The notes under the pieces were generated by a model, which worked only from the letters and a program-made list of their open reading frames with translations, searched no databases and had not been told where the DNA came from. From contig NZ_JACHMP010000001.1 of assembly GCF_014204985.1 (NCBI RefSeq), positions 6,944,001-7,008,000 on the forward strand: 64,000 nucleotides of DNA. Reading direction: 5' to 3'. This document shows positions 1 to 64,000 of the stretch, one piece after another. The translations under genes were made by a program, and so were the position numbers. The DNA comes from Streptosporangium becharense. Lineage in GTDB: Bacteria > Actinomycetota > Actinomycetes > Streptosporangiales > Streptosporangiaceae. Position 1 is the stretch's first letter. Each line of letters opens with the position of its first letter.

Positions 1-3000
1 ATGTTCTCCGTGCCCGACTCCATGGAGATCCGGGCACCGGAGGACAGCGCGTACCACTCCAGGGGGACCCGCATCCGCTCGGCCAGGTCCAGCGCCGCGA
101 TCACGCGGCGGCACTCCGGCTCCGACAGCGCGCCGAGCGACTTCGTCGGGTCGCCGAGCAGCACGACCCTGGTGACGCCCTGCGGGTGCCGCCGGGTCGG
201 CGTGCTGACCACGCCCGCGACGATCGCCGCGGTGTTACGCCCCTTCGGCCGGTCGACCGGCACCAGCGTGTGGTCGCCGTCGAGGTCGTGCTCGACGAAG
301 TCGCCGAGCAGGCCGGTCAGCTCGTACGGGTACACCGTGTTGCGGCTGCTCGCGCGCAGCACCTTCTGCCGGTAGTCGTCGAGCGGCTCGACCGGCTCGC
401 CCGACGGCTCGCCGACGGTCAGCGTGGTGCCGCCGGTGGCGTCGAAGGAGATGCGCACGGCGATCTTGGCCAGCTCGCCGGTCCTCCGGTCACGCTGCCG
501 CGCGATGAACAGGATCTCCTCCAGCCCGGCACCCGCGGTCGTCGGCAGCACGCGTCCGACGATCATCTCCAGCTCCGCGCGGGTGAGGTCGCTCGGCGGC
601 CAGATGTAGACCACGATCCGGTTGGTGGTGAAGCGTCTCTTCGACGGTCGCCGCGACTGCGCGCGGCGGATCGAGTCGAGGCAGGCGGCGACGGTGTCCT
701 CGGCCGTCGGCAGCGCGACCAGCCTGCCGTCGTGCTCACGCAACTCGGTCAGGTCGCGCACCTGCGCGAACGCGACGAGGCGGTCGTCCGACGGGTTCTC
801 CCGCGCCACGCACTGGAAGAGGTAGACCTCCTCATCCGACGACGGCAGCCGGGTGAGGTCGAACTTGCTCAGCCGCTCCAGCTGCATCCGCTGCGCGATG
901 TACGGGTGCAGTCCGCGGATCAGCCGCTCCTCGGCCATCCCGGTGGCCGACGGGCGGAACGTGAAGTGATGGTGCATCACCGCGCCGCCGCTACCCGCGA
1001 CGGTGGTGGTGAGCCTGCGGACCTGGTCCGGCAACCGGTGCCTGCTGATGACCTCGTGCAGCGCGGCCGCCATCGCGTCGGAGTCCTCCGGCTGCTTCTC
1101 CCAGGCGAGATAGATGTCGGCGTCGATGGCGTCCTCGCCGCCCGCCAGCTCCGCGAGCCCGCGCAGCGCGTCGCCCAGTGCCTCGAAGCTCACCGCGGAG
1201 GAGACGACGCACGATCCCGCGCGCTCGGCGACCACGAACGTGCAGCCCGCGACCTCGCGGGTGCGGACGCCGGTGAGGCCCTTATTGCCGTAGTACCGCC
1301 GGGTCAGCACCTCCAACATGATCGCGTTGTCCAGGTCGCCGCGGACGAGCCGCTGGCCGAGCAGCCGCACCAGCGGCTCGGTGCTGCGCACCATCTCGGC
1401 GATGCGCTCGGCGCGGTCCGGCGCGTCCGGGTTCGCATCCAGGTGGCGCAGGTGCCTGCGGACGTCGGCGTAGACGCGGGCACGGTTGCGGCGCAGCAGC
1501 GGCTGGCCGAACCAGGCGAACACCACGCCGCGCGCGAGGTCGACGAGCACGGGGAAGCGGACCTGCGTCGCGGCCACCAGCCGCTCCAGCGCGAGGCCGG
1601 CGGGCTCGCGCAGCGTCTCGTCCGGCGGCGGCTCCCGCAGCCACGCGCGCAGCAACGCCGCGACGACCGCGGCGTCGGCGGACGCGCGTTGCAGGGCGAG
1701 GAAGATCCGGAACACCGCGGCTTCGAGCTCGGGGGAGCGCTCCAGATCGGTGACACCGTAGTGCCCGAGTGCCTTGGCGAGCTTGGCCCGGAACGCCTCC
1801 GGCAGCCCGGCCCGCTCGACGTCGAGACTCTGCAGGTAGATGTGGAAGTACTCGCGGGCGCTGTACACATGGCCGTCACCGCCGCCGTCCTCGCCCGCCG
1901 GCCGGTTACGGCTCAGCTCGGCGAGGTCGGCGAACACGGCGACGAGTTCGAGTTCCTCGGCGAGCGGCCGGTGGCCTTCCTCGGCGGCCGCCCGGCGCGC
2001 GGCGAGGTAGTCGTCGAGCATCCGGCGTTCGTCGTGCGGGTCGACGTCGAAGCCCAGCAGCAGGCTGCGCAGGTACTCCTGGCCGCGCGTGGCGCGCTCG
2101 CGCGCCGGGATGCCTTCCGGCACGACGGGCAGGTCCAGCTCGACCGACCCGGCGGCCGAGGTGTCCTCGGCCTCGACGCCGTCGGCGAGCGGCTCCAGCC
2201 GCAGCAGCGGCGCACCGGTCTCCACCTGGCTGCCCACGGACACGCCGCATTCCTTCAGCCGTGCCCTGAACGGCGCCCGCAGCACCGTCTCCATCTTCAT
2301 GCTCTCCAGCACCAGCACCGGTGCGCCGGCCTCGACCTCGGAGCCGACCTCCAGCGGCGTGGCGATGACCAACGCCGGCGCGGGCGAGCGGACGACGCCG
2401 CCCTCGTCGCGGCTGATCCGATGCGTCACGCCGTCCACCTCGACCAGGTGGACCGGCCCGTGCGCGCCGGTGACCAGGCGGTAGCGGGTGCCGTTGACGA
2501 TGATCTGCCCGGTGTGCCGGTCGAAGCGGTCGAACTCGACGTCGGCGGTGCGAACGTCGTCACCCGCTTCGATGCCGACGCGGAAGCGATGCGCGCCGAC
2601 CCGCGCGACGCGCACGCGGTAGCCGGCGCCACGCAGTTTGAGATCCAGCGGCCGGCCGCTCTCGTGCTGCACCTGCGGGCGTCCGCCGGACGCCGTCGAC
2701 AGCAGCCGTTGCCGCTCGAGGTGTTCCTCCTCCTCGTACGCGCCGATGGCGGCGGCCGCCAGCGCGACGGCGGAGTGCCGGTGTGAGACGAGCCTGCCCT
2801 CGTCGCGGACGCGGTCGATCCAGCCGGTGTCCGCGCTGGCGTCGATCACCTCGGGCTGGTCGAGCAGTTCGAGCACGAAGCTCTTGTTCGTCGCGCCGCC
2901 CTCAATGATCACTGTGGTCTGCGCCATCGCCCGGCGGAGCCTGCCGAGTGCCTCGTCACGGTCGCGGCCGTAGGCGATGATCTTCGCGATCATCGAGTCG

Positions 3001-4157
3001 AAGTCGGCGGGGATGGTGTCGCCCTCGCTGACGCCGGTGTCCACGCGGATCCCCGGTCCGGCGGGCAGGTCCAGCCGCGCGATGCGGCCCGGGGACGGCG
3101 CGAAGTCGCGGTCGGGGTCTTCGGCGTTCAGCCGGGCCTCGATGGCGTGCCCGCGCTCCACCGGCGGCCCGCCCTCCAGCCTGCCGCCTGACGCCACCCG
3201 CAGTTGCGCCTTGACCAGGTCGAATCCGGTGGTGGACTCGGTGATCGGGTGCTCGACCTGCAGGCGGGTGTTGACCTCGAGGAAGGCGAACAGCTTGTCG
3301 CCGGGGTGGTAGAGGAACTCGACGGTGGCCGCGCCGCGGTAACCGACCGCGAGAGCCAGCCGTTCGGCCGACGTCTTGAGCTCGGCTGTCTGCGCCGGGC
3401 TGAGCACCGGTGACGCCGATTCCTCGATGACCTTCTGGTTGCGCCGCTGCACCGAGCAGTCGCGGACGCCGAGCGCCCACGCGGTGCCCTGGCCGTCGGC
3501 GATCACCTGGACCTCGACGTGCCGGGCACCGGTTACCAGCCGCTCCAGGAACACGGTACCGCTGCCGAACGCCCGAGCGGCCTCCTGGCTGGTGCGCTCG
3601 TAGGCGTCGGCGAGCTCGGCCTCGCTCGTGATCACGCGGATGCCGCGTCCGCCGCCGCCCGCGGTCGCCTTCAGCATCAGCGGGTAGCCGATCTCGGCCG
3701 CCGCAGTCAGGGCGGCGTCCAGGGTCTCGACCGCACCGCGGCTCCACGGCGCGACCGGAACACCGACCTCCTCGGCGATCAGCTTCGCGCCGATCTTGTC
3801 GCCGAGCTTGCGCATGGCCTCCGCGCTCGGCCCGATGAAGGTGACCCCGACCTTCTCGCACAACTCCGCGAACGCCGGGTCCTCCGCGACGAAGCCCCAG
3901 CCGACCCATGCGGCGTCGGCACCGGTCTCCACCAGCGCGCGCTCCAGCACCTTCAGATCGAGGTAGGGCCGCGCGGACGCGGGACCGAGATCGTAGGACA
4001 GGTCCGCTTCGCGGACGAAGGTGGCCGTGCGGTCGACGTCGGTGTACAGGGCCACGGTCTCGATCCGTGTCCCGGTCTCCGCGGAGATGTCCCGTACGGC
4101 GTGGATGAGCCGCATAGCGGCCTCACCACGGTTGACGATGGCGACACGACTGAACAC
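1..4157 (-). CDS. Multidomain biotin-dependent acyl-CoA carboxylase, eukaryote-like ACC architecture (3' end outside window)
   Basis: Biotin-dependent carboxylation of an acyl-CoA (acetyl- or propionyl-CoA likely) in the cytoplasm. Reading from a GTG at 4157 (AGGAGG about 10 nt upstream) 1385 codons stay open to the window edge. Domains in order: biotin carboxylase (about 1-450; ATP-grasp loop AGGGGRG near residues 165-172; EVNTRLQVEH near 291-300), biotinyl domain with LESMKME, biotin lysine at residue 621, a long central region (about 660-1250) with helical stretches like the ACC central domain, then the start of a carboxyltransferase domain (SSGARIS near 1372). The order BC-BCCP-central-CT on one chain is that of eukaryotic ACC rather than the usual split actinobacterial AccA/AccD. 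The CT C-half and stop lie outside the window. Substrate is not decidable from sequence alone. Confidence 0.88.
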   Translation of the reverse strand, partial: MFSRVAIVNRGEAAMRLIHAVRDISAETGTRIETVALYTDVDRTATFVREADLSYDLGPASARPYLDLKVLERALVETGADAAWVGWGFVAEDPAFAELCEKVGVTFIGPSAEAMRKLGDKIGAKLIAEEVGVPVAPWSRGAVETLDAALTAAAEIGYPLMLKATAGGGGRGIRVITSEAELADAYERTSQEAARAFGSGTVFLERLVTGARHVEVQVIADGQGTAWALGVRDCSVQRRNQKVIEESASPVLSPAQTAELKTSAERLALAVGYRGAATVEFLYHPGDKLFAFLEVNTRLQVEHPITESTTGFDLVKAQLRVASGGRLEGGPPVERGHAIEARLNAEDPDRDFAPSPGRIARLDLPAGPGIRVDTGVSEGDTIPADFDSMIAKIIAYGRDRDEALGRLRRAMAQTTVIIEGGATNKSFVLELLDQPEVIDASADTGWIDRVRDEGRLVSHRHSAVALAAAAIGAYEEEEHLERQRLLSTASGGRPQVQHESGRPLDLKLRGAGYRVRVARVGAHRFRVGIEAGDDVRTADVEFDRFDRHTGQIIVNGTRYRLVTGAHGPVHLVEVDGVTHRISRDEGGVVRSPAPALVIATPLEVGSEVEAGAPVLVLESMKMETVLRAPFRARLKECGVSVGSQVETGAPLLRLEPLADGVEAEDTSAAGSVELDLPVVPEGIPARERATRGQEYLRSLLLGFDVDPHDERRMLDDYLAARRAAAEEGHRPLAEELELVAVFADLAELSRNRPAGEDGGGDGHVYSAREYFHIYLQSLDVERAGLPEAFRAKLAKALGHYGVTDLERSPELEAAVFRIFLALQRASADAAVVAALLRAWLREPPPDETLREPAGLALERLVAATQVRFPVLVDLARGVVFAWFGQPLLRRNRARVYADVRRHLRHLDANPDAPDRAERIAEMVRSTEPLVRLLGQRLVRGDLDNAIMLEVLTRRYYGNKGLTGVRTREVAGCTFVVAERAGSCVVSSAVSFEALGDALRGLAELAGGEDAIDADIYLAWEKQPEDSDAMAAALHEVISRHRLPDQVRRLTTTVAGSGGAVMHHHFTFRPSATGMAEERLIRGLHPYIAQRMQLERLSKFDLTRLPSSDEEVYLFQCVARENPSDDRLVAFAQVRDLTELREHDGRLVALPTAEDTVAACLDSIRRAQSRRPSKRRFTTNRIVVYIWPPSDLTRAELEMIVGRVLPTTAGAGLEEILFIARQRDRRTGELAKIAVRISFDATGGTTLTVGEPSGEPVEPLDDYRQKVLRASSRNTVYPYELTGLLGDFVEHDLDGDHTLVPVDRPKGRNTAAIVAGVVSTPTRRHPQGVTRVVLLGDPTKSLGALSEPECRRVIAALDLAERMRVPLEWYALSSGARISMESGTEN

Positions 4158-4393
4158 CCGACCGAACCCTCCTGCAGACCAACGATGTGCGCGCCGCGAT
4201 ACGGCGGCCCCCGGCAGTGTCCACCATTCCGTCTACCGGCCGGCGGCGCCATGTCGCAGACAGCGCACGTTACGCGGCTCCAGTTGTGGAAAACGATCAA
4301 AAGCCGCCGGCCGTCCGCGCCCGACCAGGGTACGCGTGAACGGAGTGAGGGCACGCCTCGCCGGGGGCGGGGCCGGATGACGGCGAGGCGGGT

Positions 4394-5326
4394 TCAGCCA
4401 CAGGTGATCTCCTCCGGTGAGGGGCACCCCGCCGCCAGGACCGCGCCCCACGCCCCGGCCCACCGGCCGAGCTCGGCGCTGAGGATCGGAGGGCGGGCGT
4501 GGAAGGTGGCGGCCTCGTACACCTTCCGCGCGGTCGGTGTCACGATGAGGTCGCGCGCTCCGGAGATGCCGCCGCCGATGATGATCGCGGACGGGTCGAG
4601 AGTGGCGATGACGCCGAGGACACAGCGCGCGAGCGCCGTCGTCGCCTCGTCGATCATGGTGAGCGCGGCGGGGTCGCCCGCGTGGCCGGCCTCGAAGAGG
4701 TCACGGGCGGTGGCCGGCCGGCCGGTGTGGGAGCTCCACCGGCTCGCCAGATGCGTTCCGCCGATGAACGTCTCCAGACATCCGTGCTGTCCGCAGCCAC
4801 ACAGACGCCCATCGGGGTCCTGACTGATGTGGCCGACCTCGCCCGCGGCCGCGTGGGCACCGCGGCGTGCCCGCCGGCCTTCGACGTGCGCACCCGCGAT
4901 ACCCGTTCCCAGGGCGAGGACGAACGCGTCGGCGAACCCCCGCCCCGCGCCGAGCAACGCCTCGGCCTCGGCTGCGGCGCGACCGTCGTGCACGGCCCGG
5001 ACGGGAAAACCGAGCCGCCTCCCCAGCGCGGATCCGAGGTCGGCGCCGTCGAGCCACGGGAGGTTCACGCTCCGCAGGACGCGGCCGCTGTCCTCGTCGA
5101 GGATCCCGGGGACGGTCACCCCGCCCGCGCCGATCGGGCGTCTGGCCACGCGCGCCAGGTGGCTCGCGAGCCGGTCGACGGGATCGCTTCCCCGCGGGGT
5201 GGGAAAGGTGAACCGGTCGACGACGGCGTCGACGGCGAGCGTCCCGTCATCGCCGGACACGGCGACCACGACCTTGGTGGACGTCGCCCCGAGGTCGATA
5301 CCGACACGATACGACGGGATCGTCAT
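4394..5326 (-). CDS. ROK family sugar kinase (glucokinase-like)
   Basis: Likely ATP-dependent phosphorylation of a hexose released inside the cell. 310 residues, the usual ROK kinase length. The N-terminal phosphate-binding motif is GIDLGATSTK (about residues 8-17), and the zinc-binding ROK signature reads LCGCGQHGCLE around residues 172-182. There is no N-terminal winged helix, so this is a kinase rather than a ROK repressor. Its ATG overlaps by 4 bp (ATGA) the stop of the small ORF upstream, placing it last in a minus-strand operon with the M81 protein, two sugar permeases, a GH29 fucosidase and a binding protein. That context suggests it phosphorylates the sugar imported or released by this locus; the exact sugar is inference. 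Confidence 0.88.
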   Translation of the reverse strand: MTIPSYRVGIDLGATSTKVVVAVSGDDGTLAVDAVVDRFTFPTPRGSDPVDRLASHLARVARRPIGAGGVTVPGILDEDSGRVLRSVNLPWLDGADLGSALGRRLGFPVRAVHDGRAAAEAEALLGAGRGFADAFVLALGTGIAGAHVEGRRARRGAHAAAGEVGHISQDPDGRLCGCGQHGCLETFIGGTHLASRWSSHTGRPATARDLFEAGHAGDPAALTMIDEATTALARCVLGVIATLDPSAIIIGGGISGARDLIVTPTARKVYEAATFHARPPILSAELGRWAGAWGAVLAAGCPSPEEITCG

Positions 5327-5478
5327 CGCAGCCGGTCCCGGTCGGCGGCGCGCACGGCCGCCGGCGGCGTGAGCCCGCCGGGCGGGAGCGCTGAGCGGGG
5401 CTCGATCCGGTCCCCCTCGGCCCGCGCGGCCGTTTCGACGCCGGCGCGGTCCCGCGCCGCGAGTTCGCCTACGGTCAC
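5323..5478 (-). CDS. Small ORF (51 aa) translationally coupled on both sides
   Basis: Unrecognised protein. A GTG start overlaps the stop of the M81 gene by 4 bp (GTGA), and its TGA stop overlaps the ATG of the ROK kinase by 4 bp (ATGA), so it fills the gap between two operon genes exactly. About 46 of 51 codons end in G or C, in line with coding sequence here. The peptide starts MTVGELAARDRAGVE and is charged and alanine/arginine rich with no membrane segment or known motif. It could be a real small protein, or a leader that couples translation of the kinase to the M81 gene. Confidence is moderate because of the short length. Confidence 0.45.
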   Translation of the reverse strand: MTVGELAARDRAGVETAARAEGDRIEPRSALPPGGLTPPAAVRAADRDRLR

Positions 5479-6971
5479 CGGTAGACCACCGCCGCGAGGT
5501 CGGGTTCGACGTCGAAGGGGTCGAAGGGGAACATGGGGCGGGTGATCCGCTGATGTCCGAGTCGTTCGAGGTCCTGGTCGACCGGTCCCGGCGTGAGCGC
5601 GAGCGTCCAGCCGGCCGCGACGTCGTAGAGGGTGGGTTCCAGATAGCCGATCTTGGTGACGATGATGTCGGCTTCCAGCGGTTCGAGGCCGATGGCCCGG
5701 AAGTCGGCGACGTCGTGGAACGCCTTGCGGAACTCGGTGATGATCACGTGGAGGCCGCCGCGGCGTACGACGGCGATGCGTCCCGCGGCGGGGTCTCCCT
5801 CGAAGCGTGAGAGGAGGATCCCCTGGACGAGGGCCGGCCCGCTGACCCGGGAGTCGACGCGTGCCCCCGCGGTGACCGAGACCTGCGAGCCCGGTTCGGC
5901 GGAGAAGAGCTCGTCGACGGCGACCGCGTCGAAGACGGAGGCGCAGTACGTCACCGGTGCGTCGTCCGCGGTCAGTTCGGGCATCCGGAGGAGCCGGCTG
6001 AGCGTCCAGGTGACGTCGCCGGTCCCACCGGCGCCGGGGTTGTCGCCGGAGTCGCTGATGAGGTACGGCTTGGCGGTCGCGGCCAGCGCGCGTTCCACGC
6101 CTTGTTCGAGCGTTCCGGGAGGGCCGACGAAGCCGAACGCGTCGCGGACGGCCCACAGCTCGCCGGCCAGCCCGCTCGCGGCGTCCCGCACCGTGGCCGT
6201 GTCCGTGCCGGTGACGACGACGCTCGCGTGGCAGCGCGGCTCGTCGGCCCAGGCGTATCCGATCCAGATCGACGCGTCGGTGACGCCCTCGCTCGCCTCG
6301 ACGGGGAGGATCCGCCGGTAGAGGCTCCTGGCCGGTTCCACCCGCGTGCTCGTCTTCTCGCCCGGCAGCAGGATCGGGATCCGGGACCACGCGCGTACGG
6401 GCCTTTCCCCGGTCCGCAGGTGATGGACGAGGTTGCGCGCGGCACGCTCCCTCGTCTCGAGGGCGTCCTCGTGCGGCGCGAGGCGGTAGCACGTGATCAG
6501 CTCGCAGGCCCGCACGAACCGCTCGGAGAGGTTGCCGTGCAGGTCCATCGAGGCCGAGATGAGCGGACCGGAGCCGACCGCCGCGCGGATCGCTTCCACG
6601 AGGTCGCCTTCGGCGTCGTCCATGTGCTCGACGCTCATCGCGCCGTGGACGTCGAGGAGGATGCCGTCGAGCGGTTCGCGCTCGTGCTCGCGGCGCAGTC
6701 CCTCGACGATGCGCTCGCGGAAGTCGGCGTAGACGTCGGCCTGGACCCGTCCGCCCGGGATGGATCTGGCGTAGAAGACGCCGGTCCATCGCGCCGAGGC
6801 GGCGAGCTCGGAGCCGGGAGCGAGGAACGGGTAGCGGTCGACGGCCTCGCCGCCGCTGAAGGTCGCGAAGTCCCGGTAGCCGGCGCGGTGCGGCGAGTAG
6901 GCGCTGGACTCGATCGCCATCCCGGCCACCGCGATCCGGGGCACCGGCCGTGGCGTGGACGCGGCGGTCAC
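5475..6971 (-). CDS. M81 family metallopeptidase-like protein (MlrC-type)
   Basis: 498 residues, the normal MlrC family length (N-terminal DUF1485 plus C-terminal MlrC domain). It opens with RIAVAGMAIESSAYSP, typical of the family, and carries LDVHGAM and SMDLHGNLSE around residues 125-150, which hold candidate metal-binding residues, and DSGDNPGAGGTGD further on. The founding member opens linear microcystin, but most relatives sit in sugar or peptide ABC operons with unknown substrate. The start is a GTG at 6971 overlapping the upstream permease stop by 4 bp, which fixes it well. In this operon it may hydrolyse a glycoconjugate or amide linked to the imported sugar; that is inference only. 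Confidence 0.85.
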   Translation of the reverse strand: MTAASTPRPVPRIAVAGMAIESSAYSPHRAGYRDFATFSGGEAVDRYPFLAPGSELAASARWTGVFYARSIPGGRVQADVYADFRERIVEGLRREHEREPLDGILLDVHGAMSVEHMDDAEGDLVEAIRAAVGSGPLISASMDLHGNLSERFVRACELITCYRLAPHEDALETRERAARNLVHHLRTGERPVRAWSRIPILLPGEKTSTRVEPARSLYRRILPVEASEGVTDASIWIGYAWADEPRCHASVVVTGTDTATVRDAASGLAGELWAVRDAFGFVGPPGTLEQGVERALAATAKPYLISDSGDNPGAGGTGDVTWTLSRLLRMPELTADDAPVTYCASVFDAVAVDELFSAEPGSQVSVTAGARVDSRVSGPALVQGILLSRFEGDPAAGRIAVVRRGGLHVIITEFRKAFHDVADFRAIGLEPLEADIIVTKIGYLEPTLYDVAAGWTLALTPGPVDQDLERLGHQRITRPMFPFDPFDVEPDLAAVVYR

Positions 6972-7873
6972 CGCCCCCCCAGCCCCGAGGTCGCGATGCC
7001 CCTGACGAGGTGCTTCTGCAGGGCGATCACGAGGATCACCGTCGGGATCATCGAGATGATGGAGGCGGCCATCTGAAGGTCCCATCGGGTTCCGTTCTGG
7101 GTCGAGAAGCTTGCCAGGCCGATCGGCAGGGTGCCACGGACCGCGTAGTCGTTGACCGCGATGAGCGGCCACAGGTAGCTGTTCCAGTAGTTGAGGAAGG
7201 TGAAGACGGCGAGCACGGCGAGCGCCGGACCCGCGAGCGGCAGGATCACCTGCAGGAAGGTGCGCAGGGGGCCCGCCCCGTCGACGCGTGCGGCCTCCTC
7301 CAGTTCGTACGGGATTCCGCGGAAGAACTGCCGCATCAGGAAGGTGCCGAAGGCGGTGAAGGCCCACGGGAAGACGAGCGCCTGGTAGGTGTCGACCCAG
7401 CCGAACCACTGCATGAGGACGAACATCGGGATGACGAGCACCTCCTGCGGCACCATGAGGGTGCCGAGGAAGAGCACGAAGACGATGTCACGCCCCGGCC
7501 AGCGCAACCGGCCGAACGCGTACCCGGCCGTGGCCGAGACCACGAGCACGACGAGCACGCCCGCGATCGAGACGAAGAAGGAGTTCGTGATGTAGGTGGT
7601 GAACGGCGCGTAGGTGAAGACCTCGGTGAAGTTCTCCCACCGGAACTCCGAGCCGAAGAGGCTCGGCGGCGTCTGCATGACCTCGCGTGAGGGCTTGAAG
7701 GCGGAGAAGACGGCGTAGACGAGCGGCGCGGCGAAGACGACCGCCGCGATCAGGACCGTGGCGTACGCGATGACGGCGCCGAAGCGCCGGTTCTCCTCCC
7801 GGCCCGGCCCCCGCCCGCGACGACCGCCGCCGGCCGCGTGGCCGGCGGGCAGGACCACCGGATCAGTGCTCAT
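6968..7873 (-). CDS. Carbohydrate ABC transporter permease, MalG type
   Basis: Inner-membrane subunit of a binding-protein-dependent sugar importer. 301 residues with six predicted membrane spans after a basic cytoplasmic N-terminus. The EAA loop that docks onto the ATPase reads EEAARVDGAGPLRTFLQVIL, matching the MalG family. Start ATG lies 11 bp inside the end of the preceding permease gene, and the stop overlaps the M81 start by 4 bp, so the genes are translationally coupled. No ATPase gene is present in the locus. As is common in actinomycetes, a shared MsiK-type ATPase encoded elsewhere would energise the system (inference from family knowledge). Confidence 0.92.
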   Translation of the reverse strand: MSTDPVVLPAGHAAGGGRRGRGPGREENRRFGAVIAYATVLIAAVVFAAPLVYAVFSAFKPSREVMQTPPSLFGSEFRWENFTEVFTYAPFTTYITNSFFVSIAGVLVVLVVSATAGYAFGRLRWPGRDIVFVLFLGTLMVPQEVLVIPMFVLMQWFGWVDTYQALVFPWAFTAFGTFLMRQFFRGIPYELEEAARVDGAGPLRTFLQVILPLAGPALAVLAVFTFLNYWNSYLWPLIAVNDYAVRGTLPIGLASFSTQNGTRWDLQMAASIISMIPTVILVIALQKHLVRGIATSGLGGR

Positions 7874-8774
7874 AGTGCACCCACCGTTTCTGCGCTCGGA
7901 ACTGCAGGGCTGTCACGCCGATGATGAGGGCGAACAGGATCCAGGCGGCCGCCGCCGCGAGACCGAGGTCCTGGAACTTGAATCCCGTGTTGTAGATGAA
8001 CATCACGATCGGCATCGTCGAGGTGCCCGGCCCGCCCCCCGTCAGGAGTTGCGGCTGCGCGAACACCTGCAGCGACGAGATGATCGTCATGACGGTCGCG
8101 AAGAAGATCGCCGGTGAGATGAGCGGAATCGTGATGTGGACGAGGATGCGCCAGCCGCGCGCGCCGTCGATCCGGGCGGCTTCGACCACGGAGGCCGGGA
8201 GCTGCTCGAGCGCGGCGGTCAGCACGAGCATGTTGTAACCCATGCCCGCCCACACGCTCATGACGACGATCGAGATCATCGCCCAGTTGGCGTCGACGAG
8301 GAAGTTCGGCAGCTCGAATCCGAACATCGTCCGTGACAGGCCGTTGAGCAGGCCGTCCGGCTGGAGGATCAGCTTCCAGACCAGGACGTTGGCGACGATC
8401 GGGGTGACCACCGGGATGAAGAACAGCACGCGGAACACCGCACGGCCGCGGATACGCGGCCCCAGGAGCAGGGCGAGTCCCAGGGCGACGACGAGGTTGA
8501 TCGGCACGTACAGGACGGTGAAGACGACCGAGTTGCGCAGGGCCGGCCAGAAGTCCGGGCTCGAGGTGAGCAGTTCGGCGTAGTTGTCGAACCCGACGAA
8601 CGTCCGCTCGCCGAAGATGGGCCAGTCGAACAGGCTCATGATGATCGCGAGGGCGACCGGGACCACGGTGAACAGGGAGAGCCCGGCGACGGCGGGGGTG
8701 ATGAAGCCGAGCGCCTGCCACCGCTCGGTCCGGATGAGCGCGTCGGTGCGCCGGATGCCGCTCCGCCGCGCCAT
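7863..8774 (-). CDS. Carbohydrate ABC transporter permease, MalF type
   Basis: First membrane subunit of the same sugar importer, 303 residues, six predicted spans. The N-terminus RTERWQALGFITPAVAGLSL is a classic MalF/UgpA start, and the EAA loop is VEAARIDGARGWRILVHITI. The ATG at 8774 shares one base with the stop of the fucosidase gene (TGATG), fixing the start and indicating translational coupling. It pairs with the MalG-type gene immediately downstream. Confidence 0.92.
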   Translation of the reverse strand: MARRSGIRRTDALIRTERWQALGFITPAVAGLSLFTVVPVALAIIMSLFDWPIFGERTFVGFDNYAELLTSSPDFWPALRNSVVFTVLYVPINLVVALGLALLLGPRIRGRAVFRVLFFIPVVTPIVANVLVWKLILQPDGLLNGLSRTMFGFELPNFLVDANWAMISIVVMSVWAGMGYNMLVLTAALEQLPASVVEAARIDGARGWRILVHITIPLISPAIFFATVMTIISSLQVFAQPQLLTGGGPGTSTMPIVMFIYNTGFKFQDLGLAAAAAWILFALIIGVTALQFRAQKRWVHYEH

Positions 8775-10054
8775 CACGGCTCCTCCAGCACGAGTTCGAC
8801 GACGGGAAGCAGGACGTCGGGACGTTGCACGGGCATGAGCAGCGTCGCGGTGCCCGGCGGAGGCCCCGCCGGTGTCATCGTGTTCGCCTGCTGGTCGGCC
8901 GGGATCTGCGTGAAGAGCACCTCGGAGCCGTCGTGCAGGAGCCGCGCGAACCGGATCCGGCCGGCGAGCCCCGGCAGGTGCAGGTGGCCGAACGGCCAGG
9001 TGTGCACGTGGACGTAGAGGCGGTCCGCGCGTTGCGTGTAGACGGCGTGGGGCGGTGGCGTGAACGCGGAGGGGCCCGCGCCGTAGACGGAGACGCAGTG
9101 GTGGCGCATCCAGCCGCCGATGCTCTCGAATATCGCCCGGTCGCGTGGGGCGATCTCGCCGCGGCCGGTCGGGCCGACGTTGAGCAGCAGGTTCCCCCCC
9201 TTGGACACGGTGTCGACGAGCATGCTCACCAGGAGCTCGGGCGACTTGAAGTCCAGGTTGTCGCGGTGGTAGCCCCAGCTTCCGTTGACCGTCTGGCACG
9301 CCTCCCAGAGCACGCGTTCGCCGTCCCGCTCCAGCGGCCGGAGCGGCTGGTACTGTTCCGGCGTCACGAGGTCGGCCGGGATGCCGAGACGGTCGTTGAC
9401 GAGCATGTCCGGCTGCAACTCGCGGCACAGGGCGAGCAGGCGCTCGGCGTCCCAGTCGTCGGCGCTCTTGCCGGGCAGCCCGTTCTCCGCGGCGGGTTCG
9501 GTGAAGTCGAAGAAGAGGTAGTCGATCGTCCCGTACCCGGTGAGCAGTTCGCGTACCTGGGCGTGCAGGTAGTCGCGGTAGCGGCCCCAGTCGCGGCGGG
9601 CGTTGCGTGCGGCGACGTCGGCGGCTCTCCGCTGCGGGTGGTGGCGGTCGATCGTGTAGTCGGGGTGGTGCCAGTCGAGCAGCGAGTGGTAGAAGCCGAC
9701 GCGGAGGCCTTCCGCGCGGGCGGCGTCGACGAACTCGCCGACGAGGTCGCGGCCGATCGTCGCCCACGACGAGTACTCACCCTGTCCGGTCTTCCACAGG
9801 CAGAAACCGTCGTGGTGTTTCGTCGTGAGGACCACGTAGCGCGCACCCGCCTCACGAGCGGTGCGGGTGATCGCTCGGGCATCGAACAGATCCGGGTCGA
9901 AGAAACGGACGTAGCGGGCATAGTCCGCGACGGTGAGTTCCTCGTAGTTCATGACCCATTCGTGTCGGCCTGCGACGCTGTAGGGGCCGAAATGCACGAA
10001 CATGCCGAACCTGTCGTGTTCGAACCAGCCCGTGCGTGAGTGGCGGGGCGTCAT
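8774..10054 (-). CDS. Alpha-L-fucosidase, GH29
   Basis: Retaining glycoside hydrolase that would release L-fucose from fucosylated glycans. 426 residues. GH29 landmarks include FGMFVHFGPYSV near the N-terminus, YVVLTTKHHDGFCLW around residues 72-86, GFYHSLLDWHHPDY, and the expected nucleophile Asp183 in YLFFDFTEP. No signal peptide is seen, so it should act in the cytoplasm on imported oligosaccharides. Strong ribosome-binding site (GGAGAGGG) before the ATG. It lies between the solute-binding protein and the permeases, implying that the ABC system brings in a fucoside. Some GH29 relatives act on other alpha-L-sugars, so fucose is likely but not proven. Confidence 0.9.
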   Translation of the reverse strand: MTPRHSRTGWFEHDRFGMFVHFGPYSVAGRHEWVMNYEELTVADYARYVRFFDPDLFDARAITRTAREAGARYVVLTTKHHDGFCLWKTGQGEYSSWATIGRDLVGEFVDAARAEGLRVGFYHSLLDWHHPDYTIDRHHPQRRAADVAARNARRDWGRYRDYLHAQVRELLTGYGTIDYLFFDFTEPAAENGLPGKSADDWDAERLLALCRELQPDMLVNDRLGIPADLVTPEQYQPLRPLERDGERVLWEACQTVNGSWGYHRDNLDFKSPELLVSMLVDTVSKGGNLLLNVGPTGRGEIAPRDRAIFESIGGWMRHHCVSVYGAGPSAFTPPPHAVYTQRADRLYVHVHTWPFGHLHLPGLAGRIRFARLLHDGSEVLFTQIPADQQANTMTPAGPPPGTATLLMPVQRPDVLLPVVELVLEEP

Positions 10055-10115
10055 CTTCCCTCTCCTAGACGCGGGGAGCGCCGGGCGGCCGGTCGGGCCG
10101 CCCGGATCCCGGGTG

Positions 10116-11390
10116 TCACTGGGCGAAACGCTGCTGCAGGCCGCCGAGCGCGTCGGCCATCGTCTTCTGGCCGGCGTAGACGCTCACGAGCTCCTGCGGG
10201 AAAGCGGTCGTGACCTGCGTCCACTTCTCGGTCACCCGCTGCGCGGACGCGCCGTCGAAGGCGGAGGTGAAGGCCGCGGTGAGCTTCTCCTTCGAATCGG
10301 CGGCAAGCGCCTGGAAGTAGAGCGGCTGGCTGCCGAGCTGCGCCGGGTAGCCGCCCTGCTGCGCGATCACCGCCTGCACCTTCGGCCCGGCGAGGGCCCC
10401 GAGGACCTTGAGCGCGGCCTGCTTGTTCTCGCAGTTGGCCGCGATGCCGTAGCCCGAGCCGAGGGCGACGCCGAAGGGGCCGGCCGCGCCGCTCGGAATG
10501 CGGACCGCGCCGCCGGTGAACGGCATGTCCTTGCCCGTGTACTTGGTGGCGTTCCACGTGCCATCGATGATCATCGCGGCCTTACCGGTCTCGAACTGGC
10601 CGGGGTCCCAGGTCGTCTCGGAGGCCGAAGGCACGGCGTTGGAGACCTTGAGGCCGGTGACGAGACCGGAGTACCACTCGGCGGCCTTGACGAAGGTCGG
10701 GTTGGTCAGGTCGAGCTTGCCGTCCTCGGTCACCACCTGCAGGCCCGCCTTCGCCATGGGCAGGGAGAGCCATTGGAACTCGTCGATGCTCACCGCGAAT
10801 CCCTTGACGCCGGTCTTCTCGGTGATGGTCTTGGCCGCGGCCTCGAAGTCGTCGACCGTCCAGGTGTTCGTGGGTTCCGCGACGCCCGCCTTCTTGAACA
10901 GGTCGGCGTTGTAGTACAGGAACATGGTCGCCGTGTCGTACGGGAGGCCGTAGAGCTTGCCGCCGTGCTCCATGACGCTCAGCGCACCCGGGTTGTAGTC
11001 GCCGCGCGAGATGCCGGCGACCTTGAGGTCCTCGTCGGTGAGCGGCGTCAGCGCGGCGGTGTAGCCCGACAGGCGCTGGCCGTTCATCGAGGTGATGCAG
11101 GCGAGCTTGCCCGAGGCCATGTTGGCGTTGAGCTTGGTGAAGTAGTCCGTCCACGGTGCGGTCTGGAGTTCGATCTTCACATCGGGGACGAGCTGCTGCG
11201 CGACGGCCATCTGGGCTTCGAGCTTCTTCGTCGACTCGTTGTCACCCGACCACATGTTCCACGTGATCGTCGCTCCGGAGCCGCTGCCGGACCCCTCCCC
11301 GGAGCCTTCTCCGGAGCTTGAGCCGCAGGCGCTCGCCGCGGTCATGATGGCGACGGCCGCGGCGGAGAATGCCGCGATTCGAAGTTTCAT
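10116..11390 (-). CDS. Sugar ABC transporter solute-binding lipoprotein
   Basis: Family 1 extracellular solute-binding protein, 424 residues, that would capture a sugar outside the membrane and hand it to the two permeases. Type II signal peptide: MKLRIA, a hydrophobic stretch, then lipobox ASAC with Cys near residue 24, followed by a Ser/Gly-rich linker. I chose the ATG at 11390, which has AAAGG about 6 nt upstream, rather than the TTG two codons earlier. It is the first gene of the operon; the 180-bp upstream region holds two inverted repeats that may be operators for the adjacent ROK regulator. The 61-bp gap to the fucosidase gene contains no other gene. Confidence 0.92.
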   Translation of the reverse strand: MKLRIAAFSAAAVAIMTAASACGSSSGEGSGEGSGSGSGATITWNMWSGDNESTKKLEAQMAVAQQLVPDVKIELQTAPWTDYFTKLNANMASGKLACITSMNGQRLSGYTAALTPLTDEDLKVAGISRGDYNPGALSVMEHGGKLYGLPYDTATMFLYYNADLFKKAGVAEPTNTWTVDDFEAAAKTITEKTGVKGFAVSIDEFQWLSLPMAKAGLQVVTEDGKLDLTNPTFVKAAEWYSGLVTGLKVSNAVPSASETTWDPGQFETGKAAMIIDGTWNATKYTGKDMPFTGGAVRIPSGAAGPFGVALGSGYGIAANCENKQAALKVLGALAGPKVQAVIAQQGGYPAQLGSQPLYFQALAADSKEKLTAAFTSAFDGASAQRVTEKWTQVTTAFPQELVSVYAGQKTMADALGGLQQRFAQ

Positions 11391-11525
11391 GGTCAACCTT
11401 TCGCTCTTGCGCCGCGTCGCTGCGGCTGACCCGTTGGCGCTCCCCCGCTCGCAAACATCGGATGTCAGTTGAGTCTGGGACCGGCGCGTCCCCAGGGGCA
11501 GTCCTAAGTCCGATATGGAATCCTT

Positions 11526-11549
11526 TTGTTACGAAAATCGGGATAACAA
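11526..11549. promoter_or_regulatory. Inverted repeat TTGTTA-N12-TAACAA, candidate operator
   Basis: Perfect 6-bp arms (11526-11531 and 11544-11549) in an AT-rich island between the ROK regulator and the solute-binding protein. The rest of the neighbourhood is above 65% GC. Position upstream of the transport operon suggests promoter or operator function; no factor is assigned. Confidence 0.4.
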
Positions 11550-11560
11550 GACCTACTTAC

Positions 11561-11573
11561 TTCGATTATCGAA
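11561..11573. promoter_or_regulatory. Candidate ROK operator, TTCGA-TTA-TCGAA
   Basis: Inverted repeat directly downstream of the ROK regulator stop and about 170 bp upstream of the transport operon. Its core GATTATCGA (11564-11572) recurs exactly at 12792-12800 in the promoter region of the ROK gene itself, which is what an autoregulated local repressor would produce. Confidence 0.45.
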
Positions 11574-12758
11574 TTAAGTTCGCTTTCGTAAGGCCCGGTC
11601 GACCGCCGCGGCGTCCAGGAGGCCGTCCAGCACCAGCGCGGCGGCTCCCAGGCTTCCGCCGTCGGCCCCCGCCGCGCTCACCGTGATCTCCAGGCCGTCC
11701 GTGGACATGGGCAAGCACAGGTCGTAGACGCTCGAACGCACTCCGGCGCAGAAGGCGTCGGCCGCCGAGAGGCTGCCGGCGAGCACGAGGCGCTGCGGGT
11801 TGAAGAAGTGCACCACGTTGGCCAGCACCGCTCCGACGCGCGTCCCGGCCTCGCGGAGCAGGCGCGTGGCGAGAGGGTGCGCGTCGTGGGCGAGATCCAG
11901 CACTCCGGTGGTGTCGCCGGCCTCGACGCCCGCGGCTCGCAGGTCCCGCGCGATCGCCGTTCCGCCGGCGACGGCGTCGAGGCAGCCGAGCCGTCCGCAC
12001 GAGCACAACACCGCGGGTGCGCCGGCGACCGGGGTGTGACTCACGTCGCCGGCCATCCCCCGGAACCCCCGGTGCGGCGCGCCGGCCGCGATGACGCCCG
12101 CGCCGATGCTCGAACCCGCCTTGACGAGCACCAGGTCGGCGATCGCCCGGCCGGTCGCGATGTACTCGCCGACCGCCATCGCGTTCGCGTCGTTCTCGAC
12201 CCGCGTGACGACTCCCGACATCGCCGTCAGGAGGGCGGCGGGGTCGACGCCGTTCCAGCCCGGCATGCGCGAGGGCGATACGACCCGGCCGCCGGGCACG
12301 CTGACGGGGCCGGGCACCGCGAGGCCGATCCCCACGAGGACGGCCTCCCCGTCAAGGGTGCCGACCAGGTCGAGGATGGCGCGATGGACGTTCGCGAGGA
12401 CCTCCTCGGGACCCCGGGCGACGTCGATCGCGAGCGAGCGGGCCGCGACCTTGGCGCGCGCGAGGTCGAACAGGGCGATGTTCGCGTGCCTGGCGCCGAG
12501 GTCGACGCCGGCGACGAGCCGTCCGTCGGCGGCGACCGCGAGCGACCGGGGCCGGCGGCCTCCCCGGGAGGCGCCCGCCCCCGCCTCGACGAGGTAGCCC
12601 GCCCGGATCAGCTCGTCGACCCGCATCCCCACGGTCGACATCGCCAGCCCGGTGAGGTGCGACAGCGCCGAGCGTGAGTCGGCCCGCCCGTCGCGCACCA
12701 GGGCGAACAGCCCTCCCGGGGTCGTGGTGTGGAAGTAGCTCCCGGCCTCGTCGCTCAT
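11574..12758 (-). CDS. ROK family transcriptional regulator of the fucoside locus
   Basis: 394 residues: an N-terminal winged-helix domain (about 1-75; SALSHLTGLAMSTVGMRVDE as helix-turn-helix) followed by a ROK sugar-binding fold with GVDLGARHANIAL and the zinc motif CSCGRLGCLD. By analogy with NagC/XylR-type ROK repressors it would sense the imported sugar or its phosphate and control the transport operon downstream. AAGGGA lies 7 nt before the ATG. The gene has its own promoter region with palindromes at 12780-12800 and is separated from the operon by 183 bp. Confidence 0.88.
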   Translation of the reverse strand: MSDEAGSYFHTTTPGGLFALVRDGRADSRSALSHLTGLAMSTVGMRVDELIRAGYLVEAGAGASRGGRRPRSLAVAADGRLVAGVDLGARHANIALFDLARAKVAARSLAIDVARGPEEVLANVHRAILDLVGTLDGEAVLVGIGLAVPGPVSVPGGRVVSPSRMPGWNGVDPAALLTAMSGVVTRVENDANAMAVGEYIATGRAIADLVLVKAGSSIGAGVIAAGAPHRGFRGMAGDVSHTPVAGAPAVLCSCGRLGCLDAVAGGTAIARDLRAAGVEAGDTTGVLDLAHDAHPLATRLLREAGTRVGAVLANVVHFFNPQRLVLAGSLSAADAFCAGVRSSVYDLCLPMSTDGLEITVSAAGADGGSLGAAALVLDGLLDAAAVDRALRKRT

Positions 12759-12779
12759 GGTCGCGTCCCTTCGTGGCTT

Positions 12780-12800
12780 CTTCGCTGCGAAGATTATCGA
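12780..12800. promoter_or_regulatory. Palindrome plus GATTATCGA upstream of the ROK gene
   Basis: A perfect 13-bp palindrome CTTCGC-T-GCGAAG (12780-12792) abuts the 9-mer GATTATCGA (12792-12800) shared with 11564-11572. It lies 22-42 bp upstream of the ROK start codon, a fitting place for autorepression. A further 8-bp inverted repeat, CTTGCTTC/GAAGCAAG, spans 12802-12845. Confidence 0.45.
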
Positions 12801-12949
12801 CCTTGCTTCAATACTCGTAAGAATATGTTCGGCAGGCGAAGCAAGCCTTTCGGCGGATCACGAGACGGCGGACGCACCCTCCCGGCCCGCCTCACCTGGC
12901 GGCGCACATACGGCAGATCGGCCGGGCTGTCGCGGGTAGGGAGTGAGTA

Positions 12950-12967
12950 AGGGGCTGTTATGCCCCC
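12950..12967 (-). terminator. Possible terminator downstream of pobA
   Basis: Stem GGGGC (12951-12955) and GCCCC (12962-12966) with a 6-nt loop, about 56 bp after the pobA stop on the minus strand. The U-rich tail is weak, as usual for high-GC actinomycetes. Confidence 0.35.
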
Positions 12968-13022
12968 TAGACCTCCGATGTATTTCCATGATGACAGTCC
13001 AGATCGGCTGCGAGCCCCGGCC

Positions 13023-14177
13023 TCAGTCGAGGGGGAGACCCACGTAGTTCTCCGCGAGCGAGGTCATCCCGGCGGTGGAGCCGACGATGTAACGGAGCTG
13101 GGAGAGCTGCAGCCGGTCGTCGAAGGGGTCCTGGTGCGGGTCCCGGTGCAGCATCGTCGTCATGAGGTAGGAGAAGTGCTCGGCGCGCCACACCCGGCGC
13201 AGGGCGGTCTCGGAGTAGGCGTCGAGCAGGCTCTCGTCGCCTACTCCGTGCCAGCGGGTGAGGGCCTGCGCGAGCAGGGTCACGTCGGCGACCGCCAGGT
13301 TCAGGCCCTTGGCCCCGGTGGGCGGCACGATGTGCGCCGCGTCCCCGGCGAGGAACAACCGGTCGTGCCGCATGGGTTCGGCGACGAAGCTGCGCATCGG
13401 CGTGATGCTCCGGTCGGTGATCGGGCCGCGCTCCAGCTTCCAGTCGCCGTCCACCGCGAAGCGGGTCTCCAGCTCGTCCCAGATCCGCTCGTCGGACCAG
13501 TCGGCGAGGTCGTCTCCCGGGTCGACCTGCAGGTAGAGGCGGCTGACGTGGGGAGAGCGCATGCTGTGCAGGGCGAAGCCCCGCTCGTGGTGAGCGTAGA
13601 TCAGCTCCTCGCACGAGGGGGGCACGTCGGCGAGGATCCCCAGCCAGGCGAACGGGTAGTCGCGCCGGAAGGTCGTGACCGCGGGCATGGACGCCCGGCC
13701 GATGCCGTGGAAGCCGTCGCAGGCCACCACGACGTCGCACGTCATGGTGTGCTCGGCGCCCTCGTGGCGGTAGCGGACCACCCCGGTGGCCGGGTCGGCG
13801 GACAGCGCCTCGGCCTCGAACAGCAGCGGACCCTCACGCAGGGCGATCAGGTCCTTGACGACCTCGGTCTGCGCGTAGACCATCACGGTCCTGCCGCCGG
13901 TCAGGGAGGGGAAGTCGATCCGGTGCGCCTGCCGGTCGAAGCGCAGCTCGATGCCCTCGTGGACCAGGCCCTGCCGGTCCATCCGCTCGCCCGCCCCGCA
14001 GGCGCGCAGCACGTCGACGGTGCTCTGCTCCAGGATCCCCGCGCGCTGGCGGCGCTCGACGTACTCGCGGGTCCTGCTCTCCAGCACCACGTTCTCGATG
14101 CCCCGCGCCGACAGCAGGTGGCCCAGGAGCAGTCCGGCGGGGCCGCCGCCGATGATTCCCACCCGGGTGTGCTTCAT
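13023..14177 (-). CDS. pobA: 4-hydroxybenzoate 3-monooxygenase
   Basis: FAD-dependent hydroxylation of 4-hydroxybenzoate to protocatechuate with NAD(P)H and O2, feeding the pca pathway encoded directly upstream. 384 residues (family about 390). Dinucleotide-binding motif GIIGGGPAGLLLG at the N-terminus; the second FAD motif GDAAHIVPPTGAKGLN lies near residue 285. I chose the second ATG (14177), 7 nt after AGGAG, because the first ATG (14183) sits too close to the ribosome-binding site. It lies 2 bp after the pcaDC stop and is the last gene of the operon. Confidence 0.93.
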   Translation of the reverse strand: MKHTRVGIIGGGPAGLLLGHLLSARGIENVVLESRTREYVERRQRAGILEQSTVDVLRACGAGERMDRQGLVHEGIELRFDRQAHRIDFPSLTGGRTVMVYAQTEVVKDLIALREGPLLFEAEALSADPATGVVRYRHEGAEHTMTCDVVVACDGFHGIGRASMPAVTTFRRDYPFAWLGILADVPPSCEELIYAHHERGFALHSMRSPHVSRLYLQVDPGDDLADWSDERIWDELETRFAVDGDWKLERGPITDRSITPMRSFVAEPMRHDRLFLAGDAAHIVPPTGAKGLNLAVADVTLLAQALTRWHGVGDESLLDAYSETALRRVWRAEHFSYLMTTMLHRDPHQDPFDDRLQLSQLRYIVGSTAGMTSLAENYVGLPLD

Positions 14178-14179
14178 GA

Positions 14180-15277
14180 TCATTCTCCTGAGGTCTCGGC
14201 CAGCACGCGCTGGGCGACGGCGAAGGCGGCGTTGGCCGCGGGAACCCCGCAGTAGATCGCGGTCTGCAACAGCACCTCGCCGATCTCGTCCGGGGTGAGC
14301 CCGTTGCGCAGGGCGGCACGGACGTGCATGGCCAGCTCCTCCAGGTGGCCGTGGGCGACGAGCGCGGTGAGGGTGACGCAGCTGCGGGTGCGGCGGTCCA
14401 ACCCGGGACGGGTCCAGATCTCGCCCCAGGCGTAGCGGGTGATCAGATCCTGGAAGTCCCAGGTGAAGCCGGTGGTGCGGGCGATCGCCCGGTCCACGTG
14501 GGCGTCCCCGAGCACCTCACGCCGCACCTTCATGCCCGGTTCGGCGGGCAGGTGCGCCAGCAGCGCCGCGGTGACGGGCTCGGGCCGGTCGACGTTGGCC
14601 AGGTGGGCGGCGGCGGCCACCTCCACGAGCGTGGCGCCCGGGATGCCGTCGGCCAGCCGCCTGGCGTGGGCGGGCGGCGTCGCCGGGTCGTCCCGCCCGG
14701 CGACGACCAGGGTGGGGACGGCGATGTCGGCGAGCCGGTCGCGCAGGTCGTAGCCCGCCAGCGCGTCACAGCAGGCGGCGTACCCGGCGGGGTCGGCGCC
14801 GGCCAGGTCGTCCAGCAACGCCCGGTCGGCGGGCCCGGCGAACCAGCGGCGCGCCGTGGCCTCCAGCAGCGGCCCGGTGCCCCGATCCCGTACGAGCCCG
14901 GCCCGCTCCCGCCACGCCTGCGGCTCGCCGAACCGGGCGGAGGAGCAGAGCATCGCCAGCGACCGCAGCCGGGTGGGGCGGCGTGCCGCGAGGGTCGCGC
15001 CGATCGCGCCGCCGAGGGAGACGCCCGCGTAGTGGAAGCTCTCCAGGCTCAGCGCGTCGGCCAGCTCCAGCACCAGGCCGGCCAGGTCGTCCACGGTCCG
15101 CACGTCGGCCGGGGGCGACCCGCCGTGTCCCGGCAGGTCGAACCTGATCACCCTGAAGGTCCGCGCGAGCGCGGCGAGCTGGGGCTCCCACACCCGCGCG
15201 GAGGTGCCGAGCGACGGTCCCAGGACGAGGGGTTCCCCGCGCTCGGGCCCGTCCGTCCGGTGCTGCAACAACGTCAT
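14180..15277 (-). CDS. pcaL: Fused 3-oxoadipate enol-lactonase / 4-carboxymuconolactone decarboxylase (PcaL type)
   Basis: Two consecutive steps of protocatechuate breakdown on one chain, 365 residues. The N-terminal alpha/beta-hydrolase (PcaD, about 1-245) has the nucleophile elbow GVSLGG and a catalytic-type His in AAAHLAN; the C-terminal carboxymuconolactone decarboxylase (PcaC) starts near Met249 (MKVRREVLGDAHVDRAI). The same fusion is known as pcaL in Streptomyces and Rhodococcus. The start at 15277 follows GGAGGA and overlaps the pcaB stop by 4 bp. Confidence 0.93.
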   Translation of the reverse strand: MTLLQHRTDGPERGEPLVLGPSLGTSARVWEPQLAALARTFRVIRFDLPGHGGSPPADVRTVDDLAGLVLELADALSLESFHYAGVSLGGAIGATLAARRPTRLRSLAMLCSSARFGEPQAWRERAGLVRDRGTGPLLEATARRWFAGPADRALLDDLAGADPAGYAACCDALAGYDLRDRLADIAVPTLVVAGRDDPATPPAHARRLADGIPGATLVEVAAAAHLANVDRPEPVTAALLAHLPAEPGMKVRREVLGDAHVDRAIARTTGFTWDFQDLITRYAWGEIWTRPGLDRRTRSCVTLTALVAHGHLEELAMHVRAALRNGLTPDEIGEVLLQTAIYCGVPAANAAFAVAQRVLAETSGE

Positions 15278-16428
15278 TCCTCCTCCAGCGCCCGGTCGAC
15301 GAGGGCGGCGGCCGAACCGGGCGATCCGGCGACACGCAGGTTGGCGCGCATGCGCTCGGGGTGCGTCCGCAGGCCGGAGGCCAGCTCCGCGGCGTCGCGG
15401 GCGGCCCCGGCCACCAGGCGCAGCGACTCGCGCAGCGGCTGCCACTCGGCGTGCCAGGCCCCGGCGGGCCGTTCGTCCTCGGCGGCGAGCGAGCCGTACA
15501 GGACCGCGCTCAGCGCGGGCACCTGGCGGGCCGCGGCGGCGATCATCGTGGCTCTGACCGGGTTGCGCTTGTGCGGCATGGACGACGAGCCGCCGCCCAC
15601 GCCCTCGGACACCTCGCCGATCTCGGTGCGCGACAGCACGAGCACGTCGGCGGCGAACTTGCCCAGCGCCCCGGCCGTGAACGCGAGGGCCCCGGCCAGG
15701 TCGGCGACGGGGGTGCGCAGCACGTGCCAGGGCAGCACGGGCGCGACCAGGCCGAGTTCGGCGGCGAACCGGGCCGCCACGGCGGGTCCCTGGGGCTGCT
15801 CCAGGGTTCCGGCGGGGCCGCCGAGCTGCGCCGGCAGCGTCCGCCGCACGAGGAGCAGGCGGGCCCGGGCGTCGACGGCCAGCTTCCGCCAGCCCGCCGC
15901 CTTGAGGCCGAAGGTCGTGGGGACGGCCTGCTGGGTGAGCGTGCGGGCGGCCATCGGGGTGTCGCGGTGTCCGGCCGCGAGGAGGGTGAGCCCGGCGACC
16001 ACCCGGTCCAGGTCGGCCAGGGCGAGGCCCAGCGTCCGGTGCGCCACCAGCATGAGCGCGGTGTCGAGGATGTCCTGGCTGGTCGCGCCGCGGTGGACGT
16101 GGGCGGCGTACGGCTCGGGCACGGCCGCGCGGAGGTCCTCCACCAGCGGGATGACCGGGTTGCCGCCGGAACGGGCCCGCACGACCAGGCCTGGCAGGTC
16201 GAACGCCCCGGCCCGGGCGGCGGCGGACACGGCCTCGGCCGCCTGCGGCGGCACCAGGCCGAGACCGGCCTGGGCACGGATCAGCGCGGCCTCGGCGTCC
16301 AGCATGGCCTTCAGGAAGGCGGTGTCGCCGGTGACCTCCGCCGCCGCCCGCATGGGGGACAGCAGCCCGAGGTCCGCGCCTCCGGCGAGGCCCTCACCGG
16401 GGGCCGTCCCACCCTCACCCGAAGTCAA
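15274..16428 (-). CDS. pcaB: 3-carboxy-cis,cis-muconate cycloisomerase
   Basis: Cyclises 3-carboxy-cis,cis-muconate to 4-carboxymuconolactone; member of the fumarase/aspartase superfamily with signature GGSSSMPHKRNP. With the TTG at 16428 (AAGGAG about 10 nt upstream, overlapping the end of pcaG by 14 bp) the protein is 384 residues and begins MTSGEGG, then GLLSPMRAAAEV, like actinobacterial PcaB proteins. The first in-frame ATG, 16353, would clip the N-terminus by 25 residues. The overlap with pcaG and pcaL indicates tight coupling. Confidence 0.9.
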   Translation of the reverse strand: MTSGEGGTAPGEGLAGGADLGLLSPMRAAAEVTGDTAFLKAMLDAEAALIRAQAGLGLVPPQAAEAVSAAARAGAFDLPGLVVRARSGGNPVIPLVEDLRAAVPEPYAAHVHRGATSQDILDTALMLVAHRTLGLALADLDRVVAGLTLLAAGHRDTPMAARTLTQQAVPTTFGLKAAGWRKLAVDARARLLLVRRTLPAQLGGPAGTLEQPQGPAVAARFAAELGLVAPVLPWHVLRTPVADLAGALAFTAGALGKFAADVLVLSRTEIGEVSEGVGGGSSSMPHKRNPVRATMIAAAARQVPALSAVLYGSLAAEDERPAGAWHAEWQPLRESLRLVAGAARDAAELASGLRTHPERMRANLRVAGSPGSAAALVDRALEEE

Positions 16429-16954
16429 GGAAGACCGTCTCCTTCTCGCCCTGCAGGTGGATGTCGAAGCGGTAGACGCCCTCGCGTTCCGCAGTCGCCA
16501 CCAGCGTCCGGCCCCGCTGCGGCGGCAGCGAGCCGAGGAAGGCGTCCGGCCGCAGGTAGATGCGGGTGAAAAGGTGGTGGAGCAGGCCGCGGGCGAAGAC
16601 ACAGACGCTGATGTACCCGGTCCCGGGAACGAGCGTGCGCAGCGTCCAGTGACCGTCGGCGTCGGTGGCGACCCGGCCGAAGCCGGTGAAGTCGACCCCG
16701 TGCCGGCCGACGACCGCACCGGTCACCGGATCGCGCCGCAGCGTGCCGGGGGCACCCGTGAGGCTGCCGGACGGGTCGGCCTGCCAGAACTCCAGCAGCG
16801 CGTCGGGGATGGGGTCGCCCGCGCCGTCGTAGACGTGACCGCGGACGGTGATCGCCGCCCCGTCGCCGGGAGGGGCGATGTCGCCGCCCCCGGGGAAGGG
16901 GAGCGCGTAGCCGTAGAACGGGCCGACGGTCTGGGAGGGGGTGGGGCGGTTCAT
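16415..16954 (-). CDS. pcaG: Protocatechuate 3,4-dioxygenase alpha subunit
   Basis: Non-catalytic partner subunit of intradiol protocatechuate 3,4-dioxygenase, 179 residues. Opens with PTPSQTVGPFYGYALP, the standard PcaG start, and follows the intradiol beta-sandwich pattern (GHVYDGAGDPIPDALLEFWQ). Active-site iron ligands belong to PcaH. ATG overlaps the pcaH stop by 4 bp (ATGA), consistent with stoichiometric synthesis of the two subunits. Confidence 0.93.
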   Translation of the reverse strand: MNRPTPSQTVGPFYGYALPFPGGGDIAPPGDGAAITVRGHVYDGAGDPIPDALLEFWQADPSGSLTGAPGTLRRDPVTGAVVGRHGVDFTGFGRVATDADGHWTLRTLVPGTGYISVCVFARGLLHHLFTRIYLRPDAFLGSLPPQRGRTLVATAEREGVYRFDIHLQGEKETVFLDFG

Positions 16955-17703
16955 CGGCCTTCCTCGATCCAGGTCGCGGTGGGGCCGTCCAGCACGATGT
17001 CCCACCGGTACCCCAGGGACCACTCGGGCACGGACAGGTCGTGCTCGTAGGCGGCGACCAGCCGTTGCCTGGCGCGCTCGTCGGTCACCGACTGCAGGAT
17101 CGGGTCGTAGGGGAACAGTGGGTCGCCGGGGAAGTACATCTGGGTGACCAGCCGCTGGGTGAAGGCCGTGCCGAACAGGGAGAAGTGGATGTGCGCGGGC
17201 CGCCAGGCCCCTGTGTGGTTGCGCCACGGGTAGGCGCCGGGCTTGATCGTGGTGAACCGGTAGCGGCCGTCGCCGTCGGTCAGGCAGCGGCCGACGCCGG
17301 AGAAGTTCGGGTCGAGCGGCGCGGGGTGGTCGTCGCGCTGGTGCAGGTAGCGGCCGGCGGCGTTGGCCTGCCACACCTCGACCAGCTGGCCGCGCACCGG
17401 GCGGCCGTCCCGGTCGAGCACCCGCCCTTCCACGGTGATCCGTTCACCCAGCGGATCACCCGGGTGCTGCCTGGTCAGGTCCGAGTCGAGGGCGGTCACG
17501 TCGGTGACGCCGAAGACCGGCCCGGCCAGCTCGGCGGCCTCGGGGTCCCTCACCGCGACCGGCGGCCGCTTGGGGTGGCGCAGCAGGGTGCTGCGGTAGG
17601 GGGCGAAGTCGCGGGAGGGGTGGTCCGCCTCGCGGCCGGCGTGGGCCGCGTGCAACTCGGCGATCTCGCGGTCTATGTCCGCCTGGGTGAGGGGCTGGGG
17701 CAT
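16951..17703 (-). CDS. pcaH: Protocatechuate 3,4-dioxygenase beta subunit
   Basis: Catalytic, Fe(III)-binding subunit that cleaves protocatechuate between its hydroxyls to 3-carboxy-cis,cis-muconate. 250 residues. Iron ligand region is visible: Tyr in KPGAYPWRNHTG and the two histidines of RPAHIHFSLFG. The preceding pcaF gene ends only 5 bp upstream. Confidence 0.94.
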   Translation of the reverse strand: MPQPLTQADIDREIAELHAAHAGREADHPSRDFAPYRSTLLRHPKRPPVAVRDPEAAELAGPVFGVTDVTALDSDLTRQHPGDPLGERITVEGRVLDRDGRPVRGQLVEVWQANAAGRYLHQRDDHPAPLDPNFSGVGRCLTDGDGRYRFTTIKPGAYPWRNHTGAWRPAHIHFSLFGTAFTQRLVTQMYFPGDPLFPYDPILQSVTDERARQRLVAAYEHDLSVPEWSLGYRWDIVLDGPTATWIEEGR

Positions 17704-17708
17704 GACGC

Positions 17709-18854
17709 CTACCTTTCGAGGACGACGGCCAGGCCCTGGCCGACACCGATGCAGAGGGAAGCAAGCCCGGTGCCCGAACCGGCCGCGGCCAGCCGGTGGG
17801 CCACCGCGCCGGTGATGCGGGCACCGGAGGCACCGAGAGGGTGGCCCAGCGCGATCGCCCCGCCGTGCGGGTTGACGATCCCGGGGTCGAGGTCGGGCAG
17901 TTCCGCCAGGCAGCCGAGGACCTGCGCGGCGAACGCCTCGTTCAGCTCGGCGGTCGTCAGGTCGCCGAATCGCCTGCCCGCCCTGGCCAGGGCCTTTCCC
18001 GCCGCTTCGACCGGGCCGAGACCGAAGTAGCGGGGCTCCAGCGCGGCGGCGGCACCGGCGGTGATCCGCGCCAGCGGTTCACGGCCGCGCAGCCCGGCCT
18101 CGTCGGTCAGCAGCAGCGCCGCGGCCCCGTCGTTGAGCGGGGAGGAGTTGCCCGCGGTGACCGTGCCGCCGGGGCGGAAGACCGGCTTGAGGCGGCCGAG
18201 CGCCTCGGTGGAGGTGTCCTCGCGGATGCCCTCGTCCCGGGTGAGGCCGGCGACGGGGACGATCTCACGGTCGAAGGAGGCCCCGGCCGCCTTCCGGTGG
18301 CTGGCGAGGGCGAAGGCGTCCTGCTCGGCGCGGGTGATGCCGTGCTTGTCGGCGATCAGCTCGGCACCCTCACCGAGGGCGACCGTGTGCTCGGCGGGCA
18401 TCGCGGGGTTGACCAGCCGCCAGCCGAGAGTGGTGGAGACCAGCTCCTGGCCGCCCGCCGGGAACGCCCTGTCCGGTTTGGGGAGCACCCACGGCGCGCG
18501 GGTCATCGACTCCACACCGCCCGCGATCACGGCCGACGCGTCGCCCAGCGCGATCATCCGGTACGCCTGGATCACGGCCTCCATGCCGGAGCCGCACAGC
18601 CGGTTCACGGTGACGCCCGGGGTGGTCACCGGCAGCCCGGCGAGCAGCGCGGCCATGCGGGCGACGTTGCGGTTCTCCTCACCGGCGCCGTTGGCGTTGC
18701 CGAGGATCACCTCGTCGACGCCCCCCTGGTCGTTGCGTTCGGTGAGCGCCCGGATGACGTGCGCGGCCAGGTCGTCGGGGCGGACCCCGGCCAGCGCTCC
18801 GCCGTACCGGCCGAAGGGGGTGCGGACGGCGTCCACGACGTAGACGGCTCTCAC
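17709..18854 (-). CDS. pcaF: Beta-ketoadipyl-CoA thiolase
   Basis: Last step of the pathway: thiolytic cleavage of 3-oxoadipyl-CoA into succinyl-CoA and acetyl-CoA. 381 residues. Thiolase landmarks: active-site Cys in NRLCGSGMEAV, NEAFAAQ, the His of GHPLGASGARI, and a C-terminal Cys in CIGVGQG. GTG start with GGAGG 6 nt upstream. Gap of 31 bp from pcaJ with no separate promoter evident. Confidence 0.92.
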   Translation of the reverse strand: MRAVYVVDAVRTPFGRYGGALAGVRPDDLAAHVIRALTERNDQGGVDEVILGNANGAGEENRNVARMAALLAGLPVTTPGVTVNRLCGSGMEAVIQAYRMIALGDASAVIAGGVESMTRAPWVLPKPDRAFPAGGQELVSTTLGWRLVNPAMPAEHTVALGEGAELIADKHGITRAEQDAFALASHRKAAGASFDREIVPVAGLTRDEGIREDTSTEALGRLKPVFRPGGTVTAGNSSPLNDGAAALLLTDEAGLRGREPLARITAGAAAALEPRYFGLGPVEAAGKALARAGRRFGDLTTAELNEAFAAQVLGCLAELPDLDPGIVNPHGGAIALGHPLGASGARITGAVAHRLAAAGSGTGLASLCIGVGQGLAVVLER

Positions 18855-18885
18855 GCGGCGACCTCCGTGTCGGTGTGGTCGTGTC

Positions 18886-19515
18886 TCATGCGATGACCTC
18901 CGCGTCGGTGCGCTCGCGCAGTTCCGCCAGGCTCACGCCGGGTGCGGTCTCCACCAGTGCCAGGCCCCTCTCGGTGACGTCGAGGACGCCGAGGTCGGTG
19001 ATGATCCGGTGCACGCACGCGCTGCCGGTGAGCGGCAGCGAGCACTCCCTGACGATCTTCGGGGATCCGTCCTTGGCGGTGTGGTCCATGATCACGATAA
19101 CCCGGCGGGCGCCGTGGACCAGGTCCATCGCCCCGCCCATGCCCTTGACCAGCTTTCCGGGGACCATCCAGTTGGCCAGGTCGCCGCGGGCGGAGACCTG
19201 CATCGCGCCGAGGACCGCCACGTCGACGTGGCCGCCGCGGATCATGCCGAACGACAGCGCGGAGTCGAAGAACGACGCGCCCGGCAGCACGGTGACGGTC
19301 TCCTTGCCCGCGTTGATCAGATCCGGGTCGACCCGGTCCTCGGCGGGGTAGGGGCCGACGCCCAGGACGCCGTTCTCGGAGTGCAGGACCACGTCCACCT
19401 CCGGCGGGAGGAAGGAGGGGATGCGGGTGGGCAGCCCGATGCCGAGGTTGACGTAGTCGCCGTCGCGCAGCTCGGCCGCCGCCCGGGCGACCATCTCGTC
19501 GCGGGTCCAGCTCAT
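18886..19515 (-). CDS. pcaJ: 3-oxoadipate CoA-transferase subunit B
   Basis: Transfers CoA from succinyl-CoA to 3-oxoadipate together with PcaI. 209 residues of the CoA-transferase family I beta type; catalytic Glu expected in [16 protein letters not shown], and [12 protein letters not shown] and [14 protein letters not shown] match the family. ATG overlaps the pcaI stop by 4 bp. Confidence 0.92.
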
Positions 19516-20276
19516 GACGTGGTTCTCTTCTCTATGCCCTTGTCGGCGGCCTGCTCGGCGGTGAGCTCCACGACGCGCTGGACGAACACGCCGGGCAGGT
19601 GCACCTCGTCGGGATCCAGTTCGGTCAGCTCCTCGACCTCGGCGATCGTGATCCGCCCGGCCATCGCGGCCAGCGGGTTGAAGTTCCTGGCGGCCTTGTT
19701 GAAGACCAGGTTGCCGTGGCGATCGCCCTTGGCCGCCCGGACCAGCGCGAAGTCGGTGGTGATGGCGTGCTCCAGCACGTATCGCCTGCCGTCGAACTCC
19801 CGGACCTCCTTGGGCGGCGAGGCGACGGCGATCGAGCCGTCGGGAGCGTGACGCAGCGGCAGCCCGCCGTCGGCGATCGGTGTGCCGACCCCCGCCGGGG
19901 TGTAGAAGGCGGGGATGCCGCTGCCGCCCGCGCGCAGCCGCTCGGCCAGGCTGCCCTGCGGGGTCAGCTCGACCTCCAGCTCCCCGGTGAGGTACTGCCG
20001 GGCGAACTCCTTGTTGTCGCCGATGTAGGAGGCGGTCACCCGGGCGATCCGCCCGGCGGCCAGCAGGACGCCCAGGCCGCCGCCGTCCACCCCGCAGTTG
20101 TTCGACACCACGCCGATGCCGGTCACACCGGTGGTGTGCAGGGCCCGGATCAGGGTGTTCGGGATGCCGCTGAGGCCGAAACCGCCGACCGCGAACGACG
20201 CGCCGTCCCGCACGTCGGCCAGCGCCTCCTCGGCCGAGGCGACCACCTTGTCTCTCCGCACGACGTCTCTCCGCAC
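19512..20276 (-). CDS. pcaI: 3-oxoadipate CoA-transferase subunit A
   Basis: Alpha subunit of the CoA-transferase, about 250 residues, with [19 protein letters not shown] and the [15 protein letters not shown] segment of family I enzymes. First gene of the pca operon. The start is uncertain because 20251-20265 and 20266-20280 are a perfect 15-bp tandem duplication, giving two in-frame GTGs (20276 and 20261) each with a GGAG upstream; the protein therefore begins [10 protein letters not shown] or MRRDK. The divergent regulator gene lies 120 bp upstream across a candidate operator. Confidence 0.9.
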
Positions 20277-20306
20277 GACGCTCCGTTCGGCCAGAAGTGT
20301 TCGCTG

Positions 20307-20324
20307 AATGAACTTTAGTTCATT
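20307..20324. promoter_or_regulatory. Candidate operator between pcaI and the tandem-IclR gene
   Basis: Inverted repeat AATGAAC-TTTA-GTTCATT (perfect 7-bp arms) in the only AT-rich patch of the divergent intergenic region. IclR-type PcaR/PcaU regulators bind this kind of site between the regulator and the pca operon; assignment to the neighbouring regulator is inference. Confidence 0.55.
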
Positions 20325-20395
20325 ATTATCGGGTCGAGTATGCGGACCGGAGACGCTCCTGTCAAAGTTCTTCCAGCCGCCGAGAGGAGAAGCCG

Positions 20396-21874
20396 ATGGA
20401 ACCGGCCGGAACCCTGGAGCGGGGGCTGACCGTGCTGCGCACCCTCGCCGCCGAGCCGCGGCAGGCGCGCGCGACGGATCTGGTACGCGCCACCGGCCTG
20501 GCCAGGTCCACGGTCGACCGCGTCCTGGCCACCCTCGCCCAGCTCGGTTACGTCCGGCTGGAGGAACGCGCCGTGCTGCTCGCCCCGCGCCTGATGGAGC
20601 TGGGCGAGGCGTACCTCGCCTGCGGCGGCCTGCGCGACACCCTCAGCCCCCTCGCGGAGCGGCTCGCCGAAGAGGTGGACGACTCGGTGTCGCTGGCCGT
20701 GCGGGACGCGGACGGCGTCCGCTTCGTCAGCCAGTTCACCCGGCGGCGCACCATGTCGGTCGCCTTCCGGGTCGGCGACCTGCTGCCCGCCGACCGCTGC
20801 GCGGCCGGCCTGGTCCTCCTCGACCCTGCCGCGCCGTGGGCCGAGGACGACCAGCTCATCGAGCCGGGCCTGATCGCGGTCGCGGTGCCGGTCCGGGACG
20901 CGGCAGGGGAGGTGGCCTGCGCGTTGAGCGTGGTCAGCCACACCAGCCGGCACACCGTCGCCGGCCTGCGTGCCCACGCCCTGCCCCGGATGCGCGCGAC
21001 GGTCGCGGAGATGGAGGCGGCGCTGAGCGGGCCGGCGCCGGTGCCCGCTCCCCGCCCGGCCGTCCCCGCCGTGGACACCTCGCGTGCCGTCAAGCAGGAA
21101 CTGGGAGCCGGCTACCTGCAGTCGCTGGCCCGCGGCCTGGCCGTGCTGGTGTCGCTCGGCTCGGCCCGCGGCGGGCTGACCCTCGCCGAGGCCGCCAAGG
21201 CCACCGGGCTGCCCCGGGCCACGGTGCGGCGGGCGGTCCAGACCCTGGAACGGCTGGGGTACGCCACCGCCGAGGGCAGCCGCTTCGTGCTGCTGCCCAG
21301 GGTGCTGGAGCTGGGATACGCCGACCTGTCGGGGCTCTCCTTCGGCGAGATCGTCCAGCCGCACCTGGCCGACCTGGTGGCCCGCGTCCACGAGTCGGCG
21401 TCGGTCGCGGTGCTCTCCGGCGACGACGTCGTCTACGTGGCCAGGGTGCCCACCGTGAACATCATGCGGGTCAACATCACCGTCGGCACCCGCTTCCCCG
21501 CGTACGCCACCTCGATGGGCCGGGTGCTCCTGGCCGGCGTATCCGGGGAACGGCTGGCCTCGATCATCCCCCGGCCGCTGACCCGCCACACCGTCACCTC
21601 CGCCGAGCGACTCGCGACAGCCGTCCGCCAGGCCGCCGCGGACGGCTACGCCCTGGTGGACCAGGAGCTGGAGGAGGGGGTGCGGTCCATCGCCGTCCCC
21701 GTCCGCGACCGGACCGGCCGGGTCGTCGCGGCCGTCAACGTCGCCACCCACGCCGGCCGCGCCACCCGCGACGACCTGCTCCGCGACGTCCTGCCCGCGC
21801 TCACCGAGACCGCCGCGCGGATGGAGGCCGACCTGGCCCACACCCGGGTCACCCCCCTTGGAGGCTTTCGATGA
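20396..21874 (+). CDS. Tandem IclR-type regulator of the pca operon (PcaR-like)
   Basis: 492 residues, about twice an ordinary IclR protein. Module 1 (about 1-215) has a helix-turn-helix LARSTVDRVLATLAQLGYV and a shortened effector domain. Module 2 (about 235-492) repeats the layout with LPRATVRRAVQTLERLGYAT and a full effector domain ending in VPVRDRTGRVVAAVNVATHA. Such double-IclR proteins occur in actinomycete pca loci, where IclR or MarR factors sense protocatechuate or beta-ketoadipate. Divergent from pcaI; GGAG 6 nt before the ATG. Its stop overlaps the GNAT gene by 4 bp. Confidence 0.85.
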   Translation: MEPAGTLERGLTVLRTLAAEPRQARATDLVRATGLARSTVDRVLATLAQLGYVRLEERAVLLAPRLMELGEAYLACGGLRDTLSPLAERLAEEVDDSVSLAVRDADGVRFVSQFTRRRTMSVAFRVGDLLPADRCAAGLVLLDPAAPWAEDDQLIEPGLIAVAVPVRDAAGEVACALSVVSHTSRHTVAGLRAHALPRMRATVAEMEAALSGPAPVPAPRPAVPAVDTSRAVKQELGAGYLQSLARGLAVLVSLGSARGGLTLAEAAKATGLPRATVRRAVQTLERLGYATAEGSRFVLLPRVLELGYADLSGLSFGEIVQPHLADLVARVHESASVAVLSGDDVVYVARVPTVNIMRVNITVGTRFPAYATSMGRVLLAGVSGERLASIIPRPLTRHTVTSAERLATAVRQAAADGYALVDQELEEGVRSIAVPVRDRTGRVVAAVNVATHAGRATRDDLLRDVLPALTETAARMEADLAHTRVTPLGGFR

Positions 21875-22371
21875 ACCACGTCCTGACGACCGGGCGGCTG
21901 GTGCTGCGGCCGGTGTGCGCGCTCGACCGGGATGAGTTGCACGCGCACTGGACCACGCCGGACGTGCGGCGGTTCCTGTTCGACGGTGCGGTCATGTCGG
22001 CGGCGGAGGTCGCGGAGGCGATCGGGGCGAGCGAGCGTGACTTCGCCGCGTCCGGGTACGGGCTCTGGGTCGTCCGCAGGCGCGGGGAGGCCGGGCTGAT
22101 CGGGACGGCCGGGCTGCGGCAGCTGGAGGACCTCGGGCCGGAGGTGGTCTACAGCCTGGCGCCGGACGCCTGGGGCCGCGGCTACGCGACCGAGGCGGCG
22201 CGGGCCGTGGTGGACCACGCGCTGGCCGCCCTCGGCCTCCCCGAGGTGCTGGCCGAGGTCGACGAGGGCAACACCGCGTCCGCCGCCGTCGCCGAACGCC
22301 TGGGCATGATCCCTTTCGCGACGGTCCCGGGACTGCTCGGCCCGATGGTCCGCTACCGCCGGACCCGCTGA
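21871..22371 (+). CDS. GNAT family N-acetyltransferase (RimJ/RimL type)
   Basis: 166 residues, acetyl-CoA-dependent acyltransferase of the RimJ/RimL-like group: [20 protein letters not shown] at the N-terminus and the acetyl-CoA-binding stretch [18 protein letters not shown]. Substrate unknown. The ATG overlaps the stop of the tandem-IclR gene by 4 bp, so the two are cotranscribed, though no link to aromatic catabolism is evident. Confidence 0.82.
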
Positions 22372-22628
22372 CGCGCGGCCGGTGGGGTTCAACTTGCAGG
22401 ACAGCCGGTCGGCAGACCGCCGGACCCGCCGACGCGCGGTCGGCGGGCGGTCGTCCGCCGGGACCGCCGGAGCGCGCCGACAGCGGGCGCCGGCCGCCCG
22501 GCGGACGCGGGGACGACCGCGCGGCCCCCCACCCCGATGGCATCCGTGAGCAGGCCGGTAAGGTGGAGGACGGTGCGCCGGGAAGTCTGGTCGGCAACGT
22601 CTGTCCCGACCCCGGAAACGGAGCGCCC

Positions 22629-23954
22629 ATGACCAGCCCTGTCCCGCCGCGCACTCCCCGCCTGTTCGGCCGCGGCTCGTGGGCCGAGGCCCGCCGGGTC
22701 GCCGACATCCTCCGCAAGGAGACCGTCGGTGGAGCGTTGCTGCTGGCCGGCGCGGTGGCGGCGATGATCTGGGCCAACTCTCCGTGGGCGGGCGCCTACG
22801 AGACGCTGCGCGCCGTCAGGTTCGGGCCCGCGGCGCTGCACCTGGACCTGAGCCTGGCCACCTGGGCCGCCGACGGCCTCCTGGCGATCTTCTTCTTCGT
22901 CGCGGGGCTGGAGCTCAAACGCGAGTTCGTCGCCGGCGACCTGCGTGACCCGGGCCGGGCGGCGGTGCCGATCGCGGCCGCGCTCGGCGGGGTGGTCGTA
23001 CCGGCGGTGCTGTACCTGCTCCTCACCCGGGGCACGGCCGGCGCGGCCTCCGGGTGGGCGATCCCCACCGCCACCGACATCGCCTTCGCCCTGGCCGTGC
23101 TCGCGGTCATCGGCCGGTACCTGCCGGCGGCGCTGCGCACCTTCCTGCTCACCCTGGCCGTGGTCGACGACCTGGTGGCCATCGTCATCATCGCCGTCTT
23201 CTACACCGACCACCTGTCCCCGGTTCCGCTGCTGGCGGCGCTGGTGCCGCTGGCGGCCTTCACCGCCCTGGTGCAGCGCCGGGTCCGCTCCTGGTGGCTG
23301 TTGCTGCCGCTGGCCGCCGTCACCTGGGCGCTGGTGCACGCCTCGGGTGTGCACGCCACCGTGGCCGGTGTGCTGCTGGGCTTCGCCGTCCCGGTCCTGC
23401 GCAGTCGGCAGGCCGGCGGCCCGGACGCCGGGCCCGGCCTGGCCGAGCACTTCGAGCACCGCTTCCGCCCCCTCTCGGCGGGTGTGGCCGTGCCGGTGTT
23501 CGCGTTCCTGTCGGCGGGCGTCTCCCTCGGTGGGGCGGCCGGGCTGGCCGGAGCCCTGACCGACCCGGTCGCGGTGGGCGTCGTCGCCGGACTGGTCGTG
23601 GGCAAGCCGGTGGGGATCATGGCCGCGACGTGGCTGGTGGCCCGCTTCACCCGCGCCGACCTGGACGAGGAGCTGGCCTGGATCGACGTGGCCGGGCTGG
23701 CGATCCTGGCGGGGATCGGGTTCACGGTCTCACTGCTGATCGGCGAACTGGCCTTCGCCGGTACCGGTCACGACGGCCACGTCAAGGTGGCGGTCCTGAC
23801 CGGCTCCCTGGTCGCGGCGCTGCTGGCGACCGTGGTCCTGCGCCTGCGCAACCGCGCCTACCGGCGCATCCACGAGGCCGAGACCGCCGACCTCGACCAC
23901 GACGGCGTGCCGGACGTCTACCAGGGCGACCGGCCCGGCAGGACAGAGGGCTGA
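22629..23954 (+). CDS. nhaA: Na+/H+ antiporter NhaA
   Basis: Membrane sodium/proton antiporter for sodium and pH homeostasis. 441 residues with about 11-12 membrane spans. The essential aspartate pair is present at residues 180-181 ([11 protein letters not shown]), along with [13 protein letters not shown] and [17 protein letters not shown] 7 nt before the ATG at 22629; an upstream in-frame ATG at 22563 has no ribosome-binding site. A C-terminal charged tail follows the last span. No obvious operon partner. Confidence 0.93.
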
Positions 23955-24177
23955 CCGGAACCGGCCGGGGTCGCGCCGGGAATCGGAGCCGGTCGGGGTC
24001 GCGCCGCTGAGCGCGACGAGGAGCGGAAGCGACTCCTGAGCTGCCGGGCAGTGGCCGGTGATGAAAGGGCAACGCTCGGCCTGGGCGACAACGAGCCGAC
24101 CACCCTGCCCGAGTGGCTGAGCGATCTCATCGCCCTCTTGACACGGTCATCGGGATCCCTCCCGCGGTAACCGTGCC

Positions 24178-24330
24178 CACCTGCGGCGGCGTCGCACCAA
24201 GGCGGTCATCCCGGAGAAGGCCGACCAGGCGGCCCACCACGAGAAGCGCGGTTCCCGCGGCGGCCGGCCGGTCGGTCATGATGCCGGGCTCTACAAGCAG
24301 CGCGGCACGGCGGAACGGTGCATCCTATGA
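24178..24330 (+). pseudogene. Remnant of an IS5-type (DDE) transposase C-terminal region
   Basis: An open stretch ending in TGA at 24328 encodes a fragment that matches the late catalytic part of actinomycete IS5-family transposases: AVIPEKADQAA, RGSRGGRP, then YKQRGTAERC, which contains the last catalytic Glu region (usually R-N-x-V/A-E-R). No start codon, no upstream DDE core and no flanking terminal repeats are visible, so it is a dead fragment. The 220 bp before it (23955-24177) hold no recognisable gene, only a partial direct repeat of a GGTCGCGCCG-containing segment. Confidence 0.7.
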
Positions 24331-24340
24331 TCCGCGGGGG

Positions 24341-25219
24341 TCAGGTGGTCAGGAGCTCCTGGGCGAGGCGTACCGCGCCGGCCACGGGGTCGGTGGCGAG
24401 CAGGGTGACGGGCAGGTCGGGGTGGCGGGCCGCGACGGCGTCGGCGAGAGCGGCGAACAGGCGCGGCTGCTTAGTGATCACGCCACCCGCCGCCACGACG
24501 GCGCTGGCCCGCGCGCCGCGCGAGATCAACGTCTCCACCAGGGCCGCCAGGGCCTGACCGCCCTCCTCGACGACGCGGGCGGCCGTCCGGGAGCCCGCCT
24601 CCGCCGCGGCGAAGACGACCTGGGCGTGCCGCCCCCACTCCTCCGCGCCCGGTGCGGACGCCAGCGCCTGCGACAGCGCGGGCACCTCGTCGGCGTGGAG
24701 GGCGGCGAGCAGTCCGGTCGCCAGCTCGTCCGCCGGAAGTCCGGCGTCGTGGTCGCGGAGCACCGCGCGCACGGCCTCGCGGACGAGCCCGGCGGCCGAG
24801 CCCTCGTCCCCGAGCGCCCACCCCCACCCCCCGGCGAGCAGCGGTTCCCCGCCGGGGAGGGTGCCGGCGGCGACCGAGCCGGTGCCCGCGATCACGCCGA
24901 TCGCGCCGGGCTCGCCCGCCGCGTACGGCAGGAGGTGGGCGTCGTTCATGACCCGCACCGGCGCGCCGAGCCGGTGGCCCAGCTCCTCGCGCAGTCGGCG
25001 GCACAGCGCGGGGCTGTCGCACCCGTGCGCGCCGACACCGAGCGCGTCGCAGGGGATCTCCAGCTCGCGCAGCCCGGCCGCCAGCCATTCCGCCAGGTCG
25101 CCGATCCCCGCCCCCAGGACGCTGGGCACGATCCTGTCGGCGACGACCGCGTGCGAGGAGACGGCGCGCCAGTGGGTCTTGGTGCCGCCGACGTCGACGC
25201 CGACCGCCACTGCGCTCAT
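24341..25219 (-). CDS. BadF/BadG-type ATPase, probable N-acetylglucosamine kinase
   Basis: 292 residues of the BadF/BcrA ASKHA fold to which N-acetylglucosamine kinases belong. Phosphate 1 motif VGVDVGGTKTHW at the N-terminus, adenosine motif near GVIAGTGSVAAG, and GWGWALGDEGSAAGL typical of the GlcNAc kinase subgroup. It would phosphorylate an amino sugar delivered by the ABC transporter of this operon. ATG overlaps the SIS gene stop by 4 bp; last gene of the minus-strand operon. Confidence 0.85.
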   Translation of the reverse strand: MSAVAVGVDVGGTKTHWRAVSSHAVVADRIVPSVLGAGIGDLAEWLAAGLRELEIPCDALGVGAHGCDSPALCRRLREELGHRLGAPVRVMNDAHLLPYAAGEPGAIGVIAGTGSVAAGTLPGGEPLLAGGWGWALGDEGSAAGLVREAVRAVLRDHDAGLPADELATGLLAALHADEVPALSQALASAPGAEEWGRHAQVVFAAAEAGSRTAARVVEEGGQALAALVETLISRGARASAVVAAGGVITKQPRLFAALADAVAARHPDLPVTLLATDPVAGAVRLAQELLTT

Positions 25220-26199
25220 GCGTTCTCCGCGGTGACGGCGTCCACCTTCGTGTCGCCCACCGGGAAGCGGAACTCGCCCACGGGAGCCCCGAGGACCTCG
25301 GCCACCGCCGCGACCAGCCGCTGCAGGACGGCGTTCTCCAGCACCGCCCTGGCCACCGGCGAGAGCGCGGGAACCGGCACGCTCGGCGCGGAGGCGGCGC
25401 AGGGGCCGACGTACAGCGTCCGGTGACCGGCCGCGGCCAGCTGCCCGGCCAGCTCGGCCTCGCGCTCGTCACCGATGACGATGTGCGCGGTACGCCCGGC
25501 GGCCTCCATCGGGCCGTGCAGGTACTGTCGCGTCTCGAAGGCCGCCGCGGGAACGCGGCACGCCTCGCGGATCATCAACGCACCCTCTTCGGCGGCGGTC
25601 AGCGACGCGCCGCCCCCGACCACGTCGATCGCCACGCACTCGGCGACCTCCTCGGCCAGGCCGCCGGGGGAGAGCCGTACCGCGGCCACCCGGTCGGCCA
25701 GGGATGACCAGACCTCCTCGGGCGCCCCGAGCGTCCAGGTGTCGGCGAGCATGCCCAGCGCGGCCAGCGTGACGCTGAACCCCGACGTCGAGACCTTGGA
25801 ATCGGGCACGCCGCCGCAGCTGAGCACGCGTTCGGCCAGCGCGGTCAGGGGCGAGCCGGGGATGTTCACCACGGCCAGGCGACGCCCGGCGGGCACGCCG
25901 CGCAGCGCGGCCACGGTCTCGGCGCTGCGTCCGGACTGGGACACCCCCACCACCAGGTCGGCGTCGTCCAGGGGCCCGGGCAGCTCGCCGTACCCGGCGC
26001 GGCTCGCCCACACGCCGCGCGAGCGCAGCAGGTGCACGGGCGCGGCCAGCGCCGCGTGGCTGGCGCCCATCGCCTGCAGCAGCGGGCGGCGTGGCGCCGG
26101 CCACGAACCCGCGAGCTGCTCGCGCAGGCCGCACACCGCGGAGGCCAGCAGCTCCGGCTGCCGTTCGAGCGCTTCGGACAACGTGATGTCGTGGGACAT
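25216..26199 (-). CDS. SIS-domain sugar-phosphate isomerase/deaminase-like protein
   Basis: 327 residues with two SIS folds, as in the isomerase half of GlmS and in AgaS/FrlB proteins. Sugar-phosphate loop VGVSQSGRSAETVAAL near residues 98-113; second SIS domain includes FETRQYLHGPMEA. Likely deaminates or isomerises an amino-sugar 6-phosphate made by the neighbouring kinase. I chose ATG 26199, with GAAGG 5 nt upstream; an ATG at 26214 that overlaps the permease stop is the alternative. Confidence 0.85.
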   Translation of the reverse strand: MSHDITLSEALERQPELLASAVCGLREQLAGSWPAPRRPLLQAMGASHAALAAPVHLLRSRGVWASRAGYGELPGPLDDADLVVGVSQSGRSAETVAALRGVPAGRRLAVVNIPGSPLTALAERVLSCGGVPDSKVSTSGFSVTLAALGMLADTWTLGAPEEVWSSLADRVAAVRLSPGGLAEEVAECVAIDVVGGGASLTAAEEGALMIREACRVPAAAFETRQYLHGPMEAAGRTAHIVIGDEREAELAGQLAAAGHRTLYVGPCAASAPSVPVPALSPVARAVLENAVLQRLVAAVAEVLGAPVGEFRFPVGDTKVDAVTAENA

Positions 26200-26210
26200 C
26201 GAACCTTCTT

Positions 26211-27056
26211 TCATTTGACCGCACCGGCGGCCAGGCCGCGGGTGATGTGCTTCTGGAAGATCAGGGCGATGAGTACGGGCGGGACCGCCGCGATGAGCCC
26301 GCCCGCGGCCATGAGCCCGAAGTCGAGGCTGTAGCGGCCGGTGAACTCGGCCAGCGCCACGGGCACCGTCTTGGAGGCCGGCGACGAGGTGAAGATGAGC
26401 GCGTAGAAGAACTCGTCCCAGGTCATGAGGAAGGCCAGCAGTCCGGCCGAGATCAGGCCGGGCCGCGCGACGGGCAGCACCACCCGCACCAGCGCACCCA
26501 CCCGGCCGCAGCCGTCGATGCGCGCTGCCTCCTCCAGCTCGGCCGGTAGGGACCGGAAGTATCCGGACAGCAGCCACAGCACGAACGGCGTGGTGAGCGA
26601 GCAGTAGACGACGATGAGCGCGGTACGCGTGTCGAGCATGCCGAGCGCCGCACCCGTCATGTACATGGGCACCACCAGCGCCAGCGGCGGCATCATGTAC
26701 GTCAGCATGAACAGGAACAGCACCGCCCGCCGCCCCCGGAAACGCAGCCGGGCGAAGGCGTAGGCACCCAGCACGCCGGCCACCATGCTGACCGCGACGC
26801 TCACCCCGGCCACGACCAGTGAGTTGAGCAGCCCTTCCCGGAAGTCGCCCGCCACGCTGCCGGCCGCCTGGGTGAAGATCGCGACGTACCGGTCCAGCGT
26901 CGGCGGGTCCGGCCACAGGCCGGGCGGCTTGCCCAGCAGGTCGGCGGGCTGGGCCACGCTGGCCAGGACCAGCAGTGCGAACGGCCCGAGCACGGCCAGG
27001 GTCAGCAGCGCGCCGCACACGTACATGGCGACGTGGTACGAACGTGAGGCCCTCAT
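26211..27056 (-). CDS. Carbohydrate ABC transporter permease, MalG type (amino-sugar locus)
   Basis: 281 residues, six predicted membrane spans, EAA loop EEAARIDGCGRVGALVRVVL. It pairs with the MalF-type permease upstream, whose stop it overlaps by 4 bp. Together with the Tat-type lipoprotein it forms an importer whose ATPase is not encoded here. Confidence 0.92.
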   Translation of the reverse strand: MRASRSYHVAMYVCGALLTLAVLGPFALLVLASVAQPADLLGKPPGLWPDPPTLDRYVAIFTQAAGSVAGDFREGLLNSLVVAGVSVAVSMVAGVLGAYAFARLRFRGRRAVLFLFMLTYMMPPLALVVPMYMTGAALGMLDTRTALIVVYCSLTTPFVLWLLSGYFRSLPAELEEAARIDGCGRVGALVRVVLPVARPGLISAGLLAFLMTWDEFFYALIFTSSPASKTVPVALAEFTGRYSLDFGLMAAGGLIAAVPPVLIALIFQKHITRGLAAGAVK

Positions 27057-27973
27057 GCCAGTCCCCTCGGCTCGGTGCGCAACATGCGCAGGTAGACGAG
27101 CGACAGTACGAAGATGAACAGCACGGTCAGGTAGGCCGCGGCCGAGCCGATGCCGAACTGCTGGTTGGAGAAGGCCTGAAGGTAGGTGTAGAAGGCCATC
27201 GTGGTGGTCCCGGAGTCCGGACCGCCCCTGGTGATGATGTAGATGATGTCGAAGACCTTGAACGCCTCGATCGTGCGCAGCACCAGCACCACGGCGATGG
27301 CGGGCTTCAGCATCGGGATCGTGATCGACCAGAAGCGGCGCAGGGCTCCCGCGCCGTCCATGGCGGCGGCCTCGTACACGTCGTCACCGATGGTCTGCAT
27401 GGAGGCGAGCAACAGGATCGCCACCAGCGGGACGGTCTTCCACGCGTCGATCAGGGCGACCACGAACAGCGCCTGCTGCGGGCCGCCGATCCAGTCCTGG
27501 TAGGACTCCAGCAGGCCGAGCCGCATGAGGAGGCCGTTGAGCGCGCCGTACTCGGGGTGCAGGATCCAGCGCCACATGTTGGCGCCGACGATCGTGGGCA
27601 ACGCCCAGGCCAGGACCACCAGGCTGCGGAAGAACCACTGGCCGCGGATGCGCTGGTTCAGGAACTGGGCCACCAGCAGGCCGACCACGAGCTCCACGGC
27701 GGTGGAGAACACGGTGAACACCGCGGTACGCCAGACCGTGGCCCAGAAGTCGGAGTCGGACAACAGGGTCGTGTAGTTGTCGAGCCCGACGAAGTCGAAG
27801 TCGGCCTGCAGCGCCGAGGTGGCGTCGACCAGGCTGAGCGCCAGGGTCCGGCCCATGGGGTAGAGCACGACGCCGAGCACCACGATGAGGCTCGGGGTCA
27901 GCAGTGCCAGCGCGAGCGGCCACTGTCGCTCGTTCCTGCCCCCGCTGTCGCGGGCCGGTGCGGCGGAGGTCAC
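27053..27973 (-). CDS. Carbohydrate ABC transporter permease, MalF type (amino-sugar locus)
   Basis: 306 residues with N-terminal span LALALLTPSLIVVLGVVLYP and EAA loop YEAAAMDGAGALRRFWSITI. The GTG at 27973 overlaps the stop of the solute-binding protein by 4 bp, which fixes the start despite an open frame extending further upstream. Confidence 0.9.
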   Translation of the reverse strand: MTSAAPARDSGGRNERQWPLALALLTPSLIVVLGVVLYPMGRTLALSLVDATSALQADFDFVGLDNYTTLLSDSDFWATVWRTAVFTVFSTAVELVVGLLVAQFLNQRIRGQWFFRSLVVLAWALPTIVGANMWRWILHPEYGALNGLLMRLGLLESYQDWIGGPQQALFVVALIDAWKTVPLVAILLLASMQTIGDDVYEAAAMDGAGALRRFWSITIPMLKPAIAVVLVLRTIEAFKVFDIIYIITRGGPDSGTTTMAFYTYLQAFSNQQFGIGSAAAYLTVLFIFVLSLVYLRMLRTEPRGLA

Positions 27974-29271
27974 GAACGCTCTCCGATGATCTTGTCGACC
28001 TTGGCCGCGGCCTCGGCGAGCGCCTGCTGGGCAGGCGTACCGGCGACCAGGCACGACTGCACCGCCGCCTGGATCTGCTGGCTGACCGCGTTGTACTGCA
28101 CCACCGCCGGCCGCTCGATCAGCGATTCGAGCTGTGCCTGCTCGGCCGCCACCAGCGGCGCCATAGGCCCGGTGGTGAGCTTGGGGTCCTGGTAGGCGCT
28201 CTTCCACACCGGCAGCGAACGCTCGGCGTACCGGAGCTGGTTCTCCTTGCCCGCCAGGAACGCCACGAGCTCCCAGGCGGCGTCGGGGTTCTTGGAGGTG
28301 GCGGTGACCGACAGGCCCATGGAGCCGTTCACCGCGGGGCCCTTGCCGCCCGGGCCCTTGGGGCTGAGCGCGGGCTTCAGCTCACCGACGATCTTCGACT
28401 GCTTCGGGTCGTTCGACTCGGCGTACATGTAGTCCCAGTTCAGGGCGATGGCGGCGTCCCCCTGGCAGACGACGCGCTTGACGTCGTCCTCCAGGAGCTT
28501 GACCGAGGAGGGGGCGCTCAGCTTCTCGTCGAGAGTGAGCTTCATCCACTCCAGCGCCTTCACCCCGCCGCCGACGTGGAAGGCGGCCTTGCCCGACTCG
28601 TCCAGGAAGCGGCCGTCGAACGCGCCGAGCAGTTGCGCGTAGTCGCATATCAGCGCCTCGGCGTGGGCCCAGCTCCACACCATCGGGTGCTCGACGATCT
28701 TCTTGGCCTTGAGCGTCCTGGCGGCCTGGAGGACGCCGTCCCAGGTCGTCATGGCCTCCTCGGCGATCCCGGCCTCTTTGAGCATCCGGGTGTTGTAGAA
28801 GAACATCTTGCCGCCGGGATTCCATGGGATCCCGTACTTGCGGTCCTGGTAGGAGATGCCACCGAGGGTTCCGGCCAGGATGTCGTCCAGCCAGGCGGGC
28901 TCGTAGCGGGCGGTGACGTCGAGCAGCATGTTCTTGCTCGCCAACTCGGCCGGCCAGGTGCAGTCGATGAGCACCACGTCGTACGTGCCGGCGGGGGCGG
29001 ACACCACGATCTTGTCGTGCAGGGCCTCGAACGCGACGAAGGTCGGCTGCACCGTGATGTCCGGATGGGCCTGCGTGAACGCCTTGAGCATGGCGCGGAC
29101 GTCGTCCTCGCTGTAACTGGCCTGCTTCATGAACAGGGCGTTCAGCGTGACGGGGCCCCCGCTGCCGGTGCGGTCGACCCGCGGTACGGCACAGCCGGGC
29201 AGCGCCGCCGCCGCGCCGAGGCCCGCGGCGAGGCCCAGCAGTCGGCGGCGTGAGATCGAGGGGTGTGGCAT
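27970..29271 (-). CDS. Sugar ABC solute-binding lipoprotein with twin-arginine signal
   Basis: 433-residue family 1 solute-binding protein. The N-terminus has SRRRLLGLAAGLG, a Tat-type twin-arginine motif, followed by a lipobox LPGC with the lipidated Cys near residue 27. AGGAG 7 nt before the ATG. First gene of the amino-sugar operon; the 25-bp operator-like repeat at 29286-29310 sits directly upstream, between it and the divergent ROK regulator. Confidence 0.92.
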   Translation of the reverse strand: MPHPSISRRRLLGLAAGLGAAAALPGCAVPRVDRTGSGGPVTLNALFMKQASYSEDDVRAMLKAFTQAHPDITVQPTFVAFEALHDKIVVSAPAGTYDVVLIDCTWPAELASKNMLLDVTARYEPAWLDDILAGTLGGISYQDRKYGIPWNPGGKMFFYNTRMLKEAGIAEEAMTTWDGVLQAARTLKAKKIVEHPMVWSWAHAEALICDYAQLLGAFDGRFLDESGKAAFHVGGGVKALEWMKLTLDEKLSAPSSVKLLEDDVKRVVCQGDAAIALNWDYMYAESNDPKQSKIVGELKPALSPKGPGGKGPAVNGSMGLSVTATSKNPDAAWELVAFLAGKENQLRYAERSLPVWKSAYQDPKLTTGPMAPLVAAEQAQLESLIERPAVVQYNAVSQQIQAAVQSCLVAGTPAQQALAEAAAKVDKIIGERS

Positions 29272-29285
29272 GTGGCTTCTCCTAG

Positions 29286-29310
29286 TTCGTTAGGCAAATT
29301 ACCTAACGAA
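29286..29310. promoter_or_regulatory. Strong ROK operator candidate, 25 bp
   Basis: Perfect 9-bp inverted repeat TTCGTTAGG (29286-29294) and CCTAACGAA (29302-29310) around the 7-nt centre CAAATTA. It is the only such element in the 97-bp divergent region between the solute-binding protein gene and the ROK gene, so one bound dimer could control both directions. Confidence 0.65.
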
Positions 29311-29368
29311 GTGGAGTATGCTTTGTCAAGGCTTGATACGAGAGGATCAAGCCGAGCAGGGGGATCGG

Positions 29369-30487
29369 ATGACATCACTGAGCACGAGCGCGCGAGCGGT
29401 CCTGGCCGAGCTGGTCAGGCGCGGAGAGGCCACGAGGCCGCAGGTGAGCCAGGCGCTGGGCCTGTCCAAGCCCACCGTCTCGGCGGCCATGTCCGAACTG
29501 GAGGAACACCGGCTGGTCACCACGGCCGGCTCGATCCAGGGCTACACCGGCCGTTCGGCGCTGCTGTACCGGATCGGCGAGAGCGCCGGGCACGTGGTGG
29601 GCGTCGACGTCGGCGTCACGCGGGTGCGGGTGCACACCCAGACGCTCAGCGGCCGTCGGCTGCTGAGCGAGAGCCGCGAGGTCGCCGAGCCCGCCGCCGG
29701 CGCTGCCACGGCGGGTGCCCTGCTGCGCGAGACCCTGCTCAAGGCCGGGGAGGACGGCCCGCCGCGGCAGGTGGTGATCGCGCTGCCCACCGTGGTGAGC
29801 GACCGCGACCCCTCCGCGCCGTCGCACATTCCCGAGGTACGCGAGATGCTCAAGGCGCTCCCGCTGCCCGAGGCCCCCTTGCTGCTGGAGAACAACGTGA
29901 ACTGCGCAGCGCTCGCGGAGGGCAACGTGGGCGTGGCCAAGGGGGCCTCGCAGTTCGGATACGTGCAGGTCGGCGTACGGATCGGCGCGGCCGTGGTGAT
30001 CGGCGGCCGGCTCCTGCGCGGCGCGTCGGGATGGGCCGGCGAGGTCGCCCACCTGCCGTTCCCCTGGGCGCCGGGGCACAGCCCCGAACCCGAGGGGCTC
30101 GAACGTTACCTCGGTGCCGAGCAGCTCCTGGCCCGCACGGCCGCCGACTGGCCCGGCTCGGAGGGGTTACCGCCCGGCAGCGCCGAGGAGCTGTTCCAGC
30201 GCGCCGTCGACGGCTCCGCCCTCGCCCGCCGGGCCGTGGCCGAGCACGCCACGCAGGTCGGCCGCCTGCTCATGGCGGTCGTCTCGCTGCTGGACCCCGG
30301 GCTGATCGTGCTGGGCGGCGGCATAGGCTCCAACCCGCTGCTCCTGCGGGGAGTTCAGGAGACCGTGAGCGACATGCACATCCCCGTGGAGATCCGGCAG
30401 AGCGACCTGGGCACCAGGGCGACCGTGGAGGGTGCGGCCGCCCTGGCCCGCGAACACGCCCTGCAACGCCTGATCGGCGTGGACTGA
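29369..30487 (+). CDS. ROK family transcriptional regulator of the amino-sugar locus
   Basis: 372 residues. N-terminal winged helix with PQVSQALGLSKPTVSAAMSE as recognition region, then a ROK fold (VVGVDVGVTRVRVHT; LLENNVNCAALAEGNVG). The usual cysteine-rich zinc motif of ROK proteins is not visible: the corresponding region reads FPWAPGHSPEPEGLERYLG, so zinc binding may be lost. I chose the ATG at 29369 with AGGGGG upstream, so the first residues are MTSLSTSARAVL. Divergent from the importer operon it presumably represses. Confidence 0.86.
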   Translation: MTSLSTSARAVLAELVRRGEATRPQVSQALGLSKPTVSAAMSELEEHRLVTTAGSIQGYTGRSALLYRIGESAGHVVGVDVGVTRVRVHTQTLSGRRLLSESREVAEPAAGAATAGALLRETLLKAGEDGPPRQVVIALPTVVSDRDPSAPSHIPEVREMLKALPLPEAPLLLENNVNCAALAEGNVGVAKGASQFGYVQVGVRIGAAVVIGGRLLRGASGWAGEVAHLPFPWAPGHSPEPEGLERYLGAEQLLARTAADWPGSEGLPPGSAEELFQRAVDGSALARRAVAEHATQVGRLLMAVVSLLDPGLIVLGGGIGSNPLLLRGVQETVSDMHIPVEIRQSDLGTRATVEGAAALAREHALQRLIGVD

Positions 30488-30571
30488 CGATGGGTCATCC
30501 GCCTCGCGGGCAGATGGGGTGAGCGTGAGACCTCCGTCAGCAAGGAACAACCCCCGGGTTCCCGAGCGCAT

Positions 30572-30595
30572 CTCCCGGTCATCCCATCCCGGGAG
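30572..30595. terminator. Stem-loop between convergent ROK and alcohol dehydrogenase genes
   Basis: CTCCCGG (30572-30578) pairs with CCGGGAG (30589-30595) around a 10-nt loop, 85 bp after the ROK gene. Plausible bidirectional terminator for the convergent pair. Confidence 0.45.
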
Positions 30596-30660
30596 CTACG
30601 CCGGCCCGAGACGGGCGAGGTCCTCCTCCAGCCGGGTCGTGGCGTTGGCGACCAGCACCA

Positions 30661-30688
30661 CCGGCACATGCCGTTGCGCATGTGCCGG
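30661..30688 (-). terminator. Strong stem-loop downstream of the alcohol dehydrogenase gene
   Basis: Perfect 11-bp stem CCGGCACATGC/GCATGTGCCGG with a 6-nt loop, 58 bp after the adh stop codon on the minus strand. No U tract, as common in high-GC actinomycetes. Confidence 0.6.
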
Positions 30689-30746
30689 AAGGTCGCGTAC
30701 CCTCCGCGGACGCGCACGCCCGGGAGCGGCCGGTCCTCAAGCGGTG

Positions 30747-31757
30747 TCACATCTCGAAGACCAGCCGGGCCGGGACACCGCTGTTGAGGACCTCGTCGAA
30801 GCACTCGTTGATCTCGCTGAGCTTGCGGGTCTCGTAGATCACCTTGGTCCGTCCGGCGGCGTGCAGCCGGAAGACCTCGGCCAGGTCGGCGCGGGTGCCG
30901 ACGATGGAGCCGATCACACTGATGCCGCCCAGGACGGTCTCGAAGATCGGCAGGCTCATCGCGTTGTCCTTGGGCAGGGAGACCAGCACGAGCCGTCCTC
31001 CGCGCCGCAGCGACGCGTGGGCCTGCTCCAGCACGCGCGGGCTCGCGGCCAGCACGACGGCCACGTCCACGCCGCCCAGGGCCTTGATCTCGGCGACCGG
31101 GTCGCCGGTGGCCGCGTTGACGGTGTGGGTGGCGCCCAGTTCGCGCGCGAGGCGGAGCTTCTCCTCGGTGATGTCGACGGCGACGGTCTCCGCGCCGAAG
31201 ATCTGCGCGTACTGCTGGGCGAGGTGGCCGAGGCCGCCGATGCCGAAGATCGCCGCGCGCTCGGAGGGCCGCAGGCCGGACACCTTGACGGCCTTGTACG
31301 TGGTCACGCCCGCGCAGGTCAGGGGGGCCGCCTCGACGGGCGAGACACCGTCGGGGACCGGGACGACGTAGTCGGCGTGGGCCACGGCGTACTCGGCGTG
31401 GCCGCCGTCGACGGCGTATCCGCTGTTCTTCTGGGACTCGCACAGGGTCTCGCGACCGCTGACGCAGTACTCACACGTCGCGCAGGCGTAGCCCAGCCAG
31501 GGGATGGCGACGCGTTCGCCGACGGACCGGCCGGTCACCGCGGACCCGATCCTCTCGATGACGCCCACCCCCTCGTGCCCGGGGGTGAAGGGCGGCGTCG
31601 GCTTGACCGGCCAGTCACCGTGGGCGGCGTGGATGTCGGTGTGGCACAGCCCGCTGGCCTCGATCCGGACGAGGACCTGGTCGGCCTCGGGCTGGGGGAC
31701 GGGAACCTCCTGGATCTCCAGGGGCTTGTCGAACGAGGTGACGACGGCAGCGCGCAT
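30747..31757 (-). CDS. adhP: Zinc-dependent alcohol dehydrogenase (AdhP type)
   Basis: NAD(P)-dependent medium-chain dehydrogenase, 336 residues, interconverting primary alcohols and aldehydes. Catalytic zinc ligands in GLCHTDIH and GHEGVG, structural zinc cysteines in ACATCEYCVSGRETLC, and Rossmann motif GIGGLGHLA. The set matches the AdhP/propanol-preferring group. ATG at 31757 with AAGGAG 10 nt upstream. Monocistronic, with a strong terminator downstream. Confidence 0.92.
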   Translation of the reverse strand: MRAAVVTSFDKPLEIQEVPVPQPEADQVLVRIEASGLCHTDIHAAHGDWPVKPTPPFTPGHEGVGVIERIGSAVTGRSVGERVAIPWLGYACATCEYCVSGRETLCESQKNSGYAVDGGHAEYAVAHADYVVPVPDGVSPVEAAPLTCAGVTTYKAVKVSGLRPSERAAIFGIGGLGHLAQQYAQIFGAETVAVDITEEKLRLARELGATHTVNAATGDPVAEIKALGGVDVAVVLAASPRVLEQAHASLRRGGRLVLVSLPKDNAMSLPIFETVLGGISVIGSIVGTRADLAEVFRLHAAGRTKVIYETRKLSEINECFDEVLNSGVPARLVFEM

Positions 31758-32117
31758 GTTCTCCACTCTCCTTGGGCTCACCTTCGAGTCTTCCGCCGCG
31801 GCGGCCGGGCGGGACAGGGCCGAAGGTCCCGCCCGGAGCGGCCGTCGGTCATCTCCGGCGGGTCGGCGGGTCGGCGGGCCGGTGGGTCGGCGGGTCGGCG
31901 GGTATGGCTGGAAGCGGTCACCGGTCGTCCCCGGCGTCTCACGACGCACGCCCGCAGTGACCGCCGGCCGTTCCCGCAGGACCCGCGCCTCCGTCCGTTC
32001 CGTCCGGGCACCTTCGTCCGCGCATCTCCATCCGTGCGCGGCACGGAGAACGGCCCGGTGCGGCGGGGCCGCACCGGGGCCGTCATACCGGTGCCCGATC
32101 GGGAACGGGAACGGCGC
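31758..32117. other. Gene-free spacer with 8-bp tandem repeats
   Basis: No convincing gene. At 31861-31900 five consecutive 8-bp units of GGTCGGCG (third unit degenerate, GGCCGGTG) form a microsatellite-like tract. The adh promoter should also lie here. Confidence 0.5.
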
Positions 32118-33026
32118 TCAGGGGTTGGGAACCGGCGCCGGGGCCGGCGCGCCGGAGGACGCCGGAGCCGGCGCGGGAGTCGTGGTCACGGTGGCGGTCG
32201 CTGTGGGCGGCGCGGTGGGGGTCACCGTGGGAGTCACAGTGGGCGGTGCGGTGGGAGTCTCGGTGACCGTCGGGGTCGCCGTCGGAATCGGGGTCTGCGG
32301 CGGCGTGGGGCAGGCGGCGGGAGGCCGCCACTTGACCGCACCGGGCCATCCCCTCCGGTGCTGCGACCAGTAGTCGCCCCGCCGGTTCTTCTTGCTCTGC
32401 CGCGACAGGTCGTAGACATAGGAGGCCGTGGCCGTCTCGCCGTCTCGCGTCGCGGTCAGGGCCACCCAGTCACCCTGCCTGACCTCGCTGTTGCCGCGCC
32501 TGCCCGCCTCGACACGGGTGTCGTCGTCGACGGTGTAGACCTGCTCGAAACCGTCGACGCTCCGCACGGTGATCGACCCGTCCTCGACGGCGGTCGCCTC
32601 GCCCGTCTGGGCGAACACCGTGACGAAAACGCACGGGTCGTCCGTACCGGCCAGGAACTCGCCGTGCACCGCGCCGGAGAACTCCAGGGGGTGTGCGGTG
32701 GGCACGGCCGTGACGGTGGGGACAGGCTCGGGAACCGAGGTCTCGGTCGGCGTGCCGGTGGGGGATTCCGTGGGAGTCCCACCGGCGGTCCCGGTCGGAG
32801 CGGGGGTCTCGGCCGGGGCGGGCGTTCCGCCGGTGGTCTCGGTCGGGGTGGGGGTCTGCGAGGGCGGTGGTACGGGCGCCGAGGCCGACGCCGAGGCTAC
32901 CCCGATACCCCCCGACGCCAGGAGCGCCAGCGCCGCGGCGCCGATCACCGGCCGGGCGATCCTCCGAGGTGCCCTGCCCGCTCCGGTTCGCTCTCGCTCG
33001 TGCGGCATGTCGCGATTGGTTGGCAT
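32118..33026 (-). CDS. Secreted Pro/Thr-rich protein with a DUF5666-like domain
   Basis: 302 residues, function unknown. A basic N-region and hydrophobic core (PVIGAAALALLASGGIGVA, about residues 26-44) make a signal peptide with likely cleavage after ASASA. Then a Pro/Thr linker (about 50-110), a compact beta-type domain (about 112-205: GEFLAGTDDPCVFVTVFAQ, ITVRSVDGFEQVYTVDDDT, GDWVALTATRDGE) resembling DUF5666/OB-like domains, and a second low-complexity Pro/Thr tail (PTVTPTVTPTAPP) to the end. The layout suggests an exported wall-spanning or surface protein. ATG at 33026; nearby AAGG is weak as a ribosome-binding site. Confidence 0.75.
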   Translation of the reverse strand: MPTNRDMPHERERTGAGRAPRRIARPVIGAAALALLASGGIGVASASASAPVPPPSQTPTPTETTGGTPAPAETPAPTGTAGGTPTESPTGTPTETSVPEPVPTVTAVPTAHPLEFSGAVHGEFLAGTDDPCVFVTVFAQTGEATAVEDGSITVRSVDGFEQVYTVDDDTRVEAGRRGNSEVRQGDWVALTATRDGETATASYVYDLSRQSKKNRRGDYWSQHRRGWPGAVKWRPPAACPTPPQTPIPTATPTVTETPTAPPTVTPTVTPTAPPTATATVTTTPAPAPASSGAPAPAPVPNP

Positions 33027-33287
33027 CACCTTGTCCTTCCGTCTGCGGTTCTCCGGTTGAGCACCCGCCGCCGGCGGCGGACCGGGGGCGTCACCCCGTC
33101 CGCCCCGCCGAAGGGGACGGTCTCGGCGGATCCGCTGAGACGATCTTCCCGCGGGCACCGGGAGACTGCCCGCTCCGGCGCCGCCCATGCGACGGCCCGG
33201 CGGCCCGCTCCCGTGCGCTCCCGCGTTCCACCAGCTCACCCCGGAGATCCACGCGCGCAGAAAAATCGCCGGAGAATCCGGGGCGAA

Positions 33288-33325
33288 CGGCGGGTCCGCC
33301 CCTTCAAGGAGGGGCGGACCCGCCG
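33288..33325. terminator. Perfect 16-bp stem-loop
   Basis: Arms 33288-33303 and 33310-33325 are exact reverse complements with a 6-nt loop (TCAAGG). On the minus strand it lies about 70 bp beyond the MFS efflux stop, and an A5/T5 run follows about 15 nt further on. One of the strongest hairpins in the window. Confidence 0.65.
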
Positions 33326-33340
33326 GAGAGCGGATCACCG

Positions 33341-33357
33341 GGCCGTGAACCACGGCC
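33341..33357 (-). terminator. Proximal stem-loop after the DHA2 efflux gene
   Basis: GGCCGTG/CACGGCC, perfect 7-bp arms with a 3-nt loop, 37 bp after the efflux gene stop; together with 33288-33325 it forms a tandem terminator. Confidence 0.5.
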
Positions 33358-33393
33358 GGCCGCCGGGTCGGTGAACCACGGCCGATCGTCGGG

Positions 33394-34980
33394 TCAGTGA
33401 GCCGCCGTCATCCGCTCCTGCGCCAGCCGCTCCTCACCCGACAGCGTGTTGAGCGGCTTCTCCTTGATGAACAGCACCGCCACCAGGGCGAACACGGTCA
33501 GCGGCACGCCGACGAGGAACAACTCTGCGGTGGCCGTGGCGTACACGTCCTGGATGGCGCTGACCACGGGGGGCGGCAGCTTGGAGATGTCGGGGACGGA
33601 ATGGCTGTCCGCACCGGCCGCACTCGGGGCGCCCGCCGCCAGCGGGCCGAGCTTCTCCGTCATCAGCGTGGTGATCCGGTTGGCGAGCACCGCGCCGAGG
33701 GCACTGACGCCGACCGCGCCGCCCATGCTGCGGAAGAAGGTCAGCGTCGAGGTGGTGACGCCCAGGTCGTGCGCGGGCACGTCGTTCTGCGCCGCCAGCA
33801 CCAGGTTCTGCATGAGCATGCCGACGCCGATGCCGAGCACCGCCATGTACACCGACAGCAGCAGCGTGCCGGTCTGCGCGTCGATGGTCGACAGCAGGCC
33901 CATCCCGGCGAGCATGACGACGCCACCGGCCACCAGGAAGCCCTTCCAGCGGCCCCACTTGGTGATGAGCTGGCCCGCGATGGTGGAGGAGACCAGCAGG
34001 CCGAACACCATCGGCAGGCTCATCAGGCCCGCGACGGTCGGCGTCTTGCCGAGCGCGATCTGGAAGTACTGCGACAGGAACACCGTGCCGCCGAACATCG
34101 CCACGCCGACCAGCACGCTGGCCACGGTGGCCAGGGTGACCGTGCGGTTGCGGAACAGGGAGAGCGGGATGATCGGCTCGGGCGCCCGCGACTCCACCCA
34201 GACCGCCAGCGCCAGGGTGACCAGGCCGCCGGTCACCAGGCCCGCGGTCCACCAGGAGGCCCACTCGAACTGCTGGCCCGCCAGCGACGACCACACCAGC
34301 AGCGTGCAGACGCCCAGCGTGATCAGGAAGGCGCCGAGGTAGTCGACCTTGACCTCCTTGCGCACGACCGGCAGGTTGAGCGTGCGCTGCAGCAGGACGA
34401 TGGCCACGATGCTGAACGGCACGCCGATCAGGAAGCACCAGCGCCAGCCGAGCCAGGAGGTGTCGACGAGCAGGCCGCCGATGAGCGGCCCGGCGATGGT
34501 GCCGACGCCGAACACGGCGCCGAAGACGCCGGAGTAGCGGCCGAGCTCACGCGGCGGGATCATGGCCGCCATCACCACCATGGCCAGCGCGCTCATGCCG
34601 CCCGCGCCGATGCCCTGGACGACGCGGCTGACGATGAGGATCTCCACATTCGGGGTGAGACCCGCGATGAGCGATCCCACCACGAACAGCCCCAGCGACA
34701 GCTGGATCAGCAGTTTCTTGCTGTAGAGGTCGGCCAGCTTGCCCCAGAGCGGGACGGTGGCGGTCATGGCCAGCAGCTCGGAGGTGACGATCCAGGTGTA
34801 GACCGTCTGTGAACCGCCCAGCTCTGTGATGATGCGCGGCAGGGCGTTGGCCACGACGGTCGAGGCCAGGATGGACACGAACATGCCCACCATCAGCCCG
34901 GACATCGCCTGCAGGACCTTCCGGCGGGAGGTGGGGGAGGGCGCCGCCGCTGCTTCGGGCTGCGCGCTGGTGGTTGTCAT
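33394..34980 (-). CDS. MFS multidrug efflux transporter, DHA2 (EmrB/QacA) family
   Basis: Proton-driven drug exporter with 14 predicted spans, 528 residues. N-terminal motif LMVGMFVSILASTVVANALP and motif A PLWGKLADLYSKK are those of DHA2 proteins; motif C-like GPLIGGLLVDTSWLGWRWCF follows in span 5/6. Start ATG 34980 with GAGG upstream. Gene order TetR then pump on the same strand, 158 bp apart, indicates local repression by the TetR protein. Confidence 0.92.
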   Translation of the reverse strand: MTTTSAQPEAAAAPSPTSRRKVLQAMSGLMVGMFVSILASTVVANALPRIITELGGSQTVYTWIVTSELLAMTATVPLWGKLADLYSKKLLIQLSLGLFVVGSLIAGLTPNVEILIVSRVVQGIGAGGMSALAMVVMAAMIPPRELGRYSGVFGAVFGVGTIAGPLIGGLLVDTSWLGWRWCFLIGVPFSIVAIVLLQRTLNLPVVRKEVKVDYLGAFLITLGVCTLLVWSSLAGQQFEWASWWTAGLVTGGLVTLALAVWVESRAPEPIIPLSLFRNRTVTLATVASVLVGVAMFGGTVFLSQYFQIALGKTPTVAGLMSLPMVFGLLVSSTIAGQLITKWGRWKGFLVAGGVVMLAGMGLLSTIDAQTGTLLLSVYMAVLGIGVGMLMQNLVLAAQNDVPAHDLGVTTSTLTFFRSMGGAVGVSALGAVLANRITTLMTEKLGPLAAGAPSAAGADSHSVPDISKLPPPVVSAIQDVYATATAELFLVGVPLTVFALVAVLFIKEKPLNTLSGEERLAQERMTAAH

Positions 34981-35138
34981 TCTTCCTCTGGTTTCTCGGG
35001 CGGGCCGGCACGGCGTTCCGGGCGGCATGGAGATCCGGCGGGACACCGGGGCGGTTCTTACGGGGAGACGGCCAAGAAGGTCTTGTGTGGGGAGACCCGG
35101 GAAGGTCTCGCGCGGGCGGTGAAGGCGGCGGTCCGGGC

Positions 35139-35795
35139 TCAGGCGGGCAGCGGCCCGGGGTCGGGAAGCCCGGCGGTCAGCCGGGAGAAGACGTCGTCGA
35201 CCACGTCGGGCAATGCCGGGTCACCGTGCGCGACGCTCCAGCGCAGCACCGCCGCGCGGTAGGCCGCGAGGGCCACGGCGGCGACGAGCTGGGCGTGACC
35301 GTCGGCGGCCGGGCCGGTGCCGATCCGCTCGGCCAGGAAGGTCCTGACGATGTGCTCGGTCTCCGCCCCACCGGCGATCAGCCGTGGCAGCAACGACGGA
35401 TTCCGCTCGAACACGCTCAGCCGGAGCAGCCACTGCTCGCGCCGCTCCTGGATGCGCTCGGCCTCCTCCCGCAGCACCAGGCGCAACACCTCAAGCGAGG
35501 GGACGCCGGCGGGCACGGCGGCCAGCCTCTCCCGGAGCTCGGTCCCCGCCGTCGGGTGGGTGCCGAGGAGGGCGTCCTCCTTGGACGGGAAGTAGTTGAA
35601 GAACGTCCGGGAGGAGACGTCCACCGCCGCGGCGATGTCCTCGACCGTGACGCCGGCGAGACCGCGTTCGGCGACCAGCGTGAGGGCGGCACGCTCCAGG
35701 GCCGCCCGGGTTTCGAGCTTCTTGCGGTCCCTCCGGCCGAGCGTCTCACTGCTGTCCACGATGATCACTGAATCATGATAGGGCGGAAATTTCAT
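35139..35795 (-). CDS. TetR family regulator of the efflux pump
   Basis: About 206-218 residues. Helix-turn-helix region VTVEDIAAAVDVSSRTFFNY followed by FPSKEDALLG is typical TetR/AcrR; the C-terminal ligand domain follows the MftR-like pattern. The start is uncertain: ATG 35795, GTG 35768 and GTG 35759 (MDSSETLGRRDRKK) are all in frame and none has a clear ribosome-binding site, so a leaderless transcript is possible. An inverted repeat overlaps the first option and supports autoregulation. Confidence 0.85.
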   Translation of the reverse strand: MKFPPYHDSVIIVDSSETLGRRDRKKLETRAALERAALTLVAERGLAGVTVEDIAAAVDVSSRTFFNYFPSKEDALLGTHPTAGTELRERLAAVPAGVPSLEVLRLVLREEAERIQERREQWLLRLSVFERNPSLLPRLIAGGAETEHIVRTFLAERIGTGPAADGHAQLVAAVALAAYRAAVLRWSVAHGDPALPDVVDDVFSRLTAGLPDPGPLPA

Positions 35796-35816
35796 ACTGT
35801 GTAACATTTCAGTATG
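35793..35816. promoter_or_regulatory. Candidate TetR operator CATACTG-N10-CAGTATG
   Basis: Perfect 7-bp arms (35793-35799, 35810-35816) at the 5' end of the tetR gene, within an AT-rich pocket. The rest of the spacer to 36161 holds no gene I can support. Confidence 0.55.
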
Positions 35817-36161
35817 TGAAGTGGGATAAGTCACATCAGCGGTGCTGAAGAAAGCGTTTCTGCCGGGCGGTCGCGCATCCATCGGCCACGGCGACCCGTG
35901 AAGCGGTGAGGCGGACCGCCGCGGCGGCGTGGAGCCGCCATGAGCTGACGGCGATGAACCGTGGACCGGCATCTCCCGCCGCCCGTATCCTCGCGGCGTG
36001 AAGATCACCAGCAGCGCGGCCGGCACTCTCACGCCAGGGGTTCGGGGAGATTCGGAACGAGAACCGTCGGCGGTGTGGGCCCGGCCACTCTCCGGGAATC
36101 GCCGGCTCGGCTCGTCGGCGCGTCGTCGGCTTGAGGACATGCACGCGGAGGTCTTCCCCGG

Positions 36162-37454
36162 ATGACCCGGCCAGAGCCCGCGCCCCTGGAAGGTGAAAGG
36201 GCCGGCTCCGCGCCGCTGCTGCGCAGCCGCGACTTCCTGCTCCTGCTGGGCGGACAAACCGTCGGAGAGCTGGGCTTCCGGGTTTCCGGCGTCGCGGTGC
36301 CGCTGCTCGCGGCGTCCACCCTCAAGGCCGACGTCTTCGAGATCGCCCTGTTGACCTTCCTGACCTGGCTGCCGTACCTGCTGTTCTCCCTGCCCGCCGG
36401 GATGATCGTCGATCGAGTGGATCTGCGGAAGCTGATGATCCTGTGCGATGTGGTGCGGATGGCGCTGATGCTGTCGCTGCCGCCGGCCGGATTCGCCGGA
36501 TGGCTGACGCTCTGGTACCTCTACGTGGTCGTCGGCGTCTGCGGTGTGTTCACCGTCCTGTTCAACGTGGCCTACAAGAGTGTCCTGCCGCGGCTGGTCC
36601 GGCCGGAGCGACTCGTCGACGCCAACGCGAAGCTCGCGATGGGGCAGGACTCCGCCGAACTGGCCGGACCCGCCGTCGGCGGCGCGCTGATCGACCTGAT
36701 CGGCACCGCGAAGACCTTCCTCGCCAACGGGCTTACCTTCCTGGTCAGTGCCCTGACACTGTGGCTGATCCGGCTTCCGCAGGAGAGATCCGGCGGGACC
36801 GCGCGGGAAAGAACCTTCGAACGGACCTCGGTGCGCGCCGAGATGACCCAAGGGCTCACCTTCATCGGTAGCCGACCGGTCCTGCGGGCCATCCTGGCGT
36901 GCACGACGACCTCCAACTTCTTCGTCATCGCCAAGAACTCGATCGAGGTCACCTTCCTGGTGCGCGAGCTGCACGCCTCCTCCGTCGGCGTCGGCCTGGT
37001 CTTCAGCGTCAGCGCCGTCGGCGGAGTGGCCGCCGGCGCGGTGGCGGCCAGGCTGTCGGCGTGGATCGGCGCCGCGCGCGTCATCTGGGTGGCCATGACG
37101 GTCCCCGGCCCTCTCTACCTGCTCATGCCCCTCGCCGGGCAGGGCCGGGGGCTGCTGCTGTACGGCCTGGGCCTGGCCGCCTTCGCGGCGAACGCCGGCC
37201 TCTACAACATCGCGGCCAACTCCTACCAGCAGCACATCACCCCGTCCCACCTGCTCGGCCGGGTCAACGCGGCCTTCATGTGGATATGCCTCGGTGTCAT
37301 TCCGTTCGGAGCCCTCTTCGGCGGCCTGCTCGGCAGTTGGCTGGGGCTGCGCACCGCTCTGTGGATCTGCGTGCTGGGTGTCTGGAGCGCCGCGCTGTTC
37401 GTGCTGTTCTCGCCGCTGCGCGGAATGCGGGACATGCCCGCGGAGGGGTCGTGA
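36162..37454 (+). CDS. MFS transporter, MFS_3 (enterobactin exporter/Mef-like) family
   Basis: 430 residues with 10-12 predicted spans: FLLLLGGQTVGELGFRVSGV at the start, LPYLLFSLPAGMIVDRVDLR as motif A region, and FNVAYKSVLPRLVRPERLVD, which is typical of the MFS_3 group that includes EntS and macrolide exporters. Substrate unknown. GGAGG about 10 nt before the ATG. Divergent from the tetR gene, with which it may share regulation. Confidence 0.87.
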   Translation: MTRPEPAPLEGERAGSAPLLRSRDFLLLLGGQTVGELGFRVSGVAVPLLAASTLKADVFEIALLTFLTWLPYLLFSLPAGMIVDRVDLRKLMILCDVVRMALMLSLPPAGFAGWLTLWYLYVVVGVCGVFTVLFNVAYKSVLPRLVRPERLVDANAKLAMGQDSAELAGPAVGGALIDLIGTAKTFLANGLTFLVSALTLWLIRLPQERSGGTARERTFERTSVRAEMTQGLTFIGSRPVLRAILACTTTSNFFVIAKNSIEVTFLVRELHASSVGVGLVFSVSAVGGVAAGAVAARLSAWIGAARVIWVAMTVPGPLYLLMPLAGQGRGLLLYGLGLAAFAANAGLYNIAANSYQQHITPSHLLGRVNAAFMWICLGVIPFGALFGGLLGSWLGLRTALWICVLGVWSAALFVLFSPLRGMRDMPAEGS

Positions 37455-37480
37455 CCCGGTGTCCGGCGTGGACACCCGGT
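37454..37480 (+). terminator. Stem-loop after the MFS_3 gene
   Basis: An 11-bp stem with a single mismatch and 5-nt loop starts at the stop codon (GTGTCC/GGACAC core, 37459-37464 and 37470-37475). It lies between convergent genes. Confidence 0.5.
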
Positions 37481-37556
37481 GCCCCTGATCCACCGGCGGC
37501 GTGCCCATTGATCCGCCGGCGGCGCTGCGCAGCCGCACGACCGGGAGCCCTGCTTC

Positions 37557-37985
37557 TCAATCTGCCGGGTCCTGGTCGGAGCGCGCCTCCAGGCGCTCGC
37601 ACCGCTGCCGGGCGGCTTGCGGCGTGCTCAGCCCGAGGCTGAACGCGATGTCCTGCCAGGTCATCCCGCGGCCACGCGCGATCTTCAGCAGGCCGAGTTC
37701 CGTCGCGTCGAGTTCCGCGCGTGCCTGCGGCAGGAGGGTCAACGCCGCGATCAGATCGGTGGTGTCGATCTCCGGCTCGCCTGCCTCGGCGGGGACCGAG
37801 CCCCCCGCCATGACGGCGACCAGCCGCACCACCTCGTGCGGCGAGGGGATCGAGGGATGGACCTGCCGGGCCCGGCGTCCGGGAGTGTCCGCGTGCCGGT
37901 CGGCGAGGCGCATCAGGGCGGCGTAGGTGCGTCCCGCGCGTTGTGCGGCCGGGTCGGGGCGGGTGAAGGGATCCATGTCAGGCAT
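37557..37985 (-). CDS. Small DNA-binding protein with C-terminal helix-turn-helix
   Basis: 142 residues (or 139 from ATG 37976). The N-terminal half is polar; the C-terminal part GMTWQDIAFSLGLSTPQAAR, then QRCERLEAR, is a sigma-4/MarR-like helix-turn-helix. Similar small hypothetical DNA-binding proteins are common in Streptosporangiales and Streptomyces, but no role is established. Two adjacent AT-rich inverted repeats 18-53 bp upstream suggest autoregulation. Confidence 0.75.
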   Translation of the reverse strand: MPDMDPFTRPDPAAQRAGRTYAALMRLADRHADTPGRRARQVHPSIPSPHEVVRLVAVMAGGSVPAEAGEPEIDTTDLIAALTLLPQARAELDATELGLLKIARGRGMTWQDIAFSLGLSTPQAARQRCERLEARSDQDPAD

Positions 37986-38002
37986 GGATGAATCATGGCT
38001 TC

Positions 38003-38038
38003 AAAACGCTTCGTTTTCAACTTTTCGTTCAAAACGAA
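38003..38038. promoter_or_regulatory. Double inverted repeat upstream of the HTH gene
   Basis: AAAACG-CTT-CGTTTT (38003-38017) and TTCGTT-CAA-AACGAA (38024-38038), both perfect with 3-nt centres and centred 21 bp apart, i.e. two helical turns. The remainder to 38392 holds no supported gene. Confidence 0.6.
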
Positions 38039-38392
38039 CCGTGAAGACAGTGGGCCCGAGGTGGAAGCCCACCTCTCGCCAAGGTGCTGACCGGCGCCGA
38101 CGCCTCTCCGCGGCGTATTCGGTCTGCCTCCCGGGCCGGTGGAGACGGGTCCTCTCCGCTCGCCGGTCAGCGCCCGGACGCCCCCGAAGCCGGGCTCGTC
38201 GGCGGAGACCCTGGCGTGGTGACGGCGCCACATGGTGGCCGGAGTGACGATCCGCAGGCCGATCGGGCGTGCCGGGGCCGGTTGGACACCTCGGAAGGGG
38301 AGCGGCTACCGTCGTCCCGGCTTCGAGGAATGCGTCCGGCGACGACACCTCGCCGCCCGTTCCGTACCTTTCCGCAGTTCGAGAGGCAGGCA

Positions 38393-39220
38393 GTGACAGA
38401 GACCGTCGGCGACCGGCCCGACCCGGTCACCAAAGCCGGTTACGAGCTCGAGTTCGAGGACACGTTCGACGGCGACCGTCTCGACGAGACCCGCTGGGTC
38501 CCCTACTACCTGCCCCAGTGGAACGGCCGCGCCGCCTCCGCGGCCCGGTACCGGCTCGACGGCGGCCACCTGCACCTGCTGATCGAGGAGGACCAGCCCC
38601 CGTGGCATCCCGAACTCCACGGAGGGCTGCGGGTCTCGTCCCTGCAGACCGGCGTCTTCGCCGGGCCGGTGGGCAGCTCCGTCGGGCAGCACGGACGCGA
38701 CCCCCGTGAGGTCGTCCGCGAGAAACAGCCGAACGTCAGGCTCTACACCCCCCGATACGGCCTGGTCGAGATGCGGGCCAGGGCGACCGACGACCCGCGG
38801 TCCATGGTCGCGCTGTGGATGATCGGTTACGAGGACGAGCCCGAGCGGTCGGCCGAGATCTGCGTCTGCGAGATCTTCGGGCGTGACGTCCGGCCGGACG
38901 CCGCGCGGATCGGCATGGGCGTCCATCCCTTCGGTGACCCGTCGATCGCCGACGACTTCACGGTGGAGACCGTCCCCGTCGACGCCCGCGACTTCCACGT
39001 GTACGCCGCCGAGTGGACCCCCGATCACGTCGCGTTCCTCGTCGACGGCCGCCATGTCAGGACGGTCCGTCAGTCACCGGCCTATCCCATGCAGCTGATG
39101 CTCAACATCTACGAGTTCCCCGAGCCGGTCGGGCCGGGGGAGCGGGAGCTTCCCTATCCCAAGCGGTTCACGGTCGACTACGTCAGGGGCTACCGGCCGG
39201 TCGACCGTCCCGCGGTCTGA
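38393..39220 (+). CDS. GH16-like beta-glucanase fold protein with altered catalytic motif
   Basis: 275 residues of the concanavalin-like GH16 fold: YELEFEDTFDGDRLDETRWV at the N-terminus, LVEMRARATDDP, and FHVYAAEWTPDHVAFLVDGR near the C-terminus. The catalytic strand, normally E-x-D-x-(x)-E, reads EICVCE at residues 155-160: both glutamates remain but the central Asp is Cys157. No signal peptide is visible, unusual for a secreted glucanase. GTG start with GAGAGG upstream; the open frame extends further 5' without a ribosome-binding site. Confidence 0.82.
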   Translation: MTETVGDRPDPVTKAGYELEFEDTFDGDRLDETRWVPYYLPQWNGRAASAARYRLDGGHLHLLIEEDQPPWHPELHGGLRVSSLQTGVFAGPVGSSVGQHGRDPREVVREKQPNVRLYTPRYGLVEMRARATDDPRSMVALWMIGYEDEPERSAEICVCEIFGRDVRPDAARIGMGVHPFGDPSIADDFTVETVPVDARDFHVYAAEWTPDHVAFLVDGRHVRTVRQSPAYPMQLMLNIYEFPEPVGPGERELPYPKRFTVDYVRGYRPVDRPAV

Positions 39221-39564
39221 GCGGTCGCCGGGCGGTCGCGGGCCGTCCGGCGGGGCCGGGCGAGGTGGAACGCGGCCGATGCCCCGGCCCCGGCGGCTCG
39301 CGAATCGTGGACCTCCGGCCGGACGCCCTCACCCGGAGGACGGAGTGCGCCGCGAACGGCCCGTCGAGGGTCGCGACGGCCTTCTCCCGGGAGGCGGGCA
39401 CGCTGTTCCCCCGTCACCGTCGATCAATCATTGTAAATTGCATAATTCTTCAATTTAGTACATGATGGAAACGTCCTGCCCCCGCCTGAAGCCGAGTCCG
39501 TCATGCCCGTCCCGCCGCCCCAGGCCGAGACCACCCTCACCGCTCACAGTGGGGAGGGCGAGGC
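39221..39564. other. Spacer with an AT-rich probable promoter
   Basis: No gene seen. The segment 39425-39466 is strikingly AT-rich for this genome and likely holds the promoter of the SulP gene. Confidence 0.45.
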
Positions 39565-41226
39565 GTGAGCGCCACCACCATCCCGCGGCGCCTGCCGCGG
39601 TTGCTTCCGGCCCGCTCCGACTGGGGGCCCGCGCGCCGCGACCCCGGCAGGGACCTGGTGGCCGGTCTCGTCGTCGCGGTCGTCGCCTTGCCGCTGGCCC
39701 TGGCCTTCGGAGTCAGCTCGGGCCTGGGAGCCCAGGCCGGACTGGTCACCGCGATCGTCGCCGGGGCGCTGGCCGCGATCTTCGGTGGCAGTAACCTGCA
39801 GGTGTCCGGGCCGACCGGTGCGATGACCGTCGTGCTGGTGCCGATCGTGCACAGGCACGGCGTCGGGGGCGTCCTGACGGTCGGGCTGCTGGCCGGACTG
39901 ATCCTGATCGCGCTGGCCGCTGTCAGGGCCGGCCGTCTCGCCGGCTACCTGCCCACGCCGGTCGTGGAGGGGTTCACCGCGGGGATCGCGGTCGTCATCG
40001 CGCTCCAGCAGATACCCGCCGCGCTGGGGGTGGAAGGCACGCCGGGGGAGAAGGTGTGGCAGACGGCCGCGGACGCCTTCGGCCGCTACGTCGCCGACCC
40101 CCGTCCGGTACCCCTGATCATGACGCTGGCCGTGACCGCCTTGATCCTCGTCGGCGCGAGGGTGCGGCCGGCGATCCCGTTCTCCCTGGTCGCTGTGGTG
40201 GGGGCCACCGCGGTGGCCGCCGTCGCCCCGCTGGACGTGGCCACGATCGGCGCGATCCCGGCCGGGCTGCCCGCGCCGTCCCTGGCCTTCGCCGACCCGG
40301 CCACCCTGACCGCACTGCTGCCGCCCGCCCTCGCCGTCGCGGCGCTGGCCGCGCTGGAGAGCCTGCTGTGCGCCACCGTGGCCGACGCGATGAGCGTGGG
40401 TGAGAGGCACGACCCCGACCGGGAGCTGTTCGGGCAGGGGATCGCCAACCTCGTCGTCCCACTGTTCGGTGGCGTCCCGGCCACGGCGGCGATCGCCCGC
40501 ACGGCGGTCAACGTCCGGGCCGGCGCACGCTCCCGGCTGGCCGCGCTCTCCCACGCCGTCATCCTCGCCGTCATCGTGTTCACGGCCGGCGGGCTGGTGG
40601 GCCGGATCCCGCTGGCCGCGCTGGCCGGGGTGCTGATCGCCACCACCGTCCGCATGGTCGAGGTCGGCTCGCTGCGCGCCATCGCCCGGTCCACCCGTTC
40701 CGACGGCCTCGTACTCCTGCTCACCTTCACCGTCACCGTCGTCTTCGACCTGGTGACCGCGGTCGCGGTGGGCGTCGGCGTGGCGGTCGTGCTGGCCCTG
40801 CGCGCGGTCGCCCGTACGGCGCAACTGGAGCAGGTGCCGCTGGAGACCGGTGACCACGACGCGGAAGAACGGCGGCTGCTGGCCGAGCACATCGTCGCCT
40901 ACCGGTTCGACGGCCCGCTGTTCTTCGCCGCCGCCCATCGTTTCCTGCTGGAGCTGTCCGAGGTGGCCGACGTCCGAGTCGTGATCCTGCGCATGTCCCG
41001 GGTCTCGACCCTCGACGCCACGGGCGCTCAGGTGCTCGGCGACGCCATCACCCGGCTGGAGCGCCGAGGCATCGTCGTCCTGCTCTCGGGGGTCCGTCCC
41101 CGGCATGACCAGGTGCTGGTCACCCTCGGCGTCGCCGGCCACCTGCGCCGCGACGGCCTGATCTTCCCCGACACCCCGGCCGCGATCGCCCACGCCCGTC
41201 GCCTGCTCACCGCTTCCGCCGCGTGA
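39565..41226 (+). CDS. SulP family anion transporter with STAS domain
   Basis: 553 residues; inner-membrane anion (sulfate or bicarbonate) transporter. SulP membrane domain with about 12-14 spans (VALPLALAFGVSSGLGAQAG; GGSNLQVSGPTGAMTVVLVP, the substrate-site loop) followed by a C-terminal STAS domain (about 425-550; RMSRVSTLDATGAQVLGD). GTG start with GGGGAGGG upstream. Ion specificity cannot be read from the sequence; no carbonic anhydrase or sulfur genes are adjacent. Confidence 0.9.
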   Translation: MSATTIPRRLPRLLPARSDWGPARRDPGRDLVAGLVVAVVALPLALAFGVSSGLGAQAGLVTAIVAGALAAIFGGSNLQVSGPTGAMTVVLVPIVHRHGVGGVLTVGLLAGLILIALAAVRAGRLAGYLPTPVVEGFTAGIAVVIALQQIPAALGVEGTPGEKVWQTAADAFGRYVADPRPVPLIMTLAVTALILVGARVRPAIPFSLVAVVGATAVAAVAPLDVATIGAIPAGLPAPSLAFADPATLTALLPPALAVAALAALESLLCATVADAMSVGERHDPDRELFGQGIANLVVPLFGGVPATAAIARTAVNVRAGARSRLAALSHAVILAVIVFTAGGLVGRIPLAALAGVLIATTVRMVEVGSLRAIARSTRSDGLVLLLTFTVTVVFDLVTAVAVGVGVAVVLALRAVARTAQLEQVPLETGDHDAEERRLLAEHIVAYRFDGPLFFAAAHRFLLELSEVADVRVVILRMSRVSTLDATGAQVLGDAITRLERRGIVVLLSGVRPRHDQVLVTLGVAGHLRRDGLIFPDTPAAIAHARRLLTASAA

Positions 41227-41261
41227 CCGTGAACGCGCGTGACCGTGAACGCGCGTGACCG
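41222..41261. repeat. 16-bp tandem repeat at the sulP stop codon
   Basis: Two exact copies of CGTGACCGTGAACGCG (41222-41237, 41238-41253) and half of a third; the sulP TGA lies inside the first copy. The following stretch to about 41395 has no feature I can name. Confidence 0.7.
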
Positions 41262-41499
41262 CGGGAAGCGTGTCGGACGCCGCCGTGAGTCCACGCCGGA
41301 CGTGTGGAGTGTGGCCTGATCACCCTCCGACGGCCCGCCGATCCCGCCTCAACCGGCCGGGCGACGCCTGGAGGGAAGGCACCCCGGCGAGCATAGTCCG
41401 TTTTGTGGGGTTATGTAGTCAATCGCGAGTCGATCACTGTTTTATGGTGGATTGGGTTCACATGACCGGTTATTTACCACTAAGCTCCGTTCTGCCTCG

Positions 41500-41630
41500 G
41501 CTGTAACAGCCGATATGCCTAATCCCGGGCGCCTCGCCCGGGAACCGGGGACCCACCTCACCCGGGGTGAATCCACACCCGTGGACGGGCTTCCTCCAGC
41601 CCGAACCCGTCAGCTAACCCGGTCGGCAGA
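41500..41630 (+). ncRNA. c-di-AMP riboswitch (ydaO-yuaA motif)
   Basis: The leader of the downstream secreted-protein gene carries the conserved actinobacterial ydaO signature blocks in order: GCCTAATCCCGGG, ACCGGGGACCCACC, GGGGTGAATCC, and CCCGTCAGCTAACCCGG. P1 can form between 41509-41513 (GCCGA) and 41623-41627 (TCGGC). Cyclic di-AMP binding usually turns the downstream wall-hydrolase-type gene off. A ribosome-binding site GAGAGG follows directly, 8 nt before the GTG. Confidence 0.9.
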
Positions 41631-41644
41631 CGAGAGGAAAACGT

Positions 41645-42619
41645 GTGACTGTCACGTCCCCCATGTCCCGTCACCGGACGACCGCCGCCCTCGCCGCCCT
41701 CGCCGCCGCGGCGGTCGCCCTCGGCCACGCGGACGCGGTGCTCGCGGCCCCCAAGCCGGCCGAGACCGAACTCCGCGCCGACCTGGCCAGGTTCAAGGAG
41801 AAGGTCGGCAGCCTCGCCGAGACGTACGCCGCCAAGCGCGGGGAGTTGAAGAAGGCGCAGCAGGCCGAAGCGGTCGCCAGGAAGGATCTGCGGAAGGCCG
41901 AAACCGTCTACGAGGAGGCCAGGGAGAAGGCCGCCGCCGTGACCCCGCCCTCGCAGCCGAGCGGCGCGCAGAGCACCGTCGCGGTGCTGTTCACCCCCGA
42001 TCTGGGCGGCACCGCGGTGATGGAGCGGTTCGCCGCAGAGCAGGGTGCCCACCTGATGGACCTCGCCGCGGGTGTCGACCGCAGGAAGGAGGCCGTAGAG
42101 AAGGCCGTCCAGCTCACCGGCGAGACGCGGGAAGAGGTGAAGGAGGCCCGGGCCCGGCGCGACGAGGCCAAGGAGGCCGTCGGCGACATCAAGGGCAAGC
42201 TCGGCCTGATCGCACCCCTCGGCTCCGGCCGCCGCGCCGACGGCACCTGGGTCGCGCAGAGCCCCACCGGCGCCGAGAACATCACCGACCGGACCCGGAT
42301 CATGCGCGACGCCGTCATGCGCCGCTTCGACCTGCCGTACACGGTCGGCTGCTACCGCTCCACGCAGGACGGCGGCGAGCACCCCCTGGGCCGTGCCTGC
42401 GACTTCATGATGAGCACCGGCGGCGCGATGCCCTCGGCGGCCAACCTCAAGCTCGGCGACGAGATCGCCGCCTGGGCCATCAAGAACAAGGACCGGCTCG
42501 GCGTCAAGTACGTGATCTGGCGCCAGCGCATCAACCACGGCTCCGGCTGGCGCGCCATGTCCGACCGCGGCAGCGTCACCGCCAACCACTTCGACCACCC
42601 GCACATCTCGATGTACTGA
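41645..42619 (+). CDS. Secreted coiled-coil protein of the c-di-AMP riboswitch regulon
   Basis: 324 residues. Signal peptide about 1-35 (AALAALAAAAVALGHADAVL). A long charged coiled coil follows (about 38-185, rich in K/E/A heptads such as EEVKEARARRDEAKEAV), then a C-terminal globular domain (about 215-324) with CYRSTQDGGEHPLGRACDF and NHFDHPHISMY. That domain is common behind actinobacterial ydaO riboswitches next to Rpf and NlpC/P60 genes and suggests a role in peptidoglycan or wall metabolism; histidines and Asp in it may bind zinc. GTG start directly after the riboswitch. Confidence 0.82.
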   Translation: MTVTSPMSRHRTTAALAALAAAAVALGHADAVLAAPKPAETELRADLARFKEKVGSLAETYAAKRGELKKAQQAEAVARKDLRKAETVYEEAREKAAAVTPPSQPSGAQSTVAVLFTPDLGGTAVMERFAAEQGAHLMDLAAGVDRRKEAVEKAVQLTGETREEVKEARARRDEAKEAVGDIKGKLGLIAPLGSGRRADGTWVAQSPTGAENITDRTRIMRDAVMRRFDLPYTVGCYRSTQDGGEHPLGRACDFMMSTGGAMPSAANLKLGDEIAAWAIKNKDRLGVKYVIWRQRINHGSGWRAMSDRGSVTANHFDHPHISMY

Positions 42620-42751
42620 CGCACGCCCGCCGCCCCGCGGCTCCGGCCGCCGACGCCGGGGCCGCGGGGCCTTCCGCCGAATCCGATGTCGTGAGACCGT
42701 CGGCCCGACGGGAACCGGTGGCCGCCGCAGACCCGGCCCGCACCGGCGGAA

Positions 42752-42766
42752 TACCCCTCAGGGGTA
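42752..42766. promoter_or_regulatory. CsoR box TACCCC-TCA-GGGGTA
   Basis: Near-perfect match to the CsoR operator pattern of C-tract and G-tract flanked by TA, 38 bp upstream of the csoR start. Supports copper-responsive autoregulation. Confidence 0.75.
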
Positions 42767-42803
42767 GGGTGTTGGCCGGGAGAGGCCGAGGTGAGGAGAA
42801 ACG

Positions 42804-43085
42804 ATGCACGGATACGCCGAGAACAAGAAGGACCACCTGCGGCGACTGCGCCGGATCGAGGGTCAGGCCCGTGGCCTGCAGAGGATGGTCGAGGAGGACA
42901 AGTACTGCATCGACATCCTCACCCAGGTGTCGGCGGTCAACCGGGCCCTGCAGTCCTTCGCCCTCTCCCTGCTGGAGGAGCACATGGCGCACTGCGTGGC
43001 CGAGGCCACCGCCAAGGGAGGCGCCGAAGCCGAGGAGAAGGTCAGGGAGGCGTCCGCCGCCATCGCCCGCCTCGTCCGCTCCTGA
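42804..43085 (+). CDS. csoR: CsoR family copper-sensing repressor
   Basis: 93 residues, all-helical, of the DUF156/CsoR family. The Cu(I) ligand set C-H-C is present at Cys35 (KYCIDIL), His60 and Cys64 (EEHMAHCV), which separates CsoR from FrmR and RcnR. It releases DNA on binding Cu(I). GAGGAG 5-6 nt before the ATG. No copper ATPase or chaperone is encoded next to it, so its targets other than itself must be elsewhere. Confidence 0.92.
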   Translation: MHGYAENKKDHLRRLRRIEGQARGLQRMVEEDKYCIDILTQVSAVNRALQSFALSLLEEHMAHCVAEATAKGGAEAEEKVREASAAIARLVRS

Positions 43086-43239
43086 CCGCTGGGGCTGCGG
43101 AGGGATCCTTCGCGTCCGTCGCCCGCCGGCACGCCACGCCGAGGACGGGGCTCGTCCGCCACCGGCGGGAGGTCCGAGGGTGGGGGCGTCTCCCCACCGG
43201 CGGGAGGCGCCGGAGGCGGGGCTCGTCTCTCACCGGCTC

Positions 43240-43872
43240 CTACCGGCGCGCCACGCCGAGGATGAGGAAGGACAGCGGCGTGCGGACCCGGGGCAGCAGG
43301 AAGCGCTCCAGCCGCTCGACGGTGAACCCGGCTCTCGCGATCGCCGCCGCGGTGTCACGGCCGGTGTGGCACCCGCCGAACAGGCGCGGCCACACCGTGG
43401 CGTCCAGCAGGCGCTGAACGCGGATCATGCCGGGCGAGTCGGCCAGGACGTGTTCGAGGAAGCGCAGCTCTCCTCCGGGCCTGAGCACCCGTCGCACCTC
43501 CCGCAACGCCGACGCCTGGTCGGGAAGCGAGCACAGCACCAGCGACATCACCGCGGCGTCGAAGCTCGCATCCTCCGCCGGAAGCCGGTCGGCGAGACCG
43601 CCGACGACGTCGACGGGGACGAGGGCCCGGTGGGCGTTGTCGCGGGCGAGCCGCCGCAGCCGCGGTTCCGGCTCGACCGCGAGCACCCGGGTGACGGTCG
43701 GAGGATAGTGCGCGAAGGTCAGCCCGTTCCCGGCACCCACCTCGACGACCTTCCCGCTGAGCCCGGCCAGCAGCGCCTCCCGGCGCTCGGCCAGGCCGCC
43801 GCGTTCCACCACCCGGCTGATGCGGGCGTAGAACCGTGCGAAGAGCGGGTGGTTCACCTCTGTGCCCGTCAT
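43240..43872 (-). CDS. Class I SAM-dependent methyltransferase
   Basis: 210 residues of the UbiE/METTL7-like group. SAM motif I VVEVGAGNGLTF near residues 43-54, acidic strand AVEPEP, motif SFDAAVMSLVLCSLPD, and EVRRVLRPGGELRFLEHV as motif III region. Substrate unknown. GGAGG 5 nt before the ATG. Convergent with csoR across a 154-bp gap that shows no further gene. Confidence 0.86.
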   Translation of the reverse strand: MTGTEVNHPLFARFYARISRVVERGGLAERREALLAGLSGKVVEVGAGNGLTFAHYPPTVTRVLAVEPEPRLRRLARDNAHRALVPVDVVGGLADRLPAEDASFDAAVMSLVLCSLPDQASALREVRRVLRPGGELRFLEHVLADSPGMIRVQRLLDATVWPRLFGGCHTGRDTAAAIARAGFTVERLERFLLPRVRTPLSFLILGVARR

Positions 43873-43966
43873 CGTCGCCTCCGCTCGTGTCAGGAGGGTC
43901 TTCCCCGGATCGGGGACGGCCTACCGCGTGCGTGACACGGGCGCCGGTGACGTCCGGCCTTGCTCC

Positions 43967-43993
43967 GGGGACGGGGACAGGGACGGGGACGGG
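43967..43993 (+). repeat. G-tract repeat, potential G-quadruplex
   Basis: Five runs of 3-4 guanines spaced by 2-3 nt (GGGG-AC-GGGG-ACA-GGG-AC-GGGG-AC-GGG) and continuing as imperfect GGGAC repeats to about 44033. It lies between the lacI-type gene and the methyltransferase promoter. Confidence 0.6.
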
Positions 43994-44057
43994 CGACAGA
44001 GGACGGGGGACGGAAGACGGGCGACAGGGGACGGCCGCCGCAGTGATCACCGATCGT

Positions 44058-45059
44058 TCACCCGGGCGGTCCGGCCGCGGGGACGACGCATCCGCAGCTG
44101 CGGCGCGGGATGAGGGGTGCGTGGAGCGCGGGCGGCGGTGCGGCGCGGTCGAAGAGCAGGTCCACCGCGTATCGGGCCATGGCCTCCAGGGGCTGTGCGA
44201 CGACGGTCAGGGAGGGGGCGGTGTAGGCGCTCTCCGGCGCGCCGTCGCAGCTGATCACGGCCAGCCGGTCGGGCACGGCCAGGCCGGCGGCCGAGGCACC
44301 GGAGAGGACCCCGATGGCCTGTTCGTCGGTGGCGACGATGACGGCCCGCGGCAGCATGTCTTCGGCGGCCAGGCGCTGCACCAGGGCGGCCGCCGCGGCA
44401 CGCGAGAAGTCGCAGCGCAGCAGCCGGGGTTCGCGTTCGTGGGGGGCGACGGCCTCCTGCCACGCGCGCCGGCGCTCGCCCACCGGACCGACATCGTCGG
44501 GACCGGTCAGGAAGGCGATCCGCCGGTGACCGTGCCACCGCAGATGCTCGACCGCGGCGTGCACGGAAGCCTCGTTGTCGGCGGCGACCAGCGGCGTGCG
44601 AGCGCGATCGGGGCGGTGGTGCACGTAGACGGCGGGGACCCCCGCCGCGGCGGCCCGGGTGGCCACGTCCAGGCCGCCGTCGGAGGAGACGACGGCCAGC
44701 CCGTCGACCTGGGCGTCCAGGAAGCGTTCCGCCAACTGCCGCTGCCGCTCGGGGTCGAAGCCCGCGTTGCCCAGCAGAGTGAGCTTGCCGTGTGATTCGA
44801 GGGCCTGCTCGATGTGGCGGGCCAGGGCCGCGAAGTAGGGGTTGGAGGCGTCGGCGAGCACCAGTCCGACGACGCCGGAGACCCTGGCCCGCAGCGCGCG
44901 GGCGATGCGGTTGGGGCGGTAGCCGAGTTCGGCCGCCGCGGCGAGCACCCGCTCCCGGGTGGCCGCCGCCACCGGACGGGGACCGTCGTTCATGACGTAG
45001 CTGACGACGGCCGTCGAGGTGCCGGCTCGGCGGGCCACGTCCGCGAGCGTCACTGCCAT
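44058..45059 (-). CDS. LacI family transcriptional regulator
   Basis: 333 residues. N-terminal HTH VTLADVARRAGTSTAVVSYV with hinge helix PNRIARALRA, then a periplasmic-binding-protein-like ligand domain. Divergent from the nucleoside hydrolase and deaminase genes, so purine nucleosides or their bases are likely effectors (inference). GGAG 7 nt before the ATG. Its C-terminus ends with a small Cys/Pro-rich tail (RRSCGCVVPAAGPPG), of the kind seen in several actinomycete LacI proteins. Confidence 0.9.
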   Translation of the reverse strand: MAVTLADVARRAGTSTAVVSYVMNDGPRPVAAATRERVLAAAAELGYRPNRIARALRARVSGVVGLVLADASNPYFAALARHIEQALESHGKLTLLGNAGFDPERQRQLAERFLDAQVDGLAVVSSDGGLDVATRAAAAGVPAVYVHHRPDRARTPLVAADNEASVHAAVEHLRWHGHRRIAFLTGPDDVGPVGERRRAWQEAVAPHEREPRLLRCDFSRAAAAALVQRLAAEDMLPRAVIVATDEQAIGVLSGASAAGLAVPDRLAVISCDGAPESAYTAPSLTVVAQPLEAMARYAVDLLFDRAAPPPALHAPLIPRRSCGCVVPAAGPPG

Positions 45060-45097
45060 CGCGCCACTCCGTTCGTCGGGGAGGGTTGCATTCTCTC

Positions 45098-45113
45098 ATC
45101 TAAACGATTAGAT
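45098..45113. promoter_or_regulatory. LacI-type operator ATCTAAACGATTAGAT
   Basis: 16-bp palindrome with the central CG typical of LacI-family sites; half-sites ATCTAAAC and GATTAGAT differ by one base from symmetry. It sits in the divergent region 39 bp from lacI and 130 bp from the nucleoside hydrolase start. Confidence 0.7.
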
Positions 45114-45243
45114 AATGGAAACGTCAGCGCTTCCGCGCGCCGTCCGCACCGTTCGGGCGGCGGCCGGAACGGTCCCGCCGAGTGCCTCCGCCGGCCTCCG
45201 CATGCCGGAGGACACCCGGAGACCCCGTCCAAGGAGTCCTCCC

Positions 45244-46197
45244 ATGCCCGCCATACCGATGATCATCGACACCGATACCGGGTCGGACGACGCGGTCGCG
45301 CTCCTGCTCGCCGCGGCCGGCGGCCTGGCCGACGTCCGTGGCGTCACCACGGTGGCCGGCAACGTCCCCCTGGAGCTCGCCACCCGCAACGCGCTGATCT
45401 CACTGCAGGTCGCCGGGGCCGACGAGGTTCCCGTGCACCCCGGCTGCGAGCGTCCGTTGCTGCGGTCGCCGTCCAGTGCCCAGCACGTGCACGGCGAGGA
45501 CGGCATGGGCGACGTGGGGCTTCCCGACCCGTGGCGGACGCCCCACTCCGAGCACGCCGTGGAGGTGCTGCTGTCCTACCCCCGCCACCTCCCGGGTGAG
45601 CTCACCCTGGTGACCCTGGGGCCGCTCACCAACCTGGCCGCCGCCCTCGTGCGGGACCGGGACCTCCTCACCCGCTACCGGCACGTCTACTGCATGGCCG
45701 GAGCCGCCGACGCCCGCGGCAACGTGTCCGCCACCGCGGAGTTCAACGTGTGGGCCGACCCCGAGGCCGCCCGCGTCGTCCTGCAGGCCGCCACACCCGA
45801 CAGGGTCACCTGGATCGGCTGGGACGTCTCCCGCAAGGACGCCGTCATGACGCCCGCGGACCAGCTTCACCTCGAACGACTGGGCACGCCGATGGCCGTC
45901 TTCGCCCACCGCATCAACCGCACGGTCGCCGAGTGGGCACGTGACGTCACCGGCCTGGCCGGCTACGACCTGCCCGACCCCGTGGCCATGGCCGTGGCCC
46001 TGCGGCCCGAACTGGTCACCGAGTCCGAACAGGCGCACGTCGAGATCGCCGTCGGCGACGAGACCCGCGGGCAGATGATCGTCGACCGTCGCCGAGCGGC
46101 CGCCGAACCCAATGTGACCCTGGTACGCCGGGTCGACGAGACCGGCTTCAAGAAGATGCTGTTCGACACCTGTGCCCGGACTCCGCTGCCCGCCTGA
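45244..46197 (+). CDS. Inosine-uridine-preferring nucleoside hydrolase
   Basis: Hydrolyses ribonucleosides to base and ribose. 317 residues. The calcium-binding motif DTDTGSDDA is intact (Asp9, Asp11, Asp15, Asp16), as is TLGPLTNLA and EFNVWADPEAA. AAGGAG 7 nt before the ATG at 45244 fixes the start; an open frame runs further upstream through the promoter. It is the first gene under the LacI-type operator and is followed by adenosine deaminase, making a purine-nucleoside salvage pair. Confidence 0.92.
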   Translation: MPAIPMIIDTDTGSDDAVALLLAAAGGLADVRGVTTVAGNVPLELATRNALISLQVAGADEVPVHPGCERPLLRSPSSAQHVHGEDGMGDVGLPDPWRTPHSEHAVEVLLSYPRHLPGELTLVTLGPLTNLAAALVRDRDLLTRYRHVYCMAGAADARGNVSATAEFNVWADPEAARVVLQAATPDRVTWIGWDVSRKDAVMTPADQLHLERLGTPMAVFAHRINRTVAEWARDVTGLAGYDLPDPVAMAVALRPELVTESEQAHVEIAVGDETRGQMIVDRRRAAAEPNVTLVRRVDETGFKKMLFDTCARTPLPA

Positions 46198-46208
46198 CCC
46201 CCACCGCC

Positions 46209-46290
46209 CGGATCGGCTTCCGTGGCCGGCTCGGACGCCACGGCCCGCTCGGATCGGCTTCCGCGGCCCGCTCGGACACCGCGGCCCGGC
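46209..46290 (+). repeat. Two 41-bp direct repeats, each forming a hairpin
   Basis: Copies 46209-46249 and 46250-46290 abut and differ at a handful of positions. Copy 1 folds as CCGTGGC/GCCACGG (46220-46226, 46237-46243); copy 2 as CCGCGG/CCGCGG (46261-46266, 46279-46284). The T to C change at 46264 is matched by A to G at 46281, keeping the pair. Lies between the nucleoside hydrolase stop and the deaminase start, so it could tune their relative expression. Confidence 0.6.
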
Positions 46291-46357
46291 CAGGCCCCGC
46301 GCCTGCTGCGGCCCCGGCCCCCGACTCTGTGGCCCGGATCAACCTGGAGAGACTTAC

Positions 46358-47332
46358 ATGATTGACGTCGCTGGATCCGTCCGCCCGCGCCGGGTGGAAC
46401 TGCACTGTCATCTCGACGCCTCGGTACGCCCGGGCACCGTCGAGGAACTGGCCCGTGAACAGGGGATCCCCCTGACCGCGCCGGTGGAGCAGCTGGTCGT
46501 CGCTCCGCGCGACTGCGGCAGCCTCACCAGTTTCCTCACCTACATCGACTTCCCGCTGCAGGTGCTGCAGACACCCGACGCCCTGCGTCGCGCGGCGCGC
46601 GAGCTGGTCGAGGACTGGTTCGCCGACGGCGTGGTCTACGGGGAGGCGCGCTTCGCCCCCCAACTGCACGGCCGGCTCGGCATGACGCAGGACGAGGCGG
46701 TGCGGGCGGTGGCCGAAGGGCTGGCCGCCGGCCGCGAGGCGACCGGAGTGCGCACCGGGCTGCTGCTGTGCTGCCTGCGCCATCAGACGCCCGAGGAGAG
46801 CCTGGCGGTCGCCGAGACCGCGCTGCGGCACCGCCACGACGTCGCGGGGCTCGACCTGGCCGGCGACGAACGTTTCCCGGGCACCCCGCACCGGGCCGCC
46901 TTCGACCTCGCTCACGCGGCGGGCCTGCCGTGCACCGTGCACGCGGGTGAGGCCGCCGGGCCGGAGAGCGTATGGGAGGCGCTGGACGTCCTCGGCGCCC
47001 ACCGCATCGGCCACGGCGTGCGCTGCGCGACCGACCGGGCCCTGGTCGACCGGCTGCGGCGCGAGCGTGTTGCACTGGAGATGTGCCCCATCAGCAACGT
47101 GCAGACCGGAGCCGTGCCGGGACTGCGTGAGCATCCGGCCGACCGGTTGCTGGCGGCCGGGCTCCAGGTCACCATCAGCACCGACGCGCGGACGACCTCG
47201 GACACCTCCCTGGAACGGGAGTTCGCGACCCTGCGCGCCGGCTTCGGCTGGACCTCCGAGACGGAGGCCCGCTGCCAGGCCAACGCAGCCCGGGCCGCCT
47301 TCGCCTACTCCCCGCCGGAAACCGCCGCCTGA
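46358..47332 (+). CDS. add: Adenosine deaminase
   Basis: Hydrolytic deamination of (deoxy)adenosine to inosine, which the upstream hydrolase can then split. 324 residues, TIM-barrel metal-dependent hydrolase. Zinc ligands: His16 and His18 (ELHCHLD), His195 in HAGE with Glu198 as acid, His219 in HRIGHGVRC, Asp276 in STDARTT. The residue after Asp276, Asp in classical ADA (TDDP), is Ala277, as in a divergent group seen in actinomycetes. ATG at 46358 with GGAG upstream. Confidence 0.88.
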   Translation: MIDVAGSVRPRRVELHCHLDASVRPGTVEELAREQGIPLTAPVEQLVVAPRDCGSLTSFLTYIDFPLQVLQTPDALRRAARELVEDWFADGVVYGEARFAPQLHGRLGMTQDEAVRAVAEGLAAGREATGVRTGLLLCCLRHQTPEESLAVAETALRHRHDVAGLDLAGDERFPGTPHRAAFDLAHAAGLPCTVHAGEAAGPESVWEALDVLGAHRIGHGVRCATDRALVDRLRRERVALEMCPISNVQTGAVPGLREHPADRLLAAGLQVTISTDARTTSDTSLEREFATLRAGFGWTSETEARCQANAARAAFAYSPPETAA

Positions 47333-47357
47333 CGACCGGCCCCCGGACGCGGTCGTC
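47331..47357 (+). terminator. Stem-loop overlapping the add stop codon
   Basis: Perfect 8-bp stem GACGACCG/CGGTCGTC with an 11-nt loop starting inside the stop codon of the deaminase gene. Confidence 0.6.
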
Positions 47358-47425
47358 ACCGGCGGCGGCCGGTCCGGGCCAGGCGTCCCCGGGGACCCGT
47401 GATCGGTCCGGATATTCTGCCCGGC

Positions 47426-48091
47426 ATGTCCGACCAGTACCCGCCTCCCGCTCTGGAGGCAGAGAGCGGGATGCCGACCGATGCGCGTTTCCCCGCCACC
47501 GCGACGTGGCCGGACGACCGTCCCGTAGCGTGGTGGAGGCCGTCCTGGGCCACGGGATCCCCACCGGCCGGTGCGCCGCCGCAGGCCCCGGCTGGCCATG
47601 ACGCCGAGATACGTGCGGTGGCCGTGACGGAGGACGGCCGTTTCATGGTCGCGGCCGACGACGCCGGCGAGGTGCGGCTGCATGATCTGACCACCGGGCA
47701 GCGAGCCGGCACGCTCATCCGTGACGGGGGCGGTCCCGGGCAGGTGGCCGTGGTGGTCACCGGTGATCGCCCGCTGGTGATCACCGGCAGCGGCCCGGAG
47801 GGGACGGTACGGGTCTGGGACCCGGTCACCGGCCGGCAGACCGGCGCACCCCTGGCCGACGACGCCAGAGCCCATGCGCTGGTCGCCTCGGCCGTGGAGG
47901 GCCACCCCGTCGCGGTCAGCGGGGAGTGGCACGACGGGCACGGGCGGATACGGGTGTGGGACCTGGTCATCGGCCGCCCGGCGGGCCCGGCGCTGATGCT
48001 CCCGACCTGGGTCGCCGCGCTGGCCACGACACCGCGTGGCCGCCTGGTGGTCGCTTCCGGCCGTGACGTCACGGTGCTGGATCCTTACTGA
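47426..48091 (+). CDS. WD40-like repeat protein
   Basis: 221 residues, unknown function. After a Pro-rich N-terminus (about 1-55) come four WD-type blades, e.g. IRAVAVTEDGRFMVAADD followed by GEVRLHDLTTGQ, then GTVRVWDPVTGRQTG and GRIRVWDLVIGRPAG. Four blades cannot close a propeller alone, so it may dimerise or be a truncated relative of the large actinobacterial WD40/NACHT proteins. No signal peptide. Start uncertain: ATG 47426 has no strong ribosome-binding site and a GTG at 47399 is in frame. Confidence 0.7.
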   Translation: MSDQYPPPALEAESGMPTDARFPATATWPDDRPVAWWRPSWATGSPPAGAPPQAPAGHDAEIRAVAVTEDGRFMVAADDAGEVRLHDLTTGQRAGTLIRDGGGPGQVAVVVTGDRPLVITGSGPEGTVRVWDPVTGRQTGAPLADDARAHALVASAVEGHPVAVSGEWHDGHGRIRVWDLVIGRPAGPALMLPTWVAALATTPRGRLVVASGRDVTVLDPY

Positions 48092-48266
48092 GACGCCCGG
48101 GACACCCGAGACGGTGACGTGGTAGGGCGGTGGGGTCGCGACTTCCGGACGGTCTTCCACCGGCCGCCGGACAGGCCCCACCGCCGTCGCGGCGGACGCG
48201 CGCCGACCCCGCGCCTGCCGTGCGGACCGGGAACGCCTGTCCGGTCTGGGTGTCCTCCCGCGGACG

Positions 48267-49652
48267 TCACATGTTGATCATGTGTCCGGCGAGCCCGTGG
48301 ATGGCCTCCTTGACCGCCTCGCCGAGGGTGGGGTGGGCGTGCACGTTGCGGGCGACCTCGTGGACCGTCAGGTCCCACTGCTGGGCCAGGGTCAGCTCGG
48401 GCAGCAACTCGGTGACCTCGGGGCCGATCAGGTGCGCGCCGAGCAGCTCGCCGTGCGTGTCATCGGCGATGATCTTGACGAAGCCGGCGGTGTCGCCCAG
48501 GCCGTGCGCCTTGCCGTTGGCGGTGAACGGGAACTTCGCCACCTTGACGTCGTACCCCAGGTCGCGGGCCTGCGCCTCGGTGAAGCCGAAGCTGGCGATC
48601 TGCGGCTGGCAGTACGTCGCCCGCGGGATCATCACGAAGTCGAGCTCCATCGTCTCGGCGCCCGCGATGGTCTCGGCGGCGATGACGCCCATCGACTCGG
48701 CGGCGTGCGCGAGCATCAGCTTGGCGGTCACGTCGCCGATGGCGAAGATGTTCGGCACGCTGGTGCGGCCCCGGCCGTCGACGTCGATGGCGCCGCGGTC
48801 GGTCAGCTTGACGCCGGTGTTCTCCAGCCCGTAGCCCTCGACGCGCGGCTGGAAGCCGATCGCCTGCATGACCTTGTCCGCCTCCAGGACCTGCTGCTCG
48901 CCGTTCCTGGAGACCATGACGCGCACCTTCGGACCGGACTCGTCGATCGACTCCACCCGGGTCGAGGTCAGCACGTCGATGCCGAGCCGCTTGTAGCGCT
49001 TGGCCAGTTCGGTGGAGACCTCCTCGTCCTCCAGTGGCACGATGCGGTCGAGGAACTCCACGATCGTCACCTTGACGCCGTAGTTGTGCAGGACGTAGGC
49101 GAACTCCACCCCGATGGCCCCGGCGCCGGCGATGATGATGTCGGCGGGCAGGTCCTGGGTGAGGATCTGCTCCTCGTAGGTCACCACCCGGTCCGACACC
49201 GCGGTGCCCGGCAGCAGCCGCGTGGTCGCCCCCGCGGCGATGATGCAGTGGTCGAAGGTGACCGTCTGGTCGTTCACCCGGATCGTGTTGGCGTCGACGA
49301 AGGTGCCGCGTCCGTCGAACTCGGTGATGCCGTTCTTCTTCATCAGGTAGTGCACGCCCTTGACGCGGCCGTCGGCCACCTTGCGGCTGCGCGTGAACGC
49401 CTCGGCGTAGTCGAACGTGATGTTGCCCTCGACACGGATGCCGAAGGTCTTGGCCTCGCGGGTGAGGATGTGCGCGAGTTCGGCGTTGCGCAGCAACGCC
49501 TTGGAGGGGATGCATCCCACGTTCAGGCACACACCGCCCCAGTACTTCTCCTCGATCACGGCTGTGCGCAGGCCGAGCTGGGCGGCCCGGACCGCGGCGG
49601 TGTATCCACCGGGGCCCGCGCCGAGAACGACGACGTCAAAGTGAGTGCTCAT
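48267..49652 (-). CDS. lpdA: Dihydrolipoyl dehydrogenase (E3)
   Basis: FAD-dependent enzyme that reoxidises dihydrolipoyl groups of 2-oxoacid dehydrogenases with NAD+. 461 residues. FAD motif [20 protein letters not shown], redox disulfide Cys42-Cys47 in [13 protein letters not shown] motif [14 protein letters not shown], and the C-terminal His-Glu pair in [10 protein letters not shown] (about 440-447). No E1/E2 genes nearby. Close to the housekeeping Lpd of mycobacteria by motif pattern. Confidence 0.94.
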
Positions 49653-49797
49653 GGTCTGGACATTATTGGACCGCGGGGCATGGCCCGTACCGGGGGTCGA
49701 TGACGCGCGGCCCGCCGTTCACGTCGCCGTCCCGTCCGGTCCCGGCTGTTCGGGGTAAGGAGACCGGAGGGGAGAGTGACCTTTCGAGGAGGACGAC

Positions 49798-49992
49798 GTG
49801 GCGACGCACCCGGACAGCACGGCGCACGTGCCGGTCGCCTCTGGCGGTTCGCCTCCGGTGGTCGTCGCGGTCGTCGCGGTCGTCCGGGCCGCCGTGCGGC
49901 GCGGGTGCGCGCCGCGGGTCCGTCCGCCGGTCCCGGCATCGTCGTCGTGGTCTTCCGCGGGGGGGCCGCTTTCGATGACGGATTCGAGGTGA
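49798..49992 (+). CDS. Possible small ORF upstream of the universal stress gene
   Basis: A GTG with a strong GAGGAGG 5 nt upstream opens a 64-codon frame that ends 5 bp before the usp ATG. The peptide has a hydrophobic valine/alanine-rich stretch (about 20-31) and no family resemblance. The strong ribosome-binding site argues for translation, perhaps as a leader; composition bias could also explain the open frame. The rest of 49653-49997 shows nothing else. Confidence 0.3.
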   Translation: MATHPDSTAHVPVASGGSPPVVVAVVAVVRAAVRRGCAPRVRPPVPASSSWSSAGGPLSMTDSR

Positions 49993-49997
49993 GGATC

Positions 49998-50912
49998 ATG
50001 ACCGGAACCCGCGCGGTCGTCGTCGGCTACGACGGTTCGGACTTCTCCATGCAGGCCCTCGACTGGGCGATGGACGAGTGCGAACTGAGGAGGCTGCCGC
50101 TGACGGTCGCCCACGCGTGGCGCTGGCCGTACGGCGAGGCCCCCGAGGAGGCCAAGCTCCACCTGCGCAAGGCCGCCGAGCACGTCCTCTACCACGGTGC
50201 CGACTGCGCGCGCTCGTGCAGCACGGTCACCGATGTCGGCACCGACCTGTACGAGGGCTCGGCCGGTGAGCGCCTCGTCGAACTGTCGGCCGGCGCGGAG
50301 CTCGTCGTGATCGGTTCCCGCGGCCTGGGAGCCCTGGCCCGGTCCGTGGTCGGCTCCGTCACCACCTACGTCGCGGCTCACGCCCGCTGCCCGGTGATCG
50401 TCGTGCGCGGTCCCGGCCCGATCCCTATGCCGGCCAGCCCCGGGCCCGTGGTACTCGGCCTGAGCCCGGTGACACCCGACGAGGCGCTGGAGTTCGCCTT
50501 CGGCGAGGCCACCCTGCGGCGGCTGCGCCTGGTGATCGTGCACGCCGCCCACCTGCCGGTGATGCCATGGGGAACGGCGATGGCACCCGTGCTCGACGCC
50601 GAGGCCCTCACCCGGGCCGGGCGGGAAGAGATGGAGGAGCGATCGGCGCCGTGGCGCGGCCGGTATCCCGGCGTTCCGGTCGAGGTCCATGCCGTCACCG
50701 ACACGCCGAAGGAGGCTCTGGGCGTGGCGTCGGCCGGGGCGAGTCTCGTCGTCGTCGGCGCGGACCGCAACCGGCACTACGGCGGTCACCTGGGTGCGGT
50801 CGTCCGGGCGATGATCGAGCACGCTTCCTGTCCCGTCGCCGTCGTGCCCGTCCCCGCCGACCGGCCGCATCGGAGGGCGGGGAGCGGGGCGCCTTCCGGC
50901 GGACCGGGCTGA
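49998..50912 (+). CDS. Tandem universal stress protein
   Basis: 304 residues, two Usp domains. Domain 1 (about 5-140) starts VVVGYDGSDFSMQALDWAMD and has the ATP loop GSRGLGALARSVVGSVTTYV; domain 2 (about 150-290) is VVLGLSPVTPDEALEFAFGE with a looser loop GADRNRHYGGHLGAVVRA. The first domain should bind ATP; the second may be degenerate. Such double-Usp proteins are induced by hypoxia or stationary phase in actinobacteria. GAGG just before the ATG. Confidence 0.88.
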   Translation: MTGTRAVVVGYDGSDFSMQALDWAMDECELRRLPLTVAHAWRWPYGEAPEEAKLHLRKAAEHVLYHGADCARSCSTVTDVGTDLYEGSAGERLVELSAGAELVVIGSRGLGALARSVVGSVTTYVAAHARCPVIVVRGPGPIPMPASPGPVVLGLSPVTPDEALEFAFGEATLRRLRLVIVHAAHLPVMPWGTAMAPVLDAEALTRAGREEMEERSAPWRGRYPGVPVEVHAVTDTPKEALGVASAGASLVVVGADRNRHYGGHLGAVVRAMIEHASCPVAVVPVPADRPHRRAGSGAPSGGPG

Positions 50913-50969
50913 GACGTCCGTCAGGTCGGCGTGACCGGCCGGCCGACGACCGCGGCCCACGCGTGGAAT

Positions 50970-50986
50970 ATACGGGTGGGGGGTAT
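50970..50986. promoter_or_regulatory. ATAC-G-rich-GTAT element, CsoR/RcnR-like operator candidate
   Basis: ATAC (50970-50973) and GTAT (50983-50986) flank GGGTGGGGG, the layout of DUF156-family operators (TA ends with a long G/C tract). It lies 44 bp upstream of the His-rich DUF4396 gene, a plausible metal-stress target. Confidence 0.4.
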
Positions 50987-51030
50987 GTGTTGGAGGTGTG
51001 CGTACCGCCGGATGAGTAGAGGAGAGGGCG

Positions 51031-51654
51031 ATGTCCGAGCCGATGAAGCACCTGGGCCGCTCCGTGCACGGCGCTCGCCACGGGGACGGGCACCACGCGA
51101 CCGCGGAGCACGAAGGCCACGGGAGCCATGGGAGACACGAGGGCCACGGAGGCCACGAGAGCCAGGGAAGTCACGGGAGTCACGGGAGTCACGGGAGTCA
51201 CGGGAGTCACGGCCAGAAGGCCACGTGGCGGGTGGCCGCCTCGGCGACTCTGCACTGCCTGACCGGATGCGCCATCGGCGAGGTGCTCGGCATGGTGATC
51301 GGTACGGCGCTGGGCTGGTCCGGCGGGCCCACCATCGCGCTGGCCGTGGCGCTGGCCTTCTTCTTCGGCTACGCGCTCACCCTGGTCGGGCTGCGCAGGG
51401 CCGGTGTCGACTGGCGCAAGGCCGTCCGGCTGGCGCTCGCGGCCGACACTCTGTCCATCGTCGTCATGGAGATCGTCGACAACGCGGTCATGGTCGCGGT
51501 TCCCGGCGCGATGGACGCCGGCCTGACCTCCGGCCTGTTCTGGGGAGCGCTGGCCTTCGCCCTCCTGGTGGCCTTCCTGGTCACCGTGCCCGTCAATAAG
51601 TGGATCATCGGCCGGGGCAGGGGCCACGCCGTGGTCCACGCCTACCACCATTGA
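51031..51654 (+). CDS. DUF4396 membrane protein with His-rich N-terminal tail
   Basis: 207 residues. N-terminal 1-62 is a histidine/glycine-rich tail (HEGHGSHGRHEGHGGHESQG) ending in SHG repeats, then the DUF4396 core: ATLHCLTGCAIGEVLGM on span 1, and three further spans with a conserved Asp/Asn-containing helix (EIVDNAVMVAVP). His-tail and the HCxxGC motif suggest metal binding or delivery, copper or nickel being likely. GGAGAGGG directly before the ATG. A CsoR/RcnR-like element lies upstream. Confidence 0.83.
   Translation: MSEPMKHLGRSVHGARHGDGHHATAEHEGHGSHGRHEGHGGHESQGSHGSHGSHGSHGSHGQKATWRVAASATLHCLTGCAIGEVLGMVIGTALGWSGGPTIALAVALAFFFGYALTLVGLRRAGVDWRKAVRLALAADTLSIVVMEIVDNAVMVAVPGAMDAGLTSGLFWGALAFALLVAFLVTVPVNKWIIGRGRGHAVVHAYHH
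51169..51213 (+). repeat. Five 9-bp tandem repeats coding for SHG units
   Basis: AGTCACGGG repeated four times exactly and once with a final C, inside the His-rich tail of the DUF4396 gene. Copy number may vary between strains by slippage. Confidence 0.85.
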
Positions 51655-51662
51655 AGTCGCGA

Positions 51663-51680
51663 CCCGGACCGTCGTCCGGG
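51663..51680 (+). terminator. Stem-loop after the DUF4396 gene
   Basis: CCCGGAC/GTCCGGG, perfect 7-bp stem with a 4-nt loop, 8 bp after the stop codon, between convergent genes. Confidence 0.6.
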
Positions 51681-51745
51681 CCCGCCGGCGAGGTGAGGGC
51701 GTGCCCGGGTGCCCGCATCCGGGGTGGCCGCCGGACCGGTGTGAC

Positions 51746-53128
51746 TCACCGTGCCCGGTGCGGGGAGCGCTCCACCGGCACGAGGCCCAGCTCTATCTTC
51801 TGCTTGGGACGCAACGCCGCCGGGAGGGGGGTGAACGGCCCGGAGTTGCGCACCCACGGCCGGAACCGGCTCACGAGGGTGGCGATGGTGAGCAGCGCGA
51901 CGAGTTGGAACAGGTGCTGGCCGATGCACTGGTGGGGGCCGCCGCCGAAGGGGAAGTAGGAGTAGCGGTGCCGCCGCGTGTCGATGTCCGGCGAGAAGCG
52001 CTCGGGGTCGAAGTCGAGCGGGCGGTCCCAGAACTCGTCCAGCCGGTGGGTGGCGTAGGGGGAGACGAACACCGTCGAGCCGGCGTTGACGGACACTCCG
52101 CCGATCTCTCCGGACGCGGCGGCGAACCGCTGCATGATCCAGCCCGACGGGTACAGGCGGAGGACCTCTTGCAGGACCATCTTGGTGTAGCGCAGTTCCG
52201 GGATGTGCGACGGGAGGACCGGTCCGGTGCCGACGACGCGGTCGATCTCGTCGTAGAGCCGGGCCGCCACCGGGGGATGGTCCCGGAGCACCGGCCACAT
52301 CCAGGCCAGGGCGTGCGTCGTGGTGTCGGTGCCGGCCACCAGGGCGGCGACCAGGTCGTCACGGACCTTCCGGTCGTCGGCGTGGCTCCCGTCGCGTGCC
52401 CGGCACAACGCGGAGATCACGTCGTGGCCGTCGCCGGAGGCGGTGCGGGCCTTGCGGATCAGCGGATACACCATCTCGTCGACGGCCTTGACGGCGTTCG
52501 CGAAGGCCCGGTCACCCGGCAGCGGGACGGCGGTGGGCACGAACGGCATGATCTGGCGGACGTTCAACCACTTGACGGCTGTGCCGAACTCCCGGGCGAG
52601 CCGTTCTCCCTCCTCGAAAGAGCTCTTCTCCCCGAAGAAGAACATGGTGTTCACCGCGACCACGATGTCGGTCATCGTCTTGGTGGCGTCGATCGGCCGC
52701 CCCGACCGGGCGGACTCGTCCAACCGGTCGACGCGTTCGGCGATCACGTCGGCCAGTCGCCCGGTGAGCGATGTGACATGCCTGGCCGTGAACATGGGCT
52801 GATGAGCCTTCCGGCTGGACTCCCAGTCCGGCCCCTCACCGGCGAAGGTGGTACCGAGGAACCGTTCCACGGGGTCCCACACCTTGCCCACCCGCTGGTA
52901 GTTCGTCCAGTCGGTGCGCATCACGTACTGGACGTGGTCGGGATGAGTGACCAGATAGGGACGGAACGGTCCCAGATCAAGTCGTACCACCTGTCCGCGG
53001 GCCTGCCTGCCGACTTCCGCGAACGCGTTCACCGGGCCCCGCACGAGCATCGGCAGCAGACGACGGAGGGGAACGACGGTGGCCTGTCGTGCCGATCCGG
53101 CGCTGCCGCGGCCGATCTGGACGGACAT
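51746..53128 (-). CDS. Cytochrome P450 A of the terpene cluster
   Basis: Heme monooxygenase, 460 residues. I-helix oxygen motif AGTDTTTHAL, ExxR in QEVLRLYP, heme loop FGGGPHQCIGQHL with Cys401 as thiolate ligand. Close paralog of the P450 at 60628: both open with RLLPMLVRGPVNAFAEVGRQ-like sequence and align almost without gaps. Similarity continues into the DNA before the ATG (AGGAGAtAGCT versus GGGAGAcAGCT) and past the paralog's stop; here that codon is GAG, adding eight residues (ERSPHRAR). Likely oxidises the terpene made by this cluster. ATG 53128 follows AGGAG by 9 nt. Confidence 0.92.
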   Translation of the reverse strand: MSVQIGRGSAGSARQATVVPLRRLLPMLVRGPVNAFAEVGRQARGQVVRLDLGPFRPYLVTHPDHVQYVMRTDWTNYQRVGKVWDPVERFLGTTFAGEGPDWESSRKAHQPMFTARHVTSLTGRLADVIAERVDRLDESARSGRPIDATKTMTDIVVAVNTMFFFGEKSSFEEGERLAREFGTAVKWLNVRQIMPFVPTAVPLPGDRAFANAVKAVDEMVYPLIRKARTASGDGHDVISALCRARDGSHADDRKVRDDLVAALVAGTDTTTHALAWMWPVLRDHPPVAARLYDEIDRVVGTGPVLPSHIPELRYTKMVLQEVLRLYPSGWIMQRFAAASGEIGGVSVNAGSTVFVSPYATHRLDEFWDRPLDFDPERFSPDIDTRRHRYSYFPFGGGPHQCIGQHLFQLVALLTIATLVSRFRPWVRNSGPFTPLPAALRPKQKIELGLVPVERSPHRAR

Positions 53129-53267
53129 CGTAGCTATCTCCTGTTTCGGGCGGTGCTCATGACGTTTGGGTGCTATGAGGGCTCGTGGGAAATCCGGACG
53201 GACATCACGGTGATCTTCTGTCGCGGCCCGGGAGCACGGTGTACCGGCGGACAACCGCAGCGCGCGC

Positions 53268-54395
53268 TCACCGGTCGCGATGCATCGCCCATTCGGCGAT
53301 CGTGGCGAGATCGGCACGCGCTGTCTTCTGCGGTTCGGCACGGTCCAGACATGCCAGAGCCAGCGTGATCTGGCGCCGGCCCTCCGCCTCCACCGCCGCC
53401 CGGCCCCCCGCCGCCTCGATCAGGGCGGTCATCGACGCGCACTCCTCCCGGCCCGGAGGCTCCGGGCGTCGGTACAGCGCGGCGAGACGCCGGCCCGCCT
53501 CGCTCGCGTCGGCCAGTGCCGTGATCACCGGCAGCGTCTTCTTGCGCGCGGCGACGTCCGCCCCCACGGGCTTGCCCGTCCGGTCCGCCCGCCCCCAGAT
53601 GCCCAGGATGTCGTCGGCGCACTGGAACGCCACTCCGAGATGCCGTCCGAAACGGCCCAGTTCTCTCGCCCGTTCCGGGGACGAGCCCCCCAGCAGAGCG
53701 CCGAGCATGCACGCGCCGCCGAGCAGAGCGCCGGTCTTGAGCTCGGCCATCGATCGGTACTCCGCCGCGGTGACGTCGTCTCGGGACTCGAACGCGAGGT
53801 CATCGCTCTGTCCGCGCATGAGATCCGCCATGGTGTCGATCAGTACGTCGGTCAGGGCCGGGTCCCCCGTGCCGGTGAGCACCTGAAGCGAGAGAATCTG
53901 CAGGGCGTCTCCGGCGAGCACGGCCGCCCCGACGCCGAACCGCACCCACGCCGCCGGTCGATGCCTCCGCATCCGGTCCGCGTCCATCACGTCGTCGTGC
54001 AGCAACGAGAAGTTGTGCACGAGCTCCACCGCCACGGCTCCGGGGACCGCGCGCCGCGCGTCCCCGCCCACGGCTCGCGCCGCACCGAGCACCAGCGCTG
54101 AGCGCAGAGCCTTCCCCCCGTTCCCGGACGTCGCCTCATCCGCCGCCGACCCGTCCGCCCATCCGAAGTGGTACTCCGCCACGCGGCGCTCTCGCTCGGG
54201 CAGCTTCACGATGGTCCGGCGCAGCGCCGGCCGCACCAACGCCTCCGCCTCCGCGAGCACCTGCGCGGCCGAAGTCACCGTGCCGGCTCGCGCTCCGGAC
54301 CTGACGGAACTGCGCGGGTCGGCCGATGGGGAGAGGAGGTCTATGATCGAAGTGTCATTCGACAATGCGCCACTAAGCTCGCTCGACATGGGCAT
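53268..54395 (-). CDS. Polyprenyl (probably geranylgeranyl) diphosphate synthase
   Basis: 375-residue trans-isoprenyl diphosphate synthase that condenses IPP with allylic diphosphates. First Asp-rich motif DDVMD at 134-138, second DDILG at 261-265, followed by DRTGKPVGADVAARKKTLPV. Phe at position -5 before the first motif is the pattern of archaeal-type GGPP synthases, so C20 is the best guess, C15 not excluded. Start ATG 54395 (or 54389). The gene is transcribed away from the inverted repeat at 54410-54542 and followed by P450 A after 139 bp. Confidence 0.9.
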   Translation of the reverse strand: MPMSSELSGALSNDTSIIDLLSPSADPRSSVRSGARAGTVTSAAQVLAEAEALVRPALRRTIVKLPERERRVAEYHFGWADGSAADEATSGNGGKALRSALVLGAARAVGGDARRAVPGAVAVELVHNFSLLHDDVMDADRMRRHRPAAWVRFGVGAAVLAGDALQILSLQVLTGTGDPALTDVLIDTMADLMRGQSDDLAFESRDDVTAAEYRSMAELKTGALLGGACMLGALLGGSSPERARELGRFGRHLGVAFQCADDILGIWGRADRTGKPVGADVAARKKTLPVITALADASEAGRRLAALYRRPEPPGREECASMTALIEAAGGRAAVEAEGRRQITLALACLDRAEPQKTARADLATIAEWAMHRDR

Positions 54396-54409
54396 TCGCT
54401 CTCAGGAGT

Positions 54410-54542
54410 GGCTCCGCCCGGGTGCGGAAGCAGGACTCGGACTCGGCCAAGGTGGTCCACCGCCCTTGTGAACGGCTTGAATCGCTTGTCGGTGTTGTCC
54501 CGGCCTTGTGAACACGTGATCACTTGGGAGGATGTGCCCGGG
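54410..54542 (-). repeat. Left copy of the 133-bp inverted repeat, upstream of the prenyl synthase
   Basis: The reverse complement of this segment matches 59311-59443 with about 15 differences by hand alignment (including two 1-bp indels). It ends 15 bp before the prenyl synthase start codon and contains the palindrome GTGATCAC at 54516-54523 within AACACGTGATCACTT. Its position relative to the start codon and that of the right copy make a shared promoter/operator the simplest reading. Confidence 0.85.
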
Positions 54543-54940
54543 CAGGGATCCGCCCGTGCCGACGTCACATCCGCCGTACCCGCCGGATTCCGGCGGCGGA
54601 CGGTTGAGCCGGTCCACGCGGGCCGGACGCCGCAGGAACCGGCCGAGGAGTCCGCGCCGGCCGCGATGAAGGTCGCCACGATGAGGGTCCGACCATCGCC
54701 GAGCAGGAGGATCGGGCCCGGGTGCCGGGTGTGCCGCCAGGGCCGCCGGGGGGCCACCGGAGATTTCTCGCCCTCCCGGGAGGCACGCGATGGTCGTCGA
54801 CAGGCGTGGCAAGCCGTTCACAAGGAGGGGCGGCGATCGTCGGCGGAAGACTGCACCGACCGGCTGTGCGGTATGAGCGGGAGCTTCGTCACCCGTACAC
54901 GCTGACCGCCGAGAGCGGCCGAAAGGAAGAGCGCGCGATC
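54543..54940. other. Gene-free part of the divergent region before dxs
   Basis: About 400 bp between the left inverted repeat and the dxs start with no supported gene. A weak open frame runs through it in the dxs frame but lacks a ribosome-binding site and homology. A short inverted repeat CCGCCG...CGGCGG surrounds 54581-54600. Confidence 0.4.
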
Positions 54941-56836
54941 GTGTTGGCTGATATCCGTTCGCCCCGAGACCTGAAGGCTCTGACACCGGGGCAACTCGCC
55001 GGGATCGGTGCGGAGATTCGCGCGTTCCTGGTGGATGCGGTGTCTCGCACCGGCGGCCATCTCGGCTCGAACCTCGGGGTGGTCGAGTTGACGCTGGCGC
55101 TGCACCGCGTCTTCGACTCCCCCGGGGATCGCATCCTGTGGGACACCGGTCACCAGGCCTACGTGCACAAGCTGCTCACCGGCCGGCAGGACTTCTCCCG
55201 GCTACGGCAGCAAGGCGGGCTGTCCGGCTACCCGTGCCGGGCCGAGTCCGCGCACGACGTCATCGAGAACTCCCACGCCTCCACGGCCCTGTCGTACGCC
55301 GACGGCATCGCGCGGGCACTGCGCGTTCAGGGCATGACCGGCAGAGCCGTGGTCGCGGTCATCGGGGACGGCGCGTTGACCGGTGGGATGGCCTGGGAGG
55401 CGCTGAACAACATCGCCGCGAGCCCCGACCTTCCCGTGATCATCGTGGTCAACGACAACGGCCGCTCCTACGCCCCGACCGTCGGGGCGCTCGCCGGGCA
55501 CCTGGGCACGCTACGAGCTGCCGACCGCGACGGGCGTCCTGCGCGGCCGGCGTTCTTCGACGCCCTGGGTCTGCCCTACATCGGCCCGATCGACGGCCAC
55601 GACATCGGTGCGACCGAATCGGCGCTGCGGGCGGCTCGCGAGGCGGGTGGGCCGATGGTCGTGCACTGTGTGACGCAGAAGGGGCGGGGGTACCGGCATG
55701 CGGAAGATGACGTCCGTGACCATTTCCACGGCATCGGGGTCATCGACCCGCTCACTGGCCGGTCGGCCGGAGCCGGACTCCCACCCAGCTGGACGTCGGT
55801 GTTCGGTGCGGAGATGGTACGGGTCGGTGCGACACGCCCCGATGTGGTGGCGCTGACCGCGGCGATGCTCGCCCCAACTGGATTGGGCCCCTTCGCCCAG
55901 GCGTATCCGGATCGGGTGATCGACGTGGGCATCGCCGAGCAGCACGCGGCGACCTGCGCGGCCGGTCTGGCGGCGGGGGGCCTGCATCCGGTGGTGGCCG
56001 TCTATGCCACCTTCCTCAACCGGGCCTTCGACCAGGTGTTGACGGACGCGGCGCTGCACCGCGCCGGGGTGACGTTCGTGTTGGACAGGGCCGGGGTCAC
56101 CGGTGATGACGGGCCCAGTCACAACGGGATGTGGGACATGTCGGTGCTACAGGTCGTACCCGGCCTGCGCCTGGCCGCGCCTCGCGACGCCGCCCAGCTG
56201 GGGGCACAGCTGAATGAGGCACTGGATGTGGATGACGCGCCGACGGTGGTGCGCTTCCCCAAGGGGGCGGTCGGGCCGGACATCCCGGCGGTGGAGCGCG
56301 TCGGCACCCTGGACGTGCTCGCCCGCACCACGGCGGCCGCGGACCACCACGAGGTGGTGCTGGTCAGCGTGGGGGCGATGGCCTCCACCTGCCTGCAGGT
56401 CGCCGACCGGCTCGCCGCCCACGGCACAGGGGTCACGGTCGTCGACCCGCGCTGGGTCAAGCCGATCGACCCGGCACTGCTGGACATGGCCAGACAGTGC
56501 GACCTCGTCGTCACGGTCGAGGACAACACGCGCATCGGTGGTGTGGGCGCCGCCATCACCCAGATGATGCAGGACTCCGGCCTCGCGGTGCCCTGCCGCG
56601 CCTTCGGGATCCCCGCCGAGTTCCTGCCCGTGGCCGGACGCGGTCAACTGCTGGAGGAACTCGGTCTGACCCCCGCCGCGCTGGAGCAGGACATCCTGCG
56701 CCGGCTGTCCGACCACCCGCCGACGCGTCGGCCGCGGCGAACACCCCGGCCCCCTCATGAAGTAGGGACCTTCCGGAGCGGAGAGCATGACGACCCGACG
56801 AGCGAAGAAGGGCAAGGTAATGGAACCTCCCACTAA
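54941..56836 (+). CDS. dxs: 1-deoxy-D-xylulose-5-phosphate synthase
   Basis: First MEP-pathway enzyme: thiamine-dependent condensation of pyruvate and glyceraldehyde 3-phosphate. 631 residues from the GTG at 54941, normal for Dxs. TPP-binding [16 protein letters not shown] near 141-156, catalytic Glu in [17 protein letters not shown] near 333, and the transketolase C-domain. A duplicated dxs is expected here (a housekeeping copy should exist elsewhere); location in the cluster suggests dedicated precursor supply. Its last 50 bp overlap the start of ispH, so the C-terminal tail ([13 protein letters not shown]) is unusual and probably dispensable. Confidence 0.92.
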
Positions 56837-57770
56837 ACGGGTCCTGGTCGCCAGACCGCACGGATACTGCGCCGGTGTCGACCGGGCGGTCCGGACCGTG
56901 GAGAAGGCCCTGGAGACCTACGGGCCGCCGATCTACGTACGCAAGCAGATCGTGCACAACCGGCACGTGGTCGAGACCCTCGAAGCGCGCGGCGCGGTGT
57001 TCGTCGAGGAGAACGACGAGGTGCCCGAAGGCGCCGTCGTGGTGTTCTCCGCACACGGCGTCGCACCCGAGGTGCACGCCTCGGCCGCGGCTCGCGCGCT
57101 GAAGACCATCGACGCCACCTGCCCCCTGGTGACCAAGGTGCACAACGAGGCGCGCCGCTTCGCCGCCGCCGACTACGACATCCTTCTCATCGGTCACCAG
57201 GGACACGAGGAGGTGATCGGCACCACTGGCCAGGCACCCGAGCGCATCCACGTGATCGACGGTCCGCAGGACGTCTCGGATGTGACGGTGCGCGACCCGG
57301 CGAAGGTGGCCTGGCTGTCGCAGACCACCTTGTCGGTGGACGAGACGACGCAGACGGTGGAGCTGCTTCGGCAACGGTTCCCGCTGCTGACGTCACCGCC
57401 GAGCGACGACATCTGCTACGCCACTCAGAACAGGCAGCAGGCGGTCAAGCAGATCGCGCCATCCTGCGATGTGGTCATCGTCGTCGGGTCACGCAACTCC
57501 TCCAACTCGGTGCGTCTTGTCGAGGTCGCACTCGACGCCGGCGCCCGCGCCGCCCATCTCATCGACTTCGCCCACGAGATCGACGACGCGTGGCTGGCCG
57601 ACGCCGGCACGGTCGGGCTGACCGCAGGGGCCTCGGTGCCCGAGGTACTGGTCGAGGACACGCTGGCCTGGCTGGTCGAGCGGGGATTCACCGATGTCAC
57701 GGCGGTGGCGGGTGCGCGGGAAACGACGGTCTTCGCCCTGCCGCAAGAGGCTCGGGTGAGCCGGGGTTGA
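56787..57770 (+). CDS. ispH: 4-hydroxy-3-methylbut-2-enyl diphosphate reductase
   Basis: Last MEP-pathway step, giving IPP and DMAPP with a [4Fe-4S] cluster. 327 residues from ATG 56787, 316 from ATG 56820. The three cluster cysteines are at 28 (HGYCAGV), 112 (DATCPLV) and 210 (DICYATQ); the catalytic Glu region and HGVAPEVH are present. Overlaps the end of dxs by 50 bp, so the two form one unit. With dxs it supplies C5 units to the cluster. Confidence 0.93.
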
Positions 57771-57830
57771 CGCCGATCCGGTTTTTCCATGATCTGAGCT
57801 GCCTGAACCAGCGGATAGAGAGGTTCGCCA

Positions 57831-59210
57831 GTGAAACCGGCTGAAGCACGGATGCGATCGAAGAGCCTGATACCGCCGAAGGTTCCGAGCTACCCGTTGG
57901 TCGGCTCGTCGCCGGCCCTGCTACGGGGCAAGTTCGGCTTTCTGCGGGAGACCCGGGAGAAGTACGGTGACGTCTTCGAGCTGGATCTCGGTTTCGCTGT
58001 GTTCACCGTCGTGTGCCACCCCCGGCACGCGCAACACCTCCTGGTGGACAACACGCGCAACTACGTCAAGAGCGGTCCCTTGTGGGATGGCATCCGGACA
58101 CTGCTGGGCGACGGGCTGCCGTTCGTCGAGGGCGACGTCTGGAAGAGGAACCGCCTGCTCATGCAGCCGGCCTTCCACCGCCAGCGGCTGATCGGGCTGG
58201 TGGACGGCATGGTGGACGCCATTGACGAGGTCTTCGACGACTGGGCCGGATGGGCCCAGGCGGGCGAGCCCTTCGACATCGGGGCGGCCTGCAACCGGTT
58301 GACCATGCACGTGCTCGTGCGTGCCCTGTTCGGTACGGGGATGCAGCCGGGCGAGCCGGAGCGGATCGGCGAGGCGTTCGACTACGCCATCCGCTACATG
58401 ATGATCGGCTCATTGTCGACGAGGTGGCCACAATGGCTGCCCATGCCTGGCCGGGCCCGCTACCACCGCGCTATCCGGAAGATCGACGAGATCGTCCGCC
58501 ACATCGTCGATCGGGGACGGCAGGGCCTGGATCAGGACGGGGCTCACCTGCTCGCCCTGCTGCTCAACACGGTGGATGCGGACACGGGCGAGCGGATGAC
58601 GGACCGGCAACTCCGGGATGAGACCGTGACGCTCTTCGCGGCCGGCTACGAGACCACCGCGGTGACGCTGTCCTTCGCGTTCCACCTGATGGCCCAGTAC
58701 CCGGAGGCGGCCCAGCGGATGCGGGACGAGGTGGACACGGTGCTCGGCCGGCGCAGGCCCGGCTTCGGCGACCTGGCCGCACTGCCCTACACCCGTAACG
58801 TGCTGCTCGAGGCGGTCCGCCTGTACTCGCCCGCCTACTACCTGACTCGTACGGCTGTAGGGGAGGACGAGATCGACGGGTTCCGGATTCCGGCGGGACG
58901 GCAGGTGCTGATCGCCACGTATCTGATCCACCATCACCCGGAGGTCTGGCCGGATCCGCTGCGTTTCGACCCGGATCGTTTCACGCCGCAGCGCTCGGAG
59001 GGGCGGCACAAGCAGGCGCTGATGGCCTTCGGTGCCGGACAGCGGCAATGCATCGGAAAAGAGTTCGCCCTGACGGAGGCGCATCTCGTTCTGGCCCGAG
59101 CGGTCCAGCGCTACATCCTGGCGCCCGTACCGGGACGCGAGAATCAGGTCGGCATGGCGGCCAGTGCCCGCGCCAAGGACGGGGTGTGGGTGCGTATGAG
59201 GCATCGCTAG
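57831..59210 (+). CDS. Cytochrome P450 B of the terpene cluster
   Basis: 459 residues. I-helix motif AGYETTAVTL, ExxR in LEAVRLYSP, heme loop FGAGQRQCIGKEF with Cys407. It differs clearly from the two paralogous P450s of the cluster and resembles CYP110/CYP3A-like bacterial P450s with an acidic-Thr pair ET. Probably a second oxidation of the terpene. GTG start, GAGAGG 8 nt upstream; 60 bp after ispH, so likely in the same transcript. Confidence 0.92.
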   Translation: MKPAEARMRSKSLIPPKVPSYPLVGSSPALLRGKFGFLRETREKYGDVFELDLGFAVFTVVCHPRHAQHLLVDNTRNYVKSGPLWDGIRTLLGDGLPFVEGDVWKRNRLLMQPAFHRQRLIGLVDGMVDAIDEVFDDWAGWAQAGEPFDIGAACNRLTMHVLVRALFGTGMQPGEPERIGEAFDYAIRYMMIGSLSTRWPQWLPMPGRARYHRAIRKIDEIVRHIVDRGRQGLDQDGAHLLALLLNTVDADTGERMTDRQLRDETVTLFAAGYETTAVTLSFAFHLMAQYPEAAQRMRDEVDTVLGRRRPGFGDLAALPYTRNVLLEAVRLYSPAYYLTRTAVGEDEIDGFRIPAGRQVLIATYLIHHHPEVWPDPLRFDPDRFTPQRSEGRHKQALMAFGAGQRQCIGKEFALTEAHLVLARAVQRYILAPVPGRENQVGMAASARAKDGVWVRMRHR

Positions 59211-59310
59211 TGTCCTGCGCCGGATATCCGCTGCTCGGGTTCCTCGTGACCGTCTTCGTGACAAGTCCTGGCGCCGCGGTCGAAGGCCGTGCCGGCCGGC
59301 GTGGGCTCCC

Positions 59311-59443
59311 CCCGGGCACGTCCTCCCGAGTGATCACGTGTCCGCAAGGCCGGGGGCAACACCGACAAGCGATTCAAGCCGTCCACAAGGGCGGTGGGCC
59401 ACCTTGGCCGAGTTCGGGCCCTGCCTCTGAACCCGGGGGAGCC
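59311..59443 (+). repeat. Right copy of the 133-bp inverted repeat, upstream of the terpene synthase
   Basis: Reverse-complement partner of 54410-54542. The best-kept blocks are CCGACAAGCGATTCAAGCCG (59361-59380), GTGATCACGTG (59330-59340) and CCACCTTGGCCGAG (59399-59412). It lies 60 bp upstream of the terpene synthase start codon. The intervening genes dxs, ispH and P450 B are bracketed by the two copies. Confidence 0.85.
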
Positions 59444-59503
59444 GTAGGGCTCTTCGCCGGGGCTTGACGATCTCGCTCACACTACTAGTCCCGTGGAGCT
59501 TTC

Positions 59504-60610
59504 ATGGCCATCACGACCCCGCTGCGCATCGATCTGCCCCCCGCCTACTGCCCGATTCCCGCGGAGATCAATGACAACTTCGAAGAGTGCAAGCGCCGCG
59601 GCCTGAGCTGGATGGGCGAACACGGATTCTGCCCCGATGACGCGGCCCGGCTCCGGGTCGCGGACACCGACTCGGCGGAGTGGTGTGCCCAGGCGATGCC
59701 CCACGCCGGCCCCGAGCGCCTGCAGGTCGCCACGGACTGGACCTACCTGATGTTCGTCTTCGACGACCTGTTCTGCGACACGGGCGAGAGCAGCACGAAC
59801 ACCAACGCCTTCGTCGAGGCCGCCGCCCGCATCATGCACCTGTTCGAGGCCCCCGACGGTGCGACCATGGACGCCGCCAACCCCTTCACCGCCCCCATCC
59901 GCGACCTCGCCCTGCGCGTCCGGCGCTGCGCGACCCCGGCCCAGGTCCGGCGCTGGATAGAGGCGCACCGGACGTGGCTGCTCGGCGTGGCGTGGCAGAT
60001 CGCCGCCCAGTCGTCGGGAACCCGGCTGAGTCTCAACGACTACACGGTCATGCGCCTGGGCACCTGCGGCGGCCTCCCCTGCGCCGCGATGGTGGAAGAG
60101 GAGGAGGTGCCCGCCAGTGAGCTGAACGGCCCTAAGGTGCGCGCACTCACCGAGGCCGCGTGCCTGACCGCCGGTTGGGACAACGACCTGGCCTCCTACG
60201 GCAAGGAACTCTGGTACGCCCAGCAGACCTCCGATGCCCGGCAAGGCATCGCCACCAACCTCGTCGACGTGCTCATAGACCTTCACGGCTACACCCGCGA
60301 CCAGGCTCTGCAGGAAGCCACCCGGATGCGGGACCACACGACGCACCTGTTCGTCCGGCTGCGCGAGCAGGTGCTGCCCACGGCCAGTGCCCCGCTGCGC
60401 CACTACGTCAACGCCCTGGGCACCAGCATGCGCGCCACGGTCGACGTCGGAGTCACCACCGCGCGTTACACCAACCCCGACGGTGCCCACCCCGGCGCGG
60501 TCCACATCACCTCAAGCCTGACCGACAGGCCGCCGGTCGGGGCTGCGGATCCGCTTCCCATCCCCGCGATCGCCTGGTGGTGGGACCTGCTCGATCGCGG
60601 CACGGTCTGA
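59504..60610 (+). CDS. Class I terpene synthase (cyclase)
   Basis: Metal-dependent cyclisation of a prenyl diphosphate, 368 residues. Asp-rich motif FDDLFCD with Asp87/88/92, NSE triad WDNDLASYGKE with Asn227, Ser231, Glu235 and Lys234, and the C-terminal RY pair in TTARYTNPD. Bacterial family 2 terpene synthase. Because the cluster has its own GGPP-type synthase and MEP genes, a diterpene product is likely; a sesquiterpene cannot be excluded. GGAG 5 nt before the ATG. P450 C follows after 17 bp. Confidence 0.92.
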   Translation: MAITTPLRIDLPPAYCPIPAEINDNFEECKRRGLSWMGEHGFCPDDAARLRVADTDSAEWCAQAMPHAGPERLQVATDWTYLMFVFDDLFCDTGESSTNTNAFVEAAARIMHLFEAPDGATMDAANPFTAPIRDLALRVRRCATPAQVRRWIEAHRTWLLGVAWQIAAQSSGTRLSLNDYTVMRLGTCGGLPCAAMVEEEEVPASELNGPKVRALTEAACLTAGWDNDLASYGKELWYAQQTSDARQGIATNLVDVLIDLHGYTRDQALQEATRMRDHTTHLFVRLREQVLPTASAPLRHYVNALGTSMRATVDVGVTTARYTNPDGAHPGAVHITSSLTDRPPVGAADPLPIPAIAWWWDLLDRGTV

Positions 60611-60627
60611 GACGGGAGACAGCTGCG

Positions 60628-61983
60628 ATGCCCGTAGAGAGCAGCCGTGGCGGCGCTTCCCGGCAGGCCGGCGTCATTCCCCTGTACCGTTTGCTGCCGA
60701 TGTTCGCACGGGGCCCGGTCAACGCGTTCGCGGAGGTCGGCAGGCGGGCACGGGGGGAAGTCGTACGGCTCGATCTGGGGCCGTTCCGCCCCTATCTGGT
60801 CACCCATCCCGAGCACGTCCAGCATGTGATGCGTGACAACTGGACGAACTACCCCCGGGTCGGCAAGGTCTACGGCACCATGCAACGGCTCAGCGGTACC
60901 ACCCTCGCCACCGAGGGGCCGGACTGGGAGTCGGCTCGGAAGGCTCTTCAACCCATGTTCACGGCCAGGCGCGTCACGTCGCTCAACGACGAACTGGCCG
61001 ACGTGATCACGGAACGTGTCGACCGGCTGGATGGGGCAGCCCGGTCGGGGCAGCCGATCGACGCCGCCAAGACGATGGCCGACATCGTGATCGCGATGAC
61101 CACCAGGCTTTTCTTCGGCGAGAAGAGCTCCCTTGAGAACGGAGAACGGCTGACCCGGGCGTTCGACAGAGCCGTCAAGCTGGGGGGTCTCCGCACGATC
61201 ATGCCTCTCGTGCCCGACTCCGTCCCGCTGCCGGGCGATCGGGCCTTCGCGAACGCCGTCAAGACCGTCGACGAGGTGGTGTATCCGCTGATCCGCAAGG
61301 CCCGCGCCGCCTCCGACGACGGCCACGACGTGATCTCCGCGTTGTGCCGGGCACGCGACGGGAGCGAGGTCGGTGACCGGCAGGTCCGTGACGACCTCGT
61401 CACCGCCTTCATGGCCGCGACCGACACGACGACGCAGACCCTGACCTGGTTATGGCCGGTGCTCCACACCCACCTGCGGGTGGCGGCCCGGCTCTACGAC
61501 GAGATCGACCGCGTCGTCGGCACCGGACCGGTCCTCTCGTCGCACATCCCGGAACTGCGCTACACCAAGATGGTCCTGCAAGAGGTCCTCCGCCTGTACC
61601 CGTCGGGGTGGATCCTTCCGAGGACCGCCGTCGTGTCCGAAGACATCGGCGGAGTGCCGATCGACGCCGGCTCGACGGTGTTGATCTGTTCTTACGCCAC
61701 CCACCGGCTGGAGGAGTTCTGGGACCGCCCGCTCGACTTCGACCCCGAGCGCTTCTTGCCGGAGATCGACACGCGCCGGCACCGCTACGCCTACTTCCCC
61801 TTCGGCGGCGGCCCCCACCAGTGCATCGGCCAGCACCTGTTCTACATCGAGGCACTGCTCACCGTCGCCACCATCCTGAGCCGGTTCCGGCCGCGGATGC
61901 GCAACTCCGGGCCGTTCACCCCCTTTCCCGGCGTGGTGTTGCGTCCCAAGCAGAAGATAGAGCTGGACCTCGTACCGGTGTAA
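60628..61983 (+). CDS. Cytochrome P450 C of the terpene cluster (paralog of P450 A)
   Basis: 451 residues; heme loop FGGGPHQCIGQHL with Cys399, ExxR in QEVLRLYP. The I-helix reads MAATDTTTQTL: the usual Gly before x-D/E-T-T is Ala, whereas P450 A keeps AGTDTT. Very similar to P450 A over the full length, so the two arose by duplication. ATG 60628 preceded by GGGAG, 17 bp after the terpene synthase stop. Stop TAA at 61981; beyond it the sequence CGCTCCCCGCAC is still shared with the P450 A reading frame. Confidence 0.92.
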   Translation: MPVESSRGGASRQAGVIPLYRLLPMFARGPVNAFAEVGRRARGEVVRLDLGPFRPYLVTHPEHVQHVMRDNWTNYPRVGKVYGTMQRLSGTTLATEGPDWESARKALQPMFTARRVTSLNDELADVITERVDRLDGAARSGQPIDAAKTMADIVIAMTTRLFFGEKSSLENGERLTRAFDRAVKLGGLRTIMPLVPDSVPLPGDRAFANAVKTVDEVVYPLIRKARAASDDGHDVISALCRARDGSEVGDRQVRDDLVTAFMAATDTTTQTLTWLWPVLHTHLRVAARLYDEIDRVVGTGPVLSSHIPELRYTKMVLQEVLRLYPSGWILPRTAVVSEDIGGVPIDAGSTVLICSYATHRLEEFWDRPLDFDPERFLPEIDTRRHRYAYFPFGGGPHQCIGQHLFYIEALLTVATILSRFRPRMRNSGPFTPFPGVVLRPKQKIELDLVPV

Positions 61984-62013
61984 CGCTCCCCGCACAAGGC
62001 CGAGATCCCCACC

Positions 62014-62062
62014 GGTGCCCGGTGCCCGGTGCCCGGTGCCCGGTGCCCGGTGCCCGGTGCCC
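62014..62062. repeat. Seven 7-bp tandem repeats GGTGCCC
   Basis: Seven exact units directly downstream of P450 C, 30 bp after its stop. A microsatellite at the cluster edge; no function visible. Confidence 0.9.
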
Positions 62063-62114
62063 GGACCGGCGTACCGGGCCGCCCGTCCAGCCGCGTGCGG
62101 GCCGCCCTGGGCGT

Positions 62115-63089
62115 TCAGTGGTCGAGGACGTACAGGGGTTGCGGGCTCGTGCTGAGCAGCCGGGCCCCCTCAGGATCGCACACCACGACGTCGGCGACCC
62201 GGGCCCCGAACAGCTCCGGCAGGTAGATCGCCGGTTCCAGGCACACCGTCATGCCGGGGGCGAACACGGTCGTGTCGTCGGGGGTGAGCCACGGGCCCTC
62301 CTCCCGGCCGAGGCCGACGCCGCGTCCGGGCCGTTCTCCCGCGTAGTCGCCGTACCCACTGTCGTCGATCGTCTCCCGGGCGGCCCGCCAGACCTCCGCC
62401 GCCGTGGCGCCGGGCCGCAGCGTGTCGAGGGCGGCGCGCTGCGCGGAGAGGACGACGGAGTACATCGCCTCGAAGTCGTCGGGCGGCTCCGCCACCGCGA
62501 ACACGCGGGCCACCTCCGAGTGGTAACCATCCCACCGGCCGCACACCGAGACCAGCAGCGCGTCACCCGGGTTGATCACGCGGTCGCACGGCACGTGCCG
62601 GGGGAGCGCGGTGTGCTCGCCGGCCGCGACGAGCACCGACAGCACCTCCTCGCACCCGGTCTCGACCATCATGGCCCACAACCGCCGGGCCATCGCGCGC
62701 TCGGTGGTGCCGAACCAGGCCAGCTCGCGGGTGACGAGCACGATCGCGTCCGCCGCGGAGGCCGCGCGTTCCATGGCCGCGACCTCCTCGGCCCCCCTGC
62801 GCAGCCGCAGCGGCGCCAGCACGGTGGAGGCCAGCACGACCTCGGCCTCCACCCGCAGCGAGAACAACTCCCAGGCGCGCATCTCGGGATCCACGCCGAC
62901 GCGGCGCGCGGAGGCGGGGATGAGCGCGGCGGCCTCCAGCGGGCCGGCCGCGGCGGCAGGGGGCCCGTCGCCGACCAGGACGAGGTACCCGTCCCCCCGG
63001 CCGCCCAGATATCGGAAGTCGGGGGAGGGACGCAGCACGAGGGCGTCGATCCCCTCCTGCGTCATCCTGCGGCGAACCTCGTCGATCAT
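62115..63089 (-). CDS. M24 (aminopeptidase P/creatinase) fold protein with non-canonical metal site
   Basis: 324 residues, pita-bread fold C-domain after a short N-domain. Aligning by motif, the first metal Asp is Ser (VSVCGRWDGYHSEVARVF, where family has D-x-G...S-D), the second Asp is Glu, the His of GHGIG is Arg (GRGVGLGREEGP), Glu of LEP is kept (VCLEPAIYLP) and the last Glu is Ala (ARVADVVV). It therefore probably does not work as a two-metal peptidase and may be creatinase-like or inactive. Start ATG lies 7 bp after the stop of the oligopeptide ABC ATPase, suggesting cotranscription with a peptide importer. Confidence 0.8.
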   Translation of the reverse strand: MIDEVRRRMTQEGIDALVLRPSPDFRYLGGRGDGYLVLVGDGPPAAAAGPLEAAALIPASARRVGVDPEMRAWELFSLRVEAEVVLASTVLAPLRLRRGAEEVAAMERAASAADAIVLVTRELAWFGTTERAMARRLWAMMVETGCEEVLSVLVAAGEHTALPRHVPCDRVINPGDALLVSVCGRWDGYHSEVARVFAVAEPPDDFEAMYSVVLSAQRAALDTLRPGATAAEVWRAARETIDDSGYGDYAGERPGRGVGLGREEGPWLTPDDTTVFAPGMTVCLEPAIYLPELFGARVADVVVCDPEGARLLSTSPQPLYVLDH

Positions 63090-63096
63090 GGACTAA

Positions 63097-64000
63097 TCAT
63101 GCGGGTTCGTGCAACCAGCAGGCGACCGGACCGAACGCGGGTTCACGCTCCCGGCAGACGTCCATCACCAGCGGGCACCGCGGGTGGAACCGGCAACCGG
63201 ACGGCGGGTCGGCCGGGTCGGGCACGTCTCCGGGCAGTTCGGCGGGGAGCACGCCCGCGCCGTCGGGTGCGGGGATGGCGCCCAGCAGCGCCCGGGTGTA
63301 CGGGTGGCGGGGGTCGTCCCACACCTCCGCGGTGCGGCCGATCTCCACGATCTTCCCGAGGTACATCACCGCGATCCGGTCGGCGATCAGCCGTACCACC
63401 GACAGGTCGTGGCTGATGAACAGCAGACCGGCGCCCGAGGAGACCGCGAGGTCCCGCATGAGCCTGGCCACCTGCGCCTGGGCGGAGGCGTCGAGCGCGG
63501 AGATCGGTTCGTCGCCGATCAGCAGGGACGGCCGGGCGGCGAGTGCCCTGGCGATCGCGATCCGCTGCCGCTGGCCGCCGGAGAACTCGTGCGGGTGCCG
63601 GTCGGCGAAGTCACGGGGCAGCCCGACCCGCTCCAGCATGTCGGCGGGCCTGGTCGTGGTGTCGCCCGCCGTGCGCAGGCCGTCGGCGATCTGCGCGCTC
63701 ACCCGGCGCCGCGGGTTCAGCGAGGCGTAGGGGTCCTGGAAGACCATCTGGATCCCGGCCAGCGCACGGTTCCTGCGGCGCAGGCCGAGCGGGGTCACCG
63801 GGTGCCCGTCGAAGGTGATCGTCCCGGACGCCGCCGGGTTGAGCCCGCACACCGCGCGGGCCAGGGTCGACTTGCCGCACCCCGACTCGCCCACCAGGCC
63901 GACGACCTCGCCCGCCGCGACGGTCAGGCTGGCTCCGGCCACGGCGCGCACCAGCGGACGGCCGGGGGTGCGGTGCTCGACGACGAGGTCGTCCACGCTC
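63097..64000 (-). CDS. Oligopeptide/dipeptide ABC transporter ATP-binding protein (5' end outside window)
   Basis: ATPase subunit of an Opp/Dpp importer. Walker A GESGCGKST, Q-loop FQDPYASLNP, signature FSGGQRQRIAIARAL, Walker B LLIGDEPISALD, switch His in SHDLSVVRL, and the oligopeptide-type C-terminal motif CRFHPRCPLVMDVC. A GTG at 63996 is possible, but the frame stays open to the window edge (SVDDLVVEH), and relatives begin a few residues further upstream, so the start probably lies outside. OppF-like half; partners should continue to the right. Confidence 0.9.
   Translation of the reverse strand, partial: SVDDLVVEHRTPGRPLVRAVAGASLTVAAGEVVGLVGESGCGKSTLARAVCGLNPAASGTITFDGHPVTPLGLRRRNRALAGIQMVFQDPYASLNPRRRVSAQIADGLRTAGDTTTRPADMLERVGLPRDFADRHPHEFSGGQRQRIAIARALAARPSLLIGDEPISALDASAQAQVARLMRDLAVSSGAGLLFISHDLSVVRLIADRIAVMYLGKIVEIGRTAEVWDDPRHPYTRALLGAIPAPDGAGVLPAELPGDVPDPADPPSGCRFHPRCPLVMDVCREREPAFGPVACWLHEPA

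Follow-up and report, generated by a model that had tools for sequence, protein, structure and literature searches.

A candidate diterpenoid gene cluster of Streptosporangium becharense with a duplicated putative promoter and a shared 16-bp box

What would a terpenoid locus whose two ends mirror each other produce, and how is the mirror itself to be read? We addressed this question in Streptosporangium becharense (NCBI RefSeq GCF_014204985.1), using a 64,000-nt window—the whole stretch of DNA analysed (contig NZ_JACHMP010000001.1, 6,944,001–7,008,000 of the forward strand)—in which the cluster spans 51746–61983, counted from the window's first letter. Gene families were assigned by Pfam and NCBIfam profiles on the listed open reading frames (ORFs), and the order, strands and families of the seven genes given in the initial annotation were borne out by both ORF list and profiles:

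51746..53128, minus strand: cytochrome P450 A, 460 aa (PF00067, 6e-59)
53268..54395, minus strand: GGPP-synthase-like polyprenyl synthase, GGPPS (PF00348, 2e-59)
54417..54542, minus strand: promoter repeat copy 1, reading toward GGPPS (from inverted repeat pairs)
54464..54479, minus strand: core box CAAGCCGTTCACAAGG, exact, within repeat copy 1
54439..54471, minus strand: bipartite element, 0 mismatches, among the sites used to derive it
54810..54825, plus strand: core box upstream of dxs, exact
54941..56836, plus strand: dxs, 1-deoxy-D-xylulose-5-phosphate synthase, extra copy (TIGR00204, 563 bits, above cut-off)
56787 (or 56820)..57770, plus strand: ispH, HMBPP reductase, extra copy (NF002189, 546 bits, above cut-off)
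57831..59210, plus strand: cytochrome P450 B (PF00067, 2e-85)
59311..59437, plus strand: promoter repeat copy 2, reading toward TS (from inverted repeat pairs)
59375..59390, plus strand: core box, 1 mismatch, within repeat copy 2
59383..59415, plus strand: bipartite element, 0 mismatches, among the sites used to derive it
59504..60610, plus strand: class I terpene synthase, TS, a cattleyene-synthase relative (PF19086, 1.5e-32)
60628..61983, plus strand: cytochrome P450 C, 451 aa (PF00067, 9e-68, run from 60616)

The start of dxs (GTG, 54941) was set by comparison with a second diterpenoid locus of the genome (L151), and P450 A likely starts at the ATG at 53128, the listed ORF extending to 53341, into the GGPPS gene. 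The genes appear to form three transcription units—GGPPS–P450A, dxs–ispH–P450B and TS–P450C—and we consider it probable that they constitute a diterpenoid cluster whose genes for precursor supply, cyclisation and oxidation are induced as one, each unit lying behind the same 16-bp box.

The diterpenoid-type cluster with built-in precursor genes, as first proposed, found support, its product class remaining putative. The genome holds three dxs copies (the others at 6154267–6156135 and 1067971–1069884) and three of ispH (the others at 4700702 and 1069985), so that those of the cluster are extra copies, and GGPPS, ispH and dxs lie together with a terpene synthase, as in diterpenoid clusters carrying extra MEP genes. 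GGPPS scored 299.2 bits with the NCBIfam IdsB GGPP synthase model, below cut-off. It reached 388.7 bits with the family-2-encapsulin-cargo polyprenyl transferase (NF041169), which prompted us to consider it as a Family 2B encapsulin cargo; this was not supported, since the score falls short of the cut-off of 450 and no shell gene is adjacent: the sole one above cut-off (6015194–6016543) neighbours a paralogous GGPPS at a distance of about 980 kb. Defence-system models gave no match to TS or GGPPS. The GGPPS tree comprised the first 36 of 46 rows, with the window copy represented by the identical locus L175, and the GGPPS of L010 was dropped from a family scan because of stop codons.

A comparable grouping is described for the isotuberculosinol operon Rv3377c–Rv3383c, with idsB, lytB1, dxs2 (reported as an inactive pseudogene) and two diterpene synthases (PMC3470408). 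The window shares with it an IdsB-like GGPP synthase and extra ispH and dxs genes beside a terpene synthase, but the Rv3377c/Rv3378c synthase pair has as its counterpart here one class I cyclase of the GGPP type, accompanied by three P450s. The class II cyclase of isotuberculosinol-type clusters was not found in the window, which also lacks a class I/II protein of the pimarane type (Stt4548, Sat1646): class I/II queries from L151, L211, L153 and L010 had no match there at E 1e-3. Homologues of the pimarane-type proteins occur instead at the sister loci L151 and L211, the L211 class I protein matching both Stt4548 and Sat1646. As a side observation, a strict DxDD motif is missing in the four class II homologues of the sister loci, which have EADT (L211), DADT (L153 and L151) or DADS (L010) at this position. 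Literature searches confined to the open PMC library, which included PMC9814573, PMC6902898 and PMC10301674, gave no entry naming a cluster with this gene set.

The mirror proved real at the sequence level. P450A and P450C are 75% identical as proteins, and their genes form an inverted repeat of 1288 nt (51822–53109/60641–61928, 85%), next to a shorter one of 66 nt (51753–51818/61935–62000, 89%). Between genes, two further inverted pairs (54417–54501/59353–59437, 85 nt, 89%; 54499–54542/59311–59354, 44 nt, 91%) align as a single stretch of 143 columns at 87%, and its copies sit upstream of GGPPS–P450A and TS–P450C in a promoter-like position, as initially described. The remaining inverted pairs, among 25 of the 26 listed, measure 19–56 nt at 70–91%; one of the listed pairs (54464–54491/54798–54825) represents a third copy of the repeat core, before dxs, which the initial annotation had missed. 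We considered and rejected the idea that half of the cluster was recently duplicated as a palindrome in its entirety: P450A and P450C are not sisters, as P450A groups in the tree with three P450s of the congener G003 (support 100/99) to the exclusion of P450C, and the absence of GGPPS sequence beside TS in the repeat alignments also counts against it. Gene conversion between P450A and P450C may be considered for some 100-column blocks that are 93–96% identical and contain perfect matches as long as 70 nt, but in those blocks the congener copy is nearly as close.

The core box, one copy of which precedes each apparent unit, is rare: at one mismatch or fewer the whole genome has four sites, three of them in this cluster. 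At three mismatches, 94 sites stand against 62 for a reversed control, so these matches are mostly chance. A longer, bipartite element, YCACAAG-N10-SA-N3-TGGYYGRGTYY, has six sites in the own genome at up to two mismatches versus 0+0 for the reversed pattern, four of the six having been used in its derivation and two being new; the new site at 6621977 adjoins a SARP homologue. The box before dxs has no good second half and is not among the bipartite sites, and in G003 the element has three sites versus three control matches. Beyond the window, the element recurs at L151 (with GGPPS, dxs, ispH and ispG), L211 and L229—the loci concerned being the second diterpenoid locus, a third, and a peptide-like (repeat-peptide) locus—each with a SARP homologue, one of which lacks a BTAD domain. 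Besides the SARP of L211, the genome encodes eight full-length homologues (59–81% identity; 18 matches in total), of which one is that of L151 and the other seven have no nearby element site. Within the window there was no BTAD domain match, and tblastn searches for a SARP homologue gave no match in either the window or the G003 locus L009; control would thus act in trans, and a SARP-type activator encoded elsewhere possibly recognises the box.

Given the core before all three units, its rarity genome-wide and the recurrence of the bipartite form at other loci, the repeat appears better explained as a duplicated promoter than as a symmetry of the cluster itself. The strongest competing explanation, which we regard as unlikely, denies the intergenic repeat any regulatory role and takes it as a trace of rearrangement, or as a structural or recombination element. 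Recent copying alone would conserve a promoter segment, the 87% pair by itself proves no function, and the majority of the genome's SARP homologues lack an element site in their vicinity. Against this, dxs too is preceded by the core although it lies outside the repeat pair; moreover, L211 and L229, which are not otherwise similar to the window cluster, have the bipartite form near SARP homologues, with no reversed hits in the own genome.

The nearest PDB entries of TS are 7Y87, 7Y50 and 7Y88, all of the GGPP cyclase cattleyene synthase (CyS) of Streptomyces cattleya, at 42% identity, ahead of SvS ancestral designs (38–39%) and selinadiene synthase (31%). The predicted model (pLDDT 93.5) has Z 47.8 to 7Y88 and 47.5 to selinadiene synthase, a tie that prevents the fold alone from settling chain length. 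Comparison with CyS (PMC9543850) reveals a common class I fold, DDxxxD, NSE triad, diphosphate-sensor Arg, RY pair and W81/F86/W160 pocket, whereas nine positions differ (C59S, F62W, C82T, A190C, A191G, A229G, L311S, N315T and W318V). CyS F62, N315 and W318 are conserved in 26, 27 and 26 of 27 aligned relatives (rows L013 and L061, with stop codons, were excluded), and the same paper reports that F62A and W318A cost CyS much or all of its product. The window enzyme has W60, T312 and V315 there, so we do not file it as a cattleyene synthase. Its summed pocket residue volume, 1652, is the smallest of 28 aligned synthases (the other 27: mean 1744, sd 55, range 1675–1866). Together, the three altered residues and the small pocket residues make a C20, possibly C25, substrate and a product other than that of its relatives likely. 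Kinship to GGPP cyclases and pocket volume favour GGPP over FPP, and we infer GGPP to be the substrate.

It is distinctly unlikely, in our estimate, that the cluster instead makes a sesterterpenoid (C25), with the prenyl synthase producing GFPP and an enlarged TS pocket accepting it. Such a pocket would fit the low summed volume, as pocket residue volume drops from mono- to sesterterpene synthases (PMC8450962), and at the Trp position six residues ahead of RY, TS has Val and, according to the same paper, SmTS1, a bacterial sesterterpene synthase with altered metal motifs, has Phe; a Kitasatospora sesterterpene synthase is 33–34% identical to TS (Z 41.5–43.7). However, the nearest characterised enzymes are GGPP cyclases, the altered metal motifs of SmTS1 were not found in TS, and GGPPS scores 121.5 bits with the GFPP synthase model NF040789 versus 299.2 with IdsB.

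Conservation of the symmetric layout, which the initial annotation had proposed to check, was not supported. At E 1e-60, TS was found in two of 16 genus genomes, the own one included and G003 being the other; at family level, 34 of 341 genomes matched at E 1e-50, only G003 above 43%. A scan of genome contigs returned 67 loci, with no close relative among them: identity over the full length peaked at about 42%, and a single partial match reached 45%. Records of the own genome may have been excluded there. A plasmid search found CyS at 41.5% and weaker homologues. Among 65 related loci in named genomes (two of the 67 were dropped for want of a TS match at 1e-12), the examined flank contained a GGPPS homologue in 49, dxs in two, ispH in four and both together in none. 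Around CyS, a 25-kb record stretch without annotation, only P450B (30%) and TS among the seven window proteins had matches at E 1e-15. In both G003 copies, dxs and ispH are absent, and GGPPS and TS point away from each other on either side of one intergenic region; the second TS locus has a SARP homologue next to TS. This layout, with P450A and P450C not being sisters, argues against a conserved mirror and against its origin as one recent palindrome.

The G003 copies are decaying—one TS is in two pieces, one GGPPS has a stop, the P450B homologue at L009 is shortened and split over two frames, and a dxs remnant is present—which might suggest that the S. becharense cluster is likewise silent or decaying and has no present product. 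We deem this very unlikely, as each of the seven cluster genes has an open reading frame that spans the greater part of its family model; catalytic residues were checked for TS only among the seven proteins. Hardly credible is a sesquiterpenoid, with TS using FPP and the prenyl synthase serving something else: the Z tie and the top NCBIfam model (selinadiene synthase, 212.4 bits, far under its cut-off of 450) would speak for it, but the identities, the pocket residues and the intergenic region that TS and GGPPS share in both G003 copies oppose it.

For the diterpenoid cluster we favour, we propose the following course. The box, lying in a promoter duplicated as the inverted repeat, would co-induce the three units, possibly through the trans-acting activator; Dxs and IspH would increase flux where the MEP pathway begins and where it ends, GGPP would come from the IdsB-like synthase, and its cyclisation by TS would give a hydrocarbon distinct from cattleyene, which as many as three P450s would oxidise. 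More tentatively, and with the odds somewhat against it, the unlinked terpenoid loci and the repeat-peptide locus may form one element-marked regulon read by a small SARP family (in trans for the window cluster), its loci swapping GGPPS, dxs, ispH and promoter modules, with the rebuilt-pocket cyclase of the window making a new C20/C25 skeleton.

The product of a cyclase with so unusual a pocket is not predictable from its relatives, and the cluster's own GGPP supply would ease heterologous expression. Its comparison with a single congener hints at how such clusters are put together from exchangeable modules, and the shared element would offer a direct handle to find and switch on the unlinked diterpenoid loci of this genome.

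Seven genes had been placed in this cluster: a P450 (P450A) and a GGPP-type polyprenyl synthase (GGPPS) on the minus strand, and dxs, ispH, P450B, a class I terpene synthase (TS) and P450C on the plus strand. ORF listing and family model searches bore out both their locations and their families, and we judge the proposed diterpenoid-type cluster to be real. A repeat search of the window likewise recovered the inverted repeats reported by the initial annotation: the two intergenic copies share 87% identity across 143 aligned columns, and the P450A and P450C arms are 85% identical in DNA (1288 nt) and 75% in protein. A third copy of the 16-bp repeat core, CAAGCCGTTCACAAGG, this one exact, precedes dxs, giving one core for each of three apparent transcription units. 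Searches of the PMC library brought up nothing that describes this cluster. At window positions 51109–51207, a run of 9-nt repeats within a DUF4396 gene encodes a His/Gly/Ser-rich stretch.

The solved structures nearest to the TS are 7Y50, 7Y87 and 7Y88, named in PMC9543850 as entries of cattleyene synthase (CyS) from Streptomyces cattleya. Our CyS reference for residue comparisons was the pSCAT homologue of S. cattleya (L008), which matches 20/20 residues taken from that paper at an offset of two. The AlphaFold model of the TS (pLDDT 93.5) aligns to 7Y88 with Z 47.8 and an rmsd of 1.7 over 350 residues (42% identity), a tie in Z with selinadiene synthase (Z 47.5, 31% identity). It retains DDLFCD, NDLASYGKE, R184 and R321-Y322; of the 12 GGPP-lining residues of CyS, 9 are changed and 3 identical. 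By residue volume, these 12 positions sum to 1652, the smallest of 28 (comparison values: mean 1744, sd 55, range 1675–1866). Read by the trend of pocket residue volume with terpene chain length, as described in PMC8450962, this speaks for C20 or C25 over C15. Three positions are almost uniform among 27 relatives (F in 26 of them, N in all 27, W in 26), and the window has W60, T312 and V315 there. Both homologues in G003, the only congener found with TS, share this W and T, with I instead of V, arguing that the window substitutions are not a sequencing slip. In CyS, the substitutions F62A and W318A largely or wholly abolished product formation (PMC9543850), so a product other than cattleyene is expected.

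Searching the genus with TS at E 1e-60, we obtained matches in 2/16 genomes, including its own; G003 holds two copies ~150 kb apart (L009, L010).

Gene content of related loci (strand where recorded; C1, contig coordinates of the window's own genome)
L009 (G003): P450 (+), haem-containing dehydratase (PF13816), truncated P450B spanning two frames, P450 (−), GGPPS (−), TS (+)
L010 (G003): TS (−) split in two, GGPPS (+) interrupted by a stop, P450 (+), class II cyclase homologue (+), P450 (+), SARP-type regulator homologue (SARP) adjoining TS
L151 (own genome, C1:1055000–1074500): GGPPS (−); dxs, ispH, ispG (+); class I synthase, class II cyclase homologue, SARP
L153 (G003): ispH, GGPPS, class I gene, class II gene, P450; dxs replaced by a 46-codon frame
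L211 (own genome, C1:7195000–7214000; 2364–8930): SARP, class I and class II genes
L229 (own genome, C1:6613000–6632000): 62-codon frame with four GLSLNHNE repeats (~9062–9247), TPR gene, MFS gene, SARP

Neither dxs nor ispH had a match in the L009 or L010 stretch (17 kb each). Across the 16 genomes, window dxs (E 1e-80) has its highest identity to the own-genome copy at 1.07 Mb in L151, and window ispH (E 1e-60) is closest to the L151 copy and one G003 copy (83% each). L151 is a second diterpenoid locus of the genome, with its own dxs, ispH, ispG and GGPPS. The ispH tree groups window, L151 and L153 (100/99); GGPPS from the window, L009, L010, L151 and L153 form a single clade (100/99), and the window copy joins those of L009 and L010 (99/98). 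These trees and the locus layouts suggest that the window cluster is chimeric, combining an L151-like precursor module with a cyclase and P450s like those of the G003 TS loci. In L153 the 46-codon frame has a start similar to that of dxs, and dxs was apparently deleted within this diterpenoid locus; at ~10250–10480 the dxs-start remnant lies before ispH, with two CCTTGTGAAC boxes in between. Separately, C1:6015194–6019537 (within L154, own genome) carries a family 2B encapsulin shell gene, behind which lie a GGPPS paralogue (50–51% identical to the window copy) and a 979-aa terpene synthase frame with two matches.

In the P450 tree, P450A groups with three G003 P450s (100/99) and P450C falls outside, so that the P450A/P450C paralogy probably predates the split from G003, unless conversion blurred the two. 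The window promoters are 87% identical to each other versus 81% (74 columns) and 82% (34 columns) to that of L010, making it probable that the promoter was copied later, in the window's lineage. The mirror layout therefore seems to have arisen stepwise.

The longer, bipartite form of the core, YCACAAG-N10-SA-N3-TGGYYGRGTYY, was composed by eye from seven sites, each preceding a GGPPS, TS or class I gene (two in the window, one each in L009, L010, L151, L153 and L211), of which the L009 site has one mismatch and the L153 site does not fit. At ≤2 mismatches this element occurs six times in its own genome versus none for the reversed pattern, four sites being among those used for derivation; G003 has three versus three, and the other 14 genomes 0–2 versus 0–4, i.e., chance. 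The core alone at ≤3 mismatches gives 94 sites versus 62 for the control. One new site lies on the dxs side of the L151 intergenic region (2 mismatches), the other at 6621977 in L229 (1 mismatch), preceding the GLSLNHNE-repeat frame with the TPR, MFS and SARP genes beyond. L229, whose SARP homologue is without a BTAD domain, looks like a peptide-precursor locus. L211 (7.20 Mb) was located via the core only, with one mismatch; it is a third locus of diterpenoid type in the genome, with no GGPPS, dxs or ispH match in 19 kb. Class II homologues of the sister loci have EADT, DADT or DADS at the usual DxDD position. Both motif-only loci, L211 and L229, have a SARP homologue within ~3 kb. Against this, the genome encodes eight further full-length SARP homologues (59–81% identity), one being that of L151; no element site lies near the other seven, and no SARP was found in the window. 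We regard SARP control as a lead, not a result.

Among 65 TS-bearing loci of named genomes (flanks ≤10 kb, some contigs shorter), the flank holds a GGPPS homologue at 49, dxs at two (L074, Planobispora longispora; L106, Actinophytocola gossypii) and ispH at four (L056, L063, L068, L076), with dxs and ispH together at none within the fetched flanks; the full set was seen nowhere else in this sample. MEP genes adjoin this TS type in several lineages, and the isotuberculosinol operon (PMC3470408) is a precedent for the window's precursor cassette. The window cluster is a variant of an already known diterpenoid cluster type.
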